64,000 nucleotides of DNA, taken from the NCBI GenBank assembly GCA_016748015.1, contig JAAOMT010000094.1, forward strand, positions 280,429-344,428. The letters are read 5' to 3'. Below the pieces are notes generated by a model. That model made no database searches and had not been told where the DNA came from. It saw nothing but the letters and a program-made list of their open reading frames with translations. A program made the translations under genes and the position numbers. Positions within the stretch are counted from its first letter, which is position 1. The number at the start of each line of letters is the position of its first letter. The DNA is from Geosiphon pyriformis (taxonomy: Eukaryota > Glomeromycota > Glomeromycetes > Archaeosporales > Geosiphonaceae). Positions 1 through 64,000 of the stretch are shown here, one piece after another.

Positions 1-2005
1 AGTAGTTAGCTCTGCTATTGAAATGTTTTTTAAACTTTGGTTTAGTGAGTTCAAATGTTTAAAAAATAAGCAATTATTGAAGTTTTTCAAGCTAGAATTG
101 TTGGTTGCCAAAATTATAAAGAGTTTGAGTTTAAATCAAGATTTAAAAACTGATTATTTTTTTAATATCTGGTCTACTATTAATAAAAAAGCAGCTTTTA
201 AAACGTGTATTATAATTGATAATAGTAAAAATTTGGAAAAAATTCTATGTTATCTATTAAAAGTCAAGAAAAGTTACCAAAAATCTAAGTACTATAAATT
301 CAAAATTGTCAAAAATAACTTCATTAAAAAAGCTATAGACAAATATATAAATAATTTTTGTTTTGATAAGAAAAGAAAAATTAAAAGTGTTTTAGATTGA
401 CTATTTTAAAAAGTGGTACTTGACTATTTGATAGTTTATAATAAATTAATTCTGGAGTTGTATAAAGTTAAGTTTATAACTAACAAGATTATAAAAAAAT
501 AGACAGAAAAATATGTAATGCCCAGTGCTTGGTTTAATTATTGGTTCAATTAATATGCTCTTCTAAATTATGTCAATAATAATGCTTTTACAAAAGTAAT
601 AAATGAAATTAAGTTTAATAAGTTTCTTTAAATTGTTAAGGATCTGTCTAATAAAAAAGCCACTAATTTTTCAGATACTTTTAATAAGCTCTGAAAACAT
701 GGTAATGAGCAGGTGTTGATTGATTTGTTGAATATTTTCAATATGTGTTTAATATTAAATACAGTTCTCATACAATTGAAACAAGCCTGAGTTTTTATAA
801 TACCAAAGTCATATGACTGAAAAGAAATTCTTATTAATATTAGACCAATAATTTTAATTAAAACAGTTTAAAAAATCTTATCTAAGATTTTTTCAAATAG
901 AATGTCTTTAGTTTGCAGTAAATTTGACATTTTACATAAGGATAACTTTTCAGTTCTAAAAGGCATATCTACTTAAACTTTAATTTTTGCCATTGGTTTA
1001 ATAATTGAGAATACATTAGAAAAAAACAGAGAACTGTAATTGGTTCTTTAAGATATATAAAAAACAAATGACTTTGTTAGTTGGTTTTATTTGCAAAACA
1101 GTTTAAATAAGATCAAGATGTGTCTTTATTTTATTAAGTTTTTTGGAAATATACATAACAATTAAATCAATTAAATAATGATAGATTTTGGGCTTATGGA
1201 TAGATATAATGTTCATGATAGTTTAAATCAAAAGAAAGTTTTTTTACTACTGCTGTAAAAGATCTTTTATGATCTTTTACTTTGTGAAATCAAAAGACAT
1301 AAGAATTTGTATAACTACAAGTTGAATTCAAAGTTTTTTACAAGGACTGGCAAGTGGAATTCTAGGAGTAGCAAAACATTTTTTCTGACAGTTAGAATAC
1401 TTGTGGGTAATACTATTTAGATTGAAAATAACATGTCTGCTACTTAATGTATTTTGAATATAGCTAATAAATTTTTTCAAATCAATGATATTTTAATTAA
1501 CATGAAAAAAACAGTTGCCATATTTATTAATCAAAAATAGAAGTTTCTCAGTTGTTAATTAGTAAATTAAGCATTTTAATAACAAAAAAAAGTGAATTTC
1601 ATAAATACTTGGGCATTTTTTTGTCCACAAATGATCTCTTTAAACTTAGTTTTATCAAAGCTTACTCAAATATTAAGTTTTTTACAAACATAGTTTTAAG
1701 GAAAACTGTTTTGGACAAGCAATTTTTATATTTGGTTTTTGTAGTTCTTTAGCCCATTATTGATTATAAGATGCAATTTAGTTATATTTTACCAAATGTG
1801 TGCAAAAAATAGAACAAATATTAAGAAAAAGACTAAAGCTTAAGGCCAATCTACCCAAAAACTTTTTTAATGATGCTATTTCTCATTTTAAATTGTATAG
1901 TCTCAAGTTATTTGGGCAGATACAGATTAAAAATTTGATGGCTAGTTTGGTCAACTTTGCCAATTTAGAAGATATTTTTAACAGATTGTTTAAATACAGA
2001 ACTAT
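1..2005 (+). pseudogene. LINE reverse transcriptase, decayed, piece 1 of 3
   Basis: This is the reverse transcriptase part of a non-LTR retrotransposon; its 5' part lies before the window. The first 400 bases are open (125 codons from 23). The reading then continues with many stops: a finger/palm stretch RPIILIKT near 845, palm A residues degraded around 1030-1075, the metal-binding FxDD site reduced to ILVGNTI near 1398, the thumb motif KYLGIFLSTND near 1597, and KRLKLKANLPKNFF near 1829. Wording and order match the LINE family I know from Glomeromycotina. The reading runs to LFKYRT at the left edge of TE-A and resumes after it, so TE-A split the gene. The active site is lost, so it cannot be functional. 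Confidence 0.85.
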
Positions 2006-2708
2006 TGTTATGGGTTGAAATAACAAGCTAACGGATAGCAAAGGAGAACAAGATTGTAGGGTAATGAAAATAATCAAAGGGAAATTCAACTTTAAAGAGC
2101 GAATTGAATGAGTATGGATTCAATGTATAAGATTAGTCTCATAAAATATCTCAGTCGCTATTCTTTTCAAAGGTAACTGGGGAATTTGAAGGTAGAGGAA
2201 TAGTCCGTACTGTCAACAATTGATCACCACTGATATAATTCTATGCCTCATGTCGACGCTCTTAGAATTCAATATCAGATATCAACTTGTGCTTTTTAGT
2301 CACGTTTATTCAAATAATCTTTAAATGCTATAATTATATATGTTAGGAAAAGGCCAACAAGTAATCTTTTATCCTAAGATGTTTGGATACTTGAAGGTAG
2401 AGAAAGGGAAATTAGCGATAAGAGAGTGATTAAGATGAAAGTTGTTATTTTTATTTATTTGATTCTTGTCTGAGAGATGATTTTTTACAGTTAAGAAACT
2501 CATTGCTTATATAGCTATTGAAAGTGGTCAATGACCAGGTTAACAACTAGGTCAATAATCAGGTCAATGATCAAATCAATGATCAGGTCAACGGTTAAGT
2601 CATTGATCAAGTCAATGATCACTATTTAAAAATAGAATGACTAATTATATAACATCAGTGACTAATACATGTGATAATTAATAAAAATTATGGGTTTCAA
2701 CCATAACA
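2006..2708 (-). repeat. 3' LTR of TE-A
   Basis: Direct repeat of 9047-9773, beginning TGTTA and ending TAACA. Differences from the partner are mostly transitions, plus one 24-bp length difference in a short tandem repeat. The last codons of the third ORF run into it. Confidence 0.95.
2526..2621. repeat. Short tandem repeat in the left TE-A LTR
   Basis: Loose tandem array of units built on GGTCAATGATCA, roughly 10-14 bp each and partly palindromic. The same array in the other LTR (9566-9685) is 24 bp longer, which accounts for the whole length difference between the LTRs. Confidence 0.8.
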
Positions 2709-3430
2709 TCATCCTCTCCAAAGAGATTGAGCTTCAGCGAAATCAAGCTATTTATAGAGTATTCTAATTGAAGGGTTTTGTTTAACTCAAAACTAACTAG
2801 TTTGTTGAAGTCTTTTGTGGATAGAATATATAGTACTTGAGGTGAAATAAGCTTTGTATTCAAGAGACCAAATCTTTGTATAAGAGTTTTGGCTCTTCTT
2901 GCAATGGTCAAAACTCTTGGAACATCTAAACGTATAATGCTTAAAATTTTCACTTGTATCTCTGAAGTTGTTTTCTTCATAAGCTTTATTTCTTCTATAA
3001 TTTTACCAAGACAACCATAGAGTTCTAGTTGCCTTCCATATGACAAGTTTTTGTGTATGGGCAAGATTTCCTTAATCATTTTTCCAATTGTTATGGAAGG
3101 TGTAAGTATTGCTGCTGTTATGCTTTTCAGCAAATACTTATCCATTTTGCTACCAATTCTTTCTCTTCTGGTAGTGGTTTTCTTTGATCTAATAACAGTA
3201 TGTGTTCTACTGTTATCAGTTATGGTGGTTTGTTTTCTAATGGTCAGAGTAGCATTTGGATAATTTTTGATCCAGTACTTATAGAGAGTATAGAAAGCAT
3301 TTTGAATGTTTTGATCTAGAAAATAATTGTTCATGTCAATCAAAGATACCTCTGTTTTGGGAATAGTGTATTTATTTATATCTGATTTTTGTTGATTATT
3401 TGGGTTGGTATTATCACAACAGGTAACCAA
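2678..3430 (-). CDS. TE-A third ORF, 250 residues, unknown function
   Basis: Uninterrupted 250-codon ORF downstream of the integrase, with ATG at 3430 overlapping the end of pol in another frame. It runs through the polypurine tract and stops 31 bp inside the 3' LTR. I recognise no family. The protein is basic in the first half (KKTTTRRERIG near residue 85) and looks helical after that, with charged and leucine-rich segments; I see no signal peptide or clear membrane segment, so an envelope protein is unlikely. Its end, LFGEDD, comes partly from the purine tract, and the Gag of the same element ends in a similar FGEDP. It is the longest open gene of TE-A apart from parts of pol. It has no visible similarity to the third ORFs of TE-B to TE-F. 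Confidence 0.7.
   Translation of the reverse strand: MVTCCDNTNPNNQQKSDINKYTIPKTEVSLIDMNNYFLDQNIQNAFYTLYKYWIKNYPNATLTIRKQTTITDNSRTHTVIRSKKTTTRRERIGSKMDKYLLKSITAAILTPSITIGKMIKEILPIHKNLSYGRQLELYGCLGKIIEEIKLMKKTTSEIQVKILSIIRLDVPRVLTIARRAKTLIQRFGLLNTKLISPQVLYILSTKDFNKLVSFELNKTLQLEYSINSLISLKLNLFGEDDVMVETHNFY
2709..2720 (-). other. Polypurine tract of TE-A
   Basis: On the minus strand this is a purine run (GGAGAGGATGA) directly before the 3' LTR, where plus-strand DNA synthesis would start. It is also coding for the end of the third ORF. Confidence 0.8.
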
Positions 3431-4602
3431 TCAGGTTGTTTGTGATATTTTTTGAGTCATGTGCTATGAACAGGGCGATCATTGAAGATTGTTTCATATT
3501 GATCTTGTAAGATATAAGAACCATTGTTCAAAACTTTGTTGACTATAAAGGGTTCTTTCCACCAGCTAGAGAATTTATCACCATAGACATTGTCTCTGTC
3601 TGAACAGTATTCTAAAATTAAGTGACCAACACTTAAGGAAAGTGTTTTATATGGTTTCTTTTTTTTAAGCTTTTCTTGAAATTGTTTTATCTTTTCAAAG
3701 GCAATTATCCATGCTTCTACTAATGAGTCAAGAATGGTACCAAGTCTTTTTTGCAAAATGTCTTTGTAATTCCCTATTGTTATTTCTTCAAAAGGTATTG
3801 TCTCAATATCAGTTTCTATTGGTAGGGTTGCCATTCATTCATAGAGTAGATAAAAGGGTTCATAACTTGTAATGTTATGATTCACAGTTCTATAAGTGAA
3901 CAAAGCTGAAGGCAGTACTTTGTCCCATAAATTTGTTTTTTTGCTGGTTTTGGCTAGGGTTTCACATAGTGTTCTATTGAAATGTTCCACTAGGCCATTT
4001 GTTTGGGGGTAATAAGGAAAGGAAAGTTTGTAACATATTCCCATTTTTCTGCAAAGTTCTTCAACAAGTGTACTGAGAAAAGCTCTTCTTCTGTCAGATA
4101 AAAGTTCTTTAGGGCAGCCATGGTAACAAATGATATTTTCATAAATGAATTTGGCTATTGAGACTGCTGTTTGGTCTGGAATGGCTCTTGCTTTTACCCA
4201 CTTTGTAAGATAGTCAGTAGTTGTGATAATGTATCTGTTGCTATTAGGAGTTATTGTTAAAGGTCCAACAATATCTATACCAATTCTGTCAAAGGGTTGA
4301 CCAATAAAGATTGGATGGATATCTTCTTTGCGATTGGGTTTTCCTTTTCTTTGGCAGATATCACAGGTTTTGATGTATTCAGCAATGTCTTTTCCCAAGA
4401 TAGGCCAATAATAATGAGCTAGAGTTTTCTGAATTGTTTTTGTTTTTTTAAAGTGTCCAGCTAATGGATCAGTGTGCATATTGTAGATCACAATTTCTTT
4501 TTCTTCAAATCTGATGACTTTTTGGGGGTGGTTAGGATTTTTTCTATTTCTTTTATAAAGTTGGTTCTGGTGAATCAAATAGAAATTTGATTGTTTGCAC
4601 AA
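3376..4602 (-). pseudogene. TE-A integrase, one internal stop
   Basis: Integrase of the DDE family, the C-terminal part of pol. It contains the HHCC zinc site (H43, H50, C80, C83 counted from 4602), the catalytic core with D110 (GIDIVGPL), D170 (LLSDRRRAF) and E206 (NGLVEHFNR), and the D-35-E spacing. After 255 codons a single TGA follows LLYE; the same frame then continues with ATLPIE and a C-terminal domain to TAA at 3376. The TGA sits where relatives have a GR or SR pair, so it probably came from CGA. All catalytic residues are present; apart from that stop the gene is intact. Confidence 0.92.
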
Positions 4603-5210
4603 ATGTTCTCTTTGTTGTTATGTGTATTTTGGTGGATATTGTTCTTTATCCAAAAATTCCATTAAGACAGAGTAGTTGTCCAAGTCCATTATTGTGTTTG
4701 TCAAAAAGGAGGGAATTACTAATAATTAAGTTGGTTTGGTTTGAAAGAGTTGTTCTGTTACTAGATGGTAAGTCTGAAGAGAGCATCAGTATTTTGATGA
4801 TTAGCTCCTTTGTGATGTTGAATATCATAGTCAAATTCATCTAAGTAGAGTATTCAGTGAGTTATCTATTTGTGTTCTAGCCTCTTTTTGTTGTACAGCC
4901 AAACCAAAGCTTGGTGATCTGTTACCACCAAAAACTTCACACCAAGAAAATACTTGCTCCAGTAACTGGTGGACCATACTACTGCTAAGCATTCTTGTTC
5001 AGTGACTGAATAGTTCTGTTCTGCTGGGGAAAGGGTTCTACTGACATAGGCTATGGCATGTTTTTTGCCATCTTCATCTTTCTGGGAGAGAACAGCACCA
5101 AGTTCAAAGCCAGATGCATTAGTGTAAAGGATAAAGGGTCAATCTAGATCAGGTTGCTTGAGAATGGGTTTTGTAACCAGTTTTTCCTTTAAAGTTTCAA
5201 AGGCTTTTTG
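4603..5210 (-). pseudogene. TE-A RNase H, degraded
   Basis: Link between reverse transcriptase and integrase, readable only with stops and a frame change. Recognisable pieces in order are a PFILYTNASGFELGAVLSQ stretch (first acidic residue D changed to N), AYVSRTLSPAEQNYSVTEQE with the conserved glutamate, and VVTDHQALVWL. These are hallmarks of the RNase H of Ty3/gypsy pol. The segment after DALFRLT is poorly preserved. Confidence 0.85.
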
Positions 5211-6138
5211 CTAATATGTTCCCCAATGGTAATTGACATTTTTTCTGAGTAGCTGATTGAAAGGAGAGGTGATTTTGGAGAAATCTTTGACAAATTTGTG
5301 ATAATAAAAGGCCAAACCAAGAAAAGAGCGTAGTTCATGAATGTTCATTGGTTGTTTAATGTTTTGGACTTTTTCAACTTTGGCTGGGTCAGGAAAGATT
5401 CCATCTTTTGTAATAAAATGACCAAGAAACTGGGTGGATTGTCTTCCAAAGAAAGATTTGATTGAGTTGATCTTGAGGCCAGCATTTCTGAGGAGGTCAA
5501 AAACTTTTTGCAAATGTTCCAGATGTTCATTCCAGGTTTTTGAGTATATCATTATGTTATCCAAATAGACTAGAACAAATTTTTTCTTGACTGATTCAAA
5601 TACTTTATCCATTAAGCATTGAAAGGTGGAAGGGACATTGGTGAGACCAAAAGGCATGACTGTGAATTCATAGGTGCCATACTTGGTGATGAAGGCAGTT
5701 TTCTTTCTGCTTTCTGGATCCATCTCTACTTGCCAGAATCCAGCAGTTAAGTCGATAATTGAGAAGAAAGCAGCATTTTTAAATTGGTCTAACATTGCAT
5801 CAATCTTGGGAAGTGGGTACATGTCTCTTTCAGTGATGGCATTTAATTGGCAATAGTCAACACAGAAGTGTAGTGTTCCACCTTTCTTGGATACTACTAC
5901 AACTGGGAAAGCCCATTCACTCTTGATTTCTTGTATGAATCCAAGTTTTTTCATCCAGTTTATCTCTTTTTTGATAAACTCATCATTGTGCCAATTGAAT
6001 TGATAAGGCTTCAAATAGATGGGTCAAGTTTCTCTGGTGGTAATGGTGTGTTGTATCACATAAGTATGTCCAGAGGTATTACCTTCTTTGAAGATAACTG
6101 GACTATTTCTAGCCAGCAAATTTTCAATGTCTATTTTT
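5211..6138 (-). pseudogene. TE-A reverse transcriptase
   Basis: RNA-dependent DNA polymerase of Ty3/gypsy type. The open stretch from 6014 gives 267 residues containing FCVDYCQLNAIT, FSIIDLTAGFWQVEMD, MPFGLTNVPSTFQ and the active site as VYLDN (residues 149-153) in place of YLDD. Upstream, 6015-6138 stays readable in this frame as IDIENLLARNSPVIFKEG with a TGA before PIYLKPY. A one-base slip in a run of A near 6138 separates it from the protease frame. The D to N change in the catalytic pair should abolish activity. Confidence 0.93.
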
Positions 6139-7354
6139 TTTCTTTTGGGGAGGGTTTTTTTTGTTCTACAACTAGTGATTGGATCTCAGGTGGTTTATTC
6201 TCAAAGGACTTCTGTACTTCTTTCAATTCTTCTTTGGGTATTAAACTGATTGGTTCCCAATCTCTGTAATAGATCAGGCATAATTTGCATTCATTGCTTG
6301 GAGAATACAAGGGTTTGTTGCACCAACACCAGACATAAGGACCATGCCACCAAAAACTGTATTTGGCTTTCTTGCCAGGTTTTCTTTCAAAGGTTCTTCT
6401 AAGAATATCATAATAAGGCCAGCAGATTAGCTTGCCATTTACAATGATTCCTTCTTTATCTGCTTTAACATTGTCCAGTGGTTTGCCATTGTTGGTGAAG
6501 GTGGTATAGGCAAGTTCAGCAGTTTCTTCTTGTTCTTCTTGTTCTTCTTCATCATCACTCTCTTCATCATTTGATTCATCTGATTGTTCTTCTTCTTGGT
6601 TTTGTTTGGATACTGGAGGAGTTGTCCAATGGCGACACTTAACCACAATGGGTTTCTCACCACATCTGATGGTTAATTCACAAAGTTCATAATCAAGCAA
6701 AGCTTTTGCTTTCTTGAGCCATTTATTGCCAACAATGATGGTGTATTCTTTGGCTTCAGAAACTTTCATGTTAGTTTCAATGCTAATTTTATTGATGTGG
6801 TCAGAAACAGCTTTGGCAATACCCAGTCCTTTCTTTTTGTTACCATGCACATTGGTCATTGGTCTGGTAGAAGGTTCATCAATTTTTCTACCAATTGCTT
6901 CCAAGAAGTGTTTGGCAATAACACTAACAGATAATCTAATGTCCAAAATTAAGTCAATGAAGTATCCAACCATTTAGGCTTTACAAATCAGAGGGGTGAC
7001 ATTGCTGTTGTCAGCAAGTCCAGCTTGGCAAGGGCACTTGTTGGTTTTTGGTGTCTTCTTCTTTGGGATCAAGGATTTGCAAAGATCCTTTCTGAACTGT
7101 AGGTGGGTCATTAACTGGCCAAAAGTAATATGTGCTGGGGTTTCTATGAAATCTTTGACAATGGAATAGGGTCCAGATTTTTGTACAATTTCTGGGGGTT
7201 CCAACTTTGGAGGATTCTTAAAGACTTTAGCCTTTGGTGGCTCATTGTTATTAGCAACAGAAGTTGAGGCTTTGTTGGGGTCTAGAACGAAATCAACCTT
7301 GGCTTTCTTCTTCTTTCTGGTTGGTTCTGAAGTGTTAATTGCTAGTTCATCCAT
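6131..7354 (-). pseudogene. TE-A protease with acidic and cysteine-containing linker
   Basis: The N-terminal part of pol. Two open stretches share one frame (7354-6974 and 6973-6131) with a single stop between them, at the residue just before MVGYF. The retropepsin site reads LILDIRLSVSVI (near 6943), so the DTG/DSG triad is changed. The fold continues to YTIIVGNKWLKKAKALLDYE, the usual end of these proteases. Next comes a D/E-rich tract (about 6500-6600), then WHGPYVWCWCNKPL and NECKLC (near 6290-6350), a C-x-C...C-x2-C cluster that could bind zinc. There is no dUTPase in this linker, unlike TE-B to TE-F. The frame ends at a poly-A slip. Confidence 0.85.
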
Positions 7355-7452
7355 GTCATGGTTATCATTAGTTAAGTTAAAAGTGTAAAAAAGGTTTTTT
7401 TCTGGTTGGCTTGTACTCTTACCCTTTGGAGGTGCGCCTACCAGTTTAAAGA

Positions 7453-8994
7453 CTAATAAACAGTGGCTTCAACTAGGGGATCCTCTCCAAAGAAATTAAT
7501 GTTGGCATGATTGGGTCTTTGATTGGGGACATTGTTGTTGTTGTTGGGTCTGTTGTTTTGGTTGTCATTGTTTCTGGGAGCTAGAAGAGGCAGTGGAGAA
7601 TTGTTACAATCTCTTGAATAATGTCCAGTTAATCCACAATGATAGCACACAGGTGGGCCATGATTTTGCTGTTTTTAATAGGAAGGTTGCTGGGGCTGGT
7701 TAAAATGAGGTTTGTATCTAGGTCTTAATGGTTGCTGGTTATCTCTGACTGCTTGTGCCAAAGATTCTAATAACCGGGCAAGATTGGCTGTGAGTCTATC
7801 AATTAATTGTTCATTTGGATCTTGAGTTTGGGCAGCAAAAAAAGCAGCAGCCATTTGAAGGGCAGGAGCCATGACAGGAGCAGGAGCAAAAACTGGAAGT
7901 ATAGATCCTAAATGTATTCTTTGGTTGTCTTCAATTCATTGGACAAGTTTAATGGCCATGTTCATTGTAGGGTTGTTTTTTAGGGCCAAGAGAGGCCAAA
8001 GAGCATAAGATAAATTGGTTCTCAATTTTTTTGTGAAGGAATGAATCTTTTGTTCTTCTGTCCAGTTTCTCTCAGAGTCTATACATTTGATTAGCTTTCT
8101 AATAGCTTTGGCATATTCAGTCACTACTTTTCTAGAGCCTTGGATTCTTCTTTTCAATTCCATGCACCATTTGGATATTAATATTGGGGTTCTGAACTTG
8201 GCCTCAAATCGGGTAGTAAAAAAGGTATTTTCTTTTCCAGCATTAATTGGTGTCCATCTAATTATTCTGTGTTGAGCATTGGCATCTGTTTTTTGTGAGA
8301 ACCAGATAGCAGAAGAGCCTTGGAGGTAGCCACTAACAATTTGGAACTTGTATTTTTCATCATACTGGTTGGCTGTGGCAGCTCTTTCAAAATCATCCAA
8401 CCATTTAATTGGATCTTGTGCATCACCTCTAAATAGTGGTAGTGGAATATTGTTTCTTCTTTCTAGAGCAGTTTGTATACCTTGGAGGGGGGCCAGAATG
8501 TTTGCTTGCATGGAGTCATTAGCCATTGGTTCAGGGGTAACTGTTTGTGTAAACGAGTCTGATTTGCTTGATAAAAGGTCAAAAACAGGAGCAGTTTGGT
8601 AGCTTTCTTTTTCTGTTTCAAAGGGAGTTTCAGTTGCTTGATGGACAGCAATCCAAATGTGGATTTGATGATTCAGATATTCGAAATCAGAGGGCTGTTG
8701 TTCAAAGGTTGCAGAATATAAGAGCTGATTGATACTGTTGTTTCTTTCTTCAAAGTCGTTTTCAAAATAAGCTTGGTCAAAGTAATAGGTTGTATAAGCT
8801 GTATAGGTTTCAGCTGAATGCTCATTTAGGAACCAGTTTCAAAAGTCTTGGAATTGTCTACTGGATTGTTCTTCAAGGGGGAAGCAGATCAAGCAGGAGG
8901 GCAGAGGATTAAGTTCAATGAAATCTAGGTCGTTTCTATTGTGTACTGCAAAGTGTTCTTCTGAATGCTGTGGCAGATATAAGTAATCACTCAT
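7453..8994 (-). pseudogene. TE-A gag, three in-frame stops
   Basis: Gag polyprotein. ATG at 8994 starts a frame that stays in phase for about 513 codons to TAA after ATVY at 7453, with stops at 8841-8839, 7935-7933 and 7674-7672. The middle (8526-7936) is the retrotransposon Gag capsid region, with PLPLFRGDAQDPIKWLDDFE and SSAIWFSQK. A proline/alanine- and glutamine-rich hinge follows. The nucleocapsid knuckle CYHCGLTGHYSRDC (C-x2-C-x4-H-x4-C) lies near 7647, then an asparagine-rich tail. The start was chosen because it is the first ATG after the primer site and holds the frame. Confidence 0.88.
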
Positions 8995-9023
8995 ACAATG
9001 AGAGAATAAGTGAATTTTGACAA

Positions 9024-9040
9024 CCTCACAGGGAGCACCA
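9024..9040 (-). other. Primer binding site of TE-A
   Basis: On the minus strand TGGTGCTCCCTGTGAGG, complementary to a tRNA 3' end finishing in CCA, six bases inside the 5' LTR. Identical 17 bases occur in TE-C and TE-F. I could not name the tRNA. Confidence 0.8.
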
Positions 9041-9046
9041 CTTTTA

Positions 9047-9773
9047 TGTTACAAGTTAGAGTAATAAGCTAACAGATAGCAAGGGAGAACAAGATTGTAG
9101 GGTGATGGAAATAATCAAAGGGAAATTCAACTTTAAAGAGTGAATTAAATGAGTATGGATTCAATATGCAAGATCAGTCTCATAAAATATCTCAGTCGCT
9201 ATTCTTTTTAAAAGTAACTGGGGAATCTGAAGGTAGAGGGATAGTCCATACTGTCAACAATTAATTACCACTGATATAATTCTATGTCTTATGTTGGTGC
9301 TCTTAGAATTTAATATCAGGTATCAACTTGTGCTTTTTAGTCATGTTTATTCAAATAATCTTCAAATGCTACAATTATATATGTCAGGAAAAGGCCAACA
9401 AGTAATCTTTTATCCTAAGATGTTTGGATACTTAAAGGTAAGAAAAGAGAAATTAGTGATAAGAGAGTGATTAAGATGAAAGTTGTTATTTTTATTTATT
9501 TGATTCTTGTTTGAGAGATGATTTTCTACAGCTAAGAGACTCATTGCTTATATAGTTATTGAAAGTGGTCAATGACCAGGTCAACGACTAGGTCAATAAT
9601 CAGGTCAATGATCAAGTCAACAATCAGGTCATTGATTAGATTAATGATCAGGTCAACGGTTAGGTCATTGATCAGGTCAATGATCACTATCTAAAAATAG
9701 AATGGCTAATTATATGACATCAGTGACTAATACATGTGATAACTAATAAAAATTATGAGTTTCAATCATAACA
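9047..9773 (-). repeat. 5' LTR of TE-A
   Basis: Partner of 2006-2708, from TGTTA to TAACA, and 24 bp longer because of the short tandem repeat at 9566-9685. It would carry the promoter for minus-strand transcription. Confidence 0.95.
9566..9685. repeat. Short tandem repeat in the right TE-A LTR
   Basis: Longer copy of the GGTCAATGATCA-type array of the left LTR. The extra 24 bases amount to about two units. Confidence 0.8.
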
Positions 9774-10544
9774 CTATAGATCTATAGACTGTTAGTTGGA
9801 TATTTTAACAACTTCTCAGTTTTTTGATTACACTATTAATCAATTTTATAAACTGTTTCTGGCTAATATAATCAATATATTGGTATTATATAGTTTGTCT
9901 TTGGTTAATAATATATTTAATGTTTTTTAGACTGGTTGTAATGTTGTTATTACAGATGTTTAGAGTATAGAATACTATTTAAACATAGTAAATCTACTAA
10001 GAAAGTTTGATATTGTTTTTGCAGATTAACTTCTGGACTGTCACAGCATATGTTTTATATAGAATACATTTTACAAATAGATAAAATTGGATCCTAGAGG
10101 TCCTGTTTTTGGTTGGTTTAATTTATTAATTTCATTTATTAAGAATAATTATTTGGCTAGTAATGATGCTTTGGCTCAACATCTTATTCTTAGTAGTTGT
10201 TTGTACAATTTTGGCTTTGTTAATAAGTATCTTATAAAAAATGAGTTTAATACTGTAATTGTTTACACAAATAGATCAGTCAAGGATTTGAAATCTGTAA
10301 ATGCTTGTGGTAGTGCTGCTGTTTACTTTTTGGATGTTAATTTGAGTATTAGAGTTTAGATTTATGGCTTGCTTTCTTCAATTCTAGTGAAACTATAGGC
10401 ATTGTTTTTGCTTTGAATTATATTTTTGTGTTTAGCTTGGTGGTGCTGTTTATGGATAATTAGGCATTATTAGATATATATGCTTTAATAAATAAGTTTG
10501 TTAGTTCCAATTTTTACAATAAGTGCTGAGTTGAAAAGAAACAT
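9774..10544 (+). pseudogene. LINE piece 2 of 3, start of RNase H
   Basis: Continuation of the LINE protein after TE-A. When TE-A and one copy of CTAT are removed, the reading runs from LFKYRT into IDL and on. The landmark is MDPRGPVFGWFNLL at 10087, as in related fungal LINEs just before the RNase H domain. The RNase H itself begins with IVYTNRSVKDL (TDGS changed to TNRS), followed by GSAAVYFLDVNLSIRV, and later FALNYIFVFSLVVLFMDN with its acidic residue. The piece stops at FYNKC.VEKKH where TE-D is inserted. Stops at several places make it non-functional. Confidence 0.82.
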
Positions 10545-10729
10545 TATTACAAGTAATTATTTAGGATCTCAAATCAAATAACAAACCTGTAACTTGGTAT
10601 TCAATAGTTGAACTGATTGGTAATATCTGAAGGTATTTTGATCTGAAGATTTTGATTGGAGTTTTTTGTATAATAGACAGAGATTCTCATGTTATTTTTA
10701 TCCATAGCTTCTTAGAATTGCATTTCTGT
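10545..10729 (-). repeat. 3' LTR of TE-D, first part
   Basis: Matches 61352-61536 of the other TE-D LTR and is cut by TE-B at 10730. The remainder lies at 30789-31558. Confidence 0.9.
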
Positions 10730-11698
10730 TGTTACTGGAGGTTTTTGGTCTCTTTTTTTGAATGTTATTAATGTTTGTTTTGCTGTGAATTCACGTTCTC
10801 AGGAAGTAATTGAACCTTCAATAACTGAATTTATCTTCAAATTATCTCCTATAATTTGAACTGCTGGGCTTATAAGTGGAATAGTCAATTCCATACCAGT
10901 TACTTTATGTAGTTATGTTGTAATAAACATCAACTCTTTTCCAGGAATTGCTTGTCTTGAAGTTCACTAAAATGTGTAGTTACTTTGCTATGAAAGTCAA
11001 CTCTTCTACAGGAATCTTGTCTGTAGTCTACCCTAATAATTGTAATAAAAAAAAAAATAAAAATAAAAAAAATGTAAAAGAAATAGAATTTTGTCAAGGG
11101 AAACGTTTTCTATTCAGGCCTGGAATCACTAACAGTTTATTGAAATTGGTAGCTAATCAATTTCAAAACATTAGTTGTGTTAAGAGAATTTCAAGTGTAA
11201 TAATTTAAGGATTTGGTTTTCAAATATTTGATTTTTATTTGATTTTGTAAAAGGTAATTTGTTTTAATTAAGATATTTAAAGTAAGATGCTATAATAAGA
11301 TATGGAAAGGATATATTTTCTTGAAAAGAGAAGCTTTTTTTTTATACAACTTGTTGTAATACTAGTCTTTGAACTTGCACTTTTCTCTTTGCTCTAATTT
11401 TGGTGAACTAAAAATACATTTTGATAAATTACAAGTTATTTCTATGAATTATTGATTATTTCGGCCAATTTTCCATTAATTTCGACGAATTTTGACTATA
11501 TTAAATAGTTCAGGGTATTGTGTAATTTGATCATCTTAATTTCTATAGTACAAATCGAGTTATTAATTAAATAATGATATTTGATAATTTGGCTAATTAA
11601 TAAGTGATAATCGAAATGATAATAATATATGCTACTTAATAATAATAATTATAAAGATAATTTCATGCTAATTAATAGCTAAAATTCTACTAGTAACA
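10730..11698 (-). repeat. 3' LTR of TE-B
   Basis: 969 bp, repeated at 19562-19776 plus 30055-30788, and similar to the TE-E LTRs. It contains a long A-rich run near 11046 and a paired TTTCGGCCAATTTT / TTTCGACGAATTTT motif near 11459-11492. Confidence 0.93.
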
Positions 11699-12386
11699 TA
11701 ATTTCCTCCTCAATACTGAGTTCTGTCAAAGTCCAAGCACTATTTGTAATATCAAGATAGTGGTCCAAAATAATTGAAGTGATTTGGTCTGAAAATTGTT
11801 GAAATTTCAGTTTTGTAAGCTTTTCAATGTGTTGAATCTTCATTGGATGAAGTATTGGATTTTGTAAGACATTTTTACAAGTGTTGAATAAATCATAGAG
11901 TCTAAATGCTGCTCTAAGTTTGTAGTAAGTGTTTGTTGGTCCAGCTGCTATCTTAAATTCTTTGTGAATTTGTTTTTGTATGACTTTAGGAATGATATGT
12001 GTTGTTTTAAGTTCCAGTTTTTATTCATAAAATGTTCTTTCAATATAAAAGTATCTATATATAAATGTATATTTATTGTTCTGTTCATTAAGGAATAGTA
12101 GAAGTTTTTGTTAAATTGTGGCATTTGGTGGAATGTTGATAGGAGCAGATAAAAAGTTTTCTTTTAGTGCTTGCTTTAATAGTTCTGATAACTGACTTCC
12201 AGAGTAATTTTTTGGTTTTTTTCTATAGGAGTAATAATTCTGAGAATTTTTTACTACTGGGGCTGTGGTTTTTTTCTGACTGTAATTAATTTGACTTCTA
12301 TTAATTGTTATGAATAAGTCAAGAAGTGTTTTTAAGGCTAACATTAATTTTTGAGATATTTGTTGAATATTTCAGAGAATAATCAT
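11679..12386 (-). pseudogene. TE-B third ORF, unknown function
   Basis: One frame from ATG at 12386 through several in-frame stops (TGA at the fifth codon, then TAA twice where relatives have CAA) to TAG at 11679, 20 bp inside the LTR; about 235 codons. I do not know the family. It contains SELLKQALKENFLSAPINI, a mixed basic stretch EFKIAAGPTNTYYKLRAAF, then CKNVLQNPILHPMKI and a helical end before SIEEEI, which is encoded by the purine tract. TE-E carries the same ORF nearly colinear. TE-C, TE-D and TE-F have shorter but alignable ends (xILLNxxM...QFKxLQ). There is no membrane segment. It directly follows the integrase. Confidence 0.7.
11699..11711 (-). other. Polypurine tract of TE-B
   Basis: Minus strand GAGGAGGAAATTA directly before the 3' LTR. 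Confidence 0.8.
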
Positions 12387-12535
12387 GATAAAAATAACTA
12401 ACTAATAAAAAGAATAAAGAAAATTATTTTTGAGTATTGGGTTTTTATTTGTTTTTGGGTTTGGTTGTTTCTTGTAATTATTTACTATTTTTTTGTTTTT
12501 GTATATTTAAAATGATTATTGTAAAATATGTTAAA

Positions 12536-13920
12536 TTAAGTGTTCAAGTTTGGTTGTTGTTCTATTATAATTATTGGTTTTAAATTTTGGGGAATATTTT
12601 CAGAATTAACTAAAGGGGAATGTATACCAATTTGTGGAATTAATGATTCAGGATTGTTTCTGAAATAATAATGTTTCAATCAATTTCTATGTACAACTTT
12701 TGCTAGTACTTTGTCATCAAGTCTTAATTTGTATGATCTATTGCCTAGAATTTCGTGAATATAAAATGGTCCATCCTATTTGTTTTAAAATTTTTTACTC
12801 CATTGTTTTTCAGTCTTAGTTCTGTGTAAGAGAACTTTATTTCTAACTTTAAATTTGTTGACAGTTGATGGTAATTTGTTGTTATGTCTTTCTTTTTGCT
12901 AAGCTTAGGAGTGTTCAATATAAGTTGCTGCTATACATTTTTTTTCTTTCAGAGTACTAAAAAGAGTGTAGGCCTTTCTTTTGAGTGTTTCTTGAAAGTT
13001 TTATTTATTAATTAGTTGTACTGGATATGTTTTCACTGTGAAATTAATTGGTAATATTGCTGTCCTTCCATAAGTCAGATCAGATGGTATGTGTTTTGTA
13101 GTATCTTGTTTTAGTATTCTGTATACTAGTAACACTGATGGAATAAAGATATTTTATTCTTGCTCAAAATCAATTGAGACTTTGGCTAATAATTTACACA
13201 ATGTTCTGTTGAAACATTTTACAAATCTATTTGTTTGAAAGTAATAAGATAATGATAGAAGTCTTTTGACATTAAACCATTCACAAATTTCTTGTATCAG
13301 GTTGTTTACAAAATGTGTTCCTTGATCAGATAAAAGTTCAATTGGGCATCCATGTCTGCAAATAATGTCTTCATAGATGAAATTTGCTACTGATTTTGCA
13401 TCTGCTCTTTGAATGGCTCTAACTTTAGACTATTTGGTGAGATAATATACTGCAACTGCAATATAACAATTTCTTTGGATTGTAATAGGTAATGGCCTGA
13501 CTAAATTAATTCCAACTTTGTCAAAAGGTTGTCCAACTTTGATTGGGTTTAAAGGTTCTGTGGGACAAATTTCTCTTCTTTTTTGACAACTATCACAGGA
13601 TTCTACATATTGTCAAATGTTTTTTTGCATGTGAAGCCAAAAGTAATGTTCAAGAGTTCTTTAAATTGTTCTATCTCTTTCCAGATGTGCTGAAGATGGG
13701 TTTGTATGCATGTTATATAGAATTGTTTTTTTTCATGCTCTTGTATTAATCTGAGTAATTGGTTTGGGTTTTTGCGATTTTTATAATAAATTTTGTTGTG
13801 GTGTATAAAATATTGTTTTGATTGGTGTTGTAAACAATGTTTTTTACTTGGAGACCAATTTTTTGACATGATAAGAGTTTCCAAATAATTTTTGATGTTA
13901 TTGTAATTTCTGAAACCCAT
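12536..13920 (-). pseudogene. TE-B integrase, catalytically dead
   Basis: Ends at TAA 12536 after a tail NLKPIIIIE shared with TE-C and TE-F. The zinc-binding part (open 13920-13603) shows HNKIYYKNRKNP and the HHCC region, then changes frame. In the core the first aspartate is asparagine (GINLVRP near 13500), the second is kept (CRHGCPIELLSDQGTHF near 13340), and the glutamate is lysine (RFVKCFNRTL near 13220). Here the arginine before HGCP is coded AGA; the same position is TGA in TE-C and TE-F. The C-terminal part has FKVRNKVLLHRTKTEKQW. Two of three catalytic residues are gone. Confidence 0.88.
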
Positions 13921-15280
13921 TGTTGTTTGGTTTTGTTGGTAGGTTGATATGTTGTGGTGGTGTTGCTGCTGGTATTAATCTTGTTTCATCCTTGAAAGAC
14001 TATCAATATTAGTGTGTAGTTTTCTTGGTTTGTAATGTACAATATACTTGTAGTCTGCTAAGAAATCATTCTATTGAGACTGTTTAGCACTTTGTTCTGT
14101 TTTTTTTTATTGAGCCATTTGAGGCCAATATTGTTAGTTATAATATCAAATTTTTTTCCATTCTTTAAGTATTGTTAAAAATGTTTAAGAGCCCAAATAA
14201 CTGCAGCAGCTTCCAATTCAGTTGATTCATATTTGAGTTTTGTTGGTTTGAGTATTCTACTGGTATAAACAATGACTTATTCCTGGTTATTTTCATCCAA
14301 TTGTAATAGAATAGCACCAAATACTATGTGTAAAGCATCAGTGGTTAGTTGGAACTTTTTGTTGAAGTTTGGGTAAGCAAAAACTGGGGCTGTTGTCAAT
14401 TTTGTTTTGAGAGTTTCAAAAGCTTTTTGTTGTTTTTCAGTCCATTGATATGGTACATTTTTGTTGATAAGATAATTGAGTGGTTTAGCAATTTCTGAAA
14501 ATTTTTTGATGAATTTTCAATAGTAGAAGGCTAATCCTACAAATCCTTATAGCTCTGTGGTATTTTTAAGAGTTTGAAAGTTTTTAACAGTATTGATTGT
14601 TCCAGAGTTTGGTTTGACTCCATCTTTGCTAACAATGTGTCCAAAAAAGATTAAGCTTGTTTTTTCAAAGTGACACTTTTTAATGTTTAATTTTAATCCT
14701 GCTTTTCATAATCATTGAAAAACTTCTCGCAGATAAATAAGATAAGCTTCAAAGCTTGGTGAGTATACATCAGTGCCATCAAGATAGACAACTACTGATT
14801 GCCATAAAAGGCCTTTATATACAACATCCATAAGTCACTGAAATGTCGTTGGTGCATTGCAGAGTTTAAAAGGCATAATATTGAATTCATAGTTCTCTCC
14901 TTGGGTGGTAAATGCTGTTTTAGGTCTATCTTTTGGATCCATTTCGACTTGTTAGTATCCACTTTTCAAGTCTAAAGTTGAAAAAAACTTGGCTTTTCCT
15001 AGGGCATCTAACATGTCATCAATTCTTGAAAGAGGGTAGACATCTCCAATTGTAACACTATTCAATTGTTTATAATCAACACAGAATCTGATTTTTTCGT
15101 TTTTCTTTTTAACTAAAACTACTGATGAGGCCCATGGACTTCTTAATGGTTGAATCAATCTGTTATTGAGCATTCTTTGGACCTCTTCTTTAATAAATTG
15201 GTGGCTGGCAGGTGGTACTCAATAAGCTTATTGTCATTTTGGTAGAGCATCTCCTGTATGGATCTGGTGTTGGACAATAT
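13921..15280 (-). pseudogene. TE-B reverse transcriptase and RNase H
   Basis: Reverse transcriptase on the right, RNase H on the left. Clear pieces are RFCVDYKQLNSVTIGDVYPL and FFSTLDLKSGY (open 15173-14952), [30 protein letters not shown] with YLDD changed to YLDG near 14785, KKCHFEKTSLIFFGHIVSKD, and KQQKAFETLKTKL. RNase H follows as TSRILKPTKLKYESTELEAA and IITNNIGLKWLNKKK, with its acidic residues partly lost (TDH to TNN). Several stops are TAG or TAA in place of glutamine or tryptophan codons. Confidence 0.88.
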
Positions 15281-15359
15281 CAGTTTTTCTAAGATCATTG
15301 TTGTCTTTTGCAAATATATCAGCAAATTCAGCTATCAATTATTTCAATTGTCTTTGTTG

Positions 15360-16200
15360 TTAGAGTTTTAAGAGGACCATATTGATTTTAGAGAGTTTTT
15401 TTTCTAGAACATGATAGTTTTTAGTAGTCAAAATAATATTTGGATTTGGTAATAGGATATGTCTCACAATTTCGATGAAATTAGAAACAATTTGAGAGGT
15501 TTTATCTTGAAAAATGTTGCTATGTATGATCCCAATTTCTAATTTATTTAATAAAACAATGGAATAGTTGTTGGGATTGTAGAAAGTAACTCGAAATTTC
15601 TTTATTTCTTTTGGGATATAGATATTTGGAATTGAGATTTCATGTTTTAAACAGATTTGTTCATTGAATTCAAAGATTTGTTGAGTAGTAGTAGGTTTTA
15701 AGCAAGTGTAGATTTTGTGATGTTCTCTAAAAGGTGAAATGGTAATTGGTTGTGGAAGTTGAAAAATCTGGTAAGATTTACTTTGTGTATTAAGAGCCAT
15801 ATTTACTGGAACTGTGAATTGTTCAGTTGAACCAAAATCTTGAGTTTCTTTTTCACTTTTTCTTAGTTGTTCTCTGTTGTTAACTGATTGTAAACTTGAA
15901 ATGTTGATTAAGAGTAAGTAAATTGCTTGAGCAATTTTCTCTGCATGCTCAATTTTAAATGGTTTTTCAGTTTCATTCTGTAGCATAATAGTAATGTTTT
16001 CAGTGTATTCTGCATCTATGACTTCTCTTCTAATATTGATTCCTTTGCTTGCCAATGATGATCTGAATGCAATTTGAACTATTGCTCTAGGTGGAATTTC
16101 AAGAGTGATTTTGAGATTGATTTTTGTCAAAAACTTTAATTGAAGAACCAAAGTATCTTTTTCTAGATATTTTAAATCATATCCAGTATTAATTTTGTGT
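15360..16200 (-). pseudogene. TE-B dUTPase-like domain and following linker
   Basis: Open from 16151 to 15360, with the first motif just upstream. All five dUTPase motifs are recognisable: INTGYDLKY (near 16180), RSSLASKGI, REVIDAEYTENI, AEKIAQAIYLLLINI and ETQDFGSTEQF. These enzymes hydrolyse dUTP to dUMP and keep uracil out of DNA. Two glycines of motif 3 are changed (G to R and G to E), which fits decay rather than function. The C-terminal 130 residues (ITISPFREH, then YIPKEIKKFRVTFYNPN) form a linker found in all relatives, between dUTPase and reverse transcriptase, possibly a second beta-rich fold. Retroviral dUTPases sit elsewhere in pol or pro. Confidence 0.8.
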
Positions 16201-16339
16201 GCTTTTTCTGGTCTGATTCTTTGGCCATGGTTGTCAAAATATTTAAGTTATAGGGGTGGTTGATTTTTAAGAAGATAGATATGAATAGTTGATAGTTCTT
16301 TTACCCATTCAGATACTCCAAATTCGATTTCATTTTTAT

Positions 16340-17000
16340 CATTTTCATCTGGCAGGGGAATGCTAAGAGCATAGTATTCTAAACACCATTGGTCATCACA
16401 AGGCATAACACATTCTTTACATAATTAAATATTCATTTGCTCTAATCATTGAATTTAAGCTTCTTTGGTTGAGTACATATAACTTGTAATTTGGTGGTAG
16501 GTTTCTACTTTATCTTCATAATCAAATTCAGCTAACTCTATAGTATACTCAATGTATTCAGCTTCTTTTATTTGGTGGACATCTTCTTGAGTAGCTCTAT
16601 TGATTAATGCCATTGTTAAGTTAAAAATCATTTTAGCATCATGAGGATAATAGTACAGTTTATTAAGAGCACTATTATATGCTGCATTGAATGAGGTTCT
16701 TCTTCTCACTTTTTCTGAAATTGATAAGACATATTGAGAGATTTGATCACATACTCCTCTTTTTATTGCAACATCAATCCAGTTGTATTCTTTTGGTAGC
16801 ATATCTCCAAATGTAAGACAAGATGTGTTGTCCTATTTTCCATTTTTTTTTGGGGATTCAAATCGTTCTCTATGGCATGCTTTGCAGAAGTAACAGGTAT
16901 GAGTTTCATATTTTTTTTTTGGGGAAATACAGGCTTCTATAGATGAAAGCTTCTTCTTGTAGTTTTTGCATTTTAGTGGAATATATAGTGGTTTTTTTAT
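16340..17000 (-). pseudogene. TE-B cysteine-rich module
   Basis: Unnamed module between protease and dUTPase. It starts around 16990 with LKCKNYKKKLSSIEACI, then HTCYFCKACHRERFESPKK, and after damage to the KWDNTxCLxC motif continues in the open stretch 16802-16455 as YNWIDVAIKRGVCDQISQY. A helical, tyrosine- and glutamate-rich part follows (KEAEYIEYTIELAEFDYED), then a second cluster LCKECVMPCDDQWCLEYY near 16400. TE-E has the same module better preserved. Cysteine spacing suggests zinc binding; the function is unknown to me. Confidence 0.65.
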
Positions 17001-17149
17001 GGTTCTGGTGTAAAATATCTAACTTTCTTCCATTTTTTTGATTTTTTAAAAATCTCTTGTTTTGTTTCCTCAGCCTAATTAGATGTTGATCCAAGAGCCA
17101 TGTAGGTTTCAGTAAATGGCATTTCTTTCTTCTCCTCAAAATCGAATAC

Positions 17150-17674
17150 TAGGGCTTTTTCTGAACATTTGTTAAAAGTACCACAAGTAATAGGTACTAT
17201 GGTGTATTGTTCTTAGTATTGGGATGCATTCATGATTAGAACTTTGACTGGAATAATGATTTTATCAATGGTAAATAAGAAGTTGTCAATTTTTCTTATT
17301 GGAGTTTTTTTTATGCCATTAGCTGTAACAATTACAGTTTGGACTGGTCTGTCAACAGTTCTTTGAAGCTGTTGCATTAATTGGTAGATAATAATACTTC
17401 TAGCTAATCTACTGTCTAGAATTAATTGGATGGGTTTTCTTTTTACTATAGCTTTAGTGCATATAGCAGTGATAGCTTTTTGTTCATTTACTGTTGTATT
17501 ACTAAGCAAGAATAGTGATTCATTTGTCTCAAATTCGAATAAAAATATATCTGATAGATTGGCATTTTGGGCAATTTGAGCTGGTAGAATTGTATTGTTG
17601 GAAGAGTTTGATCTTAGTGCTGTAGCTTTACCTTCAGAAAGTGCAGTTTGTTGAAAATCTGATTCTTCTTGCAT
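17150..17674 (-). pseudogene. TE-B aspartic protease
   Basis: Retropepsin in the same frame as gag. An open stretch of 153 codons begins at 17674. The active site is LILDSRLARSIII near 17430, where DSG has become DSR. The rest of the fold is clear: VIVTANGIKKTPIRKIDNF and IIIPVKVLIMNASQY. A stop (GAATAC to TAG-type change) truncates it at 17213; the usual tail GNDW-L and ATCG-F follows in degraded form. Without the glycine the dimer could not work. Confidence 0.85.
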
Positions 17675-19525
17675 TGTTAAATAATTGGGTTGAGTGTAAA
17701 ACTGAGTGAGTTTTTGTTAAACAGAATTTCGGAAAACTAGTTAATTATTGGAATTAGATCTGTTGTTGTTTGTTAAAAAACGATTTTATGATGTAAATTG
17801 GTTTTGTTGAACCAATCTTCTGGTTGGTACTTAATATTGTTGAGTAAATTGTATCTGATATTGCTGAATTGGTAAAGATTGCTGATATTGTTGCTGAATT
17901 GGTTGTGAAGCTAATTGATAGTAACTGTTTTGATTTTGTGGTCTTGGTGGGTAATAAGTTGGTAATAGGGATTGGTAGTAAGATTGTTGTAATGAAAAGT
18001 AACATTGATTACTCCTGTTTTGTTGGTCTCTTTGCAATTTCCTGCAATCTCATTTCCAGTGTCCTGAGATTTCACAATAATAACAATTTTGAGGTTAGTT
18101 GTTAGATGGTAATCCAAAGTTGTTTTAGTTGCATCATTGTGGTGATTGATATTTTTGTGGTTGTTGCTGCTGTTGTTGTTGGTTTGTAAAATAGTTTTCA
18201 ATCTTCTTTGTGAGTTGGTCTATCTTTTTTTCAGCTGTTAAGCTGGTTTTTCTAATAGCAAGATTTACAAATTTTGTGTGGTTGGCTTCTTCTATAGCCA
18301 TTTCATAATTCTTTGCATGTTGAATAGCAGTGACCAAATCTTTAGGTGAATGGGAATGCACTTTTTTTATGAGTTTGTTTTTTAATCCAGCAATAAATTG
18401 ATCCAAAATTTGGGCATCAGAATAGTAGTCATTGGTTTCCAATTGGTGAATTCTTCTGAGAAGTTTGTTGAACTTCTTTAGGTAGGTCATAATTGATTCA
18501 CTTGGTTTTTGTTTAATATTGTGAAAGCAATTTTGGAGAGTAATAGATATGTTATTGTCAGTGAATTGTTATAAGAAAGCATCTTTAAATGCTTGCCAAT
18601 TTTCAAAGAGTGTATTCAAGTTTTTAAACCATTCTTCTGCTGTTCCTTGGAGAAAGTATAAAATTGCTTTGAGTATTTTTGCTGTATTCCATCCATTTGC
18701 ATCTCCTGCTTTCTGGACTTTGTTAAGTCATTCTTGTGGACTAATATCATTATTTTCACCAGTAAATTCTGGAATCTTTGCAATATAAGCAGTTGTTATT
18801 TCTTCTTTGTTTTTAATAGTTTCTTCTTGTTTTGATTCAGTTTCTTCACTTTCTAAGCTTTCTGAATAATTATTTTCATTTTTCTGTAAGTAATCAAGAA
18901 GATTGGTGCTAGTTGATATTGGTTCTTGCTGTTGAGTAGAACTTTTTGGTGAAGTGAAATCTTCTGGTCTTGAAAATTGAATAAGAGGTGAATTTGGTGT
19001 CTGTGATTAAGCAAGTGAAATTGGAAATGGAGTGACTGAAAGTGGAAGTTTGGTGCTGGTTCCTGGTTCTGAAGTTTGCAAGTATTTGGCAGTTATCTTT
19101 GGTGTCTTTGGAGTGTTTGGAGTGGTACTTAAGTGTTGCTTCAGTTTTTGTTTATTTTTGTTATTTGTTTCTGTTTCTAATTCAAAGTCAATAGAATATT
19201 TAGACTGTACTGGGTAATTTTTTTTACAATACTGGATAATGTTAAAATTAAGTTCTTTGAAGTAGGTGGCAAGTGTTTTACTGTCAAGATTTTCAGTTTT
19301 TAATCATGAATAGTGCACTAAATTATTGTAGAAGTGGCTTCTAACTTCTGAAATGTTGTAATTTCCAAGAAGATAATTGCTGATGCAGTTTTCAATATAC
19401 AGATAAAGTGTTCTTTTAACAATTTTAATTCCGTTTGGGATGTTGAATCTCTGCTTGCAATGGGTATAAATTGACTAATAATACTTTAGAGTTATTGTGT
19501 CTGGTGTGATTATCACTTTAAAGTT
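17675..19525 (-). pseudogene. TE-B gag
   Basis: N-terminal region from about 19525 (ITPDTITLKYY, THCKQRFNIPNGIKIVKRTL), then an acidic, proline-rich hinge, then the capsid region PEFTGENNDISPQE with AEEWFKNLNTLFENWQAF, and the open stretch 18490-18134 beginning MTYLKKFNKLLRRIHQL. A polyglutamine run lies near 18165. The nucleocapsid knuckle is CYYCEISGHWK.DC near 18070, with one stop. A Q/Y-rich tail (18037-17831) leads into the protease without leaving the frame. The start is uncertain: there is no ATG at the conserved first residues. Confidence 0.85.
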
Positions 19526-19542
19526 GTTTTTGTTGTGTTGTT

Positions 19543-19559
19543 TCTGTAGAAGAGCACCA
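19543..19559 (-). other. Primer binding site of TE-B
   Basis: Minus strand TGGTGCTCTTCTACAG-type sequence, two bases inside the 5' LTR. It shares TGGTGCTC with the sites of TE-A, TE-C, TE-E and TE-F but differs after that. Confidence 0.75.
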
Positions 19560-19561
19560 AA

Positions 19562-19776
19562 TGTTACTGGAGGTTTTTGGTCTCTTTTTTTAAATGTTGT
19601 TAATGTTTGTTTTACTGTAAATTCACGTTCTCAGGAAGTAGTTGAACCTCCAATAACTGAATTTATCTTCAAATTATCTTCTATAATTTGAACTGCTGGA
19701 CTTATAAGTGAAATAGCCAATTCTGTGCCAGTTACTTTATGTAATTATATTATAGTAAATGTCAACTCTTTCTCAG
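19562..19776 (-). repeat. 5' LTR of TE-B, first part
   Basis: Aligns with 10730-10943 of the 3' LTR, then stops at the TE-C insertion. The other part is 30055-30788. Confidence 0.93.
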
Positions 19777-20639
19777 TGTTACTCATAGAATATAGGAAAT
19801 ATAGTATTATTAGTCAGTAGATATTAGCCAATCAGATGTAGATGTAATAAATGTGAAATTCTAAGATTTCTTTCAAAGGAATTGCAAGATTCCAAGAATT
19901 TCAAGATTCCCTGATGAGAAATCGCAGAATTCCAGAATTCCAGGATTCTTCTCATCAGAAATTGCAGGATTCCAGAAATTCCAGAATTCCTGGTGCAAGG
20001 AATAGAGAAATTGAGGAATCTCAATTATGTATATATAGCAGTAGGATTAAAAGCTAAAAAAACAAACTTCTCAGTTTAGATTTAATCTAAACAACTCTCT
20101 AAATCACAATTATCTAATAAATAACTATTTGTTATCTCAAAAACTACGTCTACTATCAACTATTCATGTTGATAGTAATTGATACTTAACCACATGGGAA
20201 CAATAGCTCTTAATCATGGCTATTAATGGGATACTAAATTTGCAAATTGTTTTGGCTTATTGCTTTATATTTTGTTATTTTCTTTATTTTCTTTGATTTT
20301 GTTATTGTACACTAACCAATTGATTAAAAGTGCTGATTACTGATGTCAAAGATTGCCTGGTAAAAGACTCCTGCAAGTGGGTAGGACACATACAGAAGAT
20401 ATGGATTACTTACTAGAGGATTGCCAGCCACCAAGCCAAGAAAAGAATTGACAGACTTGTGAATCTGGGAAGCTACAGATAAAACAACTATTGAATCTCT
20501 GTCCATTATACAAAGGACTCATTTGGAAAACCTTTAGATACCAATCACTTAAAAATATTATCAACAACACAAGTAGCTTTTGAGCACCAAGTTATGAATT
20601 TGTTATTTGACCTGAGACCCCAAATAATCAACTGTAACA
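19777..20639 (+). repeat. 5' LTR of TE-C
   Basis: 863 bp, same length as 29192-30054. Differences are mostly transitions. The downstream half is similar to the TE-D LTR, and the whole to the solo LTR at 57943-58780. Confidence 0.95.
19855..20005. repeat. GAATTCC-type tandem repeat in the TE-C LTR
   Basis: Imperfect repeats built on GAATTCCAGGATTC and near-palindromic variants. Counterparts lie at about 29275-29410 and 58015-58150. They contain TTCnnGAA pairs such as TTCCAGAA. Confidence 0.75.
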
Positions 20640-20641
20640 TT

Positions 20642-20658
20642 TGGTGCTCCCTGTGAGG
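20642..20658 (+). other. Primer binding site of TE-C
   Basis: TGGTGCTCCCTGTGAGG two bases after the 5' LTR, identical to TE-A and TE-F. Confidence 0.85.
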
Positions 20659-20701
20659 TATAATCCTACAGAGAACCAGCACCAACAAACACTATTCAAA
20701 A

Positions 20702-22700
20702 GTGGCAGAATCAAAAAATATAAGAGCAAACCATTTAGGATTTGCAAAATCTTTATTTCAATACTATTGTCAATACTTGAGATTAAACCACAATCATATA
20801 TCCACCAAATCAGCCTTTAATTTCTATGTCAACAAAAAGATTTTCTCTTTGTTAGGAACACCAGTGAATACTGAATCAGCAAGGGAAACTTTCTACAGAG
20901 AATTAATTCAAAACACCAACTTACTAATAAATCATAATTTCACATTCATTATTACTGAGATCAACAAAGAAATTGAACATCACATCCAACAAAGATATCC
21001 AATTACATATGCTAATAAAGACAAAGGAAAACTACAAACACCAGCAGTAACTCCTAGAAAGATACAACTACCTACTTGGAAGAAGACAAGAGTTGAATCA
21101 CCAACCAATCTATTTTATTACTATACACTCAGAAGCACCATCAACATTTTATTAACAAGCATGTCCACATCAAATGCAACTTCAGTATTTGGATGATTCT
21201 CATTCTAAAGTAAACAAAAGAAAACAGAATTATTAGGACCATATGGCAAATACTTTGAAGGATTTAAATTACAATCACCAATGCCATCAGGAATTCGATC
21301 ACCGCCGCCTCAATCAGACTTTGGAACCACTACCCCATGAGAACTATCTGAAGAAGAAGAGGAAAAAGAGTTGGAAGATCAAGAATTTACTTACCAGAAC
21401 CCGATCACTGAAAACTCGGAAGTCAAAACACCAAATTTTCAAACCCAGCAAAATTTAAAGTTAGAAAACCCAGAAATCAAAACTCCGAATATTTAACCAC
21501 CACCAAATCAGAACAATCAGAACCCCAATCTAATTAATCAACCAGACTTACCTCCTGTTATCGTCATTAACCCACCACTAGTTGAACCGATTAGCCAGCC
21601 ACCACAACAACCACACCAGCAGATTTAACAGCCACTAGTATCACTTCAACAACCACCGCAACCCAACTTAGATTCAATGGCATACACACCAATAGCCAAA
21701 CTCGAGAAATTCACTGGCAAAGAGGACAATGCTTAAGCCTGGATCAATGATGTCACCAAAGCAATTACCACCAATAACTGGGATGATGCCAGAACCATAC
21801 AAGTCATCCCCTATTTTTTTAAAAACATGGCAGACTCTTGGTATCACAGTCTAGCCCAGAAATCTCAAAACTTTAATGCCTTTAAGTTAGAATTTTTGAG
21901 GTATTTTAGTAATAACAACAGCATCAACCGCTTGGCAAGTACTTTCACCACCATCAAACAAGGAGACACAGAAGCAGTCATCACTTACTTGAGATGCTTC
22001 CATAGAAATCTGCACCAAATTCAGGCAATCCAAGCTGAATACTTTACAGTACCACAGATCTTGAACCAATTTATCTGAGGATTGTGCAGTAGTATCCTCC
22101 AGCAAGTACGTTCAATACATCCAGTTGATCTCCCAACTGCCGTGACTCATGCCAGAGATTTTGAAACTGCTTAGTTAGAAGCTAACCATGCCCAAGCTGT
22201 GAATTTAGTAATAAATAGATCATCTGACCTGGATTCCAAGCTAAAACAATTTAGTGACAACATCAATTAGAAACTAAAGGGCTACTTAGCTAACAATCAT
22301 GCAATTTATCAGCCATCCCAATGACATAATGATTTAAGAAACATGAATCGTTTCCAGAATCAATCACATCCAGGATCATCCACTAATTAGTCACGACAGC
22401 CAGAAATGTGTGTCTGCTACAACTGTGATAAACAAGGGCATATTAGGACAAACTGCCATACTTATAGCAACTCACGATCAGAAAATCATTATTGAAACCC
22501 TGATTGCCAGTTTTAGACTCCGAATTACCAATCCAATCAAAAGCAATATCAAAATGCTTACCTGCCTATAATGCAGCAACCAATTTATTAGTCAACAATA
22601 TATCAACCACCAATTTATCAGCTGCAGCCATCAACAATTTATTAATTGCAGCCACAAGTTATTTATTAGCCACAGCCTCAAGTAATTTATCAACTCCAAC
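20702..22700 (+). pseudogene. TE-C gag
   Basis: Starts at a GTG (20702) followed by an open 164-codon stretch with ANHLGFAKSLFQYYCQYLRL; TE-D and TE-F also have GTG here, so the true start is uncertain. A proline- and glutamate-rich hinge follows, with a frame change and back. The capsid region starts near 21690 (AKLEKFTGKEDNA.AWIND), then ADSWYHSLAQKSQNFNAFK (open 21827-22078). The knuckle CYNCDKQGHIRTNC lies near 22415. A Q/Y/P-rich tail with repeated VIYQLQP-like units runs to the protease. Most stops are TAG/TAA for glutamine or TGA for arginine/tryptophan codons. The frame is the same as the protease. Confidence 0.88.
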
Positions 22701-22899
22701 AAGTTCAAATGCCGCACCAAAACTCAGTTACAATAACATCAGAAAATCCAAGATCCAGAATTACCCAAAACTGGAGATCAGCAATAGTTGTTAATCAACT
22801 GATCCCCAGTTCATTAGGCCAACAATCAGAATCTCGTCAGCAGGATTTGGGTATCAGTTCCATCCAAAACCCAAATTCCCAGAACTATTTAAGTCTCTT

Positions 22900-23450
22900 G
22901 GTTATCCCAGAAGATGTTACCTCTAACAATCCAGAACTCAATCAACAACCAACAATACTTACCAACAACATCCCACCAGTAATCATCACCAATGACAAGT
23001 CTTTAACAGCCATCTTTCCATTTGAACTCGAGGAAGTTATGTCAGTTCTCTTATTTAGTAAAGCAGCTCTAGAAGAAAAACCCATTACTGTTATGTACAC
23101 TAATGCGAAAGTTGATGGCCATTCCATCAAGTTAATTCTTGACAGTGATTCAGCAGACAGCATCATCACACAACAACTCATGGATCAATTAGGTCACTGA
23201 GTTGATCAAGCTGTCAGCACTAGAATCATCACTGCCGATGGCACCACAAAAACGCCTATTGGTGAAATTGATGACTTCCCAATTAAAGTTAATGGTATCA
23301 TTACTTCTATCAAAGTCTTGGTGATGGAAGTGACCCAATACCAAGCACTAATGGGCAATGATTAGTTGTCTAAAAACAATGCTATCCTTGATTGGACCAC
23401 ACAGGAGCTCCAGCTCAGCCAAAATAGCCAACACACGCGAGTATTGGCAA
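22900..23450 (+). pseudogene. TE-C aspartic protease
   Basis: Retropepsin in frame with gag. It begins in the open stretch 22709-23200; the active site is LILDSDSADSIITQQL near 23139, with DSG changed to DSD. QLGH is followed by TGA (23198-23200) where TE-D has CGA, then VDQAVSTRIITADGTTKTP, GEIDDFPIKVNGI, and the tail QYQALMGND with TAG for the tryptophan, ending near DWTTQELQL. The missing glycine and two stops make it inactive. Confidence 0.87.
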
Positions 23451-23882
23451 CATGTGGCCATTTCAAACCTAACAATGTCATGACATCAGCACTGCTTATT
23501 GATCTCGGGAAAGAAAAACTAAAGCCTACTTAGGAGGTGTACCAAGTATCATGGGCCAATGTCAACCACAATGAACTGCCACCAATACTTGCCTGGGACA
23601 ACAATAACAATAGAAAGGAGGAACAAGGAAAAAAACCTACCTGTGGAACCACTATCAACACTTGGACTGACAACAAAGACCACCATGACCTACCACTAAT
23701 ACTATCATGGAATGACAACCCTAAAAGAAAGCAAAAAGAAGAACTTATCTGGAAAACGGACGACCTAACCTAGACCAACAACAATGAAAAAGAACCAACA
23801 CCAAGCTGGGAATGGGAAGAAAACAACAAAGGGAAAGGAAAGGCGAAAGAAGAAAAGCCACTGCCAACAAACCCGTATACTT

Positions 23883-24560
23883 TCTATCAATACACAACAC
23901 CACAACAATACATCTATTGCCAACTCAAACTAGTGTGCATCAATTGTGGCAAAAAATTGTTGTTAATGGGCATATGCTGTGATAATGATAAAGAATATCA
24001 GATGACAACCAAGCTCTATTGCCACGCATGTCTTATTGAATGTTTTGGAAGACCAAAACGAATGGGAAAATGGAATAATACACCATGTTTAGTCTGTAAA
24101 GAAACTCTTCTTGATGAAAGAATATGGAATGACATTCCTGAGAGAGGAGGAACGTGCAACATTTCCTGTCAATACACGATCCTCATTAGTGACTAGATTG
24201 AAAAAGGGACACCAATAGAAGCCATTTGGAGAAGAACTGTACAGTGATTGGACAGTTGTCCACACGATGATGATGAATTATGGCGAATGACAATTGCCAA
24301 CATTAAAGGTGCATCACTAGAAGAAATCAGAACAATTAAAAACAACCCACTAGAACCTATTGAGCTTGACTGGGATGCAGAGCCAGTTATAAATTTTCTG
24401 GAACCAGAAGAGTTCCATAAACACTACCAAAACTTGGCACCCACTAGAAAAGAGCAAGAACAATGGCTAGCATAGTTGAATACCAGACTGTGTTGCCATT
24501 GTTTAATTCTCAGTGACTTTGAATATTGTGACAATTGTGACTTCATTTACAATCTACCAC
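23883..24560 (+). pseudogene. TE-C cysteine-rich module with zinc ribbon
   Basis: Best preserved copy of an unnamed module between protease and dUTPase. From 23933: VCINCGKKLL, GICCDNDKEY, LYCHACLIECFGRPKRMGKW, NTPCLVCKETL, ERIWNDIPERGGTCNISCQY. That is four CxxC-like pairs plus single cysteines over about 85 residues. It ends ILISD followed by a stop in place of tryptophan. A middle part (24248-24475) carries PEEFHKHYQNLAPTRKEQEQ. Then comes a second cluster LCCHCLILSDFEYCDNCDF (24485-24545), a C-x2-C...C-x2-C zinc-ribbon pattern. I infer nucleic-acid or protein binding; no named domain is recognised. It is in frame with gag and protease. Confidence 0.72.
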
Positions 24561-24819
24561 CACGTATGATCTACATGATCCCCAAAGATAAAGAACCAAT
24601 CAGCAGCTGTGCATTGGAGTCAGAATTACTGTTCGATCCCAATTCAAACTCCAACAACAATGACGACGAGAATAACAATTCCAGCTCCATTCAAAATAGC
24701 AATGACAATAACAACAATATCAACACAGATTCAAACTCCAACTCAAACTATGAACAATATATCGTGCTTTCTGATCTTACCAAGGAACAAGAATTGAAAT
24801 GGTTCAGTGATAATAATGA

Positions 24820-25596
24820 AGGTATTATGCCAGAATGTGCGCATGATACTGATGCCAGATTTGATTTGAGGTATCCAGGAAAAGATGCCATCAAATTGGA
24901 ACCACATTTATGCATCTGCATTGATCTGAAAATAGTGCTGGAAATCCCAACAACAACAATGGTTCAACTAACATCCCAGAGTAGTTTAGCAAAAAAGAGA
25001 TTAAAATAAGAGGAGGAATAATTGATGCAGAATATGTAGGAAATATCATTGCCATGCTACAAAATAACTCAGAAAAGGCCTATATAATAGAGCCAAACAA
25101 AAAGATAGCACAGACAATATTCTTACCTTTGGTTAAGATAGCTCAGTTAGTACTAGTGGGAAACAGGGAAGAGTTAGGAATAACAGCAAAAGGGATACAG
25201 GGATTTGAGTCAACAGATAGAATAGATGTACCAGTTAATATGGCAGAGAAAAAAATTGTTGGCCAAGAAGAAATTATCTCAACCAGTCAAGCTATTTCCA
25301 TTCCACCATATAGCCAGTACATGCTAGCAATAGAAAGGAAAAAAAAGGAACAAGAACAGATTTTTGAAGCTGAAGCAAATCTTTGTGAATCAGGAAAGAT
25401 TAGACTAATCAATCTCCACATACCAGCCAAAAGCTATAGCTGCATAAAAATTCCTATCTATAACAATACTGGCAATGTCATCAACATACCAGAAGGAACT
25501 ACTATCAGATATTTAACCACAGAAATAGAAGACCAACCACCAAACCCCATTCCAGACTTTCCACAACTTTGTGAATATGTTGACATCACATCATAA
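24820..25596 (+). pseudogene. TE-C dUTPase-like domain and linker
   Basis: An asparagine-rich spacer (24640-24750) precedes MPECAHDTDARFDLRYPG (motif 1 near 24850). Motif 2 is QSSLAKK near 24976. A frame change of one or two bases follows near 25000. Motif 3 is GGIIDAEYVGNI (25012-25050) with the catalytic aspartate and tyrosine, motif 4 KKIAQTIFLPL (near 25099), motif 5 KGIQGFESTDR (near 25190). The linker AISIPPYSQYMLAIE to KIPIYNNTGNVINIPEGT completes the stretch open to 25596. Motif 5 has GFES for GFGS. Trimeric dUTPases of about 140 residues have exactly this motif order. Confidence 0.83.
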
Positions 25597-25623
25597 ACAA
25601 TCTATGAATGAGATGAATGTTAT

Positions 25624-26655
25624 TTGCTCCAATCAGAACAATTAGAACAAATGAACATGGGAAATCTAGACCCACTACAATGTATGCAGCTCAAAATGTT
25701 ATTTAACAATTTTAATGACATCTTTGTCAGCGAAAATGAGTTTGGCCGAACTGATATTATCCAGCATCAGATCAAGACTGGAAATGCAATGCTAATCAAA
25801 CAGCAAGCATACAGAGTACCACCAACCAGCCATGAAATCATTTGTCAAGAGATTAACTGAATGCTTGACAATGGATTACTTCAGCCATTAATGAGCCTAT
25901 GGTTGTCACCAGTAGTACTTGTCCATAAGAAGAATGGAAAAATCCGATTTTGTGTGAACTACAGGAAACTCAATGGTGTAACTCATAGAGACAGCTATCC
26001 AATTCCACAGATACAAAAACTATTCGATGCTTTTGGTGGAAACAAATAGTTTTCAATGTTAGACTTAAATAATGGTTACTGACAAGTAGCCATGGATCTA
26101 ACTAACAAAGAAAAAACAGCATTCACCACAAGAAAGAAAAATTTTGAATTTGAAGTCATGTCATTTAGCTTGATGAATGCTTCAGCCACATTTCAACAGC
26201 TAATAGAAATAGTATATACCAGCTTATTATGGAAATCAGTAGTAGTTTATCTGGACAACACCAATGTGTTTTCAAAAACCTTTGATGACCATTTATATCA
26301 TCTCCAACAAGTGTTCAAAAGACTAAGATGAGCAGGATTAAAATTGAATGCAACAAAATGTTTCTTTGGCAAAACAGAACTCAAGTTCTTGGAGCATATA
26401 GTGAGCAAAGATGGCATTAAGATGGATCCAGATAAGATAGAGATAATAAAGAAATTTCCAGTACCAACCAACATGACCAAGTTAAAATCATTCTTGGGAT
26501 TTGCAAGCTACTATTGCCACTTTATCAAAGATTTTTCTAAGATAGCACAGCCATTCAATCAGCTCCAAACCAAGAATGTAAAATATGAATGGACTAAAAC
26601 CCAGCAAAAAGCTTTTGACATCTTAAAAAAAAGTTTATTTAAGCTCTGGTATTGA
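25624..26655 (+). pseudogene. TE-C reverse transcriptase
   Basis: Continues in the frame of the dUTPase. It starts with the conserved lead NMGNLDPLQCMQLKMLFNNF and GRTDIIQHQIKTG, then VVLVHKKNGKIRFCVNYRKL, RDSYPIPQI, NGY followed by TGA for tryptophan, QVAMD, ASATFQQLIE, VVVYLDNTNVFSKTF (YLDD changed to YLDN near 26250), and FLGFASYYCHFIKDFSKIAQ. In-frame stops are TGA before MLDNG and AGLKLN (arginine in relatives) and TAG before FSMLDL. Inactive because of the D to N change. Confidence 0.92.
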
Positions 26656-27060
26656 TCTATCCAGATCATAGCAAATCATTCATTATTATCACTGATGCAT
26701 CAGGCCAAGCATTGGGAGCAGTATTATCTTAGAGAAGACCAGATAGAAAAGAACATCCAGTTACATATGTCAGCCGAGGTTTAATACCAGCCAAAAAGAA
26801 CTATGGAACACCAGAATTAGAACATTTAGCAATTTATTGGGCAGTTATGAAATAAAAAAAATACTTAAGCCAAAAGTTTGAGATATACACAGACCACAAA
26901 GGATTGACATCACTTCAAAAACAAGAATTTGGAGACAGAAGACAGTCAAGATGGAAAATGACACTTTCGCCATATACTTATACCATATATTATAAAAAAA
27001 GAAAAGACAATGGAAATGCCAATGGTTTGTCATGAATGAGACAAATCTAAGAACATTTTG
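26640..27060 (+). pseudogene. TE-C RNase H
   Basis: Reading changes frame in the A-run near 26625. Recognisable in order are LIYPDHSKSFIIITDASGQA with its aspartate, LGAVLS followed by TAG for glutamine, RRPDRKEHPVTYVSRGL, KKNYGTPELEHLAIYWAVM with the glutamate, and EIYTDHKGLTSL with the aspartate. It ends at NGNANGLS.MRQI where TGA replaces an arginine codon. The catalytic acids seem retained. Confidence 0.85.
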
Positions 27061-27149
27061 ACCCAAAAATATAATAAAACTAGAACAATACCAACAAAAA
27101 ATAGAACAAAAGATGAACACACAAAAATACCAACAACTTTAACATTATA

Positions 27150-28495
27150 TAAATACTTAACAGTTTAAGGAAAAATTATCTCAACTGAAACAAAAGAGGA
27201 TCAAACAACAATCAAAATATTTTATCACTCATCAAAATAGACTTTATCGGAAGAACAGAAAAGATTCAGATCAATTAATCAAAGTAATTACAGAACTGAA
27301 AAAAGAGACAATACTGTTTAACATGCACTCAGATCCAACTGCAGGACATTTTCATAAAGAAGCAACCATAGAAAGAACCAAAAAGAGATACTATTGGCCA
27401 TCAATGTATCCAAATATCATACAATATGTGCAAAATTGTAATACTTGTCAAAGAAAAGAAGGAACAAGACCTAGCAAACCATTAAGACCAATTAAAGTGG
27501 GACAACCATTTGACTGCATTGGAATCGACTTAGTTGGATCATTGACAATTACCAGCAGAGACAACAGATATATTGCAGTAGCCATGGACTATCTTACTAA
27601 ATGGCCAGAAGCAAAAGCAATTCAAAAAGCGGATGCAGAATTCATTGCTGAATTTGTTCATTAAGAATTAATCTGCTGACATGGATGTCCAAAAGAATTA
27701 TTGTTAGATCAAGGAACTCACTTTGTGAACAGAACACTAGTAGAACTAAGTCAAAGATTTGGAGTTAAGAGACTATTGTTATCACCATACCATCCACAAA
27801 CCAATGGACTAGTTGAAAGATTCAATAGAATACTGTGTGAAGCAGTTGCCAAGATCAGTCAAAAAAACCAAAATGAATGGGATTTGTTTATACCATCAAT
27901 ACTATTTACTTATCAGACAATGAAGCAAGACACTACACAAACAACACCATTTGAATTAGTATACAGTAGAACAGCAACACTACCAGTTGAGATAGAAGTC
28001 AACACTTATCTAACAGAACCAATAATTGTAAACAATTTTCAGGAAATATTACTAAAAAAAACATCTGATTTGATGAAAACTCTAAAAAACAAGCAATGAA
28101 GAGCAGCTGATAACATTAAAAAGGCACAAGAGAAACAAAAAAAGAGGCACGATAACCAACTACTAGACAAACCAGTTGAATTCAAGATTGGAGACAAAGT
28201 ACTTTTATATCATACTAAAGCGGAAAAACAATGGAATGGGAAATTTAACCCCAAATGGGACAGACCATTTCACATAGAAGAAATTCTAGGAAATAGAGCT
28301 TACAAATTAAGACTGGACAACAAAATTTTAGCCAAAGCAGCACATGGTAATCAACTGAAACCATATTACCAGATAGCATCAGCATTTACCAATAACATTC
28401 CACAACTGAAAGTACAAAGAATACTAATCCAACCAGATAAGATTCTACAAGACCTAGAACCAATTATTATCATTAACAATAACACGTCCAATTGA
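27150..28495 (+). pseudogene. TE-C integrase
   Basis: The N-terminal zinc region is open from 27323 (MHSDPTAGHF, YYWPSMYPNI, CNTCQRKEG). The core has the three catalytic residues: GIDLVGSL near 27525, LLLDQGTHFVN near 27700 and NGLVERFNRIL near 27815, with 35 residues between the second aspartate and the glutamate. Damage: TAA for glutamine and TGA for arginine at 27664-27679 (FVH.ELIC.HGCPKEL), and TGA at NKQ.RAADN. The C-terminal part has VEFKIGDKVLLYHTKAEKQW and GNRAYKLRL, ending DLEPIIII and TGA at 28495. It would join viral-like DNA ends to host DNA; three codon changes separate it from an open frame. Confidence 0.92.
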
Positions 28496-28519
28496 TCGAC
28501 AAAAAGAATATATAAGAAC

Positions 28520-29178
28520 ATGGTTGATGTGACAGAAAAAATCAGAAAAATGGAAATTATGAACAATATTCATTCACTAGCCCAACAAATTTTTTAATTA
28601 ATTCAACACCAGAAAATGAAAATTACAATCAATCAACAAACCATTCATTACAAAAATATGGCAAAGAGACCACAACACAAAGCACAGAAAAACTTAAAAA
28701 TGTTGTTGACAAGATCATGACCAAGATAAAATTGGCCATAAAAGAACAACAAATAGTCGGATTACACTAAGAACTTATCAAAGAAACTTGGACTTGGTAG
28801 ACACAACAATTTCTGAAAAACTATTGTTATTTTCACTTGGGACAACACATAAATATCCAGAATTTATACACTGACAAAACAAAATGGTTATTTAACACAA
28901 TAATACTGAGACAACTGGAACAATTTGTGGGAAAGAACAATCTAAACACACAAGCTTGAGCCATTTACCAGCTATATATGAGATTTCAAAACCAACCAGA
29001 AATCTTACTTAACACAGCAATGGATACAGTTACGAGTAATCAATTAGGAAAAATAATCAATGCCCAATTTAAAGAACTACAAACTAAAATAACACAAGTA
29101 ATACTTGAAAAAAAAGTTCAAGAAATAATTCAAGAAGGGGAATTAAAGGAATTAAATTTTGATGAAACTCAATATTAA
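28520..29178 (+). pseudogene. TE-C third ORF, unknown function
   Basis: Coding trace right after the integrase. ATG at 28520 is the likely start, with at least one frame change before the well-kept C-terminal part. Readable segments are KLKNVVDKIMTKIKLAIKEQ, the aromatic stretch KETWTW.TQQFLKNYCYF, LEQFVGKNNLNTQA.AIYQL, and the open end 28978-29178 with RFQNQPEILLNTAMDTV, NAQFKELQTKI and NFDETQY, then TAA touching the purine tract. FVGKNNL and ILLNxxMxxV match the TE-D and TE-F third ORFs. Function unknown; helical, no membrane segment. Confidence 0.65.
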
Positions 29179-29191
29179 AAGGAGAGAATAA
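29177..29191 (+). other. Polypurine tract of TE-C
   Basis: AAAAGGAGAGAATAA directly before the 3' LTR and overlapping the stop of the third ORF. Confidence 0.85.
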
Positions 29192-30054
29192 TGTTACTTA
29201 TAGAATATAAGAAATATAGTATTATTAGTCAATAGATATTAGTCAATTAGATGTAGATGTAGTAAATATGAAATTCCAGGATTTCTCTTAGAGAAATTGC
29301 AGAATTCCAGGAATTTCAGAATTCTCCAACAAAAAATCGCAGAATTCCAGAATTCCAGGATTCCTCTTATCAGGAATCGCAAAATTCCAGGAATTCCAGG
29401 ATTCCTGGCACAAAGAATAGAAGAATTGAGAAATCTCAATTATATATATATAGCAGTAGGATTAGAAGCTGAAAAGACAGATCTCTCAGTTTAGATTTAA
29501 TCTAAGCAACTCTTCAAATCACAATCATCTAATAAATAACTATTTGTTATCTCAAAAACCATGTCTACTATTAACTATTTATGTTGATAGTAATTGATAC
29601 TTAACCACATGAGAACAATAGCTCTTAATCACGGCTATTGATGGGATACTAAATTTGCAAATCACCTTGGCTTATTGCTTTATATTTCATTATTTTCTTT
29701 ATTTTCTTTGATTTTGTTATTGTGCACTAACCGATTGATTAAAAGCACTGATTACTAACGTCAAAAATTGCCTGGTAAAAAACTCCTGTGAGTGGATAGG
29801 ACACATACAGAAAATACGGATTACTTACCAGAGGATTGCCGGCCACCAAGCTGAGAAAAAAATTGACAGACTTGCGAGTTTGGGAAGCTATAAATAAAAC
29901 AATTATTGAATCTCTGTTCATTATACAAAGGACTCATTTGGAAAACCTTCAGATACCAACTACTTAAAAATATTATCAACAACACAAGTAGCTTTTGAGC
30001 ACCAAGTTACAAGTTTGTTATTTGACCTGAGACCCCAAATAATCAACTATAACA
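29192..30054 (+). repeat. 3' LTR of TE-C
   Basis: 863 bp, partner of 19777-20639, ending TAACA and followed by the target copy CCAG. Confidence 0.95.
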
Positions 30055-30788
30055 CCAGAAATTGTTCATCATTACTTTGCTGTGAAAGTCAATTCTTCTG
30101 CAGGAATCTTGTCTGTAGGCTACCCTAACAATTATAATAAGAAAAAAAAATAAAAATAAAAAAAATGTAAAAGAAATAGAATTTTGTTAAGAGAAACGTT
30201 TTCTATCCAGGCCTAGAATTACTAACAGTTTATTGAAATTGGTAGCTAATCAATTTCAAAACGTTAGTTGTGTTGAGGGAATTTCAAGTATAATAATTTA
30301 AGGATTTGGTTTTCGAATATTTAATTTTTATTTGATTTTGTAAAAGATAATTTGTTTCAATTAAGATATCTAAAGTAAGATACTATAATAAGATATAGAA
30401 AGGATATATTTTCTTGAAGAGAGAAGCTCTTCTTTTATACAACTTGTTATAATACTAGTCTTTGAACTTGCACTTTTCTCTTTGCTCCAATTTTGGTAAA
30501 CTAAAGATACATTTTGGTGAACTACAAGTTATTTCTACAAATTATTAATTATTTCGGCCAATTTTCCATTAATTTCGGCGAATTTTGACTATATTAAATA
30601 GTTTAGAGTATTGTGTAATTTGATCATTTTAATTTCTATAATACAAATTGGGTTATTGATTGAGTAATAATATTTGATAATTTGGTTAATTAATAAATGA
30701 TAATCGAAATGATAATATATGCTACTTAATAATAATAATTATAAAAATAATTTCATGCTAATTAATAGCTAAGATTCCACTAGTAACA
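30055..30788 (-). repeat. 5' LTR of TE-B, second part
   Basis: Resumes the TE-B LTR after TE-C and aligns to 10944-11698. It ends TAACA at 30788, followed by the target copy CTGT. It keeps TTTCGGCCAATTTT and TTTCGGCGAATTTT near 30552-30590. Confidence 0.93.
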
Positions 30789-31558
30789 CTGTTAATTTTT
30801 TTCTCAGCTTAGTGGCTGGCAATTCTCTAGTAAGCAATTCATAATTTTTATGTATTTTACCCACTCACAGGGGTCTTTTACCAGGCAATCTTTGATATTA
30901 ATAACTCAGTACTTAATCCTTAGAAGTTTAGTAAACCATCAACAAGATATAACAAAAATAAAAGAAGATAAATAAAGACAATTAAGCCAAGGCAATACAA
31001 GTTAGTATTCTGTCAATAGCTGTAATTAAGAGCTATTGTTCCTGTATAGTTTAAGTATCAATTCTTATCAACATTTAGAGTTGATAGTGAGCAGTTAAAT
31101 TTGAGATGTTGAATAAATATATTTATTTGATATTTGGAATGATATGGTTTCTAATTAAAAAACAATAACTAATAAATTTCTGTCTGAAGATTCTCCTTTT
31201 TTGTCTTTAATGTTATTGCTATATATACATATTTTCTAGTTTTACAGAATTGCTTTGGATTGTCTGTTTTTGCTAGTTATTGCTTTGTTTTCTTATATTA
31301 TAACTAATTATCCTATGTTATAACATGTTATCTGATATTATTACACATTATTTTGTGTTATCCTGTATTATAACACGTTATTCTATGTTATAACATGTTA
31401 TTCTGTGTTATCCTGCATTATAATATGTTATTCTATATTATAATATATTATCCAATATTATTGTGTATTATTCTGTGTCCCTTCACATTTCATCATGTTT
31501 TTTTTTCAGGTCATGTTTTTCATTCTTTTTTTGATAAGCTTTCTTTTTTCAAGTAATA
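30789..31558 (-). repeat. 3' LTR of TE-D, second part
   Basis: Continues the LTR interrupted at 10729 and aligns with 61533-62293. It ends TAATA (from TAACA). It includes the AT-rich repeat block 31295-31480. Confidence 0.9.
31295..31480. repeat. AT-rich palindromic repeat block in the TE-D LTR
   Basis: Alternating units such as TTATAACATGTTATCC and GTGTTATCCTGTATTA, many self-complementary. Counterparts are 62035-62225 and, on the other strand, the TE-F LTRs (37855-38045, 46965-47100). Confidence 0.8.
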
Positions 31559-31571
31559 TTATTTCCTCCTT
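31559..31571 (-). other. Polypurine tract of TE-D
   Basis: Minus strand AGGAGGAAATAA-type purine run before the 3' LTR, just after the stop of the third ORF. Confidence 0.75.
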
Positions 31572-31573
31572 TT

Positions 31574-32459
31574 TTAATATTGAGCTTCTGCAAAATTAGT
31601 TATGTTTGTTAATAGAACTTTGTTCATGTAATGTTTGATGGTTATGTTAATTATGGCTTTTTGTAGATCTTTAAACTGTTAATTGATCATTCGTTCTATG
31701 TTGTTGACTGTTACTTTTTTCAAAAATTCATTCAATAGTACATTTGAACAATGTCAGAAAGTAACATATAATCAACATGCTACTTTGTAGTATAGTGTCA
31801 GATTGCTTCTTCCTATGAATTCTTCTACTTGTTACATTGCTTCTTTGTTAAAGGTTTTCTGGTTGTAGTTTCTGTATGGGTTTTTTAAGTCTAGTTGTTT
31901 TTCAATTTTGTAAAACCAATATGTTAGAAGAAATCTTTTTTTCCATTCCTGGACATTTTCTGGTGTCTACTCCCCTGTTTTAGGAAGTTTGGTTTTATGA
32001 GCTAAAGATTCTTTAATTTTTTCTAGCTCGAAGGCCAAATATGTTGTATATAATTGTTTTTGTCTTCTATCTAATTTTTCTACTCCTTTTTCTTTCTCTT
32101 CTTCTTTTTCTCCACATTTTACCCAAGAAGTATATTTAATTTCTTTTTGTAAAATTTCTTTTTCAGGCAGAATGTAGGGATGAAAATGGTTAGTTCTAGT
32201 TGAACTTTTATCATCTTTCTCTTCTCTTTATCTCTATATCTTATTTTTTTTTATCAATTATAATCTCTATTTGAAATATAAATTTTTGAATTTTATTAAA
32301 TAATTGTTTAGATAATTTTAAAATTTTGTCTAAAAGATCTATGTTTAAAATTTCTATTGTTTTCTTCTTTGTGGTTTCAAGGCTTATATGTATGTAATAT
32401 CTAAATTTCAGCACATGTGTAACTATTTTTTGATAATTATGATTGGTTCTATATCTCAT
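31574..32459 (-). pseudogene. TE-D third ORF, unknown function
   Basis: Starts at ATG 32459 with 72 open codons (MRYRTNHNYQKIVTHVLKF, then DKILKLSKQLFNKIQKF), a likely coiled helix. It continues with frame changes and stops through ELEKIKESLAHKTKLPKTGE, YWFYKIEKQLDLKNPY, FIGRSNLTLYYK, NVLLNEFLKKVTV and QFKDLQKAI to NFAEAQY and TAA at 31574. The same order of segments occurs in the TE-F third ORF. About 295 codons if joined. No known domain; not an envelope protein, since no membrane anchor is visible. Confidence 0.65.
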
Positions 32460-33870
32460 AGTATATCTTTTGGTCTGATTAATGGAATTTGTGCTCCTAG
32501 TTATGGTATTACTAATGTTAATCTTTGTGTTGTTTGATAAATTTTTAAATAATTTTATGTGCTGTCTTTTTTAGGATTCTGTTTTCTAATTGTAACTTAT
32601 AAAATCTGTTTTCTAAAATTTTGTGTATGTGAAATGATCTGTCCCATTTTGGATCAAATTTTCTATTCCACTGTTTTTCCACTTTGGTACAATGTAACAG
32701 TACTTTGTCTCCAATCCTAAATTCAACTGGTTTATCTGGTAGTTGGTTATTGTGTCTTTTTTTTTGTTTTTCTTGTAACTTTTGGATGTTATCAGCTGCT
32801 CTTTACCATTTGTTTTCTAGCATTTCTATTAAGTCATATGTTTTTTTTAACAATGTTTTTTGGAAATTGTCTTCTGTTATTGGTTTTACTGGATATGTAT
32901 TGACCTTTATCTCAACTAATAATGTTGCTGTTTTATTATATACTAATTCAAATAGTGTTGCTTATGTAGTATCTTGCTTCATTGTCTGATAAGTAAATAA
33001 TACTAATGGTATGAATAAATCTCATTTATTCTGGTTTTCTTGGCTGATTTTGGCTATTGCTTTACACAATATTCTATTATATTTTTTGACTAATTCATTG
33101 GTTTATGGATGATATGGTAATGATAATGGTTTTTTCTTCCAAATCTTTGATTCAGTTCTGTTAATGTTCTATTCATAAAATGAGTTTCTTGGTCAAATAA
33201 TAATTCTTTTGAACATCTGTGTTGACAAATCAGATTTTAATGGACAAATTTGGCAATGAATTTTGCATCTGCTCTTTAAATTGCTTTTGCTTCTGGCCAT
33301 TTAATGAGATAATCCATGGCTACTGTGATATATCTGTTCTCTCTGCTAGTTATTGTTAATAGTCCGACTAAGTCAATTCCAATATACTCAAATGGTTGTT
33401 CTACTTTGATTAATCTTAATGGCTTGCTGGGTCTTGTTCCTCCTCTTTTCTAATAAGCATCACAATTTTGAATGTATTAGATGATGTCTAGATACATAGA
33501 TGGCCAATAGTATCTATTTTTGGTTCTTTCTATGATTGCTTCTTTGTGAAAATATCTTGCTGTTGGATTGGAGTACATGTTGAATAATATTGTTTCTTTC
33601 TCTGGTTCTGTGATTACTCTAGTTGGTTGATCTGAATTCTTTCTGTTTTTCTGATAAAGTATATTTTGGTAAGTAATAAAATATTTGAACTGTTGTTTGA
33701 TATAGTTTTGTTTTTTTTGAGATAATTTCTCCTTGAACTATTGAATATTTATAAAATATTGAAGTTGTTAATATTTTTGTGTATTTATCTTTTGTTATAT
33801 TTTTGGGTTGAAGTATTCTTAGATTTGTTTCATTTATAATAAACTGTTGGCATTTCTGTTTTTTTTTTCT
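32460..33870 (-). pseudogene. TE-D integrase, degraded
   Basis: The right end has the zinc-binding region around 33550-33430. In the core, GIDLVG near 33370 and LLFDQETHFMN near 33190 keep both aspartates, while NELVKKYNRIL near 33090 has lysine for the glutamate. The C-terminal part EFRIGDKVLLHCTKVEKQW near 32720-32670 is good. Many stops and frame changes between these. The third ORF follows at once. Confidence 0.85.
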
Positions 33871-34355
33871 TTTTTTGTAGTGTATGGTATATTTAAATAG
33901 TGAAAGTTCTATTTTTCATTAAGCATAGTGATTATCTCCAAATTTTTACTTCTAAATTGAAGTCAATTCTTTATGATCAGTGTATATGTCGAATTTTTGG
34001 CTTAAGTATTTTTTCTATTTTATAACTGCTCAATAAATAGCTAAGTGTTCTAATGCTAGTGTTCCATAGTTCTTTTCTGCTGGATTTAAACTTTGGCTGG
34101 CATATGCTATTGAATGTTCTCTTTTATTTGATTCTTTCTGCAATAATACTGCTCCCAATACTTGACCTGATGCATTAGTAGTAATAATGAATAACTTACT
34201 GTGATCTAAGTAAATCAGTACTGGAGCTTTGAATAAGCTTTCTTCTTAATATGTCAAAAGCTTCTTGCTGGTTTTTTGTCCATTTATACTTGGTGTTCTT
34301 TGCTTAAAGCTGGTATAATGATTGAGCCAGTTTAGCAAAGTCTTTAATAAAGTGG
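33871..34355 (-). pseudogene. TE-D reverse transcriptase end and RNase H
   Basis: Continues the reverse transcriptase from the other side of TE-E: HFIKDFAKLAQSLYQL at 34350, then KWTKNQQEAFDILRRKL. RNase H traces with frame changes follow (the relatives' DASGQ, LSQ, YTDH elements) down to about 33900. Joining across TE-E with a single copy of the 4-bp target restores the YYCHF phase seen in TE-C. Confidence 0.8.
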
Positions 34356-35326
34356 TGTTACCAAAGGTTTTTGGTCTCTTTTCTTGAATGTTGTTAATGT
34401 TGATCTGCTATAAATTCATGTTTTTAGGAAGTAGTTGAATCTCCAATAACTGTATTTATCTTCAAATTATCTTCTATAATTTAAACTGCTGGGCTTATAA
34501 GTAGAATGGCCAATTCTATGCCAGTTGCTTTGTATAATTATGTTGTAGTAAACGTCAACTCTTTTCCAAGAATTGCTTGTTTAGAAGCTTACTAAAAATG
34601 TATAGTTACTTTGCTGTGAAAGTCAACTTTTCTACAGAAATCTTGTTTGTAGGCTACCCTAATAATTGTAATAAGAAAAGAAAAGAAAAATAAAAAAAAT
34701 GTAAAAAAAATAGAATTTTATCAAGAAAAACGTTTTCTGTTCAGGCCTGGAGTCACTAACAGATTATTGAAATTGGTAGTTAATCAATTTCAAAACGTTA
34801 GTTGTGTTGAGGGAATTTTAAGTACAATAATCAAAGAATTTGGTTTTTGAATATTTAATTTTTATTTAAATGTATAAAAAATGATTTGTTCTAATTAAGA
34901 TATCTGAAGTGAGATACTATGTTAAGATTCTATGAGAAAATACATTTTCTTGAAGAAAAAAGCTTTTCTTTTATACAACTTGTTGTAGTACTAGTCTTTA
35001 AACTTGCACTTTTCTCTTTGCTACAATTTGGGTAAACTAAAGATACATTTCGGTCAATTACAAGTTATTTCACTGAACTATTAATTATTTCAGCCAATTT
35101 TCATTAATTTTGGCGAATTTTGATTATGTTAAATGGTTTAGGGTATTGTGTAATTTAATCATCTTAATTTCTAAAGTACAAATCGGATTATTGATTGAGT
35201 AATAATATTTGATAATTTGATTAAATAATAAGTGATAATCAAAATAATAATAATGTATGCTAATTAATAATAGGAATTATAAAGATAATTTCATGCTGAT
35301 TAATAGCTAAAATTCTATTGGTAATA
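34356..35326 (-). repeat. 3' LTR of TE-E
   Basis: 971 bp, partner of 53389-54359, related to the TE-B LTRs. Confidence 0.94.
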
Positions 35327-36014
35327 TAATTTTCTCCTCAAGACTGAGCTTCATTGAAGTCTAAGCACTATCTGTAATATTAAAATGGTGGTCCAAGATA
35401 ATTGAAATGATCTGGTCTGAAAACTGTTAAAATTTCAGTTCTGTGAGCTTTCCAATATATTGAATCTTCATTGGATGGAGTATTGAATTTTGTAGGACAT
35501 TTTTACAAGTATTGAATAAATTATAGAGTTTAAATGCTGCTTTAAGTTTATAGCAAGTGTTTGTTGGTCCAGCTGCTGTCTTGAATTCATTGTGAATTTG
35601 TTTTTGTATAGCCTTAGAAGTGATATTGGTTGCTTCAAGTTCCAGTTTTTGTTCATAAAGTGTTTTTCCAATATGAAAATATCTATATATATAAGTATAT
35701 TTATTGTTCTGTTCATTAAAAAATAATAGAAGTTTTTGTTAAATTGTGGCATTTGATGAAATGTTAATAGGAGCAATTAAAAGATTTTCTTTCAGTGCTT
35801 GCTTTAAAAGTTCTGGTAACTTATTTTCAGAATAACTTCTTGTTTTTCTTTTATAGAGGTGATAGTTCTGAGAATTATTAACTACTAAAGCTGTGATTTC
35901 TTTTTGAATGTAATTAATTTGACTTTTATTAATCGTTATTGATAAGTCAAGAAGTGTTTTCAAAGCTAACATTAATTTTTGGGATATTTGTTGGATATTT
36001 CGGGGAATAATCAT
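35307..36014 (-). pseudogene. TE-E third ORF, unknown function
   Basis: ATG at 36014 (MIIPRNIQQISQKLMLALKT), 85 open codons, then TAA where a glutamine is expected. The same frame continues to about 35468 (YRYFHIGKTLYEQKLELEAT, FKTAAGPTNTCYKLKAAFKL, CKNVLQNSILHPMKI) and to TAG at 35307 inside the LTR after SLEEKI. It has the same length and order as the TE-B copy. Conservation of reading between two old copies suggests this is a real gene of the family. No domain recognised. Confidence 0.72.
35327..35339 (-). other. Polypurine tract of TE-E
   Basis: Minus strand GAGGAGAAAATTA directly before the 3' LTR. Confidence 0.78.
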
Positions 36015-36169
36015 AATAAAATGACTAACTAATAAAGAAAAAAATAAAGAAAATTATTTTTGAGTATAAGGTTTTATTTGTTTTTGGGTTTGAATGTTTC
36101 TTGTAATTATTTACTATTTTTGTTTTATGTTTTTGTGTATTTTTAAAGAGGTTATTATAAAATGTTAAA

Positions 36170-37560
36170 TTAAGTGTTCAAGTTTGGTTGTTGTTCTATT
36201 ATAATTATTGGTTCTAAATTTTGGGGAATATCTTTAGGATTAACTAAAGGGAAATATATACCAATTTGTGGAATTAATGATTCAGGATTGTTTCTGAAAT
36301 AATAATGTTTCAATTGATCTCCATGTGCAACTTTTGCTAATACCTTGTCATTAAGTCTTAACTTATATGATCTATTGCCTAGAATTTTGTGAATATAAAA
36401 TGGTCCATCCCATTTGTTTTCAAATTTTTCACTCCATTGTTTTTCAGCCTTAGTTCTATATAAGAAAACTTTATTTCCAACTTTAAATTTGTTGGCAACT
36501 AATAGTAATTTGTTGTCATGTCTTTCTTTTTGCTAAGCTTGGGAGTATTCAATATAAGTTGCTACTATCCGTCTTTTTCCTTCCAGTGTACTAAGAAGAG
36601 TGTAGACCCTTCTTTGGAGTGTTTTTTGAAAGTTTTTTTCATTAATTAGTTACACTGGATATGTTTCTACTGTAAAATTAATTGGTAATATTGCTGTCTT
36701 TCCATAAGTAAAATCAAATGGTGTGTGTTTTGTAGTATCTTGTTTTAGTGTTTTGTATGCTAGTAACACTAATGAAATAAAAATATCTCATTCCTGTTCA
36801 AAATCTGTTGAGACTTTGGCTAAAGATTCACATAATATTCTGTTGAAATATTCTACAAGTCTATTTGTTTAAGGGTAATAGAATGATAATAAAGGTCTTT
36901 TGACATTGAATTGTTTACAAATTTTTTGTATCAAATTGTTCACAAAATGTGTTTTTTAATCAGATAAAAGTTCAATTGGACATCTATATTTACAAATAAT
37001 GTCTTCATAGATGAAATTTGCTATTGATTTTGCATCTGCTTTTTGGATGGCTCTAGCTTCAGGCCATTTGGTAAAATAATCTACTGCAACTGCAATATAA
37101 CAATTTCCTTGGGTTGTGATTAGTAATGGTCTGACTAAATCAATTCCAACTCTGTCAAAAGATTGTTCAACTTTGATTGGATTTAAAGGTTCTGTGGGAT
37201 GAGTTCCTTCTCTTCTTTAACAACTATCACAAGATTCTATATATTGTCTAATGTTTTTTTGCATGTGAGGCCAAAAATAATGTTCAAAGGTTCTTTGAAT
37301 TGTTTTATTTCTTTCCAAGTGTGCTAAAAATGAATCTGTGTGCATATTATATAAGATTGTTTCTTTTTTATTTTCTTGTACTAATCTGAGTGGGTGGTTT
37401 AGGTTTCTGCAATTTTTGTAATAAATTTTGTTGTGATGTATAAAATATTGTTTGAATTGGTATTGTAATCAATGTTTTTTACTTGGAGACCAATTTTCTG
37501 GCATGGTAAGAGTCTCTAAGTAGTTTTTAAGATTGTTGTAATTTCTGGAATCTATTGTTG
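36170..37560 (-). pseudogene. TE-E integrase
   Basis: Aligns to the TE-B integrase over its length and ends at TAA 36170. All three catalytic residues are readable: GIDLVRP near 37140, ELLSD before a stop and KTHFVNNL near 36960, and RLVEYFNRIL near 36850. The zinc region lies around 37250-37350. Stops and small frame changes are scattered, including a stop directly after the second aspartate. Confidence 0.85.
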
Positions 37561-37799
37561 TTTTGTTGTTTTTGTTGATAATAATAAGTTGTAGTGGAAT
37601 TGTTGGTGGTGTTAATCTTGTTTTATTCTTGAAAGGCTATTAACATTGGTGTGTAGTTTTTCTGGTTTGTGATGTACAATATATTTATAGTTTGCTAGAA
37701 AATCATTCCATCAAGACTGTTTGGCACTTTGTTCAGTTTTCTTTTTATTGAGCCATTTAAGGCCAATATTGTTAGTTATGATGTCAAATTCTTTTTCAT
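37561..37799 (-). pseudogene. TE-E RNase H to integrase link, left of TE-F
   Basis: Matches 13930-14158 of TE-B (the end of RNase H with GLKWLNKKK-type residues). It is cut by TE-F at 37799; the rest of RNase H begins at 47940. Confidence 0.8.
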
Positions 37800-38871
37800 T
37801 GTTACCTGAGTAGAAAAACCAATCCAAAGTTATGAAGAAACATGACCAAAACGTGACATAACACAGAATAATGCGCAATAATATTGGATAATGCGTTATA
37901 ACATAGGATAATGTGTTATAATGCAGGATAACACAGAATAGTGCGCAATAATGTAGGATAACGTGTTATAATGCAGAATAACACAGAATAACATATAATA
38001 ACATCAGATAATGTGTTATAACATAGGATAACTAGTGATAAAGTAGAAAAATGAAGCAATAACAGAAACAACAAAGCAATAGCTAGTGATAGCGAGACAA
38101 TTGAAAGCAATCCTGTAAAACCAAAAAAATGTATAAAAGCAAGTAGTTGTAGAAGTGAGAAAAAACAAACAGATAGATACGAATCTCTAGACCAGAATTA
38201 AAATATCTATACTCTTTCATCTTTTATTATCTTCCCTATTTCATCTTCTGAAATAAACCAATTATTAAAAAAATCAGAATCACGAATTCATGTTCTCGAA
38301 CTTTGTGGAATTTACATGAATTAACTCTTGTCTTGTATCTCCGTTTTAAAACAGATGCTCTTAGCATAACCACCTTGAACCTATTAACAATTTGGACCAA
38401 TTGCTCTTGATCATGGTAATTGACAATACTAATTTATCTTTTTTTTCTTTTTTTTTCTTTTTTTTTCTTTTTCCGTCTTATTTTTGTGAAGTAGCAACAT
38501 AGTAAAATCGACTGTCTAGGAATAGACTTTGTGATAGTCTGGTAAAAGAGAGAAGCTCCTCTTAAGTTTTGGATATTAACATTATCTTGTTAGCTTACCA
38601 GAAGGGCGAAAAGACAATGTCAGACTCTAATGACTGCGTTTATTAGCTTGGAGAAGAAAGCTCACATTTACAAAAAATGTTGCAATTGATGAAAGACAAA
38701 CTCTGTGTCTTATAACCAAAGAACTCAATGGGTAAAATTCACATTCAGGAATAGATCTTTAGAGACTGATAATCAAGACTAAGCCAAAAGAATTATGCAG
38801 AAGATGTATCATCAATAATTGAGAGCCCCAAACGTTATTATTTCCCATACCCACCAAGTTTACCTGTAATA
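37800..38871 (+). repeat. 5' LTR of TE-F
   Basis: 1,072 bp, about 39 bp longer than the 3' LTR mainly because of one more unit in the AT-rich repeat block. It also has a T-rich tract with regular C (38440-38475). Confidence 0.94.
37855..38045. repeat. AT-rich palindromic repeat block in the TE-F LTR
   Basis: Repeats of GGATAATGTGTTATAA and CAGGATAACACAGAATAA type. The 3' LTR (46965-47100) has fewer units. The reverse complement resembles the TE-D LTR block. Confidence 0.8.
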
Positions 38872-38873
38872 TT

Positions 38874-38890
38874 TGGTGCTCCCTGTGAGG
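38874..38890 (+). other. Primer binding site of TE-F
   Basis: TGGTGCTCCCTGTGAGG two bases after the 5' LTR, the same 17 bases as in TE-A and TE-C. Confidence 0.85.
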
Positions 38891-38933
38891 TTATAAATCC
38901 ACAAAGACAGAGCACCTCCAAAAATACATAAAA

Positions 38934-40733
38934 GTGGTGACTATTGGAACAATAGGAAAGAACCACTCCTCATATGGAAAAGCACTATTTCAATACTTTC
39001 AAAAAGACCTAGAAATACCAGCAGAAACCACTTATACAGAAAGTGATTTTTGTAACTATATTAGTGCAAAAATTGACTGCTTGTTAGACCACGCAACTGA
39101 TACAGGAAGACTTGGAGAACAAATCCATCAAAGCTTACTAGGGTATTCAACAACCATGACTACCTGAGCAATTGCTAAAACTCTGTGCATATTTGATATA
39201 GACATTAAATATTACGTGGCACAATAATTCCCTTAAGTACAACAACCAGTGAAATTCGATCTTGAGGAATATGAAAACAAATCCAACAACCCCATAACTG
39301 CCCAAGCCAAGTCCACAGTCAACAAGAAACCAAGGGTCCTCTCCCCAATAACTCCATCATACCATCAGACACCCCAAAGTAGAATTGTATTCAACCCACC
39401 TCTGGAAACCCAGTCAGAAACACCATGAACTCCTGGAAATCCACACCCTTGAAATCAACACAGTTAGACCAAATCACTAGGAGAATACAGATCACTGTTT
39501 GGAAATCTTACCCCAGTAGCCAGTCAAATAGAAAAAAACCCATCGACTTGGGAACAGCCACCAGCACAAAACCTAGCAGAATTAGCATCTCCCCTGATGG
39601 AAGAAACAGCTATCTTACAACCTATTGGTTCAAGTGACAAAGAAAAGCAACTAGCATTAGCATCCGGAGAACACTCAAATATGCAGACACCAATCCCTTT
39701 AAACATAACCAGTAACACCCCACCCATTAACCGGATCATGACTTACTGGGATATCGCTAAATTGGAAAAATTCTCTGGTGAAGAAGATAATGCATATTCT
39801 TGGATTGCGGATGCCAAGAAAGCAATTACTGCTAATGGTTAGAACAACAACCACACAATTCAGGCACTGCTGTTCTTTTTGACCAAAACCACCAATTCGT
39901 AGTACCAGAGCCTGGCAGAGAAGCCTACCTCCTTTACCAAGTTTAAATTCGCATTTCTGCAATACTTCTGTGACCCCAATACATTAATTTGATTGCAGAA
40001 TCAATTCAGCATAATTAAACAAAAAGATCATGAAACAGTAACTACTTATTTTGAATGATTCAATCAAATCCTGCATTAAATATTAGCTATCAAAAGGGAC
40101 TACTACACCACGGCATAAGTTCTTAATCAATTCATTAAAGGATTGTAGAGTAGTATTCTAAGATCCATAAAACCCCACCATTTGACCAGTTTACAAGATG
40201 CTGTCGCTCTTGCTCGTGATTTTGAGTCTGCAAAACAAGAAGCAAATCATACCCAAACTGTTAATTTAGCTATTAATGAAATCTCTGACATCGATACAAA
40301 GATAACCCAATTGAGTGAGAAACTAATTCAGAAAATTGAGGGATTTTTAGCCAGAACTACAGGAACTTACCAACCACCCCAATGGAGAGAAAATAACAAC
40401 AACAGCAGATACCCACAGCAACAGAACCATCAGCAACAGCAACAACCTTGGAGATCCAATCTTCGCAACTGTTACTACTGCCAGAAACTTGGACACTTTG
40501 CCCGTGACTGCAGAAGGAAGATTATGGACCAAAATCAAGGAAACCCATATCAGCAACCCAGATATCAGCAAAACATGGTACCCCAATATTCCATACCTCA
40601 GAATCAACCACCCCTATATACACAACAAGTCCCATACACTCAACCACCACCCCAGAATTATTATCAACCACCACCAATGACACAAACAATCCCTTACTAT
40701 CAAACTTCCCCTTACAGCCCATCTAGACCTTGA
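38934..40733 (+). pseudogene. TE-F gag
   Basis: Starts at GTG 38934 with 77 open codons (KNHSSYGKALFQYFQKDLEI), then a proline-rich hinge with stops. The capsid region resumes at 39597 (AKLEKFSGEEDNAYSWIAD). A well-kept stretch 40182-40733 holds ALARDFESAKQEANHTQTV, the knuckle CYYCQKLGHFARDC near 40470, and a Q/P/Y-rich tail. Stops include TAG for tryptophan (ANG.NNNH, TNS.YQSL) and TAA/TAG for glutamine. One frame holds from 38934 to 40733, but the protease that follows is in another. Confidence 0.88.
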
Positions 40734-40878
40734 GCTATACTATAATCAGAGATGGAGGAATTCCAACAACAATCAGGTGCAAACCAACAGTGAATTGTCT
40801 TGACCAATTCCTTGTGGTCCTGCCCAATTTCAACTAACACCAACTGGATACCCAAATCAAGCTTCCTATTTCAGTCTT

Positions 40879-41450
40879 ATGGAAAACCAGAGTTTTGATA
40901 AATCTACACCTGTGGAAAAGGGGAATATAGAACAAATCTCTCAATCTTCCAAGCAAACAAAAAGCAATATTTCATCAGCCACCATTATTGAAGACACCAC
41001 CCTAGCTGCCATATTTCCTTTTGACATTGATAATTTGAACATCCATAGCCTTTTTAGTGGAGCAGCCATCAATCAGAATAAACCAATAATGGCCTTATAC
41101 ACTAATGCCAGAGTCGGAGGAATAGACATTAAATTAATCCTGGATAGCGAATCAGCCAGTAGCATAATCACAAAGCAGCTCATGGACCAACTAGGTCACT
41201 GAGTAGACCATGCTGCTACCACCCAGATTATTACAGTAGATGGAAACACAAAAACCCCAATAAGAGAAATTGACAACTTCCCTTTCGAGATTAATAGAAT
41301 CCAAATTCTTACCAAAGTACTCATCATAGAAGCTACTCAATATCAAGCTCTAGTAGGAAATGACTGGTTGTCAAAAGCCAATGCTACTCTTGACTGGAAC
41401 ACCCAAGAACTTCAACTCATGTTCAACAGACAGCATGCCTGAGTTTCAGC
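40879..41450 (+). pseudogene. TE-F aspartic protease
   Basis: Open 40879-41202 with FPFDIDNLNIHSLFSGAAI and the active site LILDSESASSIITKQL near 41137 (DSG changed to DSE). TGA at 41200-41202 replaces the arginine coded CGA in TE-D. The fold continues through TQIITVDGNTKTP and EIDNFPFEINRIQ to QYQALVGNDWLSKANATLDW, an intact C-terminal signature. Inactive through the glycine loss. Confidence 0.87.
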
Positions 41451-41689
41451 TACGTGTAGACATTTTAAAACCCAATGTACCGAGGAATCCTTTATTGAAT
41501 TCAAAGACACATCAATGCTACCAACCATTGAGACCTATCAAGTTTCATGGGCAGATGATTATCAAACTGAACTACCCTCACCACCAACCTGGGAAGAAAA
41601 AAGAAAAAGCAGAGCCAAAGAAGAACCCCAATTATCATCACTAGGATACGTAACCTTGGACCAAAGAAACTTATTTTACCAACCCCCAA

Positions 41690-42310
41690 GACTAATATGT
41701 GTTGATTATGGAAAAAAACTATCCACTATGGGCGCATGTATTAGGAACAACAAAGAATGGCCCACCACTACCAAATACTATTGCAGACTTTGTTTACTGG
41801 AAAGATTTGGACAACCAAAACGACAAGGCAAGTGGGACAACACGCCGTGCCTTGCATGTGGCAAAATCTTGCCAGATAAAAGACTCTGGAATAATATGCC
41901 TGGCAGAGGAAGAACATGTGACGAGGCTTGTCAATACACCATATTAATCAACAATTGGATATGAAAGGGAACTCCCATTGAGGATGCTTGGAAATGAGCA
42001 CTCAACAGGCTGGACGGTTATCCACACAATGACCATGAAATCTGAAGAATAGCAAGCACCAAGGCTGAAGGTGCCATGCCCGAAGAAATACAAGAAATCA
42101 AGGACAACTCTTGAATGCCCGAATATAATAGACCCAACTACTCCAAGGATGATTTTTTTAGAATCAATATTAGGAATTGGTCCCAACTCACGAAGAACAG
42201 AAACAAAGGTTGGCTTATTTGAATACCAAACTGTGCGATCACTGTTTGATCCTCTGTCACTTCCAGTACTGCAACAAATGTGATCTCATATTCAATCTGT
42301 CTCCAAGAAT
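41690..42310 (+). pseudogene. TE-F cysteine-rich module with zinc ribbon
   Basis: In the open stretch 41515-41964: LICVDYGKKLSTMGACI (second cysteine of the first pair changed to tyrosine), YYCRLCLLERFGQPKRQGKW, NTPCLACGKILPDKRLW, GRTCDEACQY. The middle part is frameshifted (near 42110). The ribbon KLCDHCLILCHFQYCNKCDL lies at 42229-42290. Same positions and spacing as in TE-C. Function unknown; zinc binding inferred from cysteine spacing. Confidence 0.72.
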
Positions 42311-42439
42311 ACTGTTTCCAATCACTGAACTACTTGAGCCCAAAGAAGAGATATTGATCACCGAGAACATGTCATTTCAAGATCCAACTGAGGATACTAA
42401 AACAGAACAGTATCTCGCGTATTCTGACCTATTCAAAGA

Positions 42440-42965
42440 ACTAGAGCTAAAATAGTACAGTGACAATGAGGAAAGAATCTGCCCCAAAAGAGTACATAAC
42501 ACCGATGTCAGTTTTGATCTATAATACTCCGAACAATCACCCATCATTATAGCCCCACATTTTTTTGTAAAAATAAATCTTAAGATAGCATTAGAAATTC
42601 CTGTTAGTACAATAATACAAGTTGCCTTTCAATCTAGTTTAACCAAAAAAAGAATCAACATAAAAGAAGGAATTATCAATGCCAGTTACACGGAAAACAT
42701 CATCATAATGCTACAGAACAATTTGAACAGACTCTACAAAATAGAATCACAAGAAAAGATTGCCCAAGCTATCTTCCTACCCCTAATCAAAATACCCCAA
42801 TTAATCCTGGTAACAACCCAAAAAAAGTTAGGCCTCACTGCCCAAGGAATCAACAGATTTGGATCAAGTGGAAAAGGAAACGTACCAGTTAATTTCACAG
42901 AAGAAGACAGTGACCAGGTAGAATTTATCAACACCGACACTGTCATCTCTATTCCTCCATACTGA
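42440..42965 (+). pseudogene. TE-F dUTPase-like domain
   Basis: The five motifs in order are NTDVSFDL near 42502, QSSLTKKRI near 42631, EGIINASYTENI near 42670 (D of GVID changed to N), QEKIAQAIFLPLIKI near 42752, and QGINRFGSSGKGN near 42845. The linker with ISIPPY follows and a stop at 42964. The motif 3 change removes the catalytic aspartate, so this copy is inactive, but overall preservation is good. Confidence 0.82.
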
Positions 42966-43253
42966 CAATACATTTTCAAGGTGAATTAAAAGATCCAAGA
43001 TCAAGCCCTGTTATTTGAAGCCAGTCCTAAAATCTGTTCCCTAGCTAATATTGCTAATCTATATCTACTGGCCAAAGCCTATAAACACTTCAAAATCTCC
43101 ATCCACAACCTAACAGAAGATGTCATTGAAATCTCCGAAGAGACTCTCATCAGTTCCATATCTGCAGATATTCAGAATCCTGAAAAACCCTAGTCCATTC
43201 CAGATTTCACACAATTATTCTTATTCTGTGACATTACCTCACAAGTATAGAAT

Positions 43254-44240
43254 TTGCCAAAAGAAAGTTACTTGTTCACACCAGAAGAAATCAATAAATT
43301 GAATTTAGGAAATTTAAGTACCCTGCAACAAATGCAACTCAAAGTTTTTCTGAATCAGTATGCTGATGTCTTTGCTAGCAAAAATGAGTTCGGACACACT
43401 GACATTATGAAGCATCAGATTGATACAGGAGATGTTCGACTGATTAAGCAATAAGCTTACTGCATACTCCCATCTGGCGATAATTTAATTATGCAAGAAG
43501 TGCAACAGATGCTTGATAATAGCCTAATCAAAGAATTGTTAAGCCCTTAATCCTTACCAGTAGTCTTGGTTACCAAGAAAAATGGAAAAGTGCAATTCTG
43601 CATAGATTATTGAAAACTAAATAGTGTCACACGAGGAGATAGTTATCCCACTCTCTTCATCTAAGAAATTCTGGACAATTTAGGAAAAAAGAAATGGTTT
43701 TTGTCATTAGATTTAGCAAGTGGTTACTGGCAAGTTGAAATGGACTCCAAAGACAAAAAAAAAACAGCATTTACCACTCGAAATGGAAACTTCGAGTTTA
43801 ATGTAATGTTTTTTGGACTTTGTAATGCTCCTGCCACATTTCAATGCCTGATAGATGTAGTATACAAAGAAATTCTTTGGAAATCAGTAGTAGTCTACCT
43901 AGATGACACAAATGTGTTCTCCAAAACATTTAAAGACCATTTGCTCCACCTGCAACAAGTCTTCAAACACCTTTGTAGTGCCGGATTGAAACTCAATCCT
44001 AAGAAGTGCTTCTTTGGAAAAACCAAGTTAAAATTCCTAGAACATGTAATCGGCAAGGATGGAGTTAAACCCGATCCAGATAAAGTACAAAAAGTCAAGA
44101 ATTTTTCAGCCCCAATCAACCTCAGAGAATTACGAGGATTTCTAGGATTTGCAGAATATTATTGTCAATTTGTTAAAGGTTTCTCGAACATTGCAAAACC
44201 ACTTCATCAATTGTTGTCCAAATACGTATCATACTTGTGA
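43254..44240 (+). pseudogene. TE-F reverse transcriptase, intact YLDD
   Basis: Begins with NLGNLSTLQQMQLKVFLNQY (43299 on) and GHTDIMKHQIDTG. The finger part 43455-43700 has several stops (VVLVTKKNGKVQFCIDY). A long open stretch 43701-44240 carries [49 protein letters not shown] with the intact catalytic pair near 43896, and LRGFLGFAEYYCQFVKGFS. It stops at TGA in place of tryptophan after VSYL. The best reverse transcriptase of the window; still not a complete gene. Confidence 0.93.
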
Positions 44241-44699
44241 AAAGAAGATCAACAGAAAGCATTTGACTATCTCAAGCAGCAATTGATCACATCTCCAATT
44301 CTGATTTACCCAGATTTCACTAAATGGTTCATTGTCGCTATGGACACCTCAAAAAATGCTCTAGAAGCAGTCTTATCACAGATAGAACCAGACAATAGAG
44401 AACATCCAGTTGCCTATGCTAGTCGCAGCACTAGCCCAGCAGAAAAGAATTACAGCACAACAGATCTGGAATGTCTCGCCATTTATTGGGCTGTACAGAC
44501 TTGGAAACATTATCTCAGTCAACCATTTGACCTATATACCGACCACAAAAGACTTATTTGGTTACTTAACAATCCACAATTAGAAGGAAAATATGCAAGA
44601 TGGAGTACTTATCTACAACAATTTCCACTCAAAGTCCATTACAAGGAAGGATCCAAGAACACCAATGCCAACAGTTTGTCGAGGATGCCACAAATCTAA
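44241..44699 (+). pseudogene. TE-F RNase H, open over 138 codons
   Basis: In phase with the reverse transcriptase after one TGA. From 44283: ILIYPDFTKWFIVAMDTSKN with the first aspartate, AVLSQIEPDNREHPVAYASR, NYSTTDLECLAIYWAVQTWK with the glutamate, DLYTDHKRLIWLLNN with the aspartate, and NTNANSLSRMPQI. This is a complete RNase H of the Ty3 type and the best preserved domain of TE-F. Confidence 0.92.
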
Positions 44700-44879
44700 T
44701 TCCAGACCCATGGACACACTCACTTATCAACAACTACATCAGTACTTATTGACACTACACTTCAAGAAGATATTATCTTAACAGAAACAGAGTACCATAT
44801 GAAAACAAGCCCAAAATTATTTTATTCAAGACAACCAACTATATTAATAAGAATGCTGAAACCACCCCAACCCACAATG

Positions 44880-46077
44880 ACTAATCAAGAACAGTAAAAG
44901 AGAAACTATACTATATAGCATGCACTCAGATCTGACTGCAGAACACTTTAACAAAGATGCTACCCTCGAAAGAACACTAAATTTATACTATTGGCCAATG
45001 ATGTACAAAGACATTTTCAAATACATGCTTAATTGTGACACATGTCAGCAAAGAGGAGGAGCAAGATCAACAAAACCATTTCGACCCATTCCAGTTGGAA
45101 ATCCATTTGATAGAATTGGGATTGATTTGGTTGGACCTCTTTCAATGACATCCCAAAGAAATCACTATATTGCTGTAGTCGCAGACTATCTTACAAAATG
45201 GCCAGAAGCCAGAGCAATCCAAGTGGCTGATGCCAAAACAGTCATCGAATTTGTGCATCAAGACCTAATTTGCTGACATAGATGTCCAAAAAAATTATTA
45301 TCTGATCAGGGAACACACTTCATTAATAATACGCTGACTGAACTAAGCCAATGGTTTGGAATAAAGAGATTCTTATCATTATCATACCATTCACAAATGA
45401 ACAGACTGGTAAAATGATTTAACAAAACACTGTGCAAAGCACTAGCAAAAATAAGTCATGAAAACAGACATGAATAAAACTTATTCATACCTTCTGTACT
45501 CTTTGCATACCGAACATTGAAACAAAATACAACTCAGTTCACACCATTTGAACTAGTTTATAGAAAAAAAGCTACATTACTGATTGAACGAATGATATCA
45601 TCATATTCAACAAAAACAATTAATGAAGAGAATTTTGAGGCTACTTTACACCAAAGAACGTACCAGTTAATAGAAATGTTAGAAAACAATCGAAGAACAG
45701 CAGCTGACAATATTAGTCATGCTCAAGAACGACAAAAAGAAAGACATAATAAACACTTATCAGAACAACCAATGGAATTCAAGATTGGAGACCAAGTACT
45801 ATTACATCATACAAAAGCTGAGAAACAGTGGAGTGAAAAGTTTGACCCAAAGTAGAATGGTCTATTCCACATACACAAAGCGTTAGGAAATAGAGCTTAC
45901 AAATTACGATTGAAAGACAGGATTTTAAAGAAAGTAGCGCATAGAAATCAGTTAAAAATTTATCATGTAAAACAAGAATCATTGTTATCAGTACCTCAAC
46001 TAGGAACACAAATTTCATTAATCAGACCAGAAGATATACCATGAGATCTGGAACCAATCATCATCATCGAAACGTAG
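44880..46077 (+). pseudogene. TE-F integrase
   Basis: Open 44920-45276 with MHSDLTAEHFNKDATLERT, YYWPMMYKDIFK, CDTCQQRGG and GIDLVGPLSMTSQ. TGA at 45274-45276 (arginine in relatives) is followed by HRCPKKLLSDQGTHFINNT with the second aspartate. The glutamate of the third motif is replaced in NRLVK followed by TGA. The C-terminal part (45517-45855) has MEFKIGDQVLLHHTKAEKQW and ends DLEPIIIIE and TAG at about 46077. Confidence 0.9.
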
Positions 46078-46892
46078 ACAACAGACAGCAAATTAAATTA
46101 GGGAATTCAAATATATATAGCATCTGAAAAGCAGCAAGAAACGATAGAAATTTCAACATAGACCTTTCAGATCAAATTTTAAAATTATCTAAACAATTAT
46201 TTGAAACAATTGAAAAATCGACATCTCAAATAGAAATAACAATTAATAAAAAAGAGATACAGTACAAAGATAAAAACAGGAGAGGGGAGGATGAGAGTTC
46301 AATTAGAACTAAACATTTCCTCCTCTACCCACCACCCAAAAGGCAATGTTGGAGAAAAAATTGCCTTTGGGCAGGAGATGAAAAAAAAGGAGGCAAAGAA
46401 CAAGAAAAAGGTTACAAAAGAAGATACTTGGTTCCTGAGCTCGAAAAAATAAAAAAAGCTTTAGCTTGTGGGACCAAACTTCCCGAAACAGGGAAGTGGA
46501 CACCTGACAATGCCCAGGAATGGAAAGAAAAACTTCCTTTAGCTTATTGGTTCTACAAAATTGGAGAACAGCTTGACTTGAAAACACCATATGAAAACCT
46601 CAACCAGAAAATGTTTAACAAAGAAGCAATACAACAAGTAGAAAAATTCATAGGGAAAAATAACCTGACCCTATATTACAAAGCAGCATACTGACTATAC
46701 ACCGCCTTTTAACATTGCCCAAACATACTACTGAATGGATCTATGAAAACCATAATGGTTAACAACATAGGATGAATAACCAATCAACAGTTCAAAAACC
46801 TACAAAAGGCAATACTTGAGGCAACAATCAAACATTACACAAACAAAGCCATAATAACAGATACATACAGTTTTGCAGGAGCTCAATTTTAA
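46078..46892 (+). pseudogene. TE-F third ORF, unknown function
   Basis: The N-terminal half is visible with stops (IASEKQQETIEIST, IEITINKKEIQYKDKNRR). The well-kept part 46270-46690 reads RTKHFLLYPPPKRQ, VPELEKIKKALACGTKLPET, YWFYKIGEQLDLKTPYENLN and FIGKNNLTLYYKAAY. It ends with NILLNGSMKTIMV, QFKNLQKAI and FAGAQF before TAA at 46892, which overlaps the purine tract. It matches the TE-D third ORF piece by piece. No known domain; helical, lysine- and glutamate-rich. Confidence 0.68.
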
Positions 46893-46906
46893 AAAGAGAG
46901 AGATAA
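46891..46906 (+). other. Polypurine tract of TE-F
   Basis: AAAAAGAGAGAGATAA directly before the 3' LTR. Confidence 0.85.
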
Positions 46907-47939
46907 TGTTATCTGAGTAGAAAAACTGATCCAAAGTTATAAAAAAATGTGACCAAAACATGACATAACACAAAATAGCATGCAATAATATTGGATAATG
47001 CGTTATAACATAGAATAATATGTTATAATGCAGGATAACACAGAATAACATGTAATAACATCAGATAACGTGTTATAACATAGGATAACTAGCAATAACA
47101 TAGAAAAACGAAGCAATAACAGAAACAACAAAGCAATAACTAGTAATAGTAAGACAATTGAAAGCAATCCTGTAAAACCAAAAAAATGTATAAAAGCAAG
47201 TAGTTGTAGAAGTGAGAAAAGACAGACAGATAGATATAAACCTCTAGACCAGAATTAAAATATCCATACCTCTTCATTCTTTATTATCTTCCCTATTTCA
47301 TCTCCTGAAATAAACCAATTATTAAAGAAATCAAAATCACGAATTCATGTTCTCGAACTTTGTGGAATTTATGTGAATTAACTCTTGTTTTGTACCTCTG
47401 TTTTAGAACAGATGCTCTTAGCATAACCATCTCAAACCTATTAACAATTTGGACCAATTGCTCTTGATCATGGTGATTGATGATACTAATTTATCTTTTC
47501 TCTCTTTACTTTTCTTTTCTTTTTCTTTTTTTTTCTTTTTCTGTCTTATTTTTATGGAGCAGCAACATAGTAAAATTGACTGTCTGGGAATAGACTTTGT
47601 AATAGCCTGGTAAAAGAGAGAAGCTCCCCTTAAGTTTTGGATATTAACATTATCTTGTTAGCTTACCAGAAGGGCAAAAAGACAACCCTAGACCCTAACA
47701 ACTGCACTCGTTAGCTCAGAGAAGAAAGCTCACATTTACAAAAAATGTTGCAATCAACAAAAGACAAACTCTATGCCTTATAACTAAAAAACTCAACGGG
47801 TAAAATTCACATTCAGGAATAGATCTTCAGAGACTGATAATCAAGACTAAGCCAACAGAATTATGCAGAAGACACATTATCAATAATTGAGAGCACCAAA
47901 CATTACCATTTCCCATACCCACTAAGTTTACTTGTAACA
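46907..47939 (+). repeat. 3' LTR of TE-F
   Basis: 1,033 bp, partner of 37800-38871, ending TAACA. Confidence 0.94.
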
Positions 47940-49000
47940 CTATTCCTCAAGTATTATTGAAAGTGTTTAAAAGTCCAAATGACTGCAACAGCTTCTAATT
48001 TAGTTGATTCATATTTGAGTTCTGTTGGCTTTAGTGTTCTATTGGTATAGACAATGACTTGCTTCTGGCTATTTTCATCTAGTTGTAACAGAATGGCACC
48101 AAAAGCTATATGTAAAGCATCAGTGGCTAGTTGAAACTATTTGTTGAAGTCTGGATAAACAAGAACTGGGGCTGTTGTTAATTTTGTTTTGAGAGTTTCA
48201 AATGCTTTCTGTTATTCTTCAGTCTATTTGTATGGCACGTTTTTGTTAGTAAGATAATTGAGTGGTTTGGCAATTTTTGAGAATTTTTTGATGAATTTTT
48301 GATAGTAAGAAACTAATCCCACAAATTCTCATAGTTCTGTGGTATTTTTGGGAGTTTGAAAGTTTTTGACAGCACTGATTGTTCCAGAGTTTGGTTTGAT
48401 TCTATCTTTGCTAACAATGTGTTCAAGAAAGATTAAACTTGTTTTTCCAAAGTGACATTTCTCAATATTCAATTTTAATTCTGTTTTTCATAATCATTGA
48501 AAAACTTCTTACAGGTAGATAAGATAAGCCTCAAAGCTTGGGGAGTACACATCAGTATTATCAAAATAGACAACTACTGATTGCCACAAAAGTCTTTCAT
48601 ATACAACATTCATAAGTTATTGGAATGTTGCTGGTGCATTGCAGAGTCCAAAAAGCATAACATTGAACTCATAATTTCCTCCTTGGGTGGTAAATGCTGT
48701 TTTGGGTCGATCTTTTGTGTCTATTTCGACTTGCTAGTATCCACTTTCTAAGTCTAAAGTTGAGAAGAACTTGGCTTTTCCTAGAGCATCTAATATATCA
48801 TCAATTTTTGGAAAAGGGTAGACATTTCCAATTGTCATGCTGTTGAGCTGACAATAATCTACACAGAATCTGATTTTTCCATTTTTCTTTTTAATAAGAA
48901 CTACTGGTGAGGCTTATGAACTTTTTGATAGTTGAATTAATCTGTTATTGAGCATTCTTTGAACTTTTTCTCTGATAAATTAGTGGTTGGCAGATAACAC
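47940..49000 (-). pseudogene. TE-E RNase H and reverse transcriptase, right of TE-F
   Basis: Resumes the gene cut at 37799. It aligns to TE-B 14160-15230: the RNase H part with ESTELEA-type residues near 48010, then the reverse transcriptase with VVVYFDNTDVYS near 48570 (YLDD changed to YFDN) and KIRFCVDYCQLNSM near 48860. Stops occur in most motifs, usually where glutamine or tryptophan is expected. Confidence 0.87.
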
Positions 49001-50010
49001 TCAATAAGCTTGTTGACATTTTGGTAGAGCATCTTCTGTGTGGATCTGATGTTGAATAATTTTTGTTTTTCCAAGATTATTGTTGTCTTTTGCAAATATA
49101 TCTGCAAATTCAGCTATTAGCTGTTTTAATTGTCTTTGTTGTTGGGGTTTTAAGAGACTCATGTTGATTTGAGAGAGTTTTTCTTCTAAAAGATGGTAGT
49201 TTTCAGTAGTAGGAATAATGTTTGGATTTAGAAGTAATATATATCTTACAATTTCGATAAAATTAGAGACCATTTGGGGGTTTTCATCTTGAAAAATGTT
49301 ACTGTATATGATTTCAATCTCTAATTTGTTCAATAAGACAATAGGATAATTATTGGGGTTGTAAAATATGACTCAAAATTTTTTCATTCCTTTGAGAATA
49401 TAAACATTTGGAATTGAAATTTCATGCTTTAAACAAATTTGTTTATTGGCTTCAAAAATTTGTTGGGTAGTGGTGGGTTTTGAGCAAGTGTAAATTTCTT
49501 GATGTTCTCCAAAAAGTGAAATAGTGATTGGTTGGAGAAGTTGAAGAATCTGGTAAGATTCATTCTGTGCATTGAGAGCTATATTTACTGAAACTGTAAA
49601 TCGTCTAATTAAACCAAAACCTTGCATTCCTCTTTTATTTTTTCTCAATTGTTCTTTGTTATCAACTGATTGTAAACCCAAAATGTTGATTAAAAATAAG
49701 TAAATTGCTTGGGCAATTTTCTCTGCATGCTCAATCTTGAATGGTTTTTCAGTTTTATTCTGTAACATGATAGTGATGTCTCCAATGTATCTTGCATCTA
49801 TAACTTCTTCTCTAATGTTGATTCTTTTGCTTGCCAATAATGATCTGAATGCAATTTGAACCATTGCTTCAGGTAGAATTTCAAGAGCAATTTTGAGATT
49901 GATTTTTGTTAAGGACTTTGGTTGAAGAACCAAAGTATCTTTTCCTGAATATTTTAGATCATATCTAGCATTAATTTTGTGTGCTTTTTTTGGTCTGATT
50001 TCTTGGCCAT
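49001..50010 (-). pseudogene. TE-E dUTPase-like domain and linker
   Basis: Open 50188-49373, the longest dUTPase reading frame in the window. Motifs are KINARYDLKYSGKD near 49975, RSLLASKRI, EEVIDARYIGDI, EKIAQAIYLFLINI and RGMQGFGLIRRF. The linker ITISLFGEHQEIYTCSKPTT to PNVYILKGMKKF follows, and after one stop continues 49333-49001 with FADIFAKDNNNLGKTKIIQH, the lead into reverse transcriptase. The catalytic aspartate and tyrosine of motif 3 are kept, but the first glycine is changed to glutamate and motif 5 is weak. It connects to the zinc-binding part upstream in the same frame. Confidence 0.83.
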
Positions 50011-50129
50011 GGTTGTCGAAATATTTAAGTTGTAAGGTTGGTTGATTTTCAAGAAAATAGATGAAGGTGGTTGGTAATTCTTCTATCAGTTCAGATACTC
50101 CAAATTCAATTTCATTTTTATCATTCTTA

Positions 50130-50760
50130 TCTGGCAGAAGAATGCTAAAAACATAGTATTCTAAACACCATTGGTTATCACAAGACATAACATATTCTTT
50201 ACATAATTAAATGTTCATTTGCTCTAATTGTTGAATTTGAGCTTCTTTGGTAGGGTATATATGACTTGCAATTTGGTGGTAGATTTCTACTTTATCTTTA
50301 TAATCAAATTCAGCTAATTCCATAGTATACTCAATATATTCAGCTTCTTTCATTTGGTGGACATTTTCTTGGGTGGCTCCATTGATTAATGTTATTGCTA
50401 ATTCAAAAATCATTTCAGTATCATGAGGATAGTAATACAGTTTGTTAAGAGCACTGTTGTATGCTGTATTGAATGAGATTCTTCTTTTGACTTTTTCCGA
50501 AATTGATAAAACATATTGGCAGGTTTGGTCACATATTTTTCCTCTTATTGCAATATCAATCCAGTTGCATTCTTCAGATAGCATATTTTCACATGTAAGG
50601 CAAAATGTGTTATCCCATTTTCTACTTCTTTTTGGAGATCCAAATCGTTCTCTATGGCATGCTTTACAGAAGTAGTAGGTGTGAGGTTTATATTCTTTTT
50701 CTGGGGAAATACAGGCTCCCATAAATGAAAGTTTCTTTTTGCAATCTTTGTATTTTAGTG
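50130..50760 (-). pseudogene. TE-E cysteine-rich module
   Basis: Best copy of the TE-B/TE-E version. From about 50750 CKKKLSFMGACISPEKEY, HTYYFCKACHRERFGSPKRS, RKWDNTFCLTCENML, CNWIDIAIRGKICDQTCQY, then a helical arm KVKRRISFNTAYNSALNKLY and KEAEYIEYTMELAEFDYKD (open 50722-50207). A second cluster MSCDNQWCLEYY begins at 50188. Differs from TE-C/D/F in the arm and in the second cluster, which has fewer pairs. Named family unknown to me. Confidence 0.72.
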
Positions 50761-50999
50761 AGATGTATAGTGGTTTTTTTTATGATTCTGATGTGAAATA
50801 CCAAACCTTCTTCCATCCTCTTGGTTTTTTAAAAATTTTTTGTTCTGTGTCCTCAGTCCAATTGAATGTTGATCCAAGAGCCATGTAGGTTTTAGTAAAT
50901 GGTATTTTTTTCTTCTTTTCAAATTCGAATACTAGGGCTTTTTCTGATCATTTGTTGAAAGTACCACAAGTAGCAGGTACTATGATATATTATCCTTGA

Positions 51000-51539
51000 T
51001 ATGAGATTTTTAGTTCTTGAGTTTCCCAGTCTAGGTTTGTATTGGCCTTAAAAAACCAATCATTTCCAACAAGAGCTTTGGTATTGTGGTGTATCTATAA
51101 CTAGAACTTTGACTAGAATGGTAATTCCATTAATGGTGAATGAAATGTTGTCAATTTTTCTTACTGGTGTCTTTTTCATATTATTTGCTGTAACAATTAT
51201 TGTTTGGGCTGGTCTGTCAACATTTTGATTGAGTTGTTGCATTAATTGGTAGGTAATAATACTTTCAGCAAATTCACTGTCTAGAATTAATCAGATGGAC
51301 TTTTTTTCTATTGTAGCTTCAGTGTACATAGCAGTAATAGCTTTTTGCTCATTGACTGCTGTATTGTTAAGCAAGAATGGTGATTTATTTGCTTCAAATT
51401 TGAATGGGAATATATCTGAAAAATTGGCATTTTGGGCAATTTGAGCTGATGGAATTGTATTGTTGGAAGAGTTTAATCTTGGTGCTGCAGTTTTACTTTC
51501 AGAAAGTGCAGTTTGTTGAAAATCCGATTTTTCAGACAT
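51000..51539 (-). pseudogene. TE-E aspartic protease
   Basis: Open 51539-51291 (MSEKSDFQQTALSESKTAAP, FSDIFPFKFEANKSPFLL), a stop, then LILDSEFAESII near 51285 with DSG changed to DSE. From 51242 MQQLNQNVDRPAQTIIVTAN, VRKIDNISFTINGI and KVLVIDTPQYQ; after a one-base change the tail reads NDWFFKANTNLDWETQELKI. In frame with gag as in TE-B. Confidence 0.86.
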
Positions 51540-53340
51540 TATGAAATAATTGAGTTAAGTGTGATAGTGATTGGATCTTTGCTGACCAGAATTTCAGGGA
51601 ACCAACTGGTTATTTGGGTTGATTCTGTTGTTGTTATTCTGAAATTGATTTTGAGATGTGAATTGTTTATGTTGAACCAATCTTTGGACTGGTACTTGAT
51701 ATTGTTGTGTAGGTGGCTGATACTGTTGAATTGGTGGAGGTTGTTGATATTGTTGCTGTGAAGCAGATTGATAGTAATTGGTTTGCTGTTGGAGTCTTAA
51801 AGAATAGTAAGCTGGTAGTGGAGACTGATAATAAGATTGCTGTATTGAAAAGTAATATTAATTACTCCTGTTCTGTTGGTCTCTTTCTAGCTTTCTGCAA
51901 TCTTGTTTTCAGTGTTTTGAGATTCCACAATAATGACAATTTTGAAGTTGGTTGTTAGATGGTGGTCCAAAATTGTTTTGGTTGTATCATTGTAGTGGTT
52001 AATATCTTTAGAGTTGTTGCTGCTATTATTGTTGGTTTGTAAAGTAATTTTCAACCTTTTTTATAAATTGGTCAATTTTTTTTTCAGCTGCTAAGCTGGT
52101 TTCTTTAATAGCAAGATTTACAAGTTTGGTATGATTTGCTTCTTCCATTGCTATTTCATAGTTCTTTGCATGTCTAATGGCTGTTGCTAAGTTTTTCTAG
52201 AACATGTGAGCGAACTTTTTTGATCAATTTGTTCTTTAATCCGGGCATTGGAATAGTATTCATTGGTTTTTAATTGCTGAATTTGTTAAAGAAGTTTGTT
52301 AAATCTCCCAAGATAGGTCATAACAGTTTTCAATGTTTTTTGTTTGATATTGTGAAAGTAATTGCAGAGAGTAATAAAGATGTTATTGTTAGTGAATTGT
52401 TGTAAGAAAGCATCTTTGAATACTTATCAGTCTTTATATAGTTCTTCTAAATTTTCAAACCATTCTCTTGCAGTTTCTTGGAGAAAGTATAGAATTGCTT
52501 TGAACATTCTTGCTGCATTCTATCTATTTGCATCTCCTGCTTTTTGAATTTTGTCAAGCCATTTTTGTAGACTGGTATCATTGTCTTGACCAGTAAATTC
52601 TGGAATCTTTGCAATATAAGTAGTTGCCATTTTTTTTTTGTTTTTTATGGTTTCTTCTGGTTTTGATTCAGTTTCCTCACTTTTCAAGTTCTCTAAAAGA
52701 TTACTTTTATTTTCTTGTAAATAATCAATAATATTGGTGCTGATTGATATTGGTTCTTGCTGTTAAATAGAATTTCTAGGTAACTGAAAATCTTCTGGTC
52801 TGAAGAAACAATTAAGTAATGAATTTGGTGTTTGTGGTTAAGCAAGTAAAATTGGAAATGATGTAATAAAAAGTGGTAATTTGACACTGGTTTTTTGTTC
52901 AGGTGTTTGTAAGTATTTGGCAGTTGTCTTTGGTAGTATTGGAGTGTTTGGAGTGGTTTTTGAGTATTGTTTCATTTTTTATTTGCCTTTGCTGTTTGTT
53001 TCAGTTTCTGATTCAAAGTTAATAGAGTATTTAAACTGTACTAGGTATGTTTCTTCACAATACTTGATAATGTTAAAATTAAGTTCTTAGAAGTGGCAAG
53101 TGTTTTACTGTTAAGATCTTTAGTTCTCAACTGTAAATAGTGCACTAAATTATTGTAAAGGTTGCTTCTAACTTCTAAAATGTTGTAATCTTCAAGAAAG
53201 TAATTATTAATGCAATTTTCAATATACTGGTAAAGTGTCCTTTTAACAATTTCAATTCCGTCTGGAATGTTGAACCTCTGCTTGCAATGAATGTAAATTG
53301 ACTGATAATACTCTAGAGTTGTTATGTCTAGTGTGATCAC
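51540..53340 (-). pseudogene. TE-E gag
   Basis: The N-terminal part is open 53340-53041 (LDITTLEYYQSIYIHCKQRF, GIEIVKRTLYQYIENC). The hinge and capsid region 52950-52270 are degraded but colinear with TE-B (AYIAKIPEFTGQDN, RNase-like residues absent). The nucleocapsid knuckle region near 51920 has lost its first residues (a stop and CGISKH). A Q/Y-rich tail lies at 51850-51660. As in TE-B there is no ATG at the conserved start. Confidence 0.8.
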
Positions 53341-53369
53341 TACTTTAAATATGTTGCTGCTGTATTATT

Positions 53370-53386
53370 TCTGTGGGAGAGCACCA
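53370..53386 (-). other. Primer binding site of TE-E
   Basis: Minus strand TGGTGCTCTCCCACAG-type sequence two bases inside the 5' LTR. Confidence 0.75.
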
Positions 53387-53388
53387 AA

Positions 53389-54359
53389 TGTTACCAAAGG
53401 TTTTTGGTCTCTTTTTTTGAATGTTGTAAATGTTGATCTGCTGTAAATTCACGTTTTTAAGAAGTAGTTGAACCTCCAATAACTGTATTTATCTTTAAAT
53501 TATCTTCTATAATTTGAACTGCTGGACTTATAAGTAAAATGGCCAATTCTATGCCAGTTGCTTTGTATAGTTACATTGTAGTAAACATCAACTCTTTCCC
53601 AAGAATTGCTTGTCTGGAAGCTCACTAAAAATGTATAGCTACTTTGCTGTGAAAGTCAACTTTTCTACAGGAATCTTGTCTGTAGGCTACTTTAATGATT
53701 GTAATAAGAAAAAAATAAAAAAATAAAAAAAATGTAAAAAAAATAGAATTGTGTTAAGAGAAACGTTTCTTATTTAGACCTGGAGTCACTAACAAATTAC
53801 TGAAATTGATAGCTAATCAATTTCAAAATGTTAGTTGTGTTAAGGAAATTTCAAGTACAATAATCAAAAGATTTGGTTTTCAAATATTTAATTTTTATTT
53901 GAATATATAAAAGATAATTTGTTTTAATTAAAATATTTAAAGTGAGATACTATGTTAAGATACTATGAGAAGATATATTTTCTTAAAAAGAGAAGCTCTT
54001 TTTTTATACAATTTGTTGTAGTACTAGTTTTTGAACTTGCACTTTTTTTTTTGCTACAATTTGGGTGAACTAAAGATATATTTTGGCAAACTACAAGTTA
54101 TTTTACTGAACTATTGATTATTTCGGCCAATTTTTATTAATTTCGGCGAATTTTGACTATGTTAAATAGTTTAGGGTATTGTGTAATTTAATCATTTTAA
54201 TTTCTAAAATACAAATCGGATTATTGATTGAGTAATGATATTTGATAATTTGATTAAATAATAAGTGATAATCAAAATAATAATAATGTATGCTAATTAA
54301 TAATAGGAATTATAAGGGTAATTTCATGCTAATTAATAGCTAAAATTCTCCTAATAACA
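53389..54359 (-). repeat. 5' LTR of TE-E
   Basis: 971 bp, partner of 34356-35326, ending TAACA. It keeps TTTCGGCCAA and TTTCGGCGAA near 54120-54150. Confidence 0.94.
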
Positions 54360-55260
54360 GTAACAATAGTACCTGGCAAATTCCAAGAATGCTCATAGTT
54401 CAGTTAAATTGGTTGGTATTGAAAAGTTTTTGACTATTTCAATCTTGTTTGGATTTGTTTTAATGCCATCTTTGTTTATGACATGTCCCAAAAACTTGAG
54501 TTTAGTTTTTTCAAAAAAACACTTGGTTGTATTTAGCTTTAATATAGCTTTTCTTAGTCTTTCAAACACTTATTGGAGATAATATAAATGATTATTGAAT
54601 GTCTTGGAAAATATATTTGTGTTATCTAAGTACACAACTACTGATTTCCATAGTAGTTTAGTGTAAACAATTTCCATTAGTCATTGGAAAGTGACTGGTA
54701 CATTCATTAAGCCAAATGGCATTACTTCAAATTTGAAATTTTCTTCTTTAGTTATGAATGTGGTTTTCTCTTTGTCATCTAAATTCATGGCTACTTGCCA
54801 ATAACCACTATCTAAATTCAGTGTTGAGAACTATTTCTTTCTTTCAAAAACATTGAATAATTCTTGGATTTTTAGAGTTGAGTAGTTATTTCTTTTTGTT
54901 ACTCTATTAAGTTTTTAGTAGTCTATGCAAAAGCAAATCTTTCTATTCTTCTTATAGACTAGTACTACTGATGATAATCATAGACTCATTGATGGTTGAA
55001 TTAATCTGTTGTTTAGTATCCGATTGATTTCCTGTTAGATGATTTCATGGCTGGCTGGTAGTACTCTGTATGCTTATTGTTTTATTGGCATCATATCTCC
55101 AGTTTTGATCTGATGCTAAATGATATCAGTATGGCCAAATTTATTTTTACTGGCAAAGATGTTATTAAAGTTGTTGAGTAACATCTTAAGCTGCATATGT
55201 TGAAGTAAGTTTAAGTTTTCCATGTTTATTTGTTTCAATTATTCTGGTTGGAGCAAATAA
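54360..55260 (-). pseudogene. TE-D reverse transcriptase, right of TE-E
   Basis: From 55230 leftward: HMQLKMLLNNFNNIFASKNK, HTDIIQHQIKTG, SSVVLVYKKNRKICFCIDY, SGYWQVAMNLDDKEKTTF, FEVMPFGLMNVPVTFQ, VVVYLDNTNIFSKTF (YLDD changed to YLDN near 54625), GHVINKDGIKTNPNKIE, and EFARYYC at the TE-E border. Close to TE-C in sequence. Stops mostly replace glutamine and tryptophan codons. Confidence 0.88.
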
Positions 55261-55469
55261 TATTTGTTCTATCTGTAAATTGTTTGTGATGTAATATCCA
55301 CATATTTGCAAAGCTGTAAAAAATCTAAAATAGGATTTGGTGGCTGTTTTTCAATTTCAGTGCTTAAATATCTAATGGTGGTTCTTTTTGGTATTTCTAT
55401 GATGTTTTTTGTTGCATTGTAAATGGAAATTTTGATATGGTTCTTGTTTTTGGCTGGTATATAGAAATT

Positions 55470-55895
55470 GGTAAGTCCAATTTCTCCTAATTTGCAAATG
55501 GTTGGTTCCGCTTCAAAAATTTGTGCCTAATTTTTCATTTTTCTTTCTATGATTAACATATACTGGTTATATGGCAGAATAGAAATTGATTGGCAGGTAA
55601 AAATAATTTTTTCTTTGTCAATAATCTCTTCCTCTGCCATATTGACTAGTATATCTATTCTACTTATAGATCCAAATTCACTTATCCCTCTTGCTGTTAT
55701 TCTTAATTTTTCTCTGTTTTCTACTGAAACTAACTGGGCTATTTTTATTAGAGACAGAAATATTGTCTGTGCTATCTTTTCCAGTACTATTTTGAGATCA
55801 ATGTAGGTGTGTGAATGTAGTTCCAATTTGATGGCTTTTTTTTCTGAGTATCTTAGATCAAATCCTGTATTGATATTATGTGCACATTCTGGCAT
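55470..55895 (-). pseudogene. TE-D dUTPase-like domain with internal deletion
   Basis: Open 55895-55527: MPECAHNINTGFDLRYSEKK (motif 1), then DLKIVLE joins directly to KIAQTIFLSLIKI (motif 4) and RGISEFGSISRID (motif 5). Compared with TE-C about 55-60 residues carrying motifs 2 and 3 are missing with the frame kept. The catalytic aspartate is in the lost part, so no activity is possible. The linker with ISILPYNQYM follows. Confidence 0.82.
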
Positions 55896-56129
55896 GATAT
55901 CCTCATTATTGTTGCTTAACTATTTTAGTTCTTGCTTCTTAGAAAGGTCAAAAAGCATGATATATTGTTCTAGGTTTGAATTATTGTAATTATTATTGTC
56001 AATTTGAATGGAGCTAGAACTATTGTTATCATTATTGTTATTTTTGAAGTTTAAATCAGGATTAAACATTGATTTCAATTTTGATGTGCAGCTGCTGATT
56101 GGTTTTTTTTTTTCTAGGATCATGTAGAT

Positions 56130-56800
56130 TATGTGTATTAATGGATTGTAAATAAGATCACACTCATTACAATATTAAAAGTTACAAGAAATCAAATAGT
56201 GGTCACATAATTGGATATTTATTTTTTCCAACCATTACTCTTGTTCCTCTTGAATGGATGCTAAATTCTGGTAATGTTCATGAAATTCTTCTGGGCCTGT
56301 TTCAATATCTAGAAAGGCATCAGGATTGGAAATAAAAACAACTTCAACTGGTTTAGATGGATTGTTTTTTATTTCTAAGATCTTATTAAGCGAAGTGTTT
56401 TCTATCTTGGTGTTGGCCATTTTCCAAATCTTGTCTTTATTGTGTAGATAACTGTCCAAGGGAGAGATTGCTTGATGCCAGACTGCAGTTATTGGGATTT
56501 TACAATTCATCCAGTCATTAATGAGAATTGTGTATTAATATGATGCATCACAGGTTTCTTTTTGACCAGAAATGTCATTTCATATTCCTTCATTGAGCAA
56601 TTGTTCACCACAAGCAAGACATAGTTCATTGTCCTACTTGCCTTGGCATTTTAAATAGCCATAGTGTTTATGATAGCATGATTTGCAATAGTAATAGGTT
56701 CGTGTTCAGTAGTCTTTATCAGATACAATTCAAGCTTCCATAAAGAACAACTTTTTTTTGCAATCCTTGTACTTAAGTGGAATATAAAGTGGCTCTGGTC
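56130..56800 (-). pseudogene. TE-D cysteine-rich module with zinc ribbon
   Basis: Degraded but colinear with TE-C: KKLFFMEA near 56755, TYYYCKSCYHKHYGYLK, DNELCLACGEQL, KETCDASY near 56560, then the middle part (open 56510-56235) with PEEFHEHYQNLASIQEEQ, and the ribbon LCDHYLISCNF.YCNECDL near 56200-56140. An asparagine-rich spacer (56040-55975) leads to the dUTPase. One cysteine of the ribbon has become tyrosine. Confidence 0.68.
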
Positions 56801-56989
56801 AGGTGTTAATCAAATAGAAACTTCTCCAGCCACTGGTAATTTTGTTGGTAGTATCTTCTTGTGGCTCATCATCTTCTTTTTTTTTTCTTTTGTTATCTCA
56901 ATACAGTATTGGCAGTAATTCATTGTGGTTAGTGTCAGCCCATGAAACTTGGTAGGCTTTCCAGATAGGTTTCTTTTTTTCTTTTTCAA

Positions 56990-57480
56990 ATTCAATTAGT
57001 GATGCAGTTGTAGTGGTTTTGAAGTGTCCACAGGTAGCTGGTACTCTAGTATGTTGCTCATTTTGCCTAAGCTGTAGCTCTTGAGTGTTCTAGTTAAGCA
57101 CAACATTGGTTTTAGACAGTCAGTCATTACCAACAAAAGCTTGGTACTGGATGGCTTCTATGACTAAAACCTTGATTGGTATAATGATACTATCAACCTT
57201 GATGAGAAAATTGTTGATTTCACCAATTGGAGTTTTGGTAGCTCGATCAGCAGTAATAATTCTGGTGCTGACAGCATGATCAACTCGGTGACCTAATTGG
57301 TTCATAAGTTATTATGTAATAATACTGCCTGCTAAATCACTGTTTAGGATCAGCTTGATGGTCTGCCCATTGATTTTGGTGTCAGTGTACATAGCAGTAA
57401 TGGGTTTCATATCAAGAGTGGCTCCACTAAAGAGAGAGGTTTTGGTTGGTCTCTTAATTTTGAAAAAAAAAATGGCTGCT
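56990..57480 (-). pseudogene. TE-D aspartic protease
   Basis: The active site LILNSDLAGSIIT near 57350 has lost both the aspartate (D to N) and the glycine. After a stop, NQLGHRVDHAVSTRIITADR (57305 on) preserves the arginine as CGA (57287-57285). Then TPIGEINNFLIKVDSIIIP, and QYQAFVGND with the following stop where tryptophan is expected. The CGA serves as reference for the TGA found in TE-C and TE-F. Confidence 0.86.
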
Positions 57481-57942
57481 AACAATTTGTCATTGGTGAC
57501 AGTGGCTAGAGATATGTTGTTGTTAATTGTTTGCTTCAGGAAGGTTTTTAGGTTGTTGGTTGAGATGTTTTCTGGGGTAACCAGGAGACTCAAATAGTTC
57601 TGGGAACTTGGATTTTGGTTGTACCTGTTTCTCAAATTTCTGAAACGTGATTCCAAAGCATGGTTGAATGAATTGAAGATCAGTTGATAAACAACCATTG
57701 CTGATCTCCAGTTTTGCTAAACAATTCTCAGTCTTTGGTTTCTGGGTGATGTTTGAATTGGATTTTGTGACAGAATTTGAATTTGTTGGGGTTGATATAT
57801 CACTTGCAACTGTGATTAGTAAATAATTGGTGCTAGGTTTTAATAAATTAGAGTTTGGTAGATTAGTTGCTGGACTACTTGAGTGTAATGTGGTTGATAG
57901 TGATCTTGATTTGGGTAGTGGTTTGGAGTTTGAAATCTGCAA
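57481..57942 (-). pseudogene. TE-D gag tail
   Basis: Low-complexity serine-, asparagine- and proline-rich tail between the nucleocapsid knuckle and protease. It has NPSSQNYLSLLVTPENIS, which matches NPNSQNYLSLLVIPEDV of TE-C. Cut at 57942 by the solo LTR. Confidence 0.75.
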
Positions 57943-58780
57943 TGTTACTTATAGAAATATAGGGAATATATATTAGCATAGTTATTAGCCAATCAGAAAT
58001 AGATGTAGTAAATATGGAATTCCAAGATTCTTCTCAGGAATTGCAGGATTCCAGGAATTACAAGATTCTTCTCAGGAATTGCAAGATTTCAGGAATTATA
58101 GGATTCTCATGAGGAATTGCAGAATTTCAGAATTCCATTGTGAAGAATTGAGGAATTGAGAAATCTTAATTATGTATATATAGCAGTAGTATTAGAAGCT
58201 GAAAAAACAGACCTTTCAGTTTAGATTTTATTTAGACAATCTTCCAAAACACAATAAATAACTATTTGTTATCTCAAACCCAATTTTACTATCAACATGG
58301 AGTGTTGATAGTAATTGATACTTAAACACACTGGAACAATAGCTCTTGATCATGGCTATTAATGGGATAATAACTTGCAAAACCACCTTGGTTTATTCAT
58401 TATTTTCTTTTGTTTCTTTTTTTTTTTATTTTTATTTTTATTTTATTGTTGTGCACTAATTGGTTGAATAAAGCGCTAGATTACTGATGTCAAGGATTGC
58501 CTGGTAAAAGACCCCTGCAAGAGGGTAAGACATATACAGAAGATATGGAATACTTACCAGAGGATTGCCGGTCATTATGCCAAGAAAAGAATTGACAGAA
58601 TTGTAATTCTGGGAAGCTATGGATAAAACAACTATTGAATCTCTGTTCATTATACAAAGAACTCAAACCAAAACCTTCAGATACAAAACCTTCAGATTAA
58701 AAACATCAGCGCAAATAATTTTTAGCACCAAGTTACAGATTTGTTATTTGATTTGAGACTCCAAGTAATCACCTGTAACA
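57943..58780 (+). mobile_element. Solo LTR of the TE-C family
   Basis: 838 bp, TGTTA...TAACA, similar to the TE-C LTRs along its length, with no internal region. Flanks GCAA (57939-57942) and GTGA (58781-58784) are a 4-bp duplication with two transitions. It interrupts the TE-D gag. Left by recombination between the two LTRs of a lost element. Confidence 0.88.
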
Positions 58781-60058
58781 GTGATCAGGATTTTGATATT
58801 AATTCTCTGACTAGAGTTAATTGCAATATGTTCTGCAGTTAGCTCTAAGATAATTTTGTTTACCACAATTGTGACAAATATGTATTTCTTGCTACCATGG
58901 CTAATTGAATGATAATGATGAAGAACATAATTGATTTTGAAAGCAATTCATGTTTTCTGAATTATTGCATCATTGTAAAGGCTGATAAATTGCTTAATTG
59001 TCAGCTAAATAGTTTTCTAGTTTTTGATTAATTGAATTACTAAATTTTTTTAATTTGGAATCCAATTCAGATGATCTATTCATCACTAGATTTACAGTTT
59101 GGGCATAGTTGACTTTAAGTTCAGCTGCTTCAAAATCTCTAGCTTGGGTAACTGCTGTTTAAAAATTGGCTGAATGTAATGGATGTACTTATTGCAGGAT
59201 GCTGCTGTATAATCCACAAATAAATTGATTCAAAATTTGGGCTATGGTAAAATAATTGGTGTTGATGGCTTGGATTTGGCACAAGTTTCTGTAAAAACGT
59301 CCTAAGTAAGTAGTGACTGCTTCAATTTTTTCTTGTTTGATAATGGTGAAGGTATTGGTCAAGCAATTAATACTATTATTGTTACTAAAATATCTCAAGA
59401 ATTCAACTTTAAACACGTTAAAATCTTGAAGTTTATTGGCTAAGCTTTGATACCATGAGTCAGTGGTATTCTGGAGAAAGTATGGGATGACTTAAAGTGC
59501 TTTGGCATCATTCTATCTGTTGGCTGTGATGGCTTTTTCTATATTGTTTAGCCATACTTGTGCATTATCTTCTTCACCAGTAAATTTTTCAATGTTGGTA
59601 ATTGGTACATATGCTATTTGTTGTGATGGTTGTTAAAGTGGTTGTTGCAGTTATTGTTAAGGTGGTACTTGTGGCTGTTGAATTGGTTCAGTAATCAGTC
59701 TAATTAATAACTGATTAATTACAATTACTGGAGATAAGTGTTGCTGATTAATAATATTAGAGTTTGGATTGTTCTGATTTTCTGGAGTTTGAATATTTGG
59801 GGTTTTAACTTCCAGGTTTTCTACAATTGGGTTTTGATAATTAAATTCCTAATTGTTATCTTTCTCTTTTTTTGATTCTGTTACTTCCTAAGGATTCATG
59901 ATTCCAAAATCTGGTAAAAATAGCAGTAATCGAAATTCTGATGGCATTGGTGATCACAACTTAAATTCTTCAAAATATTTGCCATAGGTTTCTAATAGGT
60001 CGTTTCTTGATTGTTTACTTTGAAATAGTATTTGTGCCAATGATGTCTTTGTATGCAC
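58781..60058 (-). pseudogene. TE-D gag, nucleocapsid and capsid region
   Basis: Nucleocapsid knuckle CHNCGKQNYLRANC near 58885, with the histidine changed to tyrosine. The capsid region carries the open 59416-59189 (FKVEFLRYFSNNNSINCLTN, RFYRNLCQIQAINTNYF), colinear with TE-C 21850-22078. Q/P-rich hinge 59620-59900 and the segment YGKYFEEFKL near 59990. It is cut at 60058 by the second solo LTR. Confidence 0.82.
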
Positions 60059-60827
60059 TATTACGGGAGTGTTTTTTTAGTATATTTTAATTGTTGATCT
60101 CCTATTTTAATTGCAATCAGTTTCTTGTGAGTTCTTCGATTTTATGTGTTGGATATTAATGATAATATACTGAAGGTTTTCTTTTGATGTTGTGATATAA
60201 GTTTTCTTTTTAATTCTAGTTGTTTTTGTATGTTATCTACTTCTTCTCAGAGACTAATCTGAAATCTACCCACTGTCTGAGGTCTTTTCTGAGACTATCC
60301 TTGCAATTGTCTAATGTGTTTCTCTAATCTAGAAACACGGAATATTAATGGCCTTTTTGTGATTTTCCTAAGTATATAATAAAGCTTTTTCAATTTAATT
60401 AGTAACCACCTGAATAATCTTGATCAGGGATTATTTTTCCAAAGGGTTCAAAGATGGAATAATAGTTTCATTCACTAAAAAGGGTATGTGAATTCTATTG
60501 TTAATCTTGTAATTGCAATGTTCATTCAATTTATTATTTTTATTAATTCTTTTTAAATAAGATTTTATTTAGATATTTGTTGCTCCTAGTTGAAGCTTGT
60601 TTTTTTTCATCATTAAAAACTATTTTATATATATATAATTATTGTTTTACAAAATAATGTCTTGTAATACTCTATTTCCATTATTTCTAAATAATGTTTG
60701 CTGCTATTGTAAAATAGTGCTTGCTGTTATTTATAAATCATTTTTTTTTATAAATTGTTGCTGTGCTATTTTATGATTGGCTAATTTATATTATTTATAA
60801 TTCTTATTAAATTTTTGAATTGTAACA
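60059..60827. mobile_element. Solo LTR of a family not otherwise present
   Basis: 769 bp from TATTACGGGAGTG (expected TGTTAC) to TTGTAACA. Flanks GCAC (60055-60058) and ATAC (60828-60831) fit a 4-bp duplication with two transitions. It interrupts the gag of TE-D at a place where TE-C is continuous. The sequence does not match the other LTRs in the window, and I see no ORF in it. Confidence 0.65.
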
Positions 60828-61287
60828 ATACCTGTTAATGAAATGTTGATGATGCTTCCAGATGTGTAGTAATATGATTAATAAGTTGGTAATTTAACTC
60901 TTGTTTTCTTTTAAGTAGGTGTTGTATTTTCTGGAATATTACTGCTGGTGTCTGTGGTTTTCCTTTATCTTTGATTATGTAAGTGATGGGATATTTTTGT
61001 TGAGTGTGATGTTCAATTTCTCTATTAATTTTAGTGAAGATTGCTATGAAATTATGATTTGCTGGTAGATTGATGTTTTGAATTAGTTTGTTGTAAAAAT
61101 TTCTTCTTGCTGAGTCAGTTTCTACTGGTACTTCTAACAAATATAAGATTTTTTCATTAACATAGAAGTTAAAGACAGATTCTGCTGATAAGTGATTGTG
61201 GGTTAATTCCAAGTGTTAACAATAATATTGAAATAAGGATTTGGCAAATCCTAAATGGTTTGTTCTTATTCTTTCTGATTCTACCAC
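60828..61287 (-). pseudogene. TE-D gag, N-terminal part
   Basis: Begins at GTG 61287 (VESERIRTNHLGFAKSLFQY), a stop, then open 61212-60835: HNHLSAESVFNFYVNEKILY, SARRNFYNKLIQNINLPAN, KINREIEHHTQQKYPITYI. Colinear with the start of TE-C gag. Interrupted on the left by the solo LTR. Confidence 0.85.
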
Positions 61288-61332
61288 TTTTGGGATGGTT
61301 GTTTGTTGGTGCTAATTTTCTGTAAAATTATA

Positions 61333-61349
61333 TCTTATAGGAAGCACCA
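61333..61349 (-). other. Primer binding site of TE-D
   Basis: Minus strand TGGTGCTTCCTATAAG-type sequence two bases inside the 5' LTR, a decayed relative of the TE-C site. Confidence 0.7.
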
Positions 61350-61351
61350 AA

Positions 61352-62293
61352 TGTTACAAGTAATTATTTGGGGTTTCAAATCAAATAAAAAATCTATAAC
61401 TTGGTGCTCAATAGTTGAACTAATTGGTAATGTCTGAAGGTGTTTTGATCTAAAAGTTTTGATTGGAGTTCTTTGTATAATGAATAGAGATTTCCATGTT
61501 ATTTTTATCCATAGCTTCCCAGAATCACAATTCTGTCAATTTTTTTTTTAGCTTGGTGACCAGCAATTCTCTGGTAAGCAATCCGTAATTTTTACATATT
61601 CTACTTATTTGCAGGAGTCTTTTACCAGGCAATTCTTGATGTTAATAACTCAGCACTTAATTTTTAGAAGTTTAGTAAATCACCAACAAGATATAACAAA
61701 AATAAAAGAAAATAAATAAAAACAATTAAGCCAAAACAATGCAAATTAGTATTCCATCAATAACTATAATCAAAAGCTATTGTTCTTGCATGGTTTAAGT
61801 ATCAATTTCTATTAACATTTAGAGTTAATAGTGAGCAGTTAGATTTAAGATGCTGAATAAGTATATTTATTTGATATTTAAAATGATATGGTTTCTAACT
61901 AAAGAACAGTAACTAATGAATTTCTGTCTGGAGATTTCTCTTTTCTGTTTCTAATACTACTGCTATATATACATATTTTCTAGTTTTATAAGATTGCTTT
62001 GAATTGTCTGTTCTTGTTAGCTATTATTTTGTTTTTTTTATATTATAACTAATTATCCTATATTATAACATGTTATCTAATATTATTACACGTTATTCTG
62101 TGTTATTCTATATTATAACATGTTATCTTATGTTATAATGTGTTATTTTGTGTTATCCTGTATTATAATACATTATCCTATATTATAACACATTATCCAA
62201 CATTATTGCATATTATTCTGTGTCTTTTCATGTTTTGTCACATTTTTTCTTCAGGTCATCTTTCTTTGATAGACTTTTTTTCTTCAAGTAACA
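61352..62293 (-). repeat. 5' LTR of TE-D
   Basis: 942 bp from TGTTAC to TAACA; partner of 10545-10729 plus 30789-31558. The plus-left 45 percent (U5 side) resembles the TE-C LTR, while the AT-rich block at 62035-62225 resembles the TE-F LTR. Confidence 0.93.
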
Positions 62294-63350
62294 ACATATT
62301 TATTTAATTATTGCATTTAAGAATTTGTCAGTTGATTAGAACAAAGTTAAGAGTTATTCTGAAGTTGTTGACAATGAGCATGCTGATTTTTTTGTCAATG
62401 CTTTTATTATGTCTGAGTTTGTATTATTTGTTGAAATGCTATATTGTTTTTTTGCCATTAAAGATAAATTTGTTTCTAAAAACATTTGTCACTTTATAAG
62501 ACATCTTTTTGAAACTATTAGTTTTGTTAGTTGAAAATCCAAGTACACAGATAATGTTATAAATATAAATCTTTATAAACTGTTTAATATGTATTAGACT
62601 TTTAACATTTGGAATCCTGATAGTAAAATTTGTTTTGGCTTTATCAGCTCTGCTTCTACCATGCTTTGATCTTATTTTATGAAGGTTTTATACTATTGAC
62701 TATTTGTAACCAAAAGAAAAAAATTGTATAAGTCAAACTATTTTAGTGTATTATGTATCTAATATAGCTTGGTTAAAGATTCTAATCATATATTTTTGTG
62801 CATTCAAGACATTTGCACTAGAAAAAATTTAATCTTAACCACCATTAAGACTTGGACTAATTTGCTAAATACTTATACTGCTAACTATATGGTGGTTTGA
62901 TTCTTGTAAAAAGCAAAGTCTTCTGGTTATTTATATATAACATTAGCTAAAAATTTTGTAATAAAAGAATAGATAGTTAACATAGTAAGTTTGTTGAGTG
63001 CTGGGTCTAATAAAAGTTTGTTGGTTATTAATTTGATTTGGAATTTTGTCAAAGATTATAGATCTGCCATATAATTACCAACCATCAAATTATGAGAAAT
63101 ATGGCCTTCTGCTACATAATAATTTAGTGACTTTAGTCATTTTTGGTTTAGCTTTATTATAGTCTTTTAAGATAATTTATGACTTTAGTATTAGATTGAG
63201 TATTCATGTTTGTTTTAGTTTGTATCTTAGTCTAATCAATGTACATTTCAGTTTTTTGCAAGATTTTTTTATAGTGGATAGTTTAGGTATATAATGCTAT
63301 CTTGATTGATCCAAATAACTGGTTATATATAAAAAAAGCATAAGTCATAC
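62294..63350 (+). pseudogene. LINE piece 3 of 3, end of RNase H and C-terminal region
   Basis: Resumes the LINE in frame after TE-D with one copy of ACAT removed: VEKKH joins IYLIIAFKNLSVD. The end of RNase H, NKVKSYSEVVDNEHADFF near 62340-62400, has the conserved NEHAD. Then come segments of the C-terminal domain: FNIWNPDSKICFGFISSAST near 62605, YFMKVLYY near 62680, KLYKSNYFSVLCI near 62720, FLCIQDICTRKNLILTT near 62795, and NFVKDYRSAI near 63045. The reading fades after about 63330. Stops are frequent throughout. Confidence 0.82.
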
Positions 63351-63409
63351 TTAATATAAGATTTTATTTGATTGTATAATTTTAGATAGTAGTTGGGCTA
63401 CACTCATTA

Positions 63410-63503
63410 AAATATTAATAAAAAAATTAATTAATTATATATTATAAAATATAGGTTAAACTTTTTTTTTCTTTTATTTTAAATTTTTTAAAAAAAAAAA
63501 AAT
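63410..63503 (+). repeat. AT-rich run, probable LINE 3' tail region
   Basis: Runs of A and T including a 12-base A run near 63490. It sits between the end of the LINE reading and the next coding trace. No other feature seen. Confidence 0.45.
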
Positions 63504-64000
63504 TTGCAAAAAAGTTTTTTTCTTTTTAATATAAATCTAAAAAACTTTTTTCTTTTTTATATTTTAAATTCCCAAAAAAGAGTAAATATTTTTGAGAAAA
63601 GTTTTATATTTTACTATTTAGTTAAATCTTTTTTGTTTAATTATAAAGCTATTAATACTAATAACAGTTTAATTATAAAAAAAGTCAAAAAAAAATCTGG
63701 TGCTGGCTCAATAATTACCAATTTATTTACCAAAAAAAATACAAAGATAGAATTTTAAAGAAAACTGCTGTTATAATCAATTTGAGTACTTTTAAAAATA
63801 TATTTTTAACTAATAAAGTAATTGGATTTAATATTAGAAATATGGGACATGCTGCAACAAAACCAGACAAAGTGAACATTCTATTATGTGACATAAATGA
63901 GAGGCTGATTTTATGATATGGCTGTAAAATTGACCAGTATGACTGATGACGTTTTGAAAAGTAATAATGGTTCTCATTCATAACTTATGAACTTGTTAAT
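63504..64000 (+). pseudogene. Decayed coding region, possibly the 5' half of another LINE copy
   Basis: Open 63504-63758, ending in KKVKKKSGAGSIITNLFTKK. After a short frame change the reading continues to the window edge as KKTAVIINLSTFKNIFLTNK, GFNIRNMGHAATKPDKVNIL and LCDINERLIL, then TGA, YGCKIDQYD, TGA TGA, RFEK. The stops are the kinds produced from CGA and TGG elsewhere here, so I read it as a decayed gene and not chance. A lysine-rich start followed by such a segment reminds me of the N-terminal region of the same LINE family, which would make it a neighbouring copy. I am not sure; it could be another repeat. Confidence 0.45.

Follow-up and report, generated by a model that had tools for sequence, protein, structure and literature searches.

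A conserved cysteine-rich module of about 225 amino acids lies between the protease and the dUTPase of Ty3/gypsy LTR retrotransposons in Geosiphon pyriformis, and because of its CxxC pairs it is probably a domain that binds zinc. We analyzed it in a 64,000-nucleotide stretch of genomic DNA (the window), in which an initial annotation had placed an unnamed cysteine-rich module at five sites. A module profile from which the window's own copies had been left out was run on 2741 stop-to-stop pieces of at least 15 amino acids from the window (E ≤0.01). It matched 17 pieces, which fell at exactly the five annotated places and nowhere else in the window, and it gave no matches against the reversed window pieces or against ten residue shuffles of them. 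The five copies are of two types, A and B.

16332-17006, minus strand: module copy of TE-A, type A (3 matched pieces)
23894-24574, plus strand: module copy of TE-C, type B2 (3 matched pieces)
41656-42314, plus strand: module copy of TE-D, type B1 (4 matched pieces)
50114-50779, minus strand: module copy of TE-E, type A (2 matched pieces)
56178-56798, minus strand: module copy of TE-F, B-type (5 matched pieces)

Module copies and their place in the element

All five window copies are interrupted by stops or frame changes, and single pieces of the TE-D and TE-F modules score weakly (13-20 bits). In genome copies, TGA is frequent among the in-frame stops, and tyrosine is the usual replacement for a lost cysteine, as expected from G-to-A/C-to-T decay. 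The matched pieces resolve a first cysteine-rich part, a middle stretch and a second cysteine cluster.

23894..24193, plus strand: TE-C module part 1, CxxC..C..CxxC..CxxC..CxxxC (147.8 bits)
24248..24472, plus strand: TE-C stretch predicted to be helical (75.5 bits)
24476..24574, plus strand: TE-C second cysteine cluster, CxxC-x8-CxxC (28.3 bits)
41656..41961, plus strand: TE-D module part 1 (164.5 bits)
41998..42111, plus strand: TE-D middle stretch, reduced to two pieces (13.4 and 17.8 bits)
42174..42314, plus strand: TE-D second cysteine cluster (61.7 bits)
50210..50779, minus strand: TE-E module part 1 and middle stretch, a single open piece (311.3 bits)
50114..50206, minus strand: TE-E second cysteine cluster (25.2 bits)
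16836..17006, minus strand: TE-A module part 1, first piece (74.9 bits)
16458..16832, minus strand: TE-A end of module part 1 and middle stretch (178.7 bits)
16332..16424, minus strand: TE-A second cysteine cluster (36.5 bits)
56178..56798, minus strand: TE-F module, five pieces (16.6, 77.6, 13.8, 14.2 and 20.0 bits)

In TE-F, YCNECDL is readable in the piece at 56001-56174.

The annotated position between protease and dUTPase is borne out by protein P0001 (locus L064), a single open frame of 716 amino acids in which Pfam places the protease (59-168) and the dUTPase (511-640) on either side of the module (approximately 250-475). Corresponding pieces flank the module copies in the window.

22709..23197, plus strand: TE-C open piece upstream of the module, ending in the start of an aspartic protease (weak Pfam match, 0.096; the placement is consistent with P0001, whose protease match is significant)
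25054..25596, plus strand: TE-C open piece downstream of the module with the C-terminal part of the dUTPase (PF00692, E 2.1e-4, 21.5 bits, just under the cut-off of 22)
42525..42962, plus strand: TE-D open piece with dUTPase (PF00692, E 3.5e-9)
49373..50188, minus strand: TE-E open piece with dUTPase and, at its start, the end of the second cluster (PF00692, E 3.1e-14)
15360..16151, minus strand: TE-A open piece with dUTPase (PF00692, E 9.1e-13)

In the four elements scanned, the dUTPase thus exceeds the Pfam cut-off in TE-A, TE-D and TE-E and falls just below it in TE-C. Downstream of the dUTPase we found reverse transcriptase (RT) in TE-D and integrase in TE-C, and both elements are flanked by LTR pairs. 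Among the proteins, gag (PF03732) was found on P0041, P0125, P0127 and P0130, and the aspartic protease on P0001, P0003 and P0127. With parts pooled over several copies, the host elements are Ty3/gypsy LTR retrotransposons that carry a dUTPase between protease and RT.

TE-C (19777-30054), whose LTRs (19777-20639 and 29192-30054) are 89.1% identical, appears to be nested inside an A-type element (10727-30788) with LTR pieces at 10980-11698 and 30072-30788 that are 92.4% identical. TE-D likewise appears to be nested inside the A-type TE-E (34353-54359); its LTRs (37800-38869 and 46907-47937) are 85.6% identical, and those of TE-E (34356-35316 and 53389-54349) are 90.7% identical. A further LTR element at 2021-9773 (pair 89.5% identical) has RT and integrase and no module match, and dUTPase was not found in six scanned pieces of it.

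Two other stretches of these elements drew our attention. Open pieces of 188-240 amino acids occur past the integrase near element 3' ends (L065:7759-8451, plus strand; L066:423-1142, minus strand; window 46128-46691, plus strand); none of the three has a Pfam match, and they are a possible further accessory region. An additional stretch between dUTPase and RT (P0001 641-716, P0002 465-600; FTVPVNI...IYTC...YNPNNYPI) also has no Pfam match.

Cysteine architecture, subfamilies and selection

The module consists of four cysteine pairs and one single cysteine, an acidic stretch predicted to be helical, and then CxxC-x8-CxxC. Its conservation was assessed on 401 distinct stop-free segments, which remained after identical rows and P0001-P0004 were dropped from a set of 413; that set was drawn from 176 proteins and from 76 loci and the window, and a genome copy and the gene model of one place may both count in it. 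The cysteine columns align, and 14 are common to the subfamilies: 13, 16, 26, 41, 44, 63, 66, 86 and 90 in part 1, and 196, 199, 203, 208 and 211 in part 2. Across the 401 segments their conservation runs from 85.3% (column 13, 168/197) to 99.5% (column 90, 220/221). The annotated motifs FGxPKRxxKWDNTxCLxC and WxDIxxRGxxCxxxCQY are both present. The annotated CxxC pairs are kept as well, with the reservation that the first cysteine of pair 1 is the least conserved of the fourteen (168/197 distinct segments). In the 413-segment set this residue is tyrosine in 33 of 209 segments, which makes the assignment of zinc ligands uncertain. The unpaired cysteine of MGAC is also kept (191/203 distinct segments), and K, W, Q and Y columns near the cysteines are equally conserved, at 96-100% (413 segments). 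For the second cluster, the annotated form LCxHCLI..YCxxC holds for the B type only; the corresponding A-type sequence is LCEECVMPCDxQWCLEC. In one B2 copy (L069) column 203 is serine, so that CxxC-x8-CxxC remains in part 2.

TE-A and TE-E carry type A modules, and TE-C, TE-D and TE-F carry type B, which divides into B1 (the copy at 41.7 kb) and B2 (the copy at 23.9 kb and its genome relatives). The module cysteines are shared by the three subfamilies A, B1 and B2, and two further cysteines, 38 and 74, are present in A rows and absent from the aligned B rows. The A and B1 window copies are 48% identical over 86 amino acids. Between an A copy (L066) and the B2 copy L069, 72 of 211 positions are identical, and cysteines are kept more often (13/17) than other residues (59/194; one-sided Fisher p 2.5e-4).

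We estimated dN/dS for part 1, measuring the module domain alone, from 24 hand-picked stop-free copies (10 A1, 2 A2, 4 B1 and 8 B2). Median values were 0.08 for A1-A2 (17/20 pairs usable; median dS 1.5, near saturation), 0.24 for A1-B1 (38/40) and 0.27 for A1-B2 (49/80); A2-B2 gave 0.30 from just 2 of 16 pairs and B1-B2 0.18 from just 1 of 32, and none of the eight A2-B1 pairs was usable. Between subfamilies, the module protein has changed far less than its silent sites. Within subfamilies the median was 0.16 for B2 (20/28 pairs), 0.56 for A1 (44/45) and 0.46 for B1 (6/6), and the single A2 pair gave 0.63. We read the low values as selection during element activity and the high values as decay after insertion; recent selection is not supported, since the within-A1 and within-B1 values fit such decay.

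Candidate relatives and possible roles

Searches for a known domain returned no assignment. Over 36 module rows, the best Pfam match was LIM (E 0.0041, 5/36 rows) and the best NCBIfam match was HVO_0758 (E 0.0036, one row); no Pfam cut-off shown was reached on module pieces, ten further pieces included, and PDB sequence searches gave nothing significant. The annotated description of an unnamed conserved module of zinc type therefore stands, with its residues conserved between subfamilies and zinc binding deduced from the cysteine pattern.

These weak matches bear on the idea that the module goes back to a known zinc domain (LIM, NMD3-type, HNH/endonuclease VII or TRASH/FCS-type), captured from a host gene and now degraded. 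The CxxC...CxxC of the C-terminal LIM finger resembles the first finger of module part 1. However, LIM (PF00412) reached at best 17.8 bits against a cut-off of 22.9. The two fingers of a LIM domain are joined by a 2-residue linker, in contrast to the 18 residues that separate pair 2 from pair 3 in the module (C46 and C65 in L077 numbering). The NMD3 zinc region (PF04981) reached 15 bits against a cut-off of 24.9 (best E 0.018, in 4/36 rows), and the ten further pieces scored lower. The second finger weakly matched DUF2256 (0.31) and DUF2116, a 'probable treble clef' (4.3), and the module presumably resembles endonuclease VII and TRASH/FCS-type domains. HNH and endonuclease VII treble clefs have conserved catalytic histidines, and the module has no histidine column at or above 80% in part 1 and none above 93% over its whole length. 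No host-gene name occurs among the matches listed in the database searches described below (best 120 of 239; 105), all of which are named 'hypothetical protein'. We consider capture of a known domain unlikely.

Two AlphaFold2 models of the module, built from 36 and 46 rows with different first sequences, reached mean pLDDT values of 49.0 and 54.8 and do not support a fold assignment; fold searches gave no significant match. These low-confidence models differ around the first cysteine pair, and in both of them one helix begins inside the second CxxC and another inside CxxxC. Such helix starts would fit two tandem treble-clef-like fingers. The poor structural confidence and the lack of any known relative in our searches might suggest that the module is a polyprotein spacer or scaffold that has no binding partner and whose cysteines merely stabilize a small fold. 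Yet the near-invariant K, W, Q and Y columns and the low A1-A2 dN/dS suggest more than a spacer, and we regard this explanation as quite improbable.

The TE-C and TE-D elements carry a zinc motif of another kind in gag.

22415..22456, plus strand: TE-C gag CCHC zinc knuckle (C-x2-C-x4-H-x4-C pattern)
40470..40511, plus strand: TE-D gag CCHC zinc knuckle (pattern; PF00098, 2.1e-6)

The knuckle is present in both A- and B-type elements, and it lies outside the module in the window and in six of eight fetched A loci; in TE-A and TE-E it carries an internal stop, and in TE-F it was not found. Like the nucleocapsid knuckle (PF00098), the module is a putative small cysteine-based zinc motif within the same element, but unlike it the module lacks C-x2-C-x4-H-x4-C: the 13 of 173 proteins that have this pattern have it always outside the module match. 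Because gag of both types holds its own separate knuckle, the module neither replaces the nucleocapsid nor is a moved version of it.

A second nucleic-acid-binding domain, nucleocapsid-like or chaperone, that works on the RNA or cDNA of the element in the course of reverse transcription would agree with the tandem CxxC pairs, the conserved basic motif PKRxxKW and a location that adjoins the dUTPase and precedes RT. The net charge in three copies, however, is 0 to +3 in part 1, -5 to -10 in the middle stretch and -3 to -7 in part 2, values that do not suggest a nucleocapsid-like binder, and gag already supplies a CCHC knuckle. We therefore see this role, the main alternative to the adaptor reading below, as possible but rather doubtful. 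Since part 1 is roughly neutral, the rest is acidic and gag has its own knuckle, protein binding by the module seems somewhat likelier than direct binding of nucleic acid.

We tentatively favor, as a reading that falls a little short of probable, a zinc-held accessory domain of the Ty3-type Gag-Pol that serves as an adaptor. The nine cysteines of part 1 would hold two zinc ions in two knuckle-plus-helix (treble-clef-like) fingers, CxxC-x8-CxxC of part 2 would hold a third, and the acidic stretch would act as a spacer between the fingers of the two parts. The module would enter the virus-like particle together with the Pol enzymes, and the protease would release it attached to the dUTPase or alongside it. 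It could act by holding dUTPase or Pol to a partner; candidates are Gag, a host protein, and the RNA or cDNA of the element.

Distribution and comparison with known dUTPase-bearing elements

The best 120 of 239 matches among module-bearing database proteins are all from Geosiphon pyriformis. A region search with P0041 in a collection of 5.8 billion proteins (E ≤10), in which candidate proteins measured approximately 688-2187 amino acids, gave 105 matches including the query, again all Geosiphon. The module has thus so far been seen only in this species; to our knowledge, no other fungus is known to host a cyanobacterium as an endosymbiont. Searches of its own genome gave at least 150 scored matches for each query, with 3959 first-look candidates for A, 4369 for B1 and 3628 for B2; these counts are lower bounds and the three lists may overlap. 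The assembly comprises 129 Mb with 64.35% repeats, and its largest scaffold is 2733.91 kb (PMC9453076). One could go further and imagine an undescribed three-zinc family, born or captured in Geosiphon-lineage retrotransposons and existing only there, that links the dUTPase to a partner in the host or in the particle. It might, for example, prevent uracil from entering cDNA where reverse transcription takes place, or direct integration, and would in this way have aided the very high copy number. We think this distinctly unlikely.

With the dUTPase region of P0130 as query, we obtained 43 matches at E ≤0.1, namely 42 Geosiphon proteins (query included) and P0179, a 1683-residue Ty3 polyprotein with protease (140-240), dUTPase (351-478), RT, integrase and chromodomain. 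Its enzymes follow the same order as in the Geosiphon elements. It differs in having a chromodomain and a short protease-dUTPase linker, approximately 110 amino acids with two cysteines, in which the module was not found. A chromodomain-bearing relative that lacks the module is what one might expect if, in elements with no chromodomain visible in the integrase, the module served as a targeting part that anchors the pre-integration complex on chromatin or on a host factor. Room for such a role comes from ten scanned pieces: three, from the integrase C terminus, match the SH3-like Tf2-1 domain, each below the cut-off, and none has a chromodomain. Yet the module is coded far from the integrase and beside the dUTPase, and P0179 is a single relative rather than a survey. 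We judge a targeting role very unlikely.

If the module binds zinc and a partner, it adds a new accessory component to the pol of abundant Geosiphon retroelements, and a domain kept in three subfamilies offers a handle on how Ty3 elements acquire parts. Ty3 elements with a dUTPase are already known; what is new is a cysteine-rich accessory domain in an otherwise ordinary element of known kind. dUTPases are reported in fungal chromoviruses and are enriched in Entomophthora muscae (PMC2774666, PMC11105155, PMC8647823). In the open-licence PMC literature, in the portions of text that our searches returned, we found no description of a conserved domain like this one, rich in cysteine, about 225 residues long and placed between the protease and the dUTPase. 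PosPlaTy3-5 of Postia placenta resembles the Geosiphon elements in carrying a dUTPase between protease and RT of a Ty3-type Pol; it is set apart by description only, as the passages of the source that concern it mention no cysteine module before the dUTPase (PMC2864245). Juno, Vesta and TelKA of bdelloid rotifers likewise have a dUTPase between protease and RT, and Juno is described as having an additional zinc knuckle downstream of that enzyme (PMC5408684), in contrast to the Geosiphon elements, which place about 225 amino acids with 14 shared cysteine columns before the dUTPase.
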